Positions 1-38,769 of a DNA stretch of 38,769 nt are shown in pieces. The notes beneath the pieces were generated by a model. The model did not search any database and had not been told where the DNA came from. It saw only the letters and a program-made list of their open reading frames with translations. Origin of the DNA: Clostridia bacterium (GTDB lineage: Bacteria > Bacillota > Clostridia > Christensenellales > Borkfalkiaceae); contig JAFTPR010000009.1 in NCBI GenBank assembly GCA_017463145.1, forward strand, positions 1-38,769. The letters are read 5' to 3'. A program made the translations under genes and the position numbers. How positions within the stretch are numbered: the stretch's first letter is position 1; each line of letters begins with the position of its first letter.

Positions 1-345
1 CTTCTCGACGATATGGAAGCGGCGCTTAATGGTATGCTTGCGCCCAAGCTCAAAGAAATTCTTACGGGTAAATGCGAGGTTCGTCAAACGTTCAATATCA
101 CGGGCGTTGGTACGATTGCAGGTTGTTACGTTACGGACGGCAAGATTGTTCGCGGCGGGAAGCTCCGTATCTACCGTGAAGATATCATGATCTGCGAGGG
201 CGGCGTGAAGCAACTTAAACGCTTCAAGGACGACGTAAAAGAGGTCAACTACGGCTACGAATGTGGTTGCGCTATCGACGGATTTAACGAAATTCGCATA
301 GGCGATATTATCGAATGTTACGTGACGGAGGAGATCAAAGCGTAA
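1..345 (+). CDS. infB: Translation initiation factor IF-2, C-terminal end (partial)
   Basis: This is the last ~114 residues of IF-2, the GTPase that brings initiator fMet-tRNA to the 30S subunit. The window opens inside the gene, so the GTPase domain is not visible. What remains reads as the end of domain 3 and the C-terminal beta-barrel that binds fMet-tRNA: the run VRQTFNITGVGTIAGCYVTD, followed by DIIECYVTEEIKA at the C terminus, is typical of that domain. The TAA stop overlaps the rbfA start (TAATG at 343-347), so the two genes are translationally coupled. This is the usual infB-rbfA order of Firmicutes. Confidence 0.93.
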   Translation, partial: LLDDMEAALNGMLAPKLKEILTGKCEVRQTFNITGVGTIAGCYVTDGKIVRGGKLRIYREDIMICEGGVKQLKRFKDDVKEVNYGYECGCAIDGFNEIRIGDIIECYVTEEIKA

Positions 346-716
346 TGAAGGTATCGAGAACAGCACGGCTCAACGGCGAGTATCAAAAAGAAATCAGCGA
401 GATTATTCGTCGTTTGAAAGACAGAAATCCTGAGTTGAAAGGTCTGATTTCGGTGACGGAGGCAGACGTTGCGCCCGACTTGAAAACGGCAATTGTATAC
501 GTGAGTATCTATGCGCCTAAGGAGGAAGAAACGAAGCGTTCGTTTGCCATTCTCCAAGAAAACGCAGGATATATCCGTAAAGAGCTTTCGCAGGTAATGC
601 GTATGCGTACCGTACCTGCAATTACGTTCCGTATGGACGGAAGTATGGTATACGGCGCGAAAATGGACGAGCTGTTCAAGCAAATCCACGTTGCGCCCGA
701 AGATGAGGAAAAATGA
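345..716 (+). CDS. rbfA: Ribosome-binding factor A
   Basis: RbfA is a 30S maturation factor that binds near the 5' end of 16S rRNA during late assembly and cold adaptation. The 123-residue product has the single KH-like fold expected of the family: it begins MKVSRTARLNGEYQKEISEI and carries the family's central segment with PDLKTAIVYVSIY. I chose ATG 345 over an in-frame upstream codon because a GGAGGAG site at 326-332, inside infB, sits at suitable distance and the family starts here. The gene overlaps infB by one base and nrnA by four (ATGA), so all three are one transcription and translation unit. Confidence 0.95.
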   Translation: MKVSRTARLNGEYQKEISEIIRRLKDRNPELKGLISVTEADVAPDLKTAIVYVSIYAPKEEETKRSFAILQENAGYIRKELSQVMRMRTVPAITFRMDGSMVYGAKMDELFKQIHVAPEDEEK

Positions 717-1690
717 GCGGAAACTGTACGTTGGAACAAATAGCAAAAACGTTGAAAGAAGCGAAAAGCGTCGTAATCTTAACGCATATGCGCCCCGACG
801 GGGATGCGTTTGGAAGCGCGCTTTCGCTTTCTTGCGCTTTAAGCTATCTTAAAATCGAAAATCAAGTCTGCGTAGAATCGGATATTCCTTCTAACTTGCG
901 TTTTGTGGACGGAATCGAACGAGTGAAAAAAACACCCGAATTTGCGTACGATACATTAATCGCTGTCGATTGCAGCGACGTGCAACGATTGGGCGCGCTG
1001 TCGGATACGTTTTTGTTGGCGCAGCGTAAAAACGTCCGTACGCTTAACGTCGATCATCATATCTCCAATACCCGTTTTGCTTTGCAAAATTATGTGCGGG
1101 AATGTGCGTCGAATTGTATGAATATGGCGCAGTTAATCTCGTACCTGGGTGTGTCGATTGATAAAAAAATAGCGGAATACTTACTTTTGGGTTTGCTTAC
1201 CGATTCGGGGAATTTTTCTCACGACGACGTGAACGAGGAAGCGTTATCGCTTGCGGCAAAGCTCGTAGCGGCGGGCGCGGATATTCGGTATTGGAATTAT
1301 AATCTGTTTAAAAAGCAACCAAAAGCGCGGGCAAAATTGCATGCAAAGGTAATGAGCGGTATGCGCTTTTATTTGGAAGACCGTTTTGCGCTGATTGTTA
1401 TTTCCCAAGAAGCTATGCAAGCTTGCGGGGCAGATAACGGTATGACGGAGGGGTTTGTTGATTTCCCCTTGAACGTAGACGGCGTGGAGGTGGCTTGTTC
1501 GATTATGGAAATCAAGAGCCGCCAATACAAGATATCCCTGCGCTCGAAAGAGTATGCGGACGTGAACGGGATAGCGGGTACGTTTGGCGGAGGCGGACAT
1601 ATTCGGGCGGCAGGCTGTATGCTGTTCGGGGAGTTGGAGGACGTTATCGATCGGCTGACCTACGCCGTATCGCAATATCTTGCAGACTAA
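713..1690 (+). CDS. nrnA: DHH-family bifunctional oligoribonuclease / PAP phosphatase
   Basis: NrnA-type DHH-DHHA1 enzymes degrade 2-5 nt RNAs and dephosphorylate 3'-phosphoadenosine 5'-phosphate; some members hydrolyse pApA from c-di-AMP. The 325-residue protein has the metal-binding motifs in order: THMRPDGDA (H25, D29, D31), AVDCSD (D86) and VDHH (D114-H115-H116). The C-terminal DHHA1 domain carries the substrate-binding GTFGGGGHIRAAG near residues 291-303. Start ATG 713 overlaps the rbfA stop, with GAGG just upstream. nrnA after rbfA is the classical Firmicutes order, but truB does not follow here; a terminator does. A role in c-di-AMP turnover would fit with cdaA 9 kb downstream, but that is inference. 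Confidence 0.93.
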   Translation: MSGNCTLEQIAKTLKEAKSVVILTHMRPDGDAFGSALSLSCALSYLKIENQVCVESDIPSNLRFVDGIERVKKTPEFAYDTLIAVDCSDVQRLGALSDTFLLAQRKNVRTLNVDHHISNTRFALQNYVRECASNCMNMAQLISYLGVSIDKKIAEYLLLGLLTDSGNFSHDDVNEEALSLAAKLVAAGADIRYWNYNLFKKQPKARAKLHAKVMSGMRFYLEDRFALIVISQEAMQACGADNGMTEGFVDFPLNVDGVEVACSIMEIKSRQYKISLRSKEYADVNGIAGTFGGGGHIRAAGCMLFGELEDVIDRLTYAVSQYLAD

Positions 1691-1699
1691 CACATCTAA

Positions 1700-1722
1700 A
1701 AGGCGGTTTTCCGTCTTTTTCT
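1700..1722 (+). terminator. Rho-independent terminator of infB-rbfA-nrnA
   Basis: AAGGCGG (1700-1706), a TTTT loop and CCGTCTT (1711-1717) form a 7-bp stem with one G-U pair. It runs into a T-rich tail 9 bases after the nrnA stop. Confidence 0.6.
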
Positions 1723-1748
1723 TTTACAAAGAAAGTATATCCGTAGGG

Positions 1749-1777
1749 TTGCTTTTTTTTAGAAAAAAGTGTATAAT
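1749..1777 (+). promoter_or_regulatory. Sigma-A promoter for the DUF4011 helicase gene
   Basis: TTGCTT at 1749-1754, a 17-base spacer and TATAAT at 1772-1777 lie 33 bases upstream of the helicase start codon. This gives the helicase transcription independent of the upstream translation operon. Confidence 0.7.
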
Positions 1778-1810
1778 AGTGGAAAGCATTGCTACGCAGG
1801 AGGATAGGGT

Positions 1811-4800
1811 ATGGCGCAAAAAGCAAAAAAGATAGAAGAATGGATCTCTCTTGACGGCGAAACGGCAAAGGTGGTTTCCTATGCCGATTATTTTGCGCGC
1901 CGCCCGTTGTTTTCGTCCTTGCAAATCAAGAACGTCGGCGAAGAAAACGTGGAGGAATTGACCCTTACGCTCAAAAACGAAAACGGTATGCTTATTCCGT
2001 TTGAAAAAACGTTGGAAGTTCCGTTTGAAAGCGTTGTGCGCGTGGACGTTGGTAATCTCCTTTCGCCTTTGTATTTTACTGCGTTGGAGGAAGTGAAAGA
2101 GGAAAGGATAGAAGCGGTTATCACCAAGGATAAAAAGATGCTCGCCACCGCGGAATTTACCGTGACCGCGTTGCCATTCGATTATTGGCAGGGCGTAGAG
2201 GGCGATCCTGAACTGCTTGCTTCATTCGTGCGTCCGCGCCTTGCGGATTGCGCGCGTATGCAAACGGAAGTGGAAGCGCAGTTGAAAAAGTGGAATGTAG
2301 ATTTCGAGCTTGGCGGGTACGTTGGCAACGATAAAAACGCCGTCAGACGTATTCTTGCCGCATTGTTCGCTTCGTTGCGGCGGCTGTCCATAGAGAAAAA
2401 CTATGCGGATATAACAAGACCCGTACAAGCGGGCGGCGGCGTAAAGATTGTTGCGGAAAGGCAGGCGAGCGCATTGGAATTGGCGCTGTTTGCTACATCC
2501 TGTATCGAGAGCTTGGGGCTTCACCCTGTGCTGATTTTTGGCGATAGGGAAATTACCTGCGGCGCGTGGTTGTACGACAGTTGTTTTATCGACACCGTTT
2601 CAGACGACGTTTCCCGCCTTTGCGCGTATACCTCGGACGGCATCAATAATTTGAGCTGTTTTGATATCGAGGACGTATTTGGGGATAAGAATATCGCCTA
2701 TTCTACTTCCGAGGAACATTTCCGCCATAAGGCAGGTGCGGGCGCGTACGATCGGTATCTCGATATCCGCCGTTGCCGTATTAGCCGTGTGTTACCTTTG
2801 CCGCTTCGCGCAAAAAGTGTAAAGGGGTACGAGGTTCTTTCTGAGGAGGCTTCTTCGCCCGACGCGCGTCCCGAGGATTTGAAAAACACGCAAAAGCTTT
2901 CTATCGACAACGACCGAACGAAAGACAAGCAATGGGAAAGGCGGTTGCTCGATTTGTCTATGAAGAATGCGCTTTTGCATTTTACGCCCACAAAAACGGC
3001 GGCGCATTTGCTTTCTTATGATGCGGATGCAACGCTAGACGCATTGACTACGCAAGGAGAACTTGTGTTGGCAGCGGCAAACGGGACAAAGGATGTGAAA
3101 ACGCATTTCGGGGCAAGCGCGGAAGTCAAGACAATGCGCGAGTTGATCGGTATAGAAAACGACTCAGGGATTTTGCGTACGTTCTCTGACGAGAAAACGT
3201 TGTTTGAAACGGTAAATCGGCTCATCAAGCGAAACAAGGAAGCAGACGAGGAATCGGGTACAAAAATACTGTATCTTGCGCTCGGTTTTTTGAAATGGTA
3301 TACCCATGAGGACGGCGCGGAACATTACGCACCTCTTGTGTTACAACCTGTACAGCTTAAAAAGAGTAAAGGCGGGGCAGGTTTTGCAGTAGCGGTCACG
3401 GACGAGGACGTTTCCGTAAACTCTACCCTGCTTGAATACCTCAAACAGGAATTTAATATCGATATGCGCGGCTTGGACGAATTGATCCACGGCTTGAAAA
3501 TATCGGAAATTCTCGCTATGATTAGGCGGGAAGTAATGGGTATGCGTAATTGGGAGGTGTATGACGATTGCTATATCGCCGGTTTCTCCTTTGCCCGCTA
3601 TCAAATGTGGAACGATTTGCGTAAAAATATCGGTGAATTTTCCAAAAACGAAATCGTTTCCGCGCTGCTCGATAACTCCGTTGTGGTAGGCGGGGGGGAT
3701 ATGCGCTTGAAAGAGGATGAGGCGCGCCCCGAAGCTACGCTTACGCCGCTTCCCGCAGACGAATCGCAATGGGCGGCGATTGCGCTTTCGCAAACGGGCA
3801 AAAGCTTCGTTTTGCACGGCCCTCCGGGTACGGGAAAATCGCAAACGATTACGAATATAATTGCCAACGCCCTGTACGAGGGGAAACGCGTGCTGTTCGT
3901 TGCCGAAAAGCAAGCGGCGTTGTCCGTTGTTAAAAAACGCTTGGATGCGTTGGGTCTTGGGGATTTCTGTTTGGAATTACATTCCAATAAAACGAACAAA
4001 TCGAACGTCTTGCAAAAGCTCTCCACCACTTTATCTTTTGCGGGAGAAGTGGAAAACGTCGGGCTTTTGGAACAGGGAAATCAGATTGTCAAACTCAAAG
4101 AGGAGCTGTTAGAACCGCTTACGGCGTTGCACAAAAAACGCCGTTTGGGCGTATCCGTGTACGAGGCTATGCTCATTTGCCTCAAAAATAAAAGCGCGCC
4201 CGATATTATGAATATCGAGAGCACGTTTTATGACGGCTTGACGAAAGAAAAGATAGACGAATACGAGGCAATGATGATTCAAGCCGCGGCTACCGCCAAG
4301 GAATGCGGCGGTGTGCACAATTCGCCTTTTTCCAACGTAAACGTGACGGAATACGACCTCGCCGTGCGGGATTCCTTGTATTGCGCATCCGAAGTGGTAA
4401 TTGCGGAAATTAAGCATTTAAAAAATTATATCGCGCTGTTGAACGATTTGTACCGTCAAAAAATCAGTACTTTGACAAGGACGAAGCTCGATTCGTTGTA
4501 CGAGATATCGAAAATGCTCAGCGGCGGGGCGTTGAATAAATATTTTAAAGCGGACGAAGAAGAATTTTTCCTGTTTTTCAATGCCAACAGACGGCTGGAC
4601 GCGTATTTGGAAAAGTATTTCAAAGCGCATAAAAAGTTGGTGGATATCTCGAAAGAGTATGAGAAACTTGGCGCTTGGTTGGCGGCGGGTAGGAACGATC
4701 ACGAAAACGATAAAACGATTAAATCTATCGTTAAAAAACTTTCCAAAACGGCGATTGCGCCCTACGGCGAGGTGGAATTGTACACGCATTTGGAAACGGT

Positions 4801-7447
4801 GTACGGTATTTACGAGGCTATGTCATCCATAAGAGAGCATACCGACCACGTGCAGTATTTCACGTTTGCATTTGGACGTGTGGATTTCTTTGATGCGCGC
4901 AAAAACTTCCTTAAAGAGCTGTATAAGCTGCACGAACTTTGCGCAGGCGTGTTTATGGACTACAATCCCGACAGCTTTAACAGTATGTGTATTCGTGCCT
5001 CGAACGGATATTCCGAACCCGTGTTAAGCGGGCTGATGCGCTCGGTAGACAGCTTCCGCGAGGCAGAGGAAAGTTTCTTGTCCGTAACGCAAGCAAACCG
5101 CTCGAAAATTCCCGAAGAGGAGATTTTGGAATACTATACAGCGAAAGCGGGCGCATTGATAGAAAATATCGATATGGTTGCGCCGTGGTGCAATTACCGC
5201 AAGACGGCAAAAGCGCTTGACGAGGCGGGGCTTACGTTTGTTACGGACGCGCTTGAAAACGGTTCGATTACAAGCGAGAACATTATCGACAGCTTTGAAA
5301 AGAATATCTATAAAAATTTCTTGCAGACGAATATTCCGCTCGATCCCGTGCTTGCCCGTTTCTCCGCAGGTGTATTGGAGGAAAAATCCGAAAGTTTACG
5401 CTTGCTCGGCGACGAATTCGCAAGGCTCACGAAAGAAGCGATTCGGGCAAAACTTATTTCCCGATTGCCGACGGCTTCGACGGAGGGCAGTTTGAGCTTG
5501 GAAGTGGCAAATTTCTCGCGGCTTGTAAAATCCAATCTGCGCGGTACGGGGCTGAGAAAACTGTTTGAGGAAATTCCGGAGCTGATCAAGCGTATTGCGC
5601 CCTGTATGCTGATGAGTCCTATGACCGTTTCTCAATATTTACAGGCGGAAAACGGTTTGTTTGATACGGTTATATTCGACGAGGCTTCGCAAATTCCCAC
5701 GGCGGAGGCGATTTGTTCGCTTGCGCGTGCAAAGAACGCAATCATAGTAGGCGATCCCAAACAACTCCCGCCTACAAGTTTTTTCCATACCAATTACGTG
5801 GACGAGGAAGATCTCGAAAACGAGGATATGGAAAGCTTGCTCGACGATTGTCTTGCAATCAATATGCCGCAACGGCATCTTACGTGGCATTATCGTAGTA
5901 AACACGAAAGTCTTATTGCGTTTTCCAATACAATGTATTACGAAAACCGTCTTTGTACCTTTCCTTCACCCGACGCGTTGGCGAGTAAGGTGCGTTTCGA
6001 GTTCGTGGAGGACGGCGTATACGACAGGGGATTCACCAAACGCAACAAGGCGGAAGGAGATATGCTCATTGCGGAAGTGCTTCGTCGTTTGAACGATCCC
6101 GTTTTGAAAAAGTCGAGTATCGGTATCGTCACGTTCAGTAACGTACAAAAAGAGTATATCGAACGGAAACTGACTGCGCTTATTACCGAAAAACGCTTGG
6201 AAGAAGCCGCTTTTGAGCGGGAAGAACCGCTGTTTGTGAAGAATTTGGAAAACGTGCAAGGTGACGAGCGGGACGTAATCTTGTTCTCCGTTTGCTACGG
6301 TCCGGATAAAACGGGCAGGATATCTTTGAATTTTGGACCTTTGAACCAAGCGGGCGGGTGGCGACGGCTCAACGTTGCCGTTTCACGCGCAAGGGAAGAA
6401 ATGGTCGTGTTCTCGTCTATGCGCGGGGCAATGATTGACCTTTCCAAAACCAATTCCCGTGGCGTAGCGGGTTTAAAAGCCTTTTTGGATTTTGCTGAAA
6501 AGGGTAGAACGAACCTTGCTATTTCGGCAAGCGCCGTTGTGGCAAAAAAGGCGGGGCTTGGAAAGTATATTGCCGAAGAGCTTGCTTCGTACGGTTACGA
6601 GTGTCGTTACGACGTAGGCGCTTCGGGATTCAAAATCGACGTTGCCGTGGTAGACCCGAAAAACAGGCGCAAATTTATCCTTGCCATTATGTGCGATACG
6701 CCCAACCGTTTTTCTGTCAAGGATAGAAACGTGTTGCAAATTCAAACGCTCAAACGTAATAATTGGAACGTGATACGCCTTTTCTCCGTCAATTATTACA
6801 ACAATCCCAAGCGGGAAATCAAGAAAATTAAGGATATTTTGGATAAATTAACGGGCGCGGATAAAAAGGGCGGCGCAGAGCTGAACAGAAGCAAAAAGGC
6901 GTACAAAAAAGCGACGTTGGAAACACGCTACGAAAACGCAACGTACGTCACTTCGGGGGAGAACGACAAGGAACTTCTTGCCCGCCTGAAAGCAATCGTT
7001 ACGGCAGAAGAACCGATTTCGCATGATTTTCTCGTGCGTAGATGTTTGGCAAGCCTCGGTATTCACAAGTACGGCGCGAAGGTGGACGCGCGCATGCAGG
7101 CTTTGATTGCGCTTTGCGGTTTCCGCTTTGAAAAGATATTCGGTATGCAGTTTTACCGTAAGTCTGAAAAGGCGATCGGCTTTGAGAAATACCGTGTGGA
7201 AACGGGCGAACCGCTTCGCAAGACAGAGTTTGACTATACGCCTTATGAGATTGTTGCGATTGTAAGAGGCGCGTTGGAAGATAAAGTGGCGTTATATATG
7301 GACGAAATTACCACGATTGCCGCTTCCGTTTTGCGGATTCCCCGTCCGACGGATAAATTTATTGCATACGTCAACGATTGCGTGACTTTCGGTGAGGAAC
7401 GGGGGCTGTTTGTCCGTTCGGTGTCGGACAGAATTTCATTGGCGTAA
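1811..7447 (+). CDS. DUF4011 / SF1 helicase / Vsr-like nuclease / DUF3320 protein
   Basis: This is a giant single-gene helicase-nuclease of 1,878 residues. Domains in order: an Ig-like N-terminal region (~1-120); a transglutaminase-like stretch (~215-270); DUF4011 from ~376 (ERRLLDLSMKNALLHF); an SF1 helicase; a Vsr/PD-(D/E)xK-like domain (~1580-1680); and a C-terminal DUF3320 helical region. Helicase motifs are intact: Walker A GPPGTGKS (670-677), DEAS (1290-1293), GDPKQLPP (1314-1321), HYRSK (1360), QGDERD (1483-1488) and NVAVSRARE (1521-1529). In the nuclease domain the first acid is present (FKIDVAV, D1610), but where relatives usually read ECDG this protein has MCDT (1627-1630). The transglutaminase-like part also seems to lack Cys and His. 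Start ATG 1811 follows AGGAGG at 1798-1803. The family is widespread and poorly characterised; related architectures have been listed as antiphage candidates. Its role here is unknown. Confidence 0.88.
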   Translation: MAQKAKKIEEWISLDGETAKVVSYADYFARRPLFSSLQIKNVGEENVEELTLTLKNENGMLIPFEKTLEVPFESVVRVDVGNLLSPLYFTALEEVKEERIEAVITKDKKMLATAEFTVTALPFDYWQGVEGDPELLASFVRPRLADCARMQTEVEAQLKKWNVDFELGGYVGNDKNAVRRILAALFASLRRLSIEKNYADITRPVQAGGGVKIVAERQASALELALFATSCIESLGLHPVLIFGDREITCGAWLYDSCFIDTVSDDVSRLCAYTSDGINNLSCFDIEDVFGDKNIAYSTSEEHFRHKAGAGAYDRYLDIRRCRISRVLPLPLRAKSVKGYEVLSEEASSPDARPEDLKNTQKLSIDNDRTKDKQWERRLLDLSMKNALLHFTPTKTAAHLLSYDADATLDALTTQGELVLAAANGTKDVKTHFGASAEVKTMRELIGIENDSGILRTFSDEKTLFETVNRLIKRNKEADEESGTKILYLALGFLKWYTHEDGAEHYAPLVLQPVQLKKSKGGAGFAVAVTDEDVSVNSTLLEYLKQEFNIDMRGLDELIHGLKISEILAMIRREVMGMRNWEVYDDCYIAGFSFARYQMWNDLRKNIGEFSKNEIVSALLDNSVVVGGGDMRLKEDEARPEATLTPLPADESQWAAIALSQTGKSFVLHGPPGTGKSQTITNIIANALYEGKRVLFVAEKQAALSVVKKRLDALGLGDFCLELHSNKTNKSNVLQKLSTTLSFAGEVENVGLLEQGNQIVKLKEELLEPLTALHKKRRLGVSVYEAMLICLKNKSAPDIMNIESTFYDGLTKEKIDEYEAMMIQAAATAKECGGVHNSPFSNVNVTEYDLAVRDSLYCASEVVIAEIKHLKNYIALLNDLYRQKISTLTRTKLDSLYEISKMLSGGALNKYFKADEEEFFLFFNANRRLDAYLEKYFKAHKKLVDISKEYEKLGAWLAAGRNDHENDKTIKSIVKKLSKTAIAPYGEVELYTHLETVYGIYEAMSSIREHTDHVQYFTFAFGRVDFFDARKNFLKELYKLHELCAGVFMDYNPDSFNSMCIRASNGYSEPVLSGLMRSVDSFREAEESFLSVTQANRSKIPEEEILEYYTAKAGALIENIDMVAPWCNYRKTAKALDEAGLTFVTDALENGSITSENIIDSFEKNIYKNFLQTNIPLDPVLARFSAGVLEEKSESLRLLGDEFARLTKEAIRAKLISRLPTASTEGSLSLEVANFSRLVKSNLRGTGLRKLFEEIPELIKRIAPCMLMSPMTVSQYLQAENGLFDTVIFDEASQIPTAEAICSLARAKNAIIVGDPKQLPPTSFFHTNYVDEEDLENEDMESLLDDCLAINMPQRHLTWHYRSKHESLIAFSNTMYYENRLCTFPSPDALASKVRFEFVEDGVYDRGFTKRNKAEGDMLIAEVLRRLNDPVLKKSSIGIVTFSNVQKEYIERKLTALITEKRLEEAAFEREEPLFVKNLENVQGDERDVILFSVCYGPDKTGRISLNFGPLNQAGGWRRLNVAVSRAREEMVVFSSMRGAMIDLSKTNSRGVAGLKAFLDFAEKGRTNLAISASAVVAKKAGLGKYIAEELASYGYECRYDVGASGFKIDVAVVDPKNRRKFILAIMCDTPNRFSVKDRNVLQIQTLKRNNWNVIRLFSVNYYNNPKREIKKIKDILDKLTGADKKGGAELNRSKKAYKKATLETRYENATYVTSGENDKELLARLKAIVTAEEPISHDFLVRRCLASLGIHKYGAKVDARMQALIALCGFRFEKIFGMQFYRKSEKAIGFEKYRVETGEPLRKTEFDYTPYEIVAIVRGALEDKVALYMDEITTIAASVLRIPRPTDKFIAYVNDCVTFGEERGLFVRSVSDRISLA

Positions 7448-7724
7448 CCAAAGCAATATAATCCAAACCAGCCCCAAAGCCGTCTTTTTTGCTCTTTTCG
7501 GCTCGTCGTCATTATAATACTTTGGTATGATTGCTTCCTCCTCACCAAAAATAGACTAAAAAAATCCGAACTTTGGGGTGCAAAGCAATTTTGTAGCGAA
7601 AGAATTTATTGCAGATACAAGGCGAATGCCGCAGGTCAACCAAGCGGTTTATCAAGGCTTTCAACGAAGTAGATACTTAAATTCTTCGCTAAAAATCTTG
7701 GTTCGGATTATATTACTTTGGTTA
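7445..7724. mobile_element. MITE-like element with 26-bp terminal inverted repeats
   Basis: The left end TAACCAAAGCAATATAATCC, continuing to 7470, is the reverse complement of 7699-7724 at 24 of 26 positions. Both ends begin with TA, so the simplest reading is a Tc1/IS630-type MITE (ACCAAAG...CTTTGGT) flanked by a TA target duplication (7445-7446 and 7723-7724). It has no open reading frame of note. It lies exactly between the helicase gene, whose stop codon TAA uses the left TA and the first A of the element, and the comEC ribosome binding site (AAGGTGAG, 7724-7731). No transposase is present, so movement would need one in trans. Confidence 0.7.
7594..7691. repeat. Inner inverted repeat of the MITE-like element
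   Basis: TAGCGAAAGAATTTA (7594-7608) is complementary to TAAATTCTTCGCTA (7678-7691) with one bulged base. Together with the terminal repeats this lets a transcript of the element fold into a long two-part stem. The ~70 bases in between show no recognisable gene. Confidence 0.6.
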
Positions 7725-7734
7725 AGGTGAGTAT

Positions 7735-9342
7735 ATGCAAAATACGGTTACGGAAGATAAGCTTTTTAATTTTCGTCCTGTATTTTTTGCGGGCGCATTT
7801 CTTGCGCTCGGTATCGCATTTTCCTATCTCACGTATACGGGCGTTTCCGCTTGGTGGGGGCTTTTGTTCCTACTGCTCGGCGCGCCCTTTTTCTTTTGCG
7901 CAAGCAACAAAAAGACCAAACGGGTATTGCTTGCGGTGGTTTTGCTTGCATGTTCTGCGTTCGTTGGTTTTATCTCTTTCCGTATTGCCGTGACTTCGTA
8001 TACAAATGTCGGCTCATATGATGGGACGTACACCGTGTACGGCAGAGTGATTGAAATCAGCGAAACGGACGAGGAAGTAACGCTTACGCTCGATAAGGTA
8101 TATATCGGCTCGACGGCGGAGAAAGGACGGTTAAACGCGACCCTGCCTGTCGCATTTGCGGGGAATTTCTCCTTAGGGACAAAGGTGGTTTTGGACGGAA
8201 CTGTCAAAAGCGTGGTTGCGCAAACGGCAAAATATGCCGTTTGGAATATAGGAAAGAATATTTGCTTTACGGCAAAAGCGGAAACGTGCGTTGCGGTAGG
8301 GCGCACTTTCGATTTGGCATTATACATACGCCAACGGATACGCAACGTCGTTTATGCGGGTATGGATAAAACGTCCGCGGCGGTTACGCTCGGTATTCTC
8401 ACGGGCGATACGGCGGGAATTGGCGAGGGATTGTTACAAAATATCCGCTACGGCGGAATAGCGCATATTTTTGCCGTTTCCGGATTGCATATCGGCGCGC
8501 TGTATACCTTTTGTCTTGCGCTTATCAACCGTTCTCCGCTCAAAAGATTTGCCAAGCCCTTGCGGTTTATTTTGCTTGGGGTAATCTTGCTTTTTTACGG
8601 TAGCGTATGCGGTTTTTCGCCTTCCGTTTTGCGGGCGGTTGTAATGTGCTTGGTCTTTTACGCAACGCGGCTTTGGGGGTATGGTTCTGACCCGTTGGAG
8701 CGGATAGGAATTGCGGGGATTGCGGTGTTGCTTCTTTCGCCTACTGCCTTATACGAAATTGGGTTTCAGCTTTCCTTTGCGGCTTGTTTGGGAATATTTT
8801 TGCTTGTTCCTCCGATCGAGAGTGTATGCGTGGGGATCGTAGATAAGCTTTTCAAACGGCGCAAGGAGGATATATCCCGTCCGCCGAGTATCGGTCGGCG
8901 CATTTTTAAGCGTTGCGTGTCTATGCTTGCCGTAACGCTTTCCGCACAGATTGCCACCGCGCCGCTTTTGTTGCAGTCGTTTGGATATTTGTCGGGGTGG
9001 TCGTTGCTTTTTAATTTTCTGTTCGTGCCGTTGATTGGCGGAATGTTTTCCGTATTGTTGATAATTGTGGCGGTCGCTTGCGTGTTGCCTATATCCGTTG
9101 CGCCCATCCTGTTGTACGCGCCTGCCGTGGTGTGGTCGGCATTGTTGCTTGTGTTTGAAGTGGTGGATTTGTCCGCTTTTGCGGTGCGCAGCGTTGCTGT
9201 GCCTACCTATTTACAATATCTTTACGGACTGTCGATAACCTTTCTTACGGACAAATGGAATGTGAAAAGGCGTACGAAAATAATTTTATTTTTTGTAACG
9301 GTAACGGCGTTTGCGGTAGCCGTGTACGTGTTGAATATATAA
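7735..9342 (+). CDS. comEC: ComEC/Rec2-family DNA-uptake channel without the metallo-beta-lactamase domain
   Basis: ComEC is the inner-membrane channel for single-stranded DNA in natural transformation. The 535-residue product has two N-terminal membrane spans (~20-80), a DUF4131-like OB-fold segment (~95-165, TYTVYGRVIEISETDEEVTL) and then the Competence domain. That domain carries the signature GGIAHIFAVSGLHIGALY near residues 241-258 and about eight further hydrophobic spans. It stops at residue 535 directly after a transmembrane segment, whereas Bacillus-type ComEC is ~775 residues and ends in a metallo-beta-lactamase-like domain. Start ATG 7735 follows AAGGTGAG, immediately outside the MITE end. 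comEC next to holA is a conserved Firmicutes arrangement. No other competence gene is in the window, so actual competence is not shown. Confidence 0.9.
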   Translation: MQNTVTEDKLFNFRPVFFAGAFLALGIAFSYLTYTGVSAWWGLLFLLLGAPFFFCASNKKTKRVLLAVVLLACSAFVGFISFRIAVTSYTNVGSYDGTYTVYGRVIEISETDEEVTLTLDKVYIGSTAEKGRLNATLPVAFAGNFSLGTKVVLDGTVKSVVAQTAKYAVWNIGKNICFTAKAETCVAVGRTFDLALYIRQRIRNVVYAGMDKTSAAVTLGILTGDTAGIGEGLLQNIRYGGIAHIFAVSGLHIGALYTFCLALINRSPLKRFAKPLRFILLGVILLFYGSVCGFSPSVLRAVVMCLVFYATRLWGYGSDPLERIGIAGIAVLLLSPTALYEIGFQLSFAACLGIFLLVPPIESVCVGIVDKLFKRRKEDISRPPSIGRRIFKRCVSMLAVTLSAQIATAPLLLQSFGYLSGWSLLFNFLFVPLIGGMFSVLLIIVAVACVLPISVAPILLYAPAVVWSALLLVFEVVDLSAFAVRSVAVPTYLQYLYGLSITFLTDKWNVKRRTKIILFFVTVTAFAVAVYVLNI

Positions 9343-9371
9343 ACTCCAAATAAAAACGTATACGCATTTTC

Positions 9372-9400
9372 TTGCTTTTTTTCGATGGATATGGTATAAT
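9372..9400 (+). promoter_or_regulatory. Extended -10 promoter for holA
   Basis: TTGCTT at 9372-9377, a 17-base spacer and TATAAT at 9395-9400 preceded by TGG give a strong sigma-A promoter 35 bases before the holA start. Confidence 0.7.
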
Positions 9401-9435
9401 AACAGCCAAGAAAACAAACAGGAGGGCGTTTTTGC

Positions 9436-10449
9436 GTGAAATATATCGATTTTAAAAAGTTTACAGATGAAAACGGCGCAATGCCAATATACCTGTTTGA
9501 GGGCGAAGAAGCGTACTTTCGGGAAAAAGGGGAAGCATTGTTAAAAGCCCGTTTCTTGCAAGAACCTACGCTTGATTATATTTCGTTTGACGGTGCTTCC
9601 GTCAAGGGCGACGGTTTTAAAAGCGTGGTGGACGCATGGAATTGCTTTCCGTTTGTAAGCGAACGGCGCGTTGTGCGGCTTACGGAGTTTTATCCGACTG
9701 AAAAGGATTTTGATTTTTATTTAAAAAGTGCGTTTGAAAATCCGCCCAAGGACGGACTTTTGCTGATTGTAAACAGCGCAAAACCGAAAGCAGGGTGCGC
9801 CGCGCTTTCCAAAAAGTCCAACGTCACGTACGTCGATTGCGGGAAATCGGATGAGGAAACGATTAAAAAATGGATATATCTTACCTGCAAACGGGAGGGT
9901 GTATACGCGGACGGCGTCACTTGCGGCAAGCTTGCGGCGTATTGCACGCTGGATATGGCGCGCATTTCCAAAGAAACGGAAAAGCTTCTTTGCTATTGTC
10001 AGGCAGAACAGCTTGATAGGATTACGGACGAACTTGTGGACACGCTTGTGTACCCTGATGCGGAGTATAAGATATACGAACTGTCGAACGCAGTTGCAAG
10101 AAAAAACTACGCGGCGTTTACAACGATTCTCAAAGAGCTTTTAACGAAAGGGTTTAACGAGATTTCTTTGCTTTCGGCGTTGTCTGCCTATTTTAAGGAT
10201 TTATACGAAATTTCTTTGCTTCGGGGTAGCGATCGGGAGCTTGCAGCGACCTTGGGGATTAAGGAATACGCCGTAAAAAAGAAACGGGAGCAGGTGCAAC
10301 AATTCCCCAAAGGCGCGCTTTTGAAAACGTATGAGGGGATGTACGGGGCGATTTCCGGCATCAAATGCGGGAAGATGACACCCGATTCGGCGTTAAAAAC
10401 GGCTACTGCACGGCTGTTTTTTGAAAATTCCCGAAAAAATACGGATTAA
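9436..10449 (+). CDS. holA: DNA polymerase III delta subunit (clamp loader)
   Basis: HolA opens the sliding clamp as part of the clamp-loader complex. The 337-residue protein has the family's N-terminal start after a short leader (MPIYLFEGEEAYFREKGEAL), the strand-turn pattern of the AAA-like domain I without a functional Walker A, and the C-terminal helical collar domain (LSALSAYFKDLYEISLLRG). The start is GTG at 9436, with AGGAGGG at 9419-9425 ten bases upstream; no ATG fits better. rpsT, which often follows holA in this lineage, is absent here. Confidence 0.9.
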   Translation: MKYIDFKKFTDENGAMPIYLFEGEEAYFREKGEALLKARFLQEPTLDYISFDGASVKGDGFKSVVDAWNCFPFVSERRVVRLTEFYPTEKDFDFYLKSAFENPPKDGLLLIVNSAKPKAGCAALSKKSNVTYVDCGKSDEETIKKWIYLTCKREGVYADGVTCGKLAAYCTLDMARISKETEKLLCYCQAEQLDRITDELVDTLVYPDAEYKIYELSNAVARKNYAAFTTILKELLTKGFNEISLLSALSAYFKDLYEISLLRGSDRELAATLGIKEYAVKKKREQVQQFPKGALLKTYEGMYGAISGIKCGKMTPDSALKTATARLFFENSRKNTD

Positions 10450-10519
10450 ACGCTTTATTTTTCATTGAATTTTTTATATAATATATAGTAGGGTATTATT
10501 TAACGTTACGGAGGAAATT

Positions 10520-11392
10520 ATGGCGGTACTGTTGAACGCTGTTTTGTCGTTTGCGGAGTTGCAAGAACGCGTGGTTCTGTTTTTCACGCAGTTCAAGGTC
10601 ATATACGCCGCAGAAATATTGTTTTTCTTTGCGTTGATATTTTTCGTGTCCAAAGTGCTTAGAGATAACGACGCAACGAAGCTGATGCTTTTGTATTGGG
10701 TGTTGTTGCTTGGCGGCGGGTGTATGAATCTGTTTGCCGCAGAGTTGGTGACGAAAGAATTTTTCCTGTTCTTTGTTTTGCTTGTTTCGGCGTTTATGCT
10801 CATTTTGTTCAACGTAGAAGTGAAGAAGAGTTTGTGGGACGTTCATTCGGCGCGCGAGGGCGGTTCGGATATCCGTCCGCACGTAGGCGCGGAAATTCGC
10901 CCGCAAGCGGATACGGAACGTTGTATCGCAAATATCATCAAGGCATTACAAAATATGTCCAAAAATAACGTTGGCGCATTGATCGTGCTTTCTAAGGGCA
11001 GTTTGCCCAAACAAGTATTGCAAAGCGGCGTGGAGATAGATGCGGAGATTTCGACGCAACTTATCGAGGGAATTTTCTTTCCCAAAGCGCCCTTGCACGA
11101 CGGCGCAACGATTATACACGGACATAAAATCCAAGCGGCGGGGTGCTTTTTGCCGTTGACGCAAAAAACGAGCTATCCCAAGGACTACGGCACACGGCAT
11201 AGGGCGGCAATCGGTATTACGGAGGTCGCAAACGTAATTTCGCTGGTCGTATCGGAGGAAACGGGTATTATTTCGATTGTCAAGCAGGGAAACGTAACGC
11301 GTTATGCCGATTACGATATGCTTGCGGACGCGTTAAAAGATTATTATTGGCAGGAAATGCCTTTGACGGATAAACGTCGAGGAGGTAAATGA
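10520..11392 (+). CDS. cdaA: Membrane diadenylate cyclase (c-di-AMP synthase)
   Basis: CdaA condenses two ATP into c-di-AMP, the second messenger for potassium, osmotic and wall homeostasis. The 290-residue protein has three hydrophobic N-terminal helices (~29-48, 55-75, 80-98) and a DAC/DisA_N domain (~125-265). The catalytic motifs are intact: PLHDGA (D194-G195-A196) and GTRHRAA (R226-H227-R228). Start ATG 10520 follows ACGGAGGAA. In most Bacillota cdaA is followed by cdaR and glmM; here a 34-codon gene resembling only the membrane anchor of CdaR follows one base later, then lysC. The 70 bp upstream are AT-rich with TATAAT-like sequence but no well-spaced promoter that I can defend. Confidence 0.94.
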   Translation: MAVLLNAVLSFAELQERVVLFFTQFKVIYAAEILFFFALIFFVSKVLRDNDATKLMLLYWVLLLGGGCMNLFAAELVTKEFFLFFVLLVSAFMLILFNVEVKKSLWDVHSAREGGSDIRPHVGAEIRPQADTERCIANIIKALQNMSKNNVGALIVLSKGSLPKQVLQSGVEIDAEISTQLIEGIFFPKAPLHDGATIIHGHKIQAAGCFLPLTQKTSYPKDYGTRHRAAIGITEVANVISLVVSEETGIISIVKQGNVTRYADYDMLADALKDYYWQEMPLTDKRRGGK

Positions 11393-11393
11393 T

Positions 11394-11498
11394 ATGAAAT
11401 TTGCTGAATTTTTGAAAAAGGTGTTTATCTCCAAATTCTGGATTAAAGCAATTTCGCTTATTTTGGCGTTGCTCGTGGTCGTGCTTTTAAATATTTGA
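11394..11498 (+). CDS. 34-residue membrane micropeptide resembling the CdaR N-terminal anchor
   Basis: A short gene lies directly after cdaA with a strong site, GAGGAGGT (11379-11387), and ATG 11394. The product starts MKFAEFLKKVFISKFWIKAI and ends in the hydrophobic run SLILALLVVVLLNI. CdaR (YbbR) proteins, regulators of CdaA encoded at this very position, begin with just such an FLKK...W.KIISLLLA anchor, followed by several YbbR domains that are entirely missing here. It may be a truncated cdaR kept as a membrane partner of CdaA, or a relic. The intact frame, strong ribosome site and tight spacing favour a translated gene. The TGA at 11496-11498 is followed by 33 bases to lysC with no visible YbbR coding sequence. 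Confidence 0.65.
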   Translation: MKFAEFLKKVFISKFWIKAISLILALLVVVLLNI

Positions 11499-11531
11499 GG
11501 GGAAAGGACGAGAAGTTTTACGAGGTGTTAT

Positions 11532-12854
11532 ATGGCTATCAAGGTATGTAAATTCGGCGGTACGTCCATGGCGGACGGTAACGTAATCCTTTCCGTTGCA
11601 AAAATCGTCAAAGCGGAAAAAGAACGTCGCTACGTCGTTGTTTCCGCGCCCGGTAAGCGGTACGGTGCAGACGTAAAGGTTACGGATTTGTTGTACAAAT
11701 GCGCAGAAGCGGTGGAAGCAGGCAATATGCAGGAATTGGAGGCTTGCTTTGGTAAAATACGGGCAAGATTTCTCCATATTGAAAAGGAGATCGGTAAAGA
11801 TATCGGTTTGGATGTGGAGCTTTCTGAAATCGAAGAAAAAATAAAAGACGGCGCAGGTGCGGCGTATGCCGCTTCCCGCGGGGAATATCTTGCGGCGCGC
11901 GTAATGTCCGCGGTGTTGGAAGTTCCGTTCGTGGATGCAACGGAAATTATTCGTTTTAAAGAGGACGGCACGCTTGACGAGGCTTCGTTTGCGCTTGCGG
12001 GTAAGGTGCTTGCCGCATACGAAAAAGCGGTAATTCCCGGTTTTTACGGGTTGGGCGCAGACGGAAAAGTGAAAACGTTTTCCCGTGGCGGGAGCGATAT
12101 TTCCGGCGCGGTCGTAGCGAGGGCGGTGAAAGCCTCTTTGTATGAGAATTGGACGGACGTAAGTGGGTTCTATGCCTGCGATCCCCGTATCGTCAATTCC
12201 CCTCGCAGTATTCCCGAACTTACATATCAAGAGCTTCGGGAGCTTTCCTATATGGGGGCAAACGTTTTACACGCAGAGTCCATTTTCCCCGTTAGAAGTG
12301 CAGGTATTCCTATCCGCATTTGCAACACGTTCCGCCCCGAAGATAAGGGCACGGATATCGTGCAGTACGCTACGCAAAGCGCGTGTGAGAATCCTGTTAC
12401 GGGTATTGCAGGAAAAAAAGATTTTACCGTTATTTTCTTGGAAAAATCAATGATGAACGCGGAAGTCGGTTTTGCAGGCAAGGTACTTAACGTGCTCACG
12501 GAAAACCGCGTATCGTTCGAGCATTTGCCTTCGGGGATTGATACAATGTCCCTAGTTATCGATAACGAGTATTTGAAAAACGGCGTTTTGGAAACGGTTC
12601 TTACTCAGATTAAGGAAGCCGTTCGTCCCGATAAAATTTATACGCACGAAAATATAGCGTTGGTGGCGACGGTAGGACACGGTATGGCAAACAATATCGG
12701 TACGTCCGCGCGTCTTTTCAAAGCGCTTTCCGAAGCGGGGATTAACGTTATTATGATCGATCAAGGTTCGAGCGAGTTAAATATTATCGTCGGTGTGGAT
12801 AATAAAGACTGCAATGCATGCATCAATGCAATTTATCACGAATTTTTTAATTGA
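11532..12854 (+). CDS. lysC: Aspartate kinase
   Basis: Aspartate kinase phosphorylates L-aspartate, the first step to lysine, threonine, methionine and diaminopimelate for the wall. The 440-residue protein begins with the signature KFGGTS (7-12), has the nucleotide/substrate loop SRGGSDISGA near 184-193, and ends in two ACT regulatory domains (~310-440, e.g. NIGTSARLFKALSEAGINV), so allosteric feedback is likely. Start ATG 11532 follows ACGAGGTG. There is no lysine riboswitch: only 33 bases separate it from the preceding micropeptide gene. It lies in the cdaA operon rather than with biosynthetic partners, so it may be expressed together with c-di-AMP synthesis. Specific assignment (lysC versus other isoforms) is by default. 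Confidence 0.92.
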   Translation: MAIKVCKFGGTSMADGNVILSVAKIVKAEKERRYVVVSAPGKRYGADVKVTDLLYKCAEAVEAGNMQELEACFGKIRARFLHIEKEIGKDIGLDVELSEIEEKIKDGAGAAYAASRGEYLAARVMSAVLEVPFVDATEIIRFKEDGTLDEASFALAGKVLAAYEKAVIPGFYGLGADGKVKTFSRGGSDISGAVVARAVKASLYENWTDVSGFYACDPRIVNSPRSIPELTYQELRELSYMGANVLHAESIFPVRSAGIPIRICNTFRPEDKGTDIVQYATQSACENPVTGIAGKKDFTVIFLEKSMMNAEVGFAGKVLNVLTENRVSFEHLPSGIDTMSLVIDNEYLKNGVLETVLTQIKEAVRPDKIYTHENIALVATVGHGMANNIGTSARLFKALSEAGINVIMIDQGSSELNIIVGVDNKDCNACINAIYHEFFN

Positions 12855-12862
12855 GGTACGTT

Positions 12863-13696
12863 ATGAAAAACTATATGGTAGATTTACAAAAGGAATACGG
12901 ATTAAACGGCGGTCGATTGGAGTGTATTTTGGCGGATAATCCTTGGGATGCGGGACACGAGGATTGGAAACGTCCTGCCCTCGTCGTCGTTCCCGGCGGC
13001 GGGTACGGTATGGTCAGCAAACGGGAAGCCGAGCCTATCGCTTTTTCGTTTTTGGCGCGCGGTTTTCAGGTGTTTATTCTTCGGTACACCATTGGCGGTG
13101 AAAACGGTATGTCTTATCCCGAGCAACTGATCGAGTTGGGCGCGGCGGTAGATTACGTAAAAAAGAATGCAAAGACACTCCGCGTAAACGAAAACGAAGT
13201 GTTTGCAATCGGTTTTTCTGCGGGTGGACATTTGACGGGCAATCTTGCCGTCGAATGGCAAAGCGTTTCCGCTAAGGCGGGGCAAACGCTCGATTGTAAG
13301 CCGACAGCAGTAGGGCTTTCCTATCCCGTAATATCTAAAATCAACGGTCACCAAGGCTCGTATACCAACCTTTTGTATGGCTATTCCGACGAGGCTTGCT
13401 TGGAGCTTTTGAAAACGCTGAATTTGAACGAAGCGGTAACGAAAGACACGCCGCCTACGTTTCTTTGGGCGACCGCGACGGACACCGTCGTTTCCGCGGA
13501 TAATGCGCTCCGTTTTGCGCAGGCTTGCGCGAACAACGGCGTTCCTTACGAGTTACATATTTACCCTCGCGGTCGCCATGGGTTGTCTACGGCGAGCGCG
13601 GAGATTTGCGAGGCGCATTCCGATTTGCCCCGTGTTGCGCGCTGGGTAGAGGACTGTGTTGCATTTTTCCGTATGTATATGGAAGAATCGTTTTAA
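12863..13696 (+). CDS. Alpha/beta-hydrolase, acetyl-esterase-like
   Basis: A 277-residue cytoplasmic serine hydrolase of the BD-FAE / acetyl xylan esterase-like group. The oxyanion loop GGGYG is at 45-49, the nucleophile elbow GFSAGG has S119, the acid is probably D207 (ATATDTVV) and the base is H239 (GRHGLS). Such enzymes remove acetyl or short acyl groups from sugars, but the substrate cannot be read from the sequence. I chose ATG 12863 rather than the upstream TTG 12851, because the GAGG ribosome site (12853-12856) would lie inside a TTG-initiated frame. It follows lysC by 8 bases, so it is probably the last gene of the cdaA-lysC operon and is closed by a strong terminator. Confidence 0.85.
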   Translation: MKNYMVDLQKEYGLNGGRLECILADNPWDAGHEDWKRPALVVVPGGGYGMVSKREAEPIAFSFLARGFQVFILRYTIGGENGMSYPEQLIELGAAVDYVKKNAKTLRVNENEVFAIGFSAGGHLTGNLAVEWQSVSAKAGQTLDCKPTAVGLSYPVISKINGHQGSYTNLLYGYSDEACLELLKTLNLNEAVTKDTPPTFLWATATDTVVSADNALRFAQACANNGVPYELHIYPRGRHGLSTASAEICEAHSDLPRVARWVEDCVAFFRMYMEESF

Positions 13697-13711
13697 ATGT
13701 CAGGCTAACAA

Positions 13712-13747
13712 AAAACCCGCTATGCTTTTTAAAGCGTAGCGGGTTTT
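13712..13747. terminator. Bidirectional terminator
   Basis: ACCCGCTATGCTTT and AAAGCGTAGCGGGT form a ~13-bp stem with one G-U pair, flanked by an A tract on the left and TTTT on the right. It can stop both the cdaA-lysC-esterase operon (+) and the convergent lipoprotein gene (-). Confidence 0.85.
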
Positions 13748-13755
13748 ATACTGTT

Positions 13756-14703
13756 TTATTTGGAAAAGTTTGCGGTTTTTAGTTCATATACGAGCGTACC
13801 CAAACTGTAAGAAACGGGAACTTCCATACGCAAAATTACGTTGCGGTGGTCGTTGGACATGGGGTTGTTCGTTTCTGCAATCCACAACGTTTGCGCTGCA
13901 CCCGAATTTTTGTCGTTGATAGAAAGGGTCACGGGGTAATAATCGATAACGCCTGAAAAAGCCGCGCCGTCTTTGGTATAGGAAAATTCCGTACCTTTCT
14001 TTTTGGCTTGAAAGGCAGCGTCCACAAGTTGCGGTACGCCTGTGAACGGCGCGTATACGTAAAAGCTGGAAGTGGTCGCGCTTTGGCTGATTCCGCGGAG
14101 CGCAAGTAAAAGTTGCTCATTGTCCAACTTCGTGTAATCGTCGTTTTCATACGTAAAAGACGGGGTGATTTTCGTTTTGGTTTCGTTGTTGATAATCGTC
14201 GTTTTACCACCGCCACCTGCATACTTTGTTTCCACTGTATAATTCACTACGCTGTAACAAGATGCGAGTGCGGTAGGTGCATTTGTAGGGGAATGACCCA
14301 CAATCTCTCGTTTTGAGGATATGGGCGTAAGTTTCTTGTCTTTTTTAAATACTGCGCTCGTTTTCACGGTGTCGGTAAACGTTTCCGTTTGCGCTCTGCC
14401 GTACGTGAAAGTTACGTCGATAGAAAGCGACGTTTCATACAAATAGTTGCCATCATCCGTAACGGAAAGGGAGGTAGTGTACACACCGCTTGTATAATCG
14501 GCGGAATATCCGTCCGTAATTCCGTTGCCCTTTTTAAAGGATACGGCGTATTCCAGCGTTTCCGCGCTTGCGGTGGTTACGCCCGAATCTTTATACCAAT
14601 ATTCCGTAAAAGAAACTTTTTTGTTCGTTTCCGTACAAGCGGTCAAAACGCTTGCGCATACTAAAAATGCTGTGAGGGAAATCAAAGATTTACGCTTCAT
14701 CAT
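13756..14703 (-). CDS. Putative lipoprotein of unknown function
   Basis: The 315-residue product has a classic lipoprotein signal: basic MMKRKS, a hydrophobic stretch, and the lipobox LTAC with the lipidated cysteine at residue 23. The mature part is rich in Thr, Ser, Tyr and beta-strand-like alternation, with a repeated pattern of short strands and no enzyme motif I recognise, so it is probably an all-beta extracytoplasmic protein. Two adjacent ATG codons (14703 and 14700) are possible starts; AAGGCAGG lies 3 and 6 bases upstream, and the second may be the real one. It is monocistronic, with its own promoter and a shared terminator. The function is unknown. Confidence 0.8.
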   Translation of the reverse strand: MMKRKSLISLTAFLVCASVLTACTETNKKVSFTEYWYKDSGVTTASAETLEYAVSFKKGNGITDGYSADYTSGVYTTSLSVTDDGNYLYETSLSIDVTFTYGRAQTETFTDTVKTSAVFKKDKKLTPISSKREIVGHSPTNAPTALASCYSVVNYTVETKYAGGGGKTTIINNETKTKITPSFTYENDDYTKLDNEQLLLALRGISQSATTSSFYVYAPFTGVPQLVDAAFQAKKKGTEFSYTKDGAAFSGVIDYYPVTLSINDKNSGAAQTLWIAETNNPMSNDHRNVILRMEVPVSYSLGTLVYELKTANFSK

Positions 14704-14750
14704 AAGCCTGCCTTTTTGAAATAGTACGTCAAAATCATCTTAACGCTACT

Positions 14751-14779
14751 ATTATACCACATTATTTTGAATTTGTAAA
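14751..14779 (-). promoter_or_regulatory. Promoter of the lipoprotein gene
   Basis: On the - strand TTTACA (14779-14774), a 17-base spacer and TATAAT (14756-14751, preceded by TGG) lie ~48 bases before the start codon. Confidence 0.65.
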
Positions 14780-14840
14780 AAAAAACACGCGATTTTATGA
14801 AAATTCTTGTGAAAAATAGCTGAAAAATCCCTCTGCGATA

Positions 14841-14849
14841 TGGTATAAT
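14841..14849 (+). promoter_or_regulatory. Extended -10 element for addBA
   Basis: TGG followed by TATAAT (14844-14849) is a good extended -10, 29 bases before the addB start. No clear -35 hexamer is present at 17 bases. Confidence 0.55.
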
Positions 14850-14877
14850 AATAAGGAAGAGAAAAAAGGAGTTGTCT

Positions 14878-17800
14878 ATGAATACCGTAATCAAGGCGTT
14901 TACGCTTTCGGAATGTATGGAAGTCATGGCAGAATACGCCGAAGCGTACGAAAAACAAGGCGGAAAAAATTTAATTTTTTGCGAGGACAGGCTCACGTTA
15001 ATCGCTGAGCGAACGCTTGCAAGAAGGCTGGGCGGTACGTTTGAAACAAACGTTACCACTTTTGCGCGTTTTTTAAAGACCAACGGACGGACGCTTTCCA
15101 AACAAGGGTCGGTTATGGCGGTAGGGGACGTAATGACGAGGTTGCAACGGGAAAACGTATTGCAATGTTTTACCACCGCTTCGGGTGTGGGGAACAATGC
15201 GAAAAGCATTTATGAAACGTTGGCACAGTTCGCCGCTTCGGAGGTTACGCCCGAAGTCTTGTGGGAAAGCGTTGCGTTGCTTCCCGACGACACGTTGAAA
15301 AAAAAGACCGCCGATCTTGCGCGTATATACGAGGCGTACGACACATTTTTGCGGGAACATTCGTATTTGGACGAAAACAGGTATCTTTCCCTTTTGCCTG
15401 CTCAAATTCGCGCAGATGCAACCCTACGGGACACCAACGTATTTTTCCTTTGCTACAACTCATTTACGGCGCAAGCCATGCGGACGGTTGCCGCCGCTTT
15501 GGATACGGCGAAAAACGTTGTCGGGGTATTCTGCTCGGACGATAAGGAGTTGTATCAAAGCCGCGCCAAAGATTTGTTTTTGCGCGCATGTGAAAAAAAC
15601 GGCAAAACACGGGAGCTTGCGCTCGGAACGCCCCTCGACGGAGAGGCAGAAATACTCAGAAGAGGTTTGTTTAACCCCGAACGAATGGAAGGCGGGCGTA
15701 TAAAAACGGACAATATCCGCATTTTTGAGGCGGAGGATAAAACAGAGGAAGCGGAACACGTCGCCGTGCAAATTCGCAAGGCAATGGCGGAAAACGAAAC
15801 GCTTCGATATCGGGATTTTGCATTGCTTGTTCCCGATATTGCCGCATATTCTCTACCGATCAAACGGGCGTTGGGAGAATACGGTATTCCGTATTTTATC
15901 GACGAGAAGCGTTCGCTGAAACGTCACCCGCTCGGCAGGTTCTTGCTCGATTGCTTTAAGGTTGTAAAAGAGAATTTCTCGCCTTCGGCGGTGCAATCGC
16001 TTGCGGGTAATCCGTTTTTTGGCGAAAGCGACGAATATCGGAATTATCTTTTTAAATTTGCCAACTATCGCGGCGGCGCAAAAAAGGAGATTAAAACGGG
16101 CGAAGCCGTTGAAAGTATATTTTCGTTAAACGCATTAAACGCAGGGCGGGAAAGATTGCTAACCGCCACAAAAAATATAAAAGCAAAGGGACAGGGGCGA
16201 GAATATTGCTTGGCTGTGCGGAAAATTCTCGTGGCTTTCGAGGCGGAAAAACAGTTGGCGGAGCTGGAAGCGCGAATAGAAGACGTTTCGCAAAAAAGTT
16301 ATCTTTCACAAATCTATCGCGCGCTTGAACAAGTCTTGGAAGAAGCGGAGCTTTTAACGGGCGAAAACGAATTGAGCGTTGCCGAGTTTGCGGCGGTCTT
16401 GCAAGACGGTTTGGACGCAACGGAAATTTCCCTCATTCCCGTCAAGGCGGATGCGGTGTTTATCGGCGATATTACGCAAAGCAAGATAGAAAAAGTGCAT
16501 ACGCTTTTTGCGTTAGGTATGACGGACGCCGTGCCGCATGCCGCAAGCGACACCGCCATTATTTCGGATAAGGATATTGAACGGCTTGCCGCCGTAAAAA
16601 CCTTGCTTGAACCAACCGTTGCGGAAGTGAATTTGCGTAGCAGAGAAAGCGCAGGGTTGAATCTTTGCACGTTTTTAGATAAACTTTTCTTGTCTTATCC
16701 GCTTTCTTCGGACGGTGACGAACCCGCATTGAGTGAGGTGTTCCGCTACGTAGACGTATTATTCTGCACGTCGCAAGGCAAGGATATTCCGCGTTGCGGT
16801 TTTGACGAAACAGACTTGGACTATTTGAAATATCAATGTAGCGCACCAACGCCTGCTATCAGAAGATTGCTTTTAGAAAAAGCGGCAATCGTTGAGAGCG
16901 CAGGCAAGAAAACGCCCTTGGCGCAAGAACGCTACAATTCGCTGTATACGGCGCTTGATAAGTTGTCCGTAACGGAAAAAGATGAATTTTTGGAAGAATA
17001 CAAGGGGCAGGTATGCGTTGAACGGGGCGAGGAACTGTTTTTTCACGACGGGAAAATTTCACCCACGGCGCTCGAAGGGTATTTTGAATGTCCATTCCGC
17101 CACTTTGCAGAACGCGGATTGCGGCTCAAAGAACGGGAAGAAACGGCGGTGCTTTCACTCGATACGGGTAATTTTATTCACGAGCTGTTGGAAACGACGG
17201 TACAACGCATGCCGCAGATTGAAACGGAAGAGGCTATGCGCGCGTATGCAATGGCGGTGGGAGCGGAGATACTCAAAAAGCCTGTGTACGCATCTCAACA
17301 GGATACCGCTTCGGGTGTATTTTTCTCCGAAAAGTTACTTGCAGAGGGCGCGGAGGTAGTGCTTGGCGCGTACAGGCAGTTAAAAAATTCTGCATTTTGT
17401 ATTGAAGATACCGAACGTACGGTGGATACGGGCGCGTTTAAGGGCAAGGTGGACAGGGTAGACAGCGCAGAAAACTACGTGCGCGTAATCGATTATAAAA
17501 CAGGTTCAATAGACGATTCGGCAACCTCGTATTATACGGGCAGAAAACTGCAAATGCAGTTGTATATGTCGGGGATTAAGGGTGAGCGTATTCCTGCGGG
17601 TGTATTCTATTTTCCCGCATCCGTAGATTATACGGACGAGGAAACGGGCAGATTCCGCATGAAAGGATTTTTAAACGGTAATGAGGCGGCGCTTCGTCTT
17701 GGCGACAAAGGCATTGAGGAGAAGAAGCAAAGCGATTATTTTCCTGCGGCGCTAACCAACCCGCGTAGTAAACGGGTAATGAAAGAAGACGTTTTTTGCG

Positions 17801-18057
17801 ATTTTATCGACTATGCCCCGCTGGTTGCAACGCAGGCGTATACGGAGCTGAAAGACGGGTTTATCGCGCCTACGCCCTATTCGGATAATTGCGAATATTG
17901 CAAGTATGGCGGCGCGTGTTCGTTTAATAAGGACAAGTATTCGTCGAGAAAAGAAGTGGCAATCGAGCCGTCGGGGATTGCAAAAGTGGCGCGTTGCGCG
18001 TTGGGAAAAGAAGAGCCTGAAACGAAGCAAGAAGCGGATAAAGATTTGGAGAAGTGA
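14878..18057 (+). CDS. addB: AddB subunit of the AddAB helicase-nuclease
   Basis: AddB pairs with AddA to resect double-strand breaks and load RecA, the Gram-positive counterpart of RecBCD. The 1,059-residue protein shows the iron-sulfur nuclease signature: C738 (ECPFRHF) together with C1005, C1008 and C1014 (CEYCKYGGAC), the same CxxCx5C spacing as Bacillus AddB. The nuclease acids are in VDRVD (D859) and IDYKTGS (D872, K874). At the N terminus, where Bacillus AddB reads GRSGSGKT, this protein has AFTLSECM and no Walker A. Start ATG 14878 lies 6 bases after AGGAG (14867-14871); an in-frame TTG at 14872 has no space for a ribosome site. addA follows 10 bases after the stop. Confidence 0.93.
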   Translation: MNTVIKAFTLSECMEVMAEYAEAYEKQGGKNLIFCEDRLTLIAERTLARRLGGTFETNVTTFARFLKTNGRTLSKQGSVMAVGDVMTRLQRENVLQCFTTASGVGNNAKSIYETLAQFAASEVTPEVLWESVALLPDDTLKKKTADLARIYEAYDTFLREHSYLDENRYLSLLPAQIRADATLRDTNVFFLCYNSFTAQAMRTVAAALDTAKNVVGVFCSDDKELYQSRAKDLFLRACEKNGKTRELALGTPLDGEAEILRRGLFNPERMEGGRIKTDNIRIFEAEDKTEEAEHVAVQIRKAMAENETLRYRDFALLVPDIAAYSLPIKRALGEYGIPYFIDEKRSLKRHPLGRFLLDCFKVVKENFSPSAVQSLAGNPFFGESDEYRNYLFKFANYRGGAKKEIKTGEAVESIFSLNALNAGRERLLTATKNIKAKGQGREYCLAVRKILVAFEAEKQLAELEARIEDVSQKSYLSQIYRALEQVLEEAELLTGENELSVAEFAAVLQDGLDATEISLIPVKADAVFIGDITQSKIEKVHTLFALGMTDAVPHAASDTAIISDKDIERLAAVKTLLEPTVAEVNLRSRESAGLNLCTFLDKLFLSYPLSSDGDEPALSEVFRYVDVLFCTSQGKDIPRCGFDETDLDYLKYQCSAPTPAIRRLLLEKAAIVESAGKKTPLAQERYNSLYTALDKLSVTEKDEFLEEYKGQVCVERGEELFFHDGKISPTALEGYFECPFRHFAERGLRLKEREETAVLSLDTGNFIHELLETTVQRMPQIETEEAMRAYAMAVGAEILKKPVYASQQDTASGVFFSEKLLAEGAEVVLGAYRQLKNSAFCIEDTERTVDTGAFKGKVDRVDSAENYVRVIDYKTGSIDDSATSYYTGRKLQMQLYMSGIKGERIPAGVFYFPASVDYTDEETGRFRMKGFLNGNEAALRLGDKGIEEKKQSDYFPAALTNPRSKRVMKEDVFCDFIDYAPLVATQAYTELKDGFIAPTPYSDNCEYCKYGGACSFNKDKYSSRKEVAIEPSGIAKVARCALGKEEPETKQEADKDLEK

Positions 18058-18067
18058 GGTATAAGTA

Positions 18068-21000
18068 ATGAGTGAAGAGAAAAAGACAAACTTTACCGAG
18101 GAACAAATCAAAGCCATCGAGTCCGTTGGCAGGACGATTGTTTCCGCTTCTGCCGGTAGCGGAAAAACGACGGTTATGATCGAACGAATTATCCGCCTTA
18201 TTGAAAAAGGGGAGAAGGTGAGCGGTATTTTGGCTGTTACGTTTACGAAAAAAGCCGCTGCGCAAATGAAAGAAAAGCTTTGCAAAGCAATCATCAAAAC
18301 GATTAACAAGCCTGAAACGACCTTGGAACGCCGTAAAGAGTTAAAAAAGGAGCTTGCGGAAGTATCGGGCGCGGATATTTCCACAATACACTCCTTTTGC
18401 GCAAAGCTGATTCGTACAAATTTTTATGCGGCGGGCGTAGATAATGCGTTTCGCGTAATCGGTGATGAGGATGCAGAGGGAACGGCACTTAAAAATCGCG
18501 CGCTCGATATGTTGTTGGAAGAGGGGTATGAAGAAAAGGACGAGCGCTTTGCGCATTTGCTGTCCGTATATTGGCGCAAAAAGAGCGATAACAATCTGCG
18601 GAAAATTCTTTCCGAAACATACAAGAGTCTTAGAAGCCGCTCCGATTATAAAGAGTATTTAGAACAATGTCAAAACTACGACGAGCGTGTTTTTGAAAAT
18701 ATTTGTCGGGATTTGCATGAACGCGTTGTAAAAAAATGTGAGTACTATATCGAATGTCTGCGCCCGATTATCGGTTGGTTCGAGGCGCGTAAGGCAAAGT
18801 CCGCTACGCTTTGCGAGCAAGTTTTTTGCGCCTTGGACGCGGTGACAAGGACGGCTGATTACTTCGAGGCTTGCGCTTTGGAAAAGCCGCAATTCCAGCG
18901 TAAGGAAGCTACTACAAAGGCTTCTGACGAGTATATTTTGCAAGTGGAACGGTTGGCGCTTTTGAAAGATAAGACGGCGGAGATATATGAAAAAGAATTT
19001 GCGCAAACGGGTACGAGGGAAGAAGAACTTGCCGCGTTTTTGCGGTCAGGTAAAACGGCGGCGGCAATGGCGGATATGTTGTTGAAATTTGACGAACGGT
19101 ATTCGCAGCTCAAAGCGGAACGCGGCGTGCTCGATTACAACGATTTGGAACATAAAGCGCTTGAACTTTTGCAAAATGAAGATGTCGTAAACGAGCTGCG
19201 AGAGAAATATCGTTACGTATTCGTGGACGAGTATCAGGACGTAAATCCCGTGCAAGAAGCGATTGTGAACCGTATCAGCGGGGAAAATCTGTTTTTGGTC
19301 GGCGACGTGAAACAGTCTATTTACGGTTTCCGTGGTAGTAAGTCTGTCTATTTCACGCAAAAGCGCAAGCAATTCGACGAAGAGGGCGGCGCGAACCTAC
19401 TTTTGACGAGGAATTTCCGAAGCTCGGACGAGGTGCTTGACGCGGTAAATAAGCAATTCGAGCTTGCTATGACCCCACGCAATGCGGGTTTGGACTACAA
19501 ACACGATTCGTATATGGAAAAGAGCGGTAGATACGGGGAACACCTCGGCAGGGTGCGGATACATTATCTCGACCCTGACTATACGCCCGGCAAAAAGAAG
19601 AAAAAGGAAAAAACGGAAGAGGTCAGGGGCGTATACTCCGTACGGAACAATGCAGAAAAATTTCAATCGGAGGAAACGGAAAATGCGAAGCTGATACGTA
19701 GAATTATCCAAGAGGAGCGCAATAAAAAATGGTTCGACGCGGACGAGGGCGTTGAAAAGAGGGTGGAATATTCGGATATAGCCGTGCTGACTCGCAAAAA
19801 AAGCGGAAAAATTACGGATACGATTGCTGCGCTTTTGAACGTTGGCGTACCTGTTTCTACCGCTTCGGAGGTCAATATCTGCGAGTATTCGGAGATAAAG
19901 ACGTTGATTGATATTTTGTCCTTGATAGATAATGCCGAGCAAGATATTCCGCTTTGCGGCGCATTGCTCTCCTCTATGGGCGATATGTCCCCTGACGAGC
20001 TTACCGCTATTCGCATTGCGTACAAGGACGAGCGGTATTTCAGAAACGCTTGCAAACAGTACGCGCTTGAAAAGACGGATTTGATTGCGCATAAACTGAA
20101 AAAATTCTATGCGTATTACGATACGCTCCGCACGCTTTCAAGCGTGATGGACGCAGGGGAGCTGTTGACGAAATTCGTTGCGGAAACGCGTATGGAAGCA
20201 AGATTACTCTCGCACGAAAGCCGTAAGGCGTGCTTGCGGCGCATACACCGCTTTATCGAGGAGAGTACGGCGGAAGAGCCGCTTTCTGTACACGAATTTT
20301 TGGATAAGTTGCGGGATATGGACTATAAAATTATGTGTTGCGAAAACGGCGGAGAAAACTCCGTTAAGGTTGTCACAATGCATTCTTCCAAGGGCTTGGA
20401 ATATCCCGTCGTTATTTTGGATAATTTAAGCGCGTCCTTCCGTCATACGGAACGGGATGACGTATTCACAGAAGAACAATACGGGCTTGCGCCCAGAGCC
20501 TTCGACGAGGCAAAACTGCTTCGCAGAGATACGTTGCATCGTCGCTTGCATAAGTATCGGGAGCTGGACAGCTCGCTTGCGGATGAATTGAATTTATATT
20601 ATGTTGCGTTGACGCGCGCAAAGTATGCGTTGCATATGCTGTTCGACCACGAAAATTTAATGCCCGACGTACGCTTTGCAAAATCGTTTGCAGATTTTAC
20701 GGACTTTTCCGTTTGGGAAGAGTACGTGGACAGAGAGGCTTATATCGAACCGAGTAAAAACGTGGAGCGCGAAGCGTTGGTGTTTGCGCCAAACGAGGCG
20801 TTGGCTCAAGAGATTAAACGCGCGTTCACTTGGGAATATGCGCATACGGGCTATGAAAATTTGCCCGTAAAAAGCTCGGCTACGTCGCTGATGACAAAAC
20901 AGGATAAGCCAGAACCTACGGACGAGCCGTTTCAAACAGCAGGCGAAGAAAAAATCCCCGAAGCGTATGAGGGGAAAGGAGAAACGAGTATAGAGGCGGG

Positions 21001-21523
21001 ACTTGCATACCACGCATTTTTGGAAAATTTCGATTTTGGGCAGCTCTTTGATGAAAACGGGGATAGGGTGTCCGTGACGAGGCTCGAAAGCATTGTGGAA
21101 AAAGCGTATGAAAATACGGAGGATACCACATTGATCTCCAAGGAAAAATTGGTGGAAATTCTGTCTAACCCCGTTTTTGGGGAGCTTCGCGGTATGCGCT
21201 TGTATAAAGAAAAACAGTTCCTCGTTTCGTTGCCTGTAAAGGATACGTACGCATTAAAAGAGGGGGTTGATCCGCTTTTAAGAGAAAAGGGCGAGGAGGA
21301 AATGTTGTTTCAAGGCGCGATTGACTTGCTTGCCGTTGGCGACGAAGAGGCGCGCATTATCGATTATAAATATTCCGTAAGAAGTGCCGAGAGTTTGAAA
21401 GAGCACTATAAAAAACAACTTGATTTGTACCGCTTGGCGGTTGCGAAAATATTAAAAAAGCCACTTGAAAACGTGCGGTGCAGTATTGTTAATATTTACC
21501 GCGGCTTCCAAGTGGATATGTGA
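18068..21523 (+). CDS. addA: AddA subunit of the AddAB helicase-nuclease
   Basis: AddA is the 3'-5' SF1A motor and second nuclease of AddAB. The 1,151-residue product carries the Q-motif (Q13), Walker A ASAGSGKT (K33), motif Ia TFTKKAA, VDEYQD (D387-E388), GDVKQSIYGFRG, the motif V-type TMHSSKGLEYP and motif VI YVALTRAKYAL. The C-terminal RecB-like nuclease has D1086 (AIDLL) and IDYKY with D1099 and K1101, so it looks catalytically complete. GAGGT precedes ATG 18068. The TGA stop (21521-21523) touches the stop codon of the convergent AraC gene with no base between, so there is no room for a terminator. Confidence 0.96.
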   Translation: MSEEKKTNFTEEQIKAIESVGRTIVSASAGSGKTTVMIERIIRLIEKGEKVSGILAVTFTKKAAAQMKEKLCKAIIKTINKPETTLERRKELKKELAEVSGADISTIHSFCAKLIRTNFYAAGVDNAFRVIGDEDAEGTALKNRALDMLLEEGYEEKDERFAHLLSVYWRKKSDNNLRKILSETYKSLRSRSDYKEYLEQCQNYDERVFENICRDLHERVVKKCEYYIECLRPIIGWFEARKAKSATLCEQVFCALDAVTRTADYFEACALEKPQFQRKEATTKASDEYILQVERLALLKDKTAEIYEKEFAQTGTREEELAAFLRSGKTAAAMADMLLKFDERYSQLKAERGVLDYNDLEHKALELLQNEDVVNELREKYRYVFVDEYQDVNPVQEAIVNRISGENLFLVGDVKQSIYGFRGSKSVYFTQKRKQFDEEGGANLLLTRNFRSSDEVLDAVNKQFELAMTPRNAGLDYKHDSYMEKSGRYGEHLGRVRIHYLDPDYTPGKKKKKEKTEEVRGVYSVRNNAEKFQSEETENAKLIRRIIQEERNKKWFDADEGVEKRVEYSDIAVLTRKKSGKITDTIAALLNVGVPVSTASEVNICEYSEIKTLIDILSLIDNAEQDIPLCGALLSSMGDMSPDELTAIRIAYKDERYFRNACKQYALEKTDLIAHKLKKFYAYYDTLRTLSSVMDAGELLTKFVAETRMEARLLSHESRKACLRRIHRFIEESTAEEPLSVHEFLDKLRDMDYKIMCCENGGENSVKVVTMHSSKGLEYPVVILDNLSASFRHTERDDVFTEEQYGLAPRAFDEAKLLRRDTLHRRLHKYRELDSSLADELNLYYVALTRAKYALHMLFDHENLMPDVRFAKSFADFTDFSVWEEYVDREAYIEPSKNVEREALVFAPNEALAQEIKRAFTWEYAHTGYENLPVKSSATSLMTKQDKPEPTDEPFQTAGEEKIPEAYEGKGETSIEAGLAYHAFLENFDFGQLFDENGDRVSVTRLESIVEKAYENTEDTTLISKEKLVEILSNPVFGELRGMRLYKEKQFLVSLPVKDTYALKEGVDPLLREKGEEEMLFQGAIDLLAVGDEEARIIDYKYSVRSAESLKEHYKKQLDLYRLAVAKILKKPLENVRCSIVNIYRGFQVDM

Positions 21524-22279
21524 TTACAGTTTGACCGTATTGCCTTTTGCGTATTCGCTTGCGGTCATTCCTACGCTTTCCCGAAACGCTTGACAAAAAT
21601 AATATACGCTCGAAAAACCGCAAGCTTCCGCTATTTCCGTGATGCTTGCGCGTTTTTCGCTTAACAGGCGTTTGGCTTGGTCTATGCGTAGTTCGCAAAG
21701 GTATTGTTTGGGGGAAACGCCGTATTCCCGTTGGAACAGTTTGCGAAAGTAGCCTTCGCTTACGTGCGCTGTTTGCGAAAGTAAAGCAACGGTCAAGTCG
21801 GGGTCGGTATATCGTTGGCGCAATAGCTTTAAAGCAGGGGCAAGAACGGGCAATTGCGCCTGTTCGATATTTGGAGAAAGCAACGCAAGAATTTCGTATA
21901 ACACACTCATAGCCTTTGCTTTTCTTTGCGCAAGAAAATGCCCATAAAGCTCCTTGTAAAGGGCGATAAACCGTTCGCTCGGAGCAATAGTAAATTGCGT
22001 AAATTCGTCGGCAATAGGCGTTACACAATCGAAATTGATTACGGGAAAATCGCCGCCCTCGTTGCATACGAGAGTATAGTTTTCTCCTTTGGGGTGAAAA
22101 ATGGCGTGGTGTTTATCGGAAACGTATTGTCCCGCCTTGTGTTTGTACGTAATTTTTCCTGCAATGCAAAAGGAAATGGCGTAGCTTGCCCTGTTTTCAA
22201 TCGATAGCGTAATGCCCGTCGGTTGGCGGATTGTACCGCACGTACATATTTTGCTAATCACGATATCGTCTGTGTTCAT
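21524..22279 (-). CDS. AraC-family transcriptional regulator, probably leaderless
   Basis: A 251-residue activator with an N-terminal cupin-like sensing domain (~1-125) and a C-terminal AraC DNA-binding domain with two helix-turn-helix units: LTVALLSQTAHVSEGYFRKL and ITEIAEACGFSSVYYFCQAF, followed by the usual end (ASEYAKGN). I chose ATG 22279 because a perfect sigma-A promoter lies immediately upstream, and any upstream start (GTG 22324) would overlap the promoter. No Shine-Dalgarno sequence is present; the predicted transcription start is the A of the ATG. It is divergent from the SDR/dehydroquinase-like pair, which it probably controls in response to a small molecule, likely a cyclic polyol, sugar acid or related carbon source (inference). 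Confidence 0.88.
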   Translation of the reverse strand: MNTDDIVISKICTCGTIRQPTGITLSIENRASYAISFCIAGKITYKHKAGQYVSDKHHAIFHPKGENYTLVCNEGGDFPVINFDCVTPIADEFTQFTIAPSERFIALYKELYGHFLAQRKAKAMSVLYEILALLSPNIEQAQLPVLAPALKLLRQRYTDPDLTVALLSQTAHVSEGYFRKLFQREYGVSPKQYLCELRIDQAKRLLSEKRASITEIAEACGFSSVYYFCQAFRESVGMTASEYAKGNTVKL

Positions 22280-22285
22280 AAAAGA

Positions 22286-22314
22286 AGTATAGCACTTTTT
22301 ATTAAAAAAGTCAA
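22286..22314 (-). promoter_or_regulatory. Sigma-A promoter of the AraC gene (leaderless transcript predicted)
   Basis: On the - strand TTGACT (22314-22309), a 17-base spacer and TATACT (22291-22286). Six bases separate the -10 from the ATG, so transcription should begin at or next to the start codon. Confidence 0.75.
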
Positions 22315-22329
22315 CCAAAAGCACAAAAA

Positions 22330-22367
22330 CAGTATCGAAAATCTTAAAAATAGTGTCGTTTTTCCTA
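22330..22367 (+). promoter_or_regulatory. Candidate AraC direct-repeat operator
   Basis: Two copies of AGT(A/G)TCG start at 22331 and 22352, exactly 21 bp (two helical turns) apart. In each copy the seven bases are followed by a four-base A or T run and TC.TA. The downstream copy ends against the -35 box of the SDR promoter, the typical position for an AraC-type activator. Confidence 0.55.
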
Positions 22368-22396
22368 TTGACCCGTTTTGCCTTGTATAGTATAAT
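22368..22396 (+). promoter_or_regulatory. Sigma-A promoter of the SDR-dehydroquinase operon
   Basis: TTGACC (22368-22373), a 17-base spacer and TATAAT (22391-22396), 31 bases before the SDR start codon. Confidence 0.75.
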
Positions 22397-22427
22397 AAAA
22401 GCAAAGTAAAAAAAGGAGAACGAATAT

Positions 22428-23225
22428 ATGTTTCAAGGCGAATTTAACGGAAAAACGTTGCTTGCAACGGGCGGTGCTTCGGGTATGGGCTTGTTGCTTT
22501 GCGAGGAATTTTTAAAATACGGCGGCAATGCAGTTTTGGTGGATATCAACGCCGACGCGCTCGCTTTACACGTACAACGGCTAAACGAACGTTACGCAGG
22601 AAAAGTGATCGGCGTGCCTTGCGACGTGCGGGATTACAAGCAGGTATGCAACGCCTGCGACGAGGCGGTAAAAGCGTTTAACAGTATCGACGTGCTCGTA
22701 AATCTTGCAGGCGGCGCGGAAATAAGAATGTTGGGCGTAGCGGGAGACTTGGAGTTTTGCGACGTGCCTATCGAGGTGTATGATTGGGGGTTGGACGTGA
22801 ATTTGCGCGCGCAGATGTACTTCGATCACGCCGTGTTCAAACAAATGCGGGCGCAAATGAGCGGCGTAATCGTCAATATTGGTTCGATAGCCGGTATGGA
22901 AGGTTGCCCTAGGAATATTGCGTATTCCACCTCCAAGAGCGGAGCGGTAGGTGGGCTTACTATGTCCGTTGCGCTAGCGGGTGCAAAGTATAACGTACGC
23001 TGTGTCGCCCTTTCGCCCGGACCTGTCCTCACCCGTAAGGCAATGAGCAATATGAAAACGTTGCTCGGTAGAGCGGGCGAACCGATTGAGCTTGTGAATA
23101 TGATTCTGTTTTTGGCTTCGTCGCACGGTGCGTTTATTACAGGAGAGAATATTTTAATGGATGGCGGGCGTATCCTTATGCGGGATAAGGTGCATGGGGA
23201 TAATAATAAGTACGGTGAAAAATAA
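22428..23225 (+). CDS. Short-chain dehydrogenase/reductase (SDR)
   Basis: An NAD(P)-dependent SDR oxidoreductase of 265 residues. The cofactor motif TGGASGMG is at 14-21, D39 in VLVDIN after beta-2 favours NAD, NLAGG (92-96) is the structural motif, and the catalytic residues are S153 (IGSIAG), Y166 and K170 (YSTSK). After the active site it has PGPVLT and the C-terminal ITGENILMDGGR typical of the classical subfamily. AGGAG precedes ATG 22428. Its stop overlaps the next start (TAATG at 23223-23227), so it is translationally coupled to the dehydroquinase-like gene. A polyol or cyclitol dehydrogenase feeding that enzyme is plausible, but the substrate is not readable. Confidence 0.9.
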   Translation: MFQGEFNGKTLLATGGASGMGLLLCEEFLKYGGNAVLVDINADALALHVQRLNERYAGKVIGVPCDVRDYKQVCNACDEAVKAFNSIDVLVNLAGGAEIRMLGVAGDLEFCDVPIEVYDWGLDVNLRAQMYFDHAVFKQMRAQMSGVIVNIGSIAGMEGCPRNIAYSTSKSGAVGGLTMSVALAGAKYNVRCVALSPGPVLTRKAMSNMKTLLGRAGEPIELVNMILFLASSHGAFITGENILMDGGRILMRDKVHGDNNKYGEK

Positions 23226-23989
23226 TGAGAAAGGCTACTTTTTTGGAATACGATAAGCCGCTTTTATGTGCGGTAGTACAGGACCGTTCGCCGCAAGAAA
23301 TGATTGTAACGATCAACAACAGCCTTTACGACGGCGCGGAAGCGTTTTGCATACAGTTGGAAATTTTAAAGCCCGAATATCGTAATGAACAGACCTTGAA
23401 AGAGATATTCTCCGCTTGCAGAGGTTTGCCGATTTATATTACGAGCTACCGTAAATATTTTAGCGAGCATTTGACGGACGACGATTGTGCGGAACTGCTC
23501 CTTCTCGGCGCAAAATGCGGGGCGACGCTTTGCGACGTACCTGGGGATTTTTATTGCCCCGAACCGCACGAGTTGACGGAGGATATAGCGGCGATAGCAA
23601 AGCAGAAAAAGTTAATTGAACGCATACATGCCTTGGGATGTGAAGTGTTGATGTCCTCTCATTTGCATGGATTTTACGACGAAAAAGAGGTGAACCGCAT
23701 TGCTTTGGCGCAACGGGAACGGGGCGCAGACGTAGTTAAAATTGTCAACTTTGCAACAACGGAGGAAGAGTTTTTGCAAAACGTGCAAATTTGCACGCGG
23801 TTAAAACGTGTGCTCAATTGTCCGTATTTGTATCTTGCCAGTGGTGAGTACGGTCGCTTTATCCGTCAGACGGGCGGAAAGCTGGGGTGCTGTATGTATC
23901 TTGGCGTGGAGCGGTATCATACGGGGTCTTTTGTGGAACAACCGATTTTGCGTTCTCTGAAAGTCATTCGGGATAATATGGTGTTTTAA
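23225..23989 (+). CDS. Type I 3-dehydroquinate dehydratase-like lyase
   Basis: A 254-residue TIM-barrel protein of the AroD (class I dehydroquinase) family, which forms a Schiff base with a lysine to dehydrate 3-dehydroquinate. The catalytic set appears in order: E46 (QLEIL), R76 (TSYR), His in SSHLHG (H146 or H148), the Schiff-base lysine K172 (ADVVKIVNF), an Arg in GRFIRQTGG, and S235/Q239 in GSFVEQP. The overall identity to biosynthetic AroD motifs is loose, so it may act in catabolism of quinate-, shikimate- or cyclitol-like compounds with its coupled SDR rather than in the shikimate pathway. No other aro gene is nearby. It is closed by a strong terminator. Confidence 0.72.
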   Translation: MRKATFLEYDKPLLCAVVQDRSPQEMIVTINNSLYDGAEAFCIQLEILKPEYRNEQTLKEIFSACRGLPIYITSYRKYFSEHLTDDDCAELLLLGAKCGATLCDVPGDFYCPEPHELTEDIAAIAKQKKLIERIHALGCEVLMSSHLHGFYDEKEVNRIALAQRERGADVVKIVNFATTEEEFLQNVQICTRLKRVLNCPYLYLASGEYGRFIRQTGGKLGCCMYLGVERYHTGSFVEQPILRSLKVIRDNMVF

Positions 23990-24005
23990 ATCTATGAAAA
24001 AAGCT

Positions 24006-24045
24006 TGCGCCGAACGCATTCAAGCGTTCGGCGCACGTTTTACGT
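24006..24045 (+). terminator. Rho-independent terminator after the SDR operon
   Basis: A perfect 12-bp stem TGCGCCGAACGC / GCGTTCGGCGCA (24006-24035) with loop ATTCAA is followed by CGTTTTACGTTTT, 17 bases after the stop codon. Confidence 0.85.
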
Positions 24046-24132
24046 TTTCTATCATAAACAGACAGGAAAATTTGTTTTTCGACGCTCTTTTTTCTTTATA
24101 CTTACGTGGAAAGTATATTTATGAGGTGACGT

Positions 24133-24711
24133 ATGTTGGTATCCGAATTGATTGATAAAAAGGTGTTTGTCGGAAAAACGTTGCGCGGTGTTGCGCTTGG
24201 GGTGGGTGTTTCTTTGAAAACGTCCGCTGTAAAATATTTACTTTGCGCCAATATCGAACATCATTCCAAGATGAACCCACAGGCAGACTTTGCCGTAAGT
24301 GTTTCCGCCATAGAACGGATAGGGGAAGAGGGGATTGTGCTTTCCAAACTCCGTACGCTGTTTCCGAAAAATTGTGCAAAACTATTTTTGCAAAGACCTG
24401 TATTTTCGGAAGAGGGGCTGTTTCTTGGCGGGCTTGTCGATTTAGAACTTCGGGAATTTACGATAGTAAAATTGTATACCGACCGAGGTGGAGCGTATCC
24501 GTTTTCGGCTGTTGCGGCGGCAACGGATGCCGTAATTTTGAAAAAAATGCCTCCGTATCCAATCGGTCAACGCATACCTGCCTACGCCTCTTTGCGTATT
24601 TTACACAAAGAAGAGCCTGTTGTTACGCGTTCGGTTTTAAAAGAGGCAATGCGTAAGCAAAGCCTTGTCCGTTTTACGCTTTCTTTGCCGCCGTTTGAGG
24701 AGTCACTATAA
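24133..24711 (+). CDS. PRC-barrel-like protein of unknown function
   Basis: The 192-residue soluble protein begins MLVSELIDKKVFVGKTLRGV, which resembles the PRC-barrel start seen in YlmC/YmxH-type proteins. A second barrel-like segment with the same strand pattern is seen near 98-138 (GLFLGGLVDLELREFTIVKL, then AAATDAVIL). PRC barrels serve as small ligand- or partner-binding modules; no catalytic motif is visible. Start ATG 24133 has GAGGTGA six bases upstream. The 3' end overlaps the convergent gene by six bases. The family assignment is by pattern only and the function is unknown. Confidence 0.55.
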   Translation: MLVSELIDKKVFVGKTLRGVALGVGVSLKTSAVKYLLCANIEHHSKMNPQADFAVSVSAIERIGEEGIVLSKLRTLFPKNCAKLFLQRPVFSEEGLFLGGLVDLELREFTIVKLYTDRGGAYPFSAVAAATDAVILKKMPPYPIGQRIPAYASLRILHKEEPVVTRSVLKEAMRKQSLVRFTLSLPPFEESL

Positions 24712-25158
24712 AGAGTACTTTGCCGAGAGTTTCAATATCCGTCCGAATGCGTCGCTGAGCAGACGCACGTCGGAGGCGGTAAAACGTTCCTTTTTTAAGC
24801 AAAGCTCGAAAAGTCCTGCAATTTCGGAGATTTCAAGGCTTTCCGCTTTGGTGAGCGGCGCGGAGGCGACTTTTGTAAGGAGCGCTCTTGCGTAGGAGAG
24901 GTCAAGACCTTCGATCGTTTCTTCGTCTTTTAAGCAAAGCGCGTTGTTCAACCGTTCCCGTACGTAAGCATTGTCCCTGTCGGGTAAAGTGAATTGCAAT
25001 GCCCGTTCCGTTTGTGCGCGGGCATATTTTCTTGCTTTAATCTTGCGTGCCAACGTGATGATGCCGCTGACTGCAAAGCATACCGCGCCGATACAAAGTG
25101 CAATCGCCGCGCATTTTCCGCACGGCGCAAACGTTTTGAAAAAATTGTTCCACCACAT
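24706..25158 (-). CDS. Small membrane-anchored protein of unknown function
   Basis: A 150-residue protein with one clear N-terminal transmembrane helix (~16-38, AAIALCIGAVCFAVSGIITL), a basic juxtamembrane run (ARKIKARKYARAQ) and a helical, charged cytoplasmic domain with no family I recognise. Two short clusters of cysteines flank the membrane segment (CGKC at 13-16). The ribosome site is weak (GGGA, eight bases before ATG 25158). A possible promoter on the - strand is TTGTTT, 17 bases, TATAAA in the ~60 bases upstream. It overlaps the PRC-barrel gene tail to tail by six bases. Confidence 0.7.
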   Translation of the reverse strand: MWWNNFFKTFAPCGKCAAIALCIGAVCFAVSGIITLARKIKARKYARAQTERALQFTLPDRDNAYVRERLNNALCLKDEETIEGLDLSYARALLTKVASAPLTKAESLEISEIAGLFELCLKKERFTASDVRLLSDAFGRILKLSAKYSL

Positions 25159-25262
25159 ATTGAAAATCCCGTTTTTGTTTTATAGGGCGGATTATTGCCA
25201 AAAACAAGGCGTGGATCTTGTGGTATTTTGTCGGGTTATTACGCTTTTTGTCAAATGAGATA

Positions 25263-25295
25263 CGCCCCGTTTGCGGTAATACCGCAAACGGGGCG
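25263..25295. terminator. Strong 15-bp hairpin downstream of rpe
   Basis: CGCCCCGTTTGCGGT and ACCGCAAACGGGGCG form a perfect 15-bp stem with a 3-base loop. It lies 19 bases past the rpe stop and would end the SIS-DeoR-transaldolase-rpe operon, yet its T-rich side (CGTTTTCTTG) is on the + strand. It may work in both directions, or protect the rpe mRNA 3' end instead. Confidence 0.65.
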
Positions 25296-25313
25296 CGTTT
25301 TCTTGTTGAAATA

Positions 25314-25964
25314 TTATGCTTCAAGGGCGCTGATAAACGCTGCTTTGTCCTCGGCTTTCAAACAAGCCGAGCCTGCCACGAGTACGTTTGCGCCGTTCTC
25401 TTTGCAAACGGGAGCGGTTTTTATGTCAACGCCGCCGTCCACTTCGATATGGCAAGTGGGATTGACTTTTGCTAAGGTTTGTTTCAGCCAAGCCACTTTC
25501 GGCATCATATCTGCCATAAAGCTTTGTCCGCCGAAGCCTGGCTCAACCGTCATTACCAACACAAGCGCGCACTTTTCAAGGTACGGCTCGATTGTTTCAA
25601 TCGGGGTTTTGGGTTTTACAACGATCCCCGGTTTTACGCCGTATTCCGCTATTTTATCAAGCGTAGCCGAAATATTTTCGGGCGTGTCCGCTTCTACGTG
25701 TACGGTGAGATAGTCTGCGCCCGCTTTACAGAACTGTTCGACGTAGCGAAGGGGGCGGTCAATCATCAAATGTACGTCCAAAATGCGGTTGGTGATTTTA
25801 CGGAGCGCGGAAACGGTCGAATACCCGAAAGAAAAGTTGGGCACGAACAAGCCGTCCATCACGTCTACGTGAAACCATTTTGCGCCTGCGCTTTCCAATA
25901 GTCGCACGTCCCGTTCCATATGCATAGGGTCAGCCGCTAACAAAGAGGGGGCTACGATATTCAT
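25314..25964 (-). CDS. rpe: Ribulose-phosphate 3-epimerase family protein
   Basis: Rpe interconverts ribulose-5-phosphate and xylulose-5-phosphate; relatives act on allulose-6-phosphate and tetrulose-phosphates. The 216-residue TIM barrel shows the family set: MNIVAPSLLAAD at the start, HVDVMDGLFVPN (metal His/Asp), LDVHLMI, MTVEPGFGGQ and VDGGV with the second metal aspartate. I chose ATG 25964 because AAGGAG lies six bases upstream and the family begins at this point; an in-frame upstream extension runs into the transaldolase gene. It is the last gene of a four-gene - strand operon, 10 bases after the transaldolase. In this context it may be a pathway-specific paralogue rather than the housekeeping enzyme. 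Confidence 0.92.
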   Translation of the reverse strand: MNIVAPSLLAADPMHMERDVRLLESAGAKWFHVDVMDGLFVPNFSFGYSTVSALRKITNRILDVHLMIDRPLRYVEQFCKAGADYLTVHVEADTPENISATLDKIAEYGVKPGIVVKPKTPIETIEPYLEKCALVLVMTVEPGFGGQSFMADMMPKVAWLKQTLAKVNPTCHIEVDGGVDIKTAPVCKENGANVLVAGSACLKAEDKAAFISALEA

Positions 25965-25974
25965 ACGCTTCTCC

Positions 25975-26655
25975 TTATTGGCAATCGAGCATGGTTTTGC
26001 CTTCGCCGCAAAGCTTTTCAAAATCGGTGATGAAATCTTCAACGGCGCTCGTTACGCAAGCGTTTTTGATGAGGTTTTCAATTACGTCGGGCGCAACCGT
26101 CGCCGCGCCTACGCCGTATGCGCAAAGCTCTTGTACTTGGTTGGAGTTTTTGAAGCTTGCCGCAAGAATTTGGGTTTTGAAACCGTTGTTATCGAAGATG
26201 TCTTGAATCATTTTCGTACTGTCGATACCGTTTGCGCCGAGATTGTCGATACGGTTGACGTACGGAGCGGCGTAGTCTGCGCCTGCTTTTGCCGCAAGGT
26301 AAGCTTGCATAGGCGTATAGATTGCCGTTGCGGTGATTTTAAATCCTTCTTTGGAAAGCGCCTTCATTGCTTTTAAGCCCTCGGGAATGGTAGGAACTTT
26401 AATATAGGTGTTTTTACCTAAGATTTCTGCCATTTTATGCGCTTCCTCAATCATTCCTTCCGCCGTGCGGGAGATGACTTGCGCGTGCAATTCCGCATCC
26501 TCTCCGATATACGCGCGGATTTCTTTGAGTACCTCGTAAGGGTTGCGTCCGCTCTTTGCAAGAATCGAGGGGTTTGTGGTTACGCCGTCGATAGGATAGT
26601 ATTGGTAGATTGTCTTGATTTTTTCGATGTTTGCGTCATCAATAAGCAGTTTCAT
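25975..26655 (-). CDS. Transaldolase / fructose-6-phosphate aldolase-like (FSA type)
   Basis: A class I aldolase of the small TalC/FSA type, 226 residues. The Schiff-base lysine is K86 in TYIKVP, at the same place as in E. coli FSA. Other family marks are IDDANIEKI near the start, DGVTTNPSI (24-31), TATAIYTPMQAYLAAKAGAD and APYVNRIDN. Such enzymes transfer or release dihydroxyacetone units from ketose phosphates; members of this size also serve dedicated pathways such as sulfoquinovose breakdown. GAGGT precedes ATG 26655. It sits between the DeoR gene and rpe in one operon, which argues for a specific catabolic role. Confidence 0.9.
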   Translation of the reverse strand: MKLLIDDANIEKIKTIYQYYPIDGVTTNPSILAKSGRNPYEVLKEIRAYIGEDAELHAQVISRTAEGMIEEAHKMAEILGKNTYIKVPTIPEGLKAMKALSKEGFKITATAIYTPMQAYLAAKAGADYAAPYVNRIDNLGANGIDSTKMIQDIFDNNGFKTQILAASFKNSNQVQELCAYGVGAATVAPDVIENLIKNACVTSAVEDFITDFEKLCGEGKTMLDCQ

Positions 26656-26670
26656 AAGATACCTCGTATA

Positions 26671-27387
26671 TTAAGATTTTTTATTTGTCAAAATTTTTAT
26701 TTTGTCGTCGCGGCGGCATACGAAAGAGAAGCCTGTGCGACCGATTTTCGTTTGATCTGCAACAATCAGTACTTTTTTGGAACGGGCGATCATAATGCGG
26801 TCGATAATCGCTTCTTCTGCATGACAGGTTGATATTTCGCCGTCCGCGCTTACGCCGTCTACGGACAGGATTGCCCAATCTGCGCCAAAGCGGTTCAAGT
26901 GTTCCTGCGTGTCCGCGCCGTATGTAAAATTGCTGCGGGAGTTGATTGCCCCGCCTAGCAAGATTACGCGGAAAGAGGGAATTGCGCCCAGCGTGGTTGC
27001 AACGGAAAGCGAATTTGTAACAACGCTTAAATTGTTTTTGTTTTTCAATTCTTCCGCAAATAACAGGGTTGTCGTGCCCGAATTGATAAACAGCGTGTCG
27101 CCGTCCTGTATTAGTTGCGCGGCAGAACGGGCGATTTCCCGTTTTTGTTCGTAGTATTGTATGGAGGAGGGGAGAGTGTCGTTGCCGCCCGGTAATACTG
27201 CGCCGCCTGCCATACGGATAAGCTTACCCTCGTTTGCCAATACGTCTAAATCGTTACGAATCGTGACGAGAGAGGCGTTGAGCCGTTGGCTCAGGTCCGC
27301 AATGTATACTTTCTGTTCCTTATATAAAATGTCTAATATTTTATTTCGTCTGACACCGATCTTGCTCTTTCCGTTTTCCCCTGTCAT
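26671..27387 (-). CDS. DeoR-family transcriptional repressor
   Basis: A 238-residue sugar-operon repressor. The N-terminal winged helix-turn-helix has the family pattern RRNKILDILYKEQKVYIADL, then ASLVTIRNDLDVLANEGKLI, ending in the hinge MAGGAVLP. The C-terminal DeoRC effector domain has FINSGTTTLLFAEEL, VVTNSL and a phosphosugar-type IGRTGFSFV segment. Such regulators usually sense a phosphorylated intermediate of the pathway they control. The ribosome site GGGAG lies in the end of the preceding SIS gene, and the gap is four bases. It is the only intact regulator in the 25.3-35.7 kb sugar locus, so it is the best candidate for controlling all three operons. Confidence 0.92.
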   Translation of the reverse strand: MTGENGKSKIGVRRNKILDILYKEQKVYIADLSQRLNASLVTIRNDLDVLANEGKLIRMAGGAVLPGGNDTLPSSIQYYEQKREIARSAAQLIQDGDTLFINSGTTTLLFAEELKNKNNLSVVTNSLSVATTLGAIPSFRVILLGGAINSRSNFTYGADTQEHLNRFGADWAILSVDGVSADGEISTCHAEEAIIDRIMIARSKKVLIVADQTKIGRTGFSFVCRRDDKIKILTNKKS

Positions 27388-27391
27388 AGGT

Positions 27392-27997
27392 TTATTCTCC
27401 CTTTTTATTCAGCCGTTCGCCGACTGCACCGCCCGGATGGATAAGGGCAAATTGTTCGCTACGATAGGCGGTTTCTTCGATAATTGCCGCTTGTAAAGCG
27501 TGGAATATCATACAAAGCGCCGTCGTGCTCGTCGTGCCTTGCATATTATATTTATCCGTTTCGCGGTTGACGTACTGTTTGAGTACGACGTCTGCCGATT
27601 TAGCCAAAGGGGAATCGAGATTCTCCGTGACCGTAATAACGGAAACGCCTTTTGCTTTACAAATGTCGAGGATAGGGAACAGCTCTTTCGTTGCGCCGCC
27701 GCGGGATGCAAAGACCATTACGTCGCCTTTTTGTAAAAAGCCGCTTCCGCCGTGTACCGCTTCTGCGGGGGAGATAAAACGGGCGGGGCGTTCGATACAG
27801 CACATTAAATGCGCGAAATGTTGGCAAATAATGCCCGAATGACCGCAACCTGCCGCGCCGATACGCTCCGCTGAGGATAAAAGGGCTACCGCCTGGGAAA
27901 AAGCCTCCTCGTCAAAGTACTTTTTCATCTCGCTGATACATTCGGCTTCGATATCGTATGCCGCTTTTGCGGCGTTTAATGCGTTTTCACTCAACAT
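27392..27997 (-). CDS. SIS-domain sugar-phosphate isomerase (KpsF/HxlB-like)
   Basis: A 201-residue single SIS domain, the phosphosugar-binding fold of arabinose-5-phosphate isomerases (KdsD/GutQ) and 6-phospho-3-hexuloisomerase. Landmarks are GAAGCGHSGIICQHFAHL (49-66), SPAEAVHGGSGFL, FASRGGATKEL, VITVTENLDSPLAKSADV and the C-terminal HPGGAVGERL. In KdsD the first loop reads GVGKSG; here it is GCGHSG. The CBS pair of KdsD is absent. AAGGAG precedes ATG 27997. It is the first gene of the SIS-DeoR-transaldolase-rpe operon and likely an aldose-ketose phosphate isomerase of that pathway. Confidence 0.85.
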   Translation of the reverse strand: MLSENALNAAKAAYDIEAECISEMKKYFDEEAFSQAVALLSSAERIGAAGCGHSGIICQHFAHLMCCIERPARFISPAEAVHGGSGFLQKGDVMVFASRGGATKELFPILDICKAKGVSVITVTENLDSPLAKSADVVLKQYVNRETDKYNMQGTTSTTALCMIFHALQAAIIEETAYRSEQFALIHPGGAVGERLNKKGE

Positions 27998-28037
27998 AAC
28001 GTTTACACTCCTTATAGGGACTTAACTGACAATATAT

Positions 28038-28066
28038 ATTATAGCACGTTTGCGGCTTTTTGGCAA
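28038..28066 (-). promoter_or_regulatory. Sigma-A promoter of the SIS-DeoR-transaldolase-rpe operon
   Basis: On the - strand TTGCCA (28066-28061), a 17-base spacer and TATAAT (28043-28038). The -10 overlaps a 10-bp palindrome AATATATATT (28031-28040) that could bind a repressor. Confidence 0.75.
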
Positions 28067-28147
28067 GCAAAATTTTGCGAAAAGAAAATAATTTTTTCCA
28101 ATTACAAAAAACGGTATTGGTTTTTGAAAAAAATTGCCTTAAAATTC

Positions 28148-28176
28148 TTGACTAAATTAAAAAAAAGATGTATACT
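28148..28176 (+). promoter_or_regulatory. Sigma-A promoter of the TIM-YjbQ-AEC-FGGY operon
   Basis: TTGACT (28148-28153), a 17-base spacer and TATACT (28171-28176). The sequence 28144-28183 matches the - strand promoter at 35753-35714 at 33 of 40 positions, which suggests common control. Confidence 0.8.
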
Positions 28177-28216
28177 ATAATCGATACTTATGAAACAAAA
28201 AAAGAGGTTGTTTACT

Positions 28217-28915
28217 ATGAATGAAAAAAGAGTGAAATTGCCGTTTTTCGAGATTGGACCTAAATCCTATTTATACGGGGACGATATCCTTGATTTGGCG
28301 AAAGCGGCGGACGCGGCTTCGGAAAAATACGGCGTGGATATTATTTTCACAACGCCGATTGTGGATATCCGTCGCGTAAGAGAAGCGACGAAAAATATTC
28401 ACGTATTTGCGCCGCATATGGATCCAATCGTACCCGGCAGAGGACTTGCTGACGTATTGCCCGAATCGCTTGTGGCGGCGGGTGCGGACGGCGTAATGCT
28501 TAACCACGTGGAAAAACCGATTTCTTTTGAAACGTTGGAAGCGACGATTAAGAGAGCGAACGAGGTGGGCTTGACGACAATTGTTTGCGCCGATTCCCTT
28601 GCGGAGGCAAGCAAGATTGCCACGCTTGCTCCCGATATTATCGTTGCCGAACCGTCCGAATTGATCGGTACGGGCGTGAGCGTCGGTAAGGAGTACGTGG
28701 AGGCTGCCACAAAATCTGTCAAGGACGTGAATGCGGATATTTTGGTGCTTACCGCCGCAGGTATTTCCAACGGCGAGGACGTGTACAATACGATTATTGC
28801 GGGTGCTGATGCAACGGGTTCTTCGTCGGGTGTGGCGAAGGCGAAAGACCGGGCGGCTATGGTAGACGAAATGATCAGCGCTGTTCGTCGCGCTTGGGAC
28901 GAACGTCATCAATAA
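28217..28915 (+). CDS. Triose-phosphate isomerase-like sugar-phosphate isomerase
   Basis: A 232-residue TIM-family enzyme, closer in length and motifs to archaeal TIM than to the ~250-residue bacterial glycolytic enzyme. Visible residues are K16 (EIGPKSYL), the electrophile H97 with E99-K100 (NHVEK), the catalytic base E145 in AEPSELIGTG, and the phosphate loop GSSSGV (201-206). Such paralogues isomerise tetrulose phosphates in erythritol/threitol pathways (the EryH/LerI group), so a non-glycolytic role is likely here. I chose ATG 28217 because AAAGAGG (28200-28206) precedes it; the in-frame ATG 28190 lies only ~7 bases from the predicted transcription start and has no ribosome site. Confidence 0.85.
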   Translation: MNEKRVKLPFFEIGPKSYLYGDDILDLAKAADAASEKYGVDIIFTTPIVDIRRVREATKNIHVFAPHMDPIVPGRGLADVLPESLVAAGADGVMLNHVEKPISFETLEATIKRANEVGLTTIVCADSLAEASKIATLAPDIIVAEPSELIGTGVSVGKEYVEAATKSVKDVNADILVLTAAGISNGEDVYNTIIAGADATGSSSGVAKAKDRAAMVDEMISAVRRAWDERHQ

Positions 28916-28958
28916 AGAAAACAAAAATAATATATAAAAAATTTCGGAGGATAAAAAA

Positions 28959-29579
28959 ATGGAATTCAAAATTTATCAAAAAGAGTTGGAATTGCAATCG
29001 AGAGGCTGGATCCCCACGTTCCACGACATCTCGAAAGAAGTGAACGAGATCGTTGCTGCTTCGGGTATTAAGAACGGTACGGTTGCTATCGTTTCCCACC
29101 ACACGACGTGCTCGGTTATGGTGCAAGAATGTTCGCACGATATCGATTCGTTCGACCTTGAATATTTGCAGAACGACCTGCTCGATATTATTCGCAAGAT
29201 GATCCCCGACTACACGAAAGAGGGCGACTACCGTCACCCCGGTCCTATTCACGCAAAGTACGGCCGTCACGTAAACGAACCGGGCGACTTCTCCTCAATG
29301 AACACGGACGGACATCTTCGTTCTTGCTTCTTCGGCAGAAGCGAAACCATGACGATTAAAGACGGCGTTGTAGACGGCGGAAGATTTGCGCATATCTACT
29401 TCATTGACTGGGACCACGTGCTTGCGCGTCGTCGTCAAGTGAATATTACGGTTATGGGTACGGCAGAAGACGTAGGCGACCGCAAGTGGAACAACGGCGA
29501 AGTGATCGACACGAAGCACAAGTTCACGGAAGAAGAAAAAGCGTACGATATTCACTACGATTTGCAACAACAACGTTAA
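28959..29579 (+). CDS. YjbQ/UPF0047-family protein
   Basis: A 206-residue member of the YjbQ (UPF0047) family, a trimeric jelly-roll-like fold with a conserved His/metal pocket; some members have weak thiamine-phosphate synthase activity but the true role is unknown. Family marks are FHDISKEVNEIVAASGIKNG, SHHTTCSVMVQE (47-58) and DGHLRSCFFGRS with TMTIKDG. It is about 65 residues longer than the usual ~135-140, with an insertion containing DYRHPGPIHAKYGRHVNEP and a charged C-terminal tail. The codons are noticeably biased toward C-ending forms compared with its neighbours, a sign of high expression. GGAGG lies eight bases before ATG 28959. Placement between an isomerase and a sugar transporter suggests a catalytic or mutarotase-like role (inference). 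Confidence 0.82.
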   Translation: MEFKIYQKELELQSRGWIPTFHDISKEVNEIVAASGIKNGTVAIVSHHTTCSVMVQECSHDIDSFDLEYLQNDLLDIIRKMIPDYTKEGDYRHPGPIHAKYGRHVNEPGDFSSMNTDGHLRSCFFGRSETMTIKDGVVDGGRFAHIYFIDWDHVLARRRQVNITVMGTAEDVGDRKWNNGEVIDTKHKFTEEEKAYDIHYDLQQQR

Positions 29580-29601
29580 TCGCAAAGAAATTTCAGTAAA
29601 G

Positions 29602-29640
29602 ATTGTCAAACCGTATGTTTGTGCGGTTTGACAATTTTCT
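29602..29640 (+). terminator. Intra-operon terminator / attenuator
   Basis: ATTGTCAAACCG and CGGTTTGACAAT pair in a perfect 12-bp stem (29602-29635), followed by TTTTCT. It stands 22 bases after the YjbQ gene and before the transporter gene, so it probably lowers expression of the distal genes relative to TIM and YjbQ. Confidence 0.75.
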
Positions 29641-29672
29641 ATAAGCCCGTTTTTAAGAGAGGTTTGAAACGT

Positions 29673-30665
29673 ATGGAATTGTTTTTAACCACGTTGCAAC
29701 AGGTAGCCGTATTGTTGATTTTTATTTTCGTGGGATATTTTCTCCGCAAAAAAGAGGTTATCAGCGAAAGCGGCAAAAAGGATCTTGCAAAGCTGTTGGC
29801 GAATTTGTTTGCTCCTTGTTACAGCGCAATGAGTTTGTCCACGATTATCAACGTAAAACAGATAGGGCAATATCTTTCGCTTATTTTGGCAGGTGCGGCA
29901 GTCACGGTGTTTGGGGTGTTGATATCGATTGTGTTGACGAAACCGTTGACAAAAGATAAATTGCAACGCAATATTTTGATATATGCGCTTGCATTCAGTA
30001 ATATCGGTTATTTCGGATATCCCGTCGTTGCTGCAATTTTCGGTGAGGTTATGCGCGCGCAGATGATGATGTTCTGCCTGCCTATGTCCGTGGCAATCAA
30101 TACGTACGGTTATCATATCCTTACTTCGGGTGTGGGGCAAACGGAAGAAACACCGAAATTTTCTCAACGGATCTCTTTCCTTTGGAAACCGCCCATGCTG
30201 GGATTTTACGCAGGTGTTATCCTTGGTTTGCTGTCTAGCGGGTTGAATTTTACTTTGCCAAAAATGCTTTTGGATATCTTATCTGTTGCAGGGCAATGCC
30301 AAAGCGCGCCCGCTATGCTCATTACGGGGGCGGTGCTTGCTAACGTGCCGTTCAAGCAGTTGTTTACTTCTTGGCGGCCGTACATTGTCGGCGCAATTAG
30401 GTTGCTTTGCCTGCCTTTATTGATGATGGGTGTATTTTGTCTTATCCGCTTATGTGGCGCGTCGGGCGCAATGTTTGCGCTCATATTCCGCCTTTCCGTA
30501 ATCGTATCTGCGCTCCCTGTGGGTATGAATACGGTTGTTTATCCCGAGTCTGTCGGGCAAGACAGTACAGAGGGCGCAAAGACGTGCTTTATGTCTTATC
30601 TTCTCGCCTTGGGAACAATGCCGCTGGTGTTTATGTTGATGGAAACAGTAGTGAAAATATTTTAA
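29673..30665 (+). CDS. AEC-family (auxin efflux carrier type) transporter
   Basis: A 330-residue integral membrane protein with about ten hydrophobic helices in two five-helix halves, the AEC/BART layout. The start MELFLTTLQQVAVLLIFIFV and the motif LLANLFAPCYSAMSLSTI are typical of the first repeat, and ALAFSNIGYFGYPV is the conserved unwound-helix motif. Bacterial AEC carriers move organic acids and related small solutes; the direction is not readable. I chose ATG 29673 because GAGAGG (29657-29662) precedes it; the in-frame upstream extension runs through the terminator hairpin. It lies between the YjbQ gene and a carbohydrate kinase, so it probably imports the substrate of the pathway. Confidence 0.88.
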   Translation: MELFLTTLQQVAVLLIFIFVGYFLRKKEVISESGKKDLAKLLANLFAPCYSAMSLSTIINVKQIGQYLSLILAGAAVTVFGVLISIVLTKPLTKDKLQRNILIYALAFSNIGYFGYPVVAAIFGEVMRAQMMMFCLPMSVAINTYGYHILTSGVGQTEETPKFSQRISFLWKPPMLGFYAGVILGLLSSGLNFTLPKMLLDILSVAGQCQSAPAMLITGAVLANVPFKQLFTSWRPYIVGAIRLLCLPLLMMGVFCLIRLCGASGAMFALIFRLSVIVSALPVGMNTVVYPESVGQDSTEGAKTCFMSYLLALGTMPLVFMLMETVVKIF

Positions 30666-30689
30666 CAGTAGTTTATCGGGAGTAATGCA

Positions 30690-32111
30690 ATGAAATATTT
30701 ATTGGGTATAGATATCGGTACAACCTCGTTGAAAGGATGTATATTCGACGAAAAGGGCAACGAGCTTGCCTCCGTTACCAAAGCGTATACGCTTATTACC
30801 GAGGGGGAACGGGTAGAGTTTCCCGCCGAACGGTATTTTGAGCTGTTTAAGGAAGCGTATGACGAGCTTGCCTCGCAATATCCAATCGACGCGTTTGCGA
30901 TTGACACGCAGGGCGAAACAATGATCTTTTTGGATAAAGAGGGCAAACCTCTTACGAATGCGATCGTATGGTTGGATAACCGCGCGGAAAAGGAAGCGAA
31001 AGCAATTGAAAAGCACTTTGGATTGCGTACCGTGTACGAGATTACAGGTCAAACGGAAGTTCCCGCGGGGTATCCTGCTTCTAAGGTGCTGTGGTTAAAA
31101 AACAACTGCCCCGAAGTGTTTGCAAAGTTGGATAAAATCCTTCTTTTGGAGGATTATCTTCTGTATCGTATCACGGGGAAATTTGTTTGCGAACGTTCGC
31201 TGTATTCCTCCACGTTGTATCTCGATATCCGTACGGGCAACTATTGGAAAGATATGCTCGATTTTATCGGTATTAGCGAAAGCTATTTGCCGACGTTGCA
31301 CGAAAGCGGTGAAAGAGTAGGCGAATATAACGGCGCAGTTGTCTGTACGGGCGCGCTTGATCAAATATCGGGATTTATCGGTTCGGGTATCGTCAAAGAG
31401 GGGAGCATTAGCGAAATGACGGGTACTGCGCTTGCCGTGTGCGCGCTTTCGCGCGTCATTCCGCCCTATTTCGAGGGAATAAAAGTACCTGCGTATTACG
31501 TTGCCAAAGGCAAGTATTGCTTGTTGATGTGGGCGCCTACAGCGGGTATGGTAATGGAATGGTACAGAAAGAATTTTTACGACAACGCCGATTATAAGCG
31601 TATTAATGAGGAGGCGGAAAACGTGCCGCTCGGTTCGGAGGGGCTTGTGGTATCCCCCAATATGCGCGGAAGCGTTATGCCTGAAAACGATTCGGAGCTC
31701 AAAGGCGGCGTATACGGTATTGATTTGAAGCATACACGCGGACATTTTACGCATGCCATTATGGAAGGGATTGCTTGTTTGTTACGACAATACCTTGAAT
31801 ACCTTGCATTGCCCGTGGAAGAAGTTATTTCTATTGGCGGCGGTGCGAAAAGCCCGCTGTGGTTGCAGATCAAAGCGGATATTACAGGTAAGAAAGTGGT
31901 TACGTTAAAAAATAAAGAAACGGGCTGTTTGGGAACGGCAATCTATGCAGGCTACGGCTATGGTATGTATCAGGATATCGATAGCGCCGTACAAGATTTG
32001 GTAGAAAGAAAGAGTGAAACGAAACCCTCTGCCAAGAAATCGGTTGCAGATGCGGTGTATCAAAGATATATAGCCTTAGACGGGCTGTTCTTAAAAAGAG
32101 AAGGTTTGTAA
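30690..32111 (+). CDS. FGGY-family carbohydrate kinase
   Basis: A 473-residue sugar or polyol kinase of the FGGY (xylulokinase/glycerol kinase) family. The N-terminal phosphate-1 motif is GIDIGTTSLKG (6-16), the substrate-side motif is AIDTQGETMIFLD, and IVWLDNRAEKE is the family's first signature. The C-terminal half has the second actin-like domain with GGGAKSPLWLQIKADITGK and CLGTAIYAGYG. The length is close to the usual ~490-500. The substrate is probably a ketose or polyol; with a TIM-like isomerase and transaldolase beside it, a tetritol, pentulose or hexulose is plausible. GGGAG precedes ATG 30690. It is the last gene of the + operon. Confidence 0.92.
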   Translation: MKYLLGIDIGTTSLKGCIFDEKGNELASVTKAYTLITEGERVEFPAERYFELFKEAYDELASQYPIDAFAIDTQGETMIFLDKEGKPLTNAIVWLDNRAEKEAKAIEKHFGLRTVYEITGQTEVPAGYPASKVLWLKNNCPEVFAKLDKILLLEDYLLYRITGKFVCERSLYSSTLYLDIRTGNYWKDMLDFIGISESYLPTLHESGERVGEYNGAVVCTGALDQISGFIGSGIVKEGSISEMTGTALAVCALSRVIPPYFEGIKVPAYYVAKGKYCLLMWAPTAGMVMEWYRKNFYDNADYKRINEEAENVPLGSEGLVVSPNMRGSVMPENDSELKGGVYGIDLKHTRGHFTHAIMEGIACLLRQYLEYLALPVEEVISIGGGAKSPLWLQIKADITGKKVVTLKNKETGCLGTAIYAGYGYGMYQDIDSAVQDLVERKSETKPSAKKSVADAVYQRYIALDGLFLKREGL

Positions 32112-32123
32112 CAATAATGAAAA

Positions 32124-32160
32124 AACACCCGATTGCGTATGAAACGCAATCGGGTGTTTT
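32124..32160. terminator. Bidirectional terminator between convergent sugar operons
   Basis: AAACACCCGATTGCGT and ACGCAATCGGGTGTTT form a perfect 16-bp stem with loop ATGAA, flanked by an A run and T-rich sequence. It serves the FGGY kinase gene (+) and the ceramidase-family gene (-). Confidence 0.9.
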
Positions 32161-32170
32161 ATGTTAAGTT

Positions 32171-33529
32171 TTATTTTCTTAAACCGTCAAGGATTTTCAC
32201 GCCCTCGGAAATAATCGTTTCCGCAACGCCTGCCTTGTAGTTAGAAGATCTTGCCTCGTAGCCGCCTTCGTCGTAAGAATCTTTCATCGGGAAGTACCCG
32301 CGAGAACCGTTGGTTAAGCAAGTAGGGCAAACCATTTTCCAGCCTGCCGCTTCCTTTAAGCCGAGTCCGATACCCGTGAAAGGCTCGCCGGGAATACCGA
32401 TAAACGCCACATCGCCGATTTTTATTGCCGTTAAGTTCATCGGGAAGAATGCGGGTCCGTTTTCAAGGCGTACTTTTCTACCTGCGTCGGCAACCATGGT
32501 GGTGAGCATCATACCTTTATAAGGAAGTTCTCCGTCCCTGTTTTCCTGGTGCAGTTTAAAGATATAACGCGCTTCTTCCATCTCGTCGGGCGTGGGCATA
32601 TTGGAAGCCACGCTTATAATTTCCTCTACGAATTGGATTTTATCAACGGGTAAAAATTCTACCTTTTCATAAACGGACATCAAAGCGCCTGCTACTACGT
32701 TACCCATATGACGAGAATGTGCATATCCGCGCGTAACGTCGTCAAAGTCGTTAAACATTCCGTTTAAGTCACCTCCGACGGGTTTTACGTTTACGTGATT
32801 GATATCGCCTTGTGCGCCGTTAAAGAATATGCACTTGGTGTTATCAACCGCTTTCTCGAAAATTCTTCTTGTGAAGCCGGGCCAATCCGCCGAAGATTTA
32901 TTGCTGCCGATAACGTCGGGGTGGTTGCCGTAGTTTCCGATAACGATATTGTCGCCGCATTCTCTTTCAAAGCGAATAACGTTTACGCGCTCGTCCAACA
33001 AGCCGATGGATTTTACAATATCGGGATTATTCACACCGGGATTGGTTTTGGTTGTACCGTCTTTCATTAAATAACGGCGGTTAAAACCAATACGTTCGGC
33101 TTTGCTGACACCAATACCCATTCTGGCAGGCTTCAAATCCGCCATCGCAAAAACGATTGAGTCGGAGATTTTCTTCATAACGAAAGAATCGTATTCCCTG
33201 TCAATATCGTTCGTTAAAGCGTCTTCTCTGCCAAAACAAGGTGCAACGTGCGTATGCGTGGTGTGGATAAAAATTGCCTTTTTATCAAGCCCCGTTGCTT
33301 TTGATGCATATTCCCTCGCCGCTTCGTAATAAGTGGTGTCTGCGGCTTCGCTGTCGATGGAAATGAGAGCAACCGTTACGCCGTCTTTTTCGACGGCGAC
33401 GGTGTTGATCTCTAAATCGTCAAGGTTGGCTTCGTTCAAGCGCTGATGAAAATATCCGCGCAGATTCACGCCGATCGGGGGAGTGATCGCAATTCTCGAA
33501 AACCCGACTTTGATATCAAAAGTACTCAT
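32171..33529 (-). CDS. Neutral/alkaline ceramidase-family hydrolase, N-terminal domain only
   Basis: A 452-residue protein matching the catalytic domain of neutral non-lysosomal ceramidases, zinc amidases that cleave the N-acyl bond of ceramide. The zinc ligands are visible in THTHVAP (H92/H94) and GNHPD (H203), with PGEPFTGIG and a Tyr-rich C-terminal EGGYEARSSNYKAG in the expected places. The family's nucleophilic serine in the NRS-type motif is not found: here the segment is GFNRRYL (149-154). There is no signal peptide, so it acts in the cytoplasm, unlike secreted ceramidases, and the C-terminal Ig-like domain is missing. AAGGAG precedes ATG 33529. As third gene after NagA- and NagB-like enzymes, it may hydrolyse an N-acyl or other bond on an amino sugar (inference). 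Confidence 0.8.
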   Translation of the reverse strand: MSTFDIKVGFSRIAITPPIGVNLRGYFHQRLNEANLDDLEINTVAVEKDGVTVALISIDSEAADTTYYEAAREYASKATGLDKKAIFIHTTHTHVAPCFGREDALTNDIDREYDSFVMKKISDSIVFAMADLKPARMGIGVSKAERIGFNRRYLMKDGTTKTNPGVNNPDIVKSIGLLDERVNVIRFERECGDNIVIGNYGNHPDVIGSNKSSADWPGFTRRIFEKAVDNTKCIFFNGAQGDINHVNVKPVGGDLNGMFNDFDDVTRGYAHSRHMGNVVAGALMSVYEKVEFLPVDKIQFVEEIISVASNMPTPDEMEEARYIFKLHQENRDGELPYKGMMLTTMVADAGRKVRLENGPAFFPMNLTAIKIGDVAFIGIPGEPFTGIGLGLKEAAGWKMVCPTCLTNGSRGYFPMKDSYDEGGYEARSSNYKAGVAETIISEGVKILDGLRK

Positions 33530-33553
33530 TTACGTTCTCCTTATCCTTACGGA

Positions 33554-34543
33554 TTAGTAGCCAACCTTTTCCCAACAATCGAACGGAGCTGCAAGCTCTT
33601 CGCTTACATAAACCTGCGTTTTCATAAGCTGCAACATAGAGCTGGGGATAAGCGGCGTAACAGGTCCGTGAAGAACCAAACGGCTCGTCATTCTCTGCCA
33701 AGAGGAGAACGTACCGTTCGTCAACAATGCGTGTACTTCGATTCTCTCTCTCGCATTCTTAACGTCAACAGGACCGATCGTAGCTGCCTTGGGGGGTACG
33801 TCTGCAATGTAGCCGGACTGACCGAATACACCGTGCAAGGAGTTTTGCGCAACGGTAAGAGGATGAAGATCCACAATACGCGCTTTCATATTCAACCATT
33901 CGTCGATTTGCGCTTTGGTGGGTTCAACTGCGGGATCGAAGCCTTCGGGGAAGAAGTCCTGTACGGGATCGATAAACGCCATATGACCCGTCCAACCGGG
34001 AGAGGAGCTGCAAATATCTGCGCCGCCTTCGCCGCATTCGGTAATCATATCGGAATAGTTTGCGATATTCTTGTTGGTGGGGTAATGTACGTTGGACAAA
34101 GGCATACGAAGCTTTTCGTCGATTTGGTATACTAAGTATTTGAGCATGGAGTGCGCAAAACCCGCTTTATACGTTTCGGGAGCAATGTTGCCGTCTTGGT
34201 CTGCCCATTCGTCCATTGCGAAGATGTGTACGTTTCTGCAATCTACTTTGAAGTAGTTGATAAGTTGTGCAAGAGGGATATACGTATCAGGCTCGGGGTT
34301 GCCGAGGATAAGCGTGATCTTTCTGTTGTTTTCCGAAGCTTCCTTGATACGGGAGAAAAGAGTAGCGATAAGAACGGGATGAGGGTTCATCATAACCTTG
34401 ATGTTGAAATCGGGGTTAGCGTGTTTTTCCAAATCTGTTCCGCTGATCTTTCTCAGCTTTTCGCAAAGCGCTCTGTCCTTAAAGGGCACGTAGCTTGCGG
34501 GGGTAAAGTCGAAATCGGTTGCGGGGTCAAAAATTTTGTTCAT
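33554..34543 (-). CDS. NagB-like glucosamine-6-phosphate deaminase/isomerase family protein
   Basis: A 329-residue relative of glucosamine-6-phosphate deaminase, longer than the usual 240-270. D111-E112 in FAMDEW match the proton-abstracting DE of NagB. The second active-site motif, DGHIAFNEP in NagB, reads TGHMAFIDP (185-193): H187 is kept, the Asp is Thr185, and NE is Ile-Asp. This suggests a different substrate or reaction, for example isomerisation without deamination. An N-terminal extension of ~50 residues precedes the usual start. AAAGGAG lies eight bases before ATG 34543, inside the end of the NagA-like gene; the gap is two bases. The codons are more biased than in surrounding genes, as for a well-expressed protein. 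Confidence 0.82.
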   Translation of the reverse strand: MNKIFDPATDFDFTPASYVPFKDRALCEKLRKISGTDLEKHANPDFNIKVMMNPHPVLIATLFSRIKEASENNRKITLILGNPEPDTYIPLAQLINYFKVDCRNVHIFAMDEWADQDGNIAPETYKAGFAHSMLKYLVYQIDEKLRMPLSNVHYPTNKNIANYSDMITECGEGGADICSSSPGWTGHMAFIDPVQDFFPEGFDPAVEPTKAQIDEWLNMKARIVDLHPLTVAQNSLHGVFGQSGYIADVPPKAATIGPVDVKNARERIEVHALLTNGTFSSWQRMTSRLVLHGPVTPLIPSSMLQLMKTQVYVSEELAAPFDCWEKVGY

Positions 34544-34545
34544 TT

Positions 34546-35679
34546 TTATTCTCCTTTAAATATAGTTTTCTTAACGTTGAATTTGTCGTCAACTATGATT
34601 AAGTTGGCGAAATTTCCTTCTTCAATGTACCCTACGCGGGCAAGATTAAGCGCCCTTGCGGGGTTGTACGAGCCGAAGCGGAATGCGTCTACCACCGAGC
34701 AGCCCGTATGTACCATAAAGTTGCCGCAAGCGATATCCAAGGTCAAGCCAGACCCTGCAATTTCGCCTGCATTGTCGAAATGGATATCCGTCGCTTCCTC
34801 AAAGCCTGCGGGGACAGGTCCGTCGCAGACGAATTGATCGGAAATGAGGATTACTCTGTCGTCGCCCTTGATGCGGCGTACCAAGCGTTGCATATAGGGA
34901 ACGACGTGTATGCCCATTCTGTCCGAGATAAGCTCGGCATAAATTTCCTTGTTGTAGTTTACAGCCTCGTCTACACAAACGCCGCGACACTCGGAATAGT
35001 GTTCAATCGTGCCCGTAGCGTTTGTGTGGTGCGTGGCGATTTTTAAGCCGTAGGGGATATATTTTTCCACCTGTTGCGGCGTTGCTTCGCTGTGTGCCAC
35101 CGCAAAAACGATATTCGGAATCTCTTCTTTTACGTCCTGTACGAACTGTTCGATTCCTTCCCGTTCGGGGGCGAAACACCATACCTTGGCGCTGTTTTTC
35201 ACTTTCTTTACAATATCTATATATTCTTCTCGAATAACGGCGTCTTTCCATACGTTCTTGTCCCGTTCGCATCCGAAGTTGGGGCTAAGGTAAGGACCTT
35301 CCATATAGAAGCCGACAAAGTTTTTAAAATCGCCGTTTTCGTACGCATTCAAAATATCGTCCGCAGCTTTGAGATAATTTTCTTTGTTAAGGTTGTTGTA
35401 CAGGGCGGGTAGCACACCCGTTACGCCGTGTTGCAACATATATTCGGACGTGGCTTTCGGCTCTTCAAAAATCCATTTGTTGTCTGCCGCGTGGGTGTGG
35501 ATATCGATAAGCCCCGGACCGACGTACAAGCCCTCTGCATCGATAATCTCGCAGTTTTCGGGCAGGGCAACGTCCTTAGATTTGCCGTATTTTTTTATCT
35601 TCTCGCCTTCGATTAAAATCGTTCCGTTAGGAATTAAGTAATCCCGCATAACGATAGTGGCGTTAACGATCGCTTTCAT
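34546..35679 (-). CDS. NagA-like N-acetylglucosamine-6-phosphate deacetylase
   Basis: An amidohydrolase-superfamily enzyme of 377 residues, the usual NagA length. Residues in order: IDIHTH (H61, H63), the metal-binding E127 in YMEGPYLSP, H196 in AHSEAT, H217-H218 in ATHHTNATG, and the catalytic D281 in LISDQF. All positions expected of a deacetylase are therefore present, though the surrounding motifs differ from classical NagA (HTH for HxHG, SDQF for TDAM). It should remove an N-acyl group from an amino-sugar phosphate. It is the first gene of the - operon with NagB-like and ceramidase-like genes; GAGGTG precedes ATG 35679. Confidence 0.87.
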   Translation of the reverse strand: MKAIVNATIVMRDYLIPNGTILIEGEKIKKYGKSKDVALPENCEIIDAEGLYVGPGLIDIHTHAADNKWIFEEPKATSEYMLQHGVTGVLPALYNNLNKENYLKAADDILNAYENGDFKNFVGFYMEGPYLSPNFGCERDKNVWKDAVIREEYIDIVKKVKNSAKVWCFAPEREGIEQFVQDVKEEIPNIVFAVAHSEATPQQVEKYIPYGLKIATHHTNATGTIEHYSECRGVCVDEAVNYNKEIYAELISDRMGIHVVPYMQRLVRRIKGDDRVILISDQFVCDGPVPAGFEEATDIHFDNAGEIAGSGLTLDIACGNFMVHTGCSVVDAFRFGSYNPARALNLARVGYIEEGNFANLIIVDDKFNVKKTIFKGE

Positions 35680-35701
35680 AAAAACACCTCGTTGATTGTT
35701 A

Positions 35702-35749
35702 TAATAGCTATTACGTTATTATTATACATATTTTTTTTCTTTTAGTCAA
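35702..35749 (-). promoter_or_regulatory. Promoter and palindromic site of the nagA-nagB-ceramidase operon
   Basis: On the - strand TTGACT (35749-35744), a 17-base spacer and TATAAT (35726-35721). A perfect 12-bp palindrome TAATAGCTATTA (35702-35713) lies at the predicted transcription start and could be a repressor operator. Confidence 0.7.
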
Positions 35750-35753
35750 GAAT

Positions 35754-35960
35754 ATTTCAACAACTTTTTTAAAAAAACAATTTTACTTTCCAAAAACAAA
35801 TTTTTTATTTTCTTTTTGCAAAATTTTTCCATTGAAAACGTTTTTTCTTTTTGCTTGATATAAAAAATTATTGTTTGACGGTAACGGCTCTGTATCGCAA
35901 CGGAGAAATGCCAAACTGTTTTTTGAGTACGCCAACGGGAATTTTTAAAAATATATACGC
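35754..35960. other. AT-rich spacer between nagA promoter and csoR promoter
   Basis: The 360 bases between the nagA-like gene and csoR hold two promoters at the ends. The middle is A/T homopolymer-rich (long T and A runs around 35760-35865) and then contains a probable AraC remnant at 35868-35945. I see no intact gene. Confidence 0.6.
35868..35945 (-). pseudogene. Probable C-terminal remnant of an AraC-family regulator
   Basis: Reading the - strand to the TAA at 35868-35870 gives VGVLKKQFGISPLRYRAV. FKKQFGISPLRYR-type sequence is the hallmark end of AraC DNA-binding domains. No upstream coding sequence in any frame continues the helix-turn-helix: the next ~100 bases contain the csoR promoter. 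This looks like the tail of a deleted regulator that once stood upstream of the nagA-like operon. A chance match is possible because only ~25 codons remain. Confidence 0.45.
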
Positions 35961-35966
35961 AAAAGT

Positions 35967-35995
35967 TTGACATTTTGTAATTGGTATGGTAAGAT
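35967..35995 (+). promoter_or_regulatory. Promoter of csoR-eamA
   Basis: TTGACA (35967-35972), a 17-base spacer and TAAGAT (35990-35995), with transcription predicted to start at the edge of the operator. Confidence 0.7.
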
Positions 35996-36001
35996 AAACG
36001 T

Positions 36002-36022
36002 ATATCCCCCCAAGGGGGATAT
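36002..36022 (+). promoter_or_regulatory. CsoR-type operator
   Basis: ATATCCCCC, CAA, GGGGGATAT: a perfect 9-bp inverted repeat with a three-base centre. G/C-tract palindromes flanked by AT are the known operator type of the CsoR/RcnR family. It overlaps the predicted +1, which fits autorepression. Confidence 0.8.
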
Positions 36023-36039
36023 TTGAAAGGAGTGCAAAT

Positions 36040-36303
36040 ATGGAAAAACACAAGCATAGAAAAGCGGTTCTCAACCGTATGTCACGCGCCATTGGGCATA
36101 TGAACGCTGTAAAAAGAATGTTGGAGGACGGGCGGGATTGCAGTGACGTTCTCATACAGTTGTCGGCGATTCGTTCGGAAATAACGAACGTAAGCAAAGT
36201 AATTTTGCAAGATCATATCGATCATTGTATCGTAGATGCAGTAAAAGAGAATGACGAGGCGGTGATTGCCAATTTAAAAAGTGCAATCGAGAGGTTGATA
36301 TGA
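36040..36303 (+). CDS. csoR: CsoR-family metal-sensing repressor
   Basis: An 87-residue all-helical repressor of the DUF156 (CsoR/RcnR/FrmR) family. The Cu(I)-binding triad of CsoR is complete: C34, H59 and C63 with the canonical C-x24-H-x3-C spacing. This points to Cu(I)-like thiol/imidazole sensing rather than formaldehyde (Glu at the third site) or persulfide (no His) sensing. AAGGAG precedes ATG 36040, and a G/C-tract operator lies just upstream. The gene is coupled to an EamA transporter (ATGA overlap), not to copper ATPase or chaperone genes, so the effector in vivo is uncertain. Confidence 0.9.
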   Translation: MEKHKHRKAVLNRMSRAIGHMNAVKRMLEDGRDCSDVLIQLSAIRSEITNVSKVILQDHIDHCIVDAVKENDEAVIANLKSAIERLI

Positions 36304-37259
36304 GTAAGTCCGTAAAAACAGGTATTATTCTTGCTATTTTGGCGGCGGGGTTATATGCGGTTAATTCGCCTTTGTCTAAATTGTTGCTTGGATATATGAC
36401 GCCGACTTTAATGGCAGGTTTTTTATATATCGGCGCAGGGCTTGGAATGGCATTGATTGCTTTCGTTCGTAGGGTAAAGAAAACGGAAAAAACGGAGGCA
36501 AGGCTTACAAAAGCCGAATTGCCGTATACGGTTGCTATGGTATTGCTGGATATTGCCGCGCCCATTTGTCTTTTGTTCGGTTTGAAAGCGACCACCGCTG
36601 CGAATGCTTCCCTACTCAACAATTTTGAAATTGTTGCCACGGCAGTCATTGCCTTATTGGTATTCAAAGAAAAAATCGGTTTGCGATTATGGTGCGGAAT
36701 ACTGTTTGTCACGGTATCCTGTCTATTGCTGTCCTTTGAGGATATTGGCAGTTTGCAATTCTCATTTGGTTCGTTGTTCGTATTGCTCGCTTGTATTTGT
36801 TGGGGATTTGAAAATAATTGTACACGGAAAATATCGTCAAAAGACCCTTTGCAAATCGTCTTGTTAAAGGGAGTTTTTTCGGGCATGGGGTCCGTAGTTA
36901 TCGGGTTTTGTATCGGTGAACGGATAACCGTGTTTTGGAGTGTGTTTGCCGTGCTTGGGGTTGGATTTGTAGCATACGGTTTGAGTATCTTTTTCTATGT
37001 ATATGCGCAAAGACTATTAGGCGCGGCAAGGACGAGTGCGTATTATGCGGTTGCGCCGTTTATCGGTACGTTCTTATCGCTGTTGATTTTTCGTACGTTG
37101 CCGCAGTATATGTATTTTATAGCGCTTGCGTTAATGGTCGTTGGCGCTATATTGTGCGCCAATGACGAGCCGATTTTCAAGAAAAAAAGGGTAAAGGGGC
37201 AAGCTTACCGCGAGAATACAGCCGAAAAAGCGGAGGACGCTCGCGCGAACACCCGTTAA
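36300..37259 (+). CDS. EamA/DMT-superfamily permease
   Basis: A 319-residue drug/metabolite transporter with ten predicted helices in two EamA repeats: the first from SKSVKTGIILAILAAGLYAV to about residue 140, the second from LQFSFGSLFVLLACICWGFE. LLFGLKATTAANASLLNNFE resembles the conserved helix 3-4 region. DMT permeases export amino acids, nucleobases or similar metabolites; no substrate signature is visible. The C-terminal tail is charged and Arg-rich (RVKGQAYRENTAEKAEDA). GAGAGG lies before ATG 36300, which overlaps the csoR stop by four bases, so CsoR should repress it directly. Confidence 0.9.
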   Translation: MSKSVKTGIILAILAAGLYAVNSPLSKLLLGYMTPTLMAGFLYIGAGLGMALIAFVRRVKKTEKTEARLTKAELPYTVAMVLLDIAAPICLLFGLKATTAANASLLNNFEIVATAVIALLVFKEKIGLRLWCGILFVTVSCLLLSFEDIGSLQFSFGSLFVLLACICWGFENNCTRKISSKDPLQIVLLKGVFSGMGSVVIGFCIGERITVFWSVFAVLGVGFVAYGLSIFFYVYAQRLLGAARTSAYYAVAPFIGTFLSLLIFRTLPQYMYFIALALMVVGAILCANDEPIFKKKRVKGQAYRENTAEKAEDARANTR

Positions 37260-37292
37260 GGCGGGGTTCTCATCTTTCACCCGCGAGCGCGC

Positions 37293-37324
37293 AAAAAAAG
37301 CATACCGCTTGGTATGCCTTTTTT
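37293..37324. terminator. Bidirectional terminator between eamA and tRNA-Gln
   Basis: GCATACC, loop GCTT and GGTATGC (37300-37317) are flanked by seven A on the left and CTTTTTT on the right. It serves the + strand permease gene and the - strand tRNA. Confidence 0.85.
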
Positions 37325-37325
37325 G

Positions 37326-37400
37326 TGGCTGGGGCGAAGTGATTCGAACACCCGAATGACGGAGTCAGAGTCCGTTGCCTTACCGCTTGGCGACGCCCCA
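37326..37400 (-). tRNA. tRNA-Gln (anticodon CUG)
   Basis: The 75-base - strand sequence folds as a cloverleaf: acceptor TGGGGCG/CGCCCCA, D-arm GCCAAGCGGTAAGGC, anticodon stem ACGGA/TCCGT with loop CTCTGAC (anticodon CTG), and T-arm GGGTG-TTCGAAT-CACTT (one G-U pair). The discriminator is G and the 3' CCA is encoded. It decodes CAG (Gln). It stands alone with its own promoter and terminator. Confidence 0.95.
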
Positions 37401-37431
37401 ATGTTGAATTATGCTTTTTCAAAGCTTACCT

Positions 37432-37460
37432 ATTTTATCATACTTACTTTTTTTTTGCAA
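37432..37460 (-). promoter_or_regulatory. Promoter of tRNA-Gln
   Basis: On the - strand TTGCAA (37460-37455), a 17-base spacer and TAAAAT (37437-37432) with an upstream TG two bases before, ~32 bases from the tRNA 5' end. Confidence 0.6.
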
Positions 37461-37538
37461 CAATTTTCATTACGTTTCCGAAAAAAATAATAAAAAAATT
37501 TTTAACGGCGCAATTCCCAATCAGGTAAAGCAAAATTC

Positions 37539-37567
37539 TTGCAATTCTTCACGCTTTATGTTATACT
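37539..37567 (+). promoter_or_regulatory. Extended -10 promoter of the membrane-anchored propeller-like gene
   Basis: TTGCAA (37539-37544), a 17-base spacer and TATACT (37562-37567) preceded by TGT, 29 bases before the start codon. Confidence 0.7.
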
Positions 37568-37596
37568 CTTTACGTGAGCATATGCGGAGGAAGAAA

Positions 37597-38631
37597 ATGG
37601 AAAAGACAAGAAAAAAGCTTAAATGGTGGGTGAAATTGTTGATCATTCTCGGTTCGGTGATCGTATTTTTAGGCGTTGTCATTCTCGGCGCAATCGCCGT
37701 ATTCCGCCTTGGCGTGAACGATTATTACAAGGCTTCCGAAAAGGCATTCGTTATTCCCGGCTTAAAAGAGGACTTCGTTCCGCAGGGCTTCCATTACGAC
37801 GAGGAAAAACAATGGTTTGTCGTTTCGGGTTATCATGCAAAGGATAAAGCTTCGCCCGTCTATATCGTGGATAAAAAGAGTGGGCAAACGCTTAAAAAAG
37901 TGAATCTTGCCACCGCGAAAGGCAAGGCGTTTACAGGACACGCAGGCGGGGTTGCGGTATACGGGGAGTATCTGTATATCGCAGGCGGCGGCAAACGTTG
38001 CGTATACGTGTTCTCGTATACGGAGTTGTCGGAAGCAAAAAACGGCGAGAGTATTTCCTGCAAAGGATCTGTTTCCGTGTCCGTGTCCGACGAGGATTAC
38101 GTGGGTGTGTCGTTTGTGACGGTAAGCGGGGACAGAATGATCGTCGGGGAATTTTACGACGAGAAACCGTATCCCACGTTGCAATCTCATCATATCCAAA
38201 CGGCGGCGGGGGATATGAACTATGCGATTGCATTGGAATACCAACTTTCCAAGACCGCAGAGTTTGGTATTTCTTCCGCGCCGACAAAAGCATATACTAT
38301 GCGCGGCAAGGTGCAAGGTATTTGTCTTTCGGGCGGAAAAATGTATCTTTCCACCTCTTACGGTATTACCTTTTCACGCATTTACGAATATGACGAAAGC
38401 CGTATGGTAAGCGAGGGCGAAATGGAGATTTTGGGGCAGAAGCTTCCCTTGTATGCAATCGACTCTGCCTCGCTTGTAAAGGAATATAAAATTGCGCCTA
38501 TGTCCGAAGAAATGGTAATGTTGGACGGTAAGCTGTACGTGATGTGCGAATCCGCTTCAAGCAAATATATATTCGGAAATTTGATCGGCGGGAAATGGTG
38601 TTATAAAACAGACCTTTCAAAAATGAAATAA
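37597..38631 (+). CDS. Membrane-anchored extracytoplasmic protein, propeller-like
   Basis: A 344-residue protein with a basic start (MEKTRKKLKWW), one transmembrane helix (~12-36, VKLLIILGSVIVFLGVVILG) and an external domain. That domain has recurring strand units such as GGVAVYGEYLYIAGGGKR, SFVTVSGDRMIVGEFYD, GICLSGGKMYLSTSYG and MVMLDGKLYVMCES, each of the form 'x-hydrophobic-GxLYVxx', typical of a beta-propeller blade. No catalytic motif is recognised; the function is unknown. I chose ATG 37597 because GGAGG (37586-37590) lies six bases upstream; an in-frame extension to 37411 would run through the promoter. Confidence 0.82.
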   Translation: MEKTRKKLKWWVKLLIILGSVIVFLGVVILGAIAVFRLGVNDYYKASEKAFVIPGLKEDFVPQGFHYDEEKQWFVVSGYHAKDKASPVYIVDKKSGQTLKKVNLATAKGKAFTGHAGGVAVYGEYLYIAGGGKRCVYVFSYTELSEAKNGESISCKGSVSVSVSDEDYVGVSFVTVSGDRMIVGEFYDEKPYPTLQSHHIQTAAGDMNYAIALEYQLSKTAEFGISSAPTKAYTMRGKVQGICLSGGKMYLSTSYGITFSRIYEYDESRMVSEGEMEILGQKLPLYAIDSASLVKEYKIAPMSEEMVMLDGKLYVMCESASSKYIFGNLIGGKWCYKTDLSKMK

Positions 38632-38671
38632 TGAACGGATATGTAGGTATAAAACGGCGCATACTTTCTTT

Positions 38672-38769
38672 ATGGAAGCAAAAATAAAGAAAAAATGGTC
38701 GGAGGTAAGTAAGTACTACTTGTTGTTTATGCTCTTTTCCCTGCTTGGTTGGGTTTGGGAAACGGTGTA
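38672..38769 (+). CDS. PF06541-type putative ABC-transporter permease, N-terminal fragment
   Basis: The window ends 32 codons into a gene whose product starts MEAKIKKKWSEVSKYYLLFM and continues LFSLLGWVWETV. The pattern 'YYLLFxLFSxLGWxWE' at the first membrane helix is characteristic of PF06541 (putative ABC transporter type IV, CmpB-like) membrane proteins, whose role is poorly known. No clear ribosome site precedes ATG 38672, so the start may differ. It follows the propeller-like gene by 40 bases. Confidence 0.6.
   Translation, partial: MEAKIKKKWSEVSKYYLLFMLFSLLGWVWETV

Follow-up and report, generated by a model that had tools for sequence, protein, structure and literature searches.

Eleven neighbouring genes of a gut Clostridia bacterium probably form a single breakdown pathway for an unusual sugar

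Eleven adjacent genes lie in three units

The window, by which we mean the whole 38,769-nucleotide stretch analyzed (contig JAFTPR010000009.1, assembly GCA_017463145.1), encodes eleven adjacent ORFs between positions 25314 and 35679, split into four genes on the minus strand, four on the plus strand, and three on the minus strand. The ORF list and our family searches confirmed the gene families, order, and strands that an earlier note on this DNA had given. Reading of the ORFs refined three starts: rpe begins at 25964 (26042, the TTG start in the list, falls within the FSA gene), the TIM gene at 28217, and the AEC gene at 29673. An SDR gene at 22428-23225, 2 kb from the eleven-gene locus, belongs to another unit. 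The features are as follows.

25262-25296, hairpin
25314..25964, minus, rpe, ribulose-phosphate 3-epimerase
25975..26655, minus, FSA-type aldolase/transaldolase (model score and kept residues)
26671..27387, minus, DeoR-family regulator (nearest model AgaR, below cut-off)
27392..27997, minus, SIS phosphosugar isomerase, KpsF/GutQ-like (SIS domain only)
28066-28038, minus, sigma-70-like promoter
28073..28091, plus, regulatory box TTTTGCRAAAAGAAAATAA, upstream of TIM
28148..28177, plus, operon 2 promoter (TTGACTAAA...TGTATACTA), sigma-70-like
28217..28915, plus, TIM paralogue, archaeal-type, with altered active site (PRK04302 score and residues)
28959..29579, plus, YjbQ/UPF0047, 206-aa long form (PF01894), proposed phosphosugar isomerase
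29673..30665, plus, AEC-family membrane carrier (PF03547), proposed importer
30690..32111, plus, FGGY sugar kinase, XylB-like (PF00370/PF02782; below XylB cut-off)
32122..32160, hairpin terminator separating operons 2 and 3, which converge
32171..33529, minus, ceramidase-family hydrolase (profile match to neutral ceramidases)
33554..34543, minus, NagB-like isomerase/deaminase (weak NagB score; NagB phosphate contacts missing)
34546..35679, minus, NagA-like amidohydrolase (deacetylase; below NagA cut-off, catalytic residues kept)
35720..35749, minus, operon 3 promoter, sigma-70-like, same type as operon 2 promoter
35805..35823, minus, the regulatory box again, here preceding the nagA-like gene

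Ahead of both TIM and NagA stand a box and a promoter of one pattern, at nearly equal spacing. The 1.44-Mb draft genome of the host has two instances of this pattern and two of the exact box, no more, and three further genomes of the genus share the arrangement (four genomes of one genus in all). Among the genomes checked for it, the shared promoter was absent from G080 and G078, and the exact pattern was missing from G035, which belongs to the same genus and has SIS-TIM-YjbQ-FGGY without a close NagB. Site counts prove little, since promoter-like sites (28 vs 17.1 in shuffles, sd 4.2) and terminator-like sites (22 vs 17.7, sd 5.1) across the whole region exceed the shuffles only modestly; the placement of the sites and the conservation of the promoter are better evidence.

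NagA-like and NagB-like proteins lack phosphate contacts

Classical use of GlcNAc and GalNAc relies on the enzyme pairs NagA-NagB and AgaA-AgaS. The locus resembles these systems in its NagA-like deacetylase, its NagB-like protein, and a DeoR regulator whose best match is AgaR (156 vs 260, below the cut-off). It differs in that its enzymes are without phosphate contacts and in adding a kinase and three isomerases. The NagB-like protein scores about 30 bits on NagB models with cut-offs of 237 and 326 and has no Pfam match. In our alignment, R172 and K208 of NagB, which together with loop 41-43 we take to be its active-site phosphate contacts, are present in none of the 17 NagB-like proteins with a letter there. 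The loop is one residue shorter in all 18 proteins, with position 41 changed and position 43 deleted in every one and position 42 still G in six. Among the presumed catalytic residues, D72 is kept (18/18), as is H143 (17/17), and E148 is E in seven and D in ten of 17; D141 is missing in every member aligned, which makes deamination by this enzyme uncertain. A relative at 30% is located in a Vibrio nucleoside cluster.

The NagA-like protein also falls below its family cut-off (157.5 vs 225.65). E131, H195, H216, H251, and D273, presumably the metal and catalytic residues of NagA, are kept in 12/12 NagA-like proteins. The position of R227, which we assume to be a phosphate contact, holds H in the window protein and R in one of the 12 proteins. 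From these residue patterns we consider it somewhat more likely than not that the NagA-like and NagB-like enzymes use free, unphosphorylated sugar. In the classical alternative, both would act on a phosphorylated N-acetylhexosamine, with TIM, Rpe, and FSA in ordinary triose- and pentose-phosphate metabolism. The family names and the AgaR-like regulator fit such a scheme, as does Rpe (250 bits on TIGR01163, cut-off 213): no second copy turned up in the 76%-complete host genome, so rpe probably serves a housekeeping role too. We regard the scheme as improbable: the NagB phosphate contacts are missing, both proteins lie far under their family cut-offs, the host has a canonical TpiA besides this TIM with its altered active site, and no PTS gene occurs among the eleven. 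A phosphosugar substrate for NagA and NagB is thus unsupported, given the lost phosphate contacts.

The ceramidase-family protein scores 21 bits on PF04734, under the cut-off of 32. Its assignment comes from a profile of 21 relatives, which matches solved neutral ceramidases (E 6e-26 to 2zws); 20 of the 21 reach E 0.001 or better on PF04734. We compared the positions that we take to be the zinc ligands and catalytic Ser274 of neutral ceramidase. The His, His, Glu, and Tyr columns are invariant across the 21 relatives, and the window protein aligns an Asn where the catalytic Ser would be expected. Inspection by eye revealed no signal peptide.

A conserved module of TIM, YjbQ, and SIS

The TIM paralogue scores above the archaeal-type TIM cut-off (PRK04302, 188.6 vs 132 bits). 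K13, H95, and E165 are present in 70/70 TIM-like proteins and E97 is also kept, with N11 replaced by G in all 70. The host genome encodes a second, canonical TpiA, making the window gene an extra copy. The SIS protein matches GutQ best and then KpsF, both under cut-off, with HxlB more distant; H88, E111, E152, and H193 of KdsD are kept in 74/74 SIS proteins, and K59 is H in 70 of them. The FSA-type aldolase is above the cut-off of PRK12656 (218 vs 214) and below that of TIGR00875 (222 vs 246). E. coli FsaA residues Q59, K85, T109, Y131, R134, and S166, among which we take Q59, T109, Y131, and the Schiff-base K85 to be active-site residues, are kept in 40/40 FSA-type proteins; the window protein and most relatives differ at F57 and L107.

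YjbQ exceeds the PF01894 cut-off (82.4 vs 27 bits). UPF0047/YjbQ proteins are widespread, with members in 10 of 14 control genomes; the solved structures we found for the family mostly carry only names such as 'hypothetical protein'. In the best 80 YjbQ-seeded loci we found SIS in 73, TIM in 69, FGGY in 55-56, FSA in 39, and DeoR in 35; Rpe is near YjbQ in only four. TIM or SIS is the immediate neighbor of YjbQ in 70 of these 80 loci. TIM, YjbQ, and SIS are a conserved module, and TIM-YjbQ pairs are also found in Lacticaseibacillus and Enterococcus (Bacilli) and in Shinella. This neighborhood offers a testable idea of function for a poorly understood family. YjbQ is listed as of unknown function in the part of PMC7954711 available to us, which also reports rescue of a pdxB mutant, and a title cited in PMC4731195 credits it with thiamin-phosphate synthase activity. 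Our literature search turned up no paper that gives YjbQ a part in sugar use.

In an alternative reading, YjbQ would make thiamin phosphate as ThiE does and support thiamin-dependent sugar enzymes. The NCBIfam model TIGR00149 is named secondary thiamine-phosphate synthase, and the available part of PMC5613172 counts YjbQ as a ThiE alternative in gut Bacteroidetes. The window protein is under the cut-off of that very model (59.1 vs 67.75 bits), no thiamin-synthesis gene is among the eleven, and the immediate neighbors of YjbQ are those just described; we consider this explanation very improbable.

Co-occurrence joins the two parts of the locus

Of 391 genomes of class Clostridia, 20 have the NagB-like gene, 46 have a YjbQ relative, and 18 have both. 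A YjbQ relative is therefore carried by 18/20 NagB genomes vs 28/371 others, consistent with YjbQ being a regular member of the route. Leaving out the host's own genome, the counts are 17/19 vs 28/371 (p 7e-16), and for long-form YjbQ alone 15/19 vs 16/371 (p 2e-15). The association persists inside RhaA-positive genomes, inside RhaA-negative genomes, and by genus. Physical linkage is rarer: SIS, TIM, or YjbQ is near the NagB-like gene in only three of the 20 fetched NagB-seeded loci. The earlier note would have counted operons both distant and independent in relatives as evidence against a joint route; half of this was seen, as they often lie apart but are not independent.

Such separation would be expected if two neighboring pathways shared a regulator, one for a ketose (SIS, TIM, YjbQ, FGGY, FSA) and one for amino-sugar salvage (NagA-, NagB-, and ceramidase-like) whose product bypasses the kinase. 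G078, G080, and G102 each have the two parts on separate contigs, and the 28 genomes with YjbQ relatives but no NagB are in line with this reading. We think it unlikely, as NagB lacks a YjbQ relative in only two of 20 genomes, the promoters are common to both parts, and L106 and L137 hold both parts as single runs. L106 has the order TIM-SIS-YjbQ-FSA-FGGY-NagA-ceramidase-NagB in one unit, and same-strand runs with small gaps occur in L106, L137, L144, L101, and L118. In G080, TIM and FGGY sit beside NagA-NagB with YjbQ and SIS elsewhere, so the split ignores the proposed border between pathways. Shared promoters, co-occurrence, and single runs all agree with the earlier suggestion of one route spread over three units.

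Among the best 80 YjbQ loci, an AraA/FucI-like isomerase is found in 37 and a NagB-like gene in 16 (six of a distant type), with both in one (p 4e-4); FGGY is present in 37/37 AraA/FucI-like loci. The isomerase largely replaces NagB in these sister loci. The two are not strict alternatives, since L060 and L230 each carry a FucI-like gene plus NagA/NagB. The ceramidase-family gene, which the earlier note had placed in the pathway, is frequent but not constant (10/20 NagB-seeded loci, 32/80 best YjbQ loci). It is also in 20/37 FucI-like loci, so its product need not act on an N-acyl sugar.

A proposed route for an N-acetylated amino sugar

From gene order, shared promoters, co-occurrence, same-strand runs elsewhere, and kept or lost residues, we give a probability of about one half to the eleven genes being one catabolic regulon, whose substrate would most likely be an N-acetylated amino sugar. 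The unphosphorylated sugar would enter through the AEC carrier; in L230 and L242, ribose-type ABC importer genes adjoin NagA-NagB, as judged by eye, and may serve instead. Acyl removal would fall to the NagA-like amidohydrolase, perhaps helped by the ceramidase-family hydrolase, and the NagB-like enzyme would isomerize and deaminate the free amino sugar, releasing ammonia and leaving a ketose. We infer both the ceramidase-like step and the identity of the sugar. Given the lost contacts and the replacement in sister loci, NagB-like and AraA/FucI-like enzymes should both feed free ketose to the FGGY kinase for phosphorylation. TIM, YjbQ, and SIS would then shift the carbonyl along the chain, as LerI and DerI do on tetruloses, ending at an ordinary glycolytic or pentose-phosphate phosphosugar that the FSA-type aldolase and Rpe could process.

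A carbonyl walk with YjbQ as an isomerase is a tentative part of this route. More doubtful still is a general form of it, in which YjbQ proteins whose genes adjoin TIM-like ones would constitute a new class of phosphosugar ketol-isomerase that, with the altered archaeal-type TIM and SIS, walks the carbonyl of a ketose 1-phosphate (C2 to C3, C3 to C4, and on) to a common end, for example fructose 6-phosphate or a pentulose 5-phosphate. As the stereochemistry of the incoming sugar would be erased, one module could serve many inputs (AraA/FucI-like, non-phosphorylated NagA/NagB, PTS). If true, this would be a common way for gut bacteria to bring unusual sugars, free amino sugars among them, into central metabolism.

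A close known precedent is tetritol catabolism by LerK, LerI, DerI, and EryC, described in the accessible text of PMC10733421. There too, a ketose kinase is followed by the LerI step and a second phosphosugar isomerase shifting the carbonyl. Our locus has SIS instead of DerI, YjbQ as an extra, and a TIM that is archaeal-type and altered in its active site, and it and its relatives use AraA/FucI-like or NagA/NagB-like entry. A pathway of tetrulose type could still be read onto the genes, with FGGY making erythrulose 1-phosphate, TIM acting like LerI, SIS like DerI (to erythrose 4-phosphate), and YjbQ like the epimerase EryC, and with FSA and Rpe handling the product. The four steps map one to one, and Shinella clusters hold together an SDR, an epimerase-like TIM barrel, TIM, YjbQ, and FGGY. 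Family searches found no dehydrogenase or RpiB-type isomerase among the eleven genes, and the AraA/FucI-like and NagB-like input genes suggest longer sugars, making this reading quite unlikely. The absence of a dehydrogenase among the eleven also leaves the polyol substrate offered earlier unsupported.

The sulfo-TAL route pairs the isomerase SqvD/SftI with the transaldolase SftT. The locus likewise has an FSA-type aldolase, and in sister loci the FucI-like genes find their best match in the SftI model (64 and 37 bits against a cut-off of 700). The locus adds a kinase, TIM, YjbQ, and SIS, and we noticed no sulfonate gene. A further parallel is HxlB, the 6-phospho-3-hexuloisomerase, of which the window SIS is a distant relative, being nearer KpsF/GutQ. 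Two E. faecium plasmids have the order YjbQ-rpe-hxlB, without HxlA in these clusters, and here HxlB scores above its curated cut-off.

Eleven genes with a probable single catabolic route

The eleven genes at 25314-35679 stand in the order that the earlier note had given: rpe, FSA, DeoR and SIS in operon 1 (minus strand), TIM, YjbQ, AEC and FGGY in operon 2 (plus strand), and NagA-like, NagB-like and ceramidase-like genes in operon 3 (minus strand). Searches confirmed the families Rpe, FSA, DeoR, SIS, archaeal-type TIM, UPF0047/YjbQ, AEC, FGGY and NagA-like amidohydrolase, with the SIS protein nearer KpsF (ketose/aldose) than HxlB (3-keto/2-keto). Pfam gives no match for the NagB-like protein, whose scores with NagB models are only about 30 bits. 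The ceramidase-like protein scores under the Pfam cut-off; a profile built from 21 of its relatives found solved neutral ceramidases at 6e-26, and PF04734 was matched by 20 of the 21 family members. That these genes form a single catabolic route spread over three units is well supported by shared promoters, by co-occurrence and by single-strand runs in related loci. Literature searches, judged by their listings, returned no published pathway of this gene make-up.

Shared promoters

Features around the three operons:
25262-25296, hairpin ending operon 1
28066-28038 and 28148-28176, promoter-like sites in the SIS-TIM gap, pointing outwards
32122-32160, hairpin between operons 2 and 3
35749-35721, promoter-like site ahead of the NagA-like gene
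28073-28091 (+) and 35805-35823 (-), two copies of a common box, from comparison of the TIM and NagA-like upstream regions
28148-28177 (+) and 35720-35749 (-), two copies of a common promoter, at nearly equal spacing to the box

The regions upstream of TIM and of the NagA-like gene share 33 matching 16-mer placements against a shuffle mean of 0.4, and the same comparison in three same-genus genomes gave 13, 34 and 27 (shuffles 0.25-0.45), the shuffles behind these and the alignment comparisons being simple ones. The upstream regions can be aligned across all four genomes. The whole host draft genome holds exactly two exact matches to the promoter pattern (reversed control 0) and only two occurrences of the exact box; derived from these very two sites, the patterns speak for exclusivity, not discovery. 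With up to three mismatches the box is no commoner in the host genome than its reversed control (12 versus 14), so only the exact copies count. In two relative genomes with split loci (G080 and G078), the loci compared had no promoter motif in common, and no exact match to the promoter pattern was seen in a third (G035), where SIS-TIM-YjbQ-FGGY is present and a close NagB absent.

Co-occurrence across genomes

The class samples for NagB, YjbQ and a control gene, RhaA (L-rhamnose isomerase), were taken as one set of 391 genomes, given their equal size and common handles. NagB-like genes occur in 20 of these genomes, YjbQ relatives in 46 and both in 18. With the host genome excluded, a YjbQ relative is present in 17/19 NagB genomes and 28/371 others (Fisher p 7e-16, descent ignored), a count that takes in the shorter form of YjbQ, the only form in two of the 18 NagB genomes (G491, G674); the long form by itself is found in 15/19 versus 16/371 (p 2e-15, descent ignored). 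RhaA, present in 120/391, is itself overrepresented alongside NagB (11/19 versus 108/371, p 0.018) and YjbQ (p 1e-7), and sugar-rich lineages thus explain part of the co-occurrence. The association is kept among both RhaA-positive (10/11 versus 20/108) and RhaA-negative genomes (7/8 versus 8/263), and by genus (14/16 versus 16/206, genera counted by hand).

We also inspected 20 NagB regions from 20 genomes: five from the eight genomes, host excluded, of one search, whose other three had been examined separately, and 15 from the 19 of the class sample. NagA-like genes lie in 17/20, ceramidase-like genes in 10/20 and SIS/TIM/YjbQ in 3/20, where query-matched ORFs were given priority, as in a recount of the YjbQ loci, and some regions stop at contig ends. 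NagB-like and YjbQ-module genes are therefore coupled, yet often encoded elsewhere in the genome: separate placement is common in related genomes, independent occurrence is not. One genome (G110) has four NagB-like copies, of which one (L065) lies close to TIM and to a YjbQ of the short form. Ribose-type ABC importer genes adjoin the NagA/NagB pair in L230 and L242; the ABC, LacI and ROK genes of NagB-seeded loci, FucI in L236 and some neighbour-gene names were assigned by eye. On a Vibrio nigripulchritudo plasmid (L271), a 30% NagB-like relative has genes for nucleoside use around it (nucleoside hydrolase, adenosine deaminase, ribokinase), a context that does not fit an amino-sugar substrate.

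Possible alternative entry enzymes in sister loci

A scan of named genomes gave 584 YjbQ relatives, and the best 80 of the 584 were kept; all lie in metagenome-assembled genomes, of which many derive from ruminant guts, and they are mutually non-independent. Near YjbQ in these best 80 lie SIS (73/80), TIM (69/80), FGGY (56/80), FSA (39/80), DeoR (35/80), ceramidase-like (30/80), NagB-like (16/80) and NagA-like genes (11/80); the recount, based on additional queries with a limit of 9 kb, gave 55/80 for FGGY and 32/80 for the ceramidase-like gene. The immediate neighbour of YjbQ is TIM in 31/80, SIS in 46/80, and one or the other in 70/80. L106 carries the single-strand run TIM-SIS-YjbQ-FSA-FGGY-NagA-ceramidase-NagB, in which gaps range from -19 to 120 bases, and partial versions occur in L137, L144, L101 and L118.

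An AraA/FucI-like gene is present in 37 of these 80 loci, all 37 with FGGY, and it meets a NagB-like gene, of a distant type, in only 1/80 (p 4e-4). In five loci (L090, L095, L100, L105, L130), the SIS/YjbQ module has a PIG-L deacetylase and a NagB-like gene of the distant type close by. These patterns suggest that different entry enzymes feed the TIM/YjbQ/SIS module, among them two pairs of a deacetylase and a NagB-like protein. The AraA-like type scores over family cut-offs and the commoner FucI-like type under them; a sulfoquinovose route was rejected on the comparison with SftI, which the FucI-like genes resemble only weakly. A polyol, one of the substrates proposed in the earlier note, was likewise rejected because the eleven genes include no dehydrogenase.

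MtlD-like and PfkB proteins were seen in L095, L100, L105 and L130. Besides the long YjbQ, L088, L097, L126, L141 and L143 have a second, shorter one whose partners are TIM, FGGY and an AraA-like isomerase; these five are among nine of the 80 loci with an Amidohydro_2 protein. An FGGY-ceramidase-like run in L136 ends with a family 39 glycoside hydrolase gene (6083-7324, PF01229), a hint of the source glycan.

Active sites and a proposed route

Residues of functional importance in the E. coli K-12 proteins NagB, NagA, FSA and KdsD served for comparison. In the NagB-like proteins D72 (18/18) and H143 (17/17) are kept, the 41-43 loop is shortened, and R172 and K208 occur in 0 of the 17 with a letter there; because D141 is lost in all members, the deamination step is only putative. 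NagA-like proteins keep E131, H195, H216, H251 and D273 in 12/12 and R227 in 1/12. These losses and retentions suggest that NagA and NagB most likely act on free sugars, ahead of the kinase, in the position of the AraA/FucI-like isomerase of sister loci. The classical Nag pathway was rejected on active-site residues and family scores.

The aldolase residues of FSA are kept in 40/40, and KdsD's H88, E111, E152 and H193 in 74/74 SIS proteins. TIM-like proteins keep K13, H95, E97 and E165 and replace N11 with G in 70/70; since the host also has a second, canonical TpiA, the window TIM is an extra, altered copy. In YjbQ, H47/H48, H119, R127 and D150 are invariant.

PMC10733421 describes how LerI and DerI shift the carbonyl in erythrulose phosphates one step at a time, EryC acting as the epimerase. 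We infer by analogy that the window follows the same logic with one enzyme more: acting in the order TIM, YjbQ, SIS, the module would shift the carbonyl of a longer ketose 1-phosphate all the way along the chain, yielding an ordinary phosphosugar. The nearness of SIS to KpsF leaves room for more than one chain length. YjbQ is placed between the two because its neighbours are TIM to one side and SIS/HxlB to the other. It may, alternatively, be an epimerase. A thiamin-related role is a further rival, and an unlikely one; a tetrulose-type pathway is likewise an unlikely rival. Reported for YjbQ are thiamin-phosphate synthase activity (PMC4731195), a thiamin role (PMC5613172) and involvement in rescue or bypass of a pdxB mutant (PMC7954711). 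Another paper names yjbQ (PA5286) among genes changed with a fructooligosaccharide, giving no function there (PMC7044273). Among the publications listed for YjbQ together with a sugar kinase, none described such a pathway.

YjbQ outside Clostridia

Plasmid records with a YjbQ relative number 162, of which 152 are Enterococcus, and seven YjbQ or TIM regions were inspected. The order PTS-aldolase-TIM-YjbQ occurs in Lacticaseibacillus paracasei and on Enterococcus faecium pQL50, aldolase-TIM-YjbQ in E. raffinosus, and SDR-TIM barrel-TIM-YjbQ-FGGY on two Shinella plasmids (L272, L273), where the TIM barrel is epimerase-like and genes for DHA kinase and a sugar ABC importer lie alongside. The active-site start of TIM is NPK in the Bacilli and GPK in Shinella; all these TIMs have an RG[ILMV] loop that archaeal TIM lacks. 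Two E. faecium plasmids (L268, L274) carry a PTS-YjbQ-rpe-hxlB cluster whose HxlB is above the curated cut-off (208 versus 160 bits); these clusters offer a second setting for learning YjbQ function.

Other features of the window

At 21524-23989, genes for an SDR dehydrogenase and a dehydroquinase-like protein of type I run divergently from an AraC regulator gene. A tRNA-Gln (CTG) at 37326-37400 (-) is the sole RNA gene found in the window. By eye, 1811-7447 holds a helicase-like ORF of 1878 aa, and two long ORFs at 14872-21523 resemble an AddB/AddA nuclease-helicase pair.
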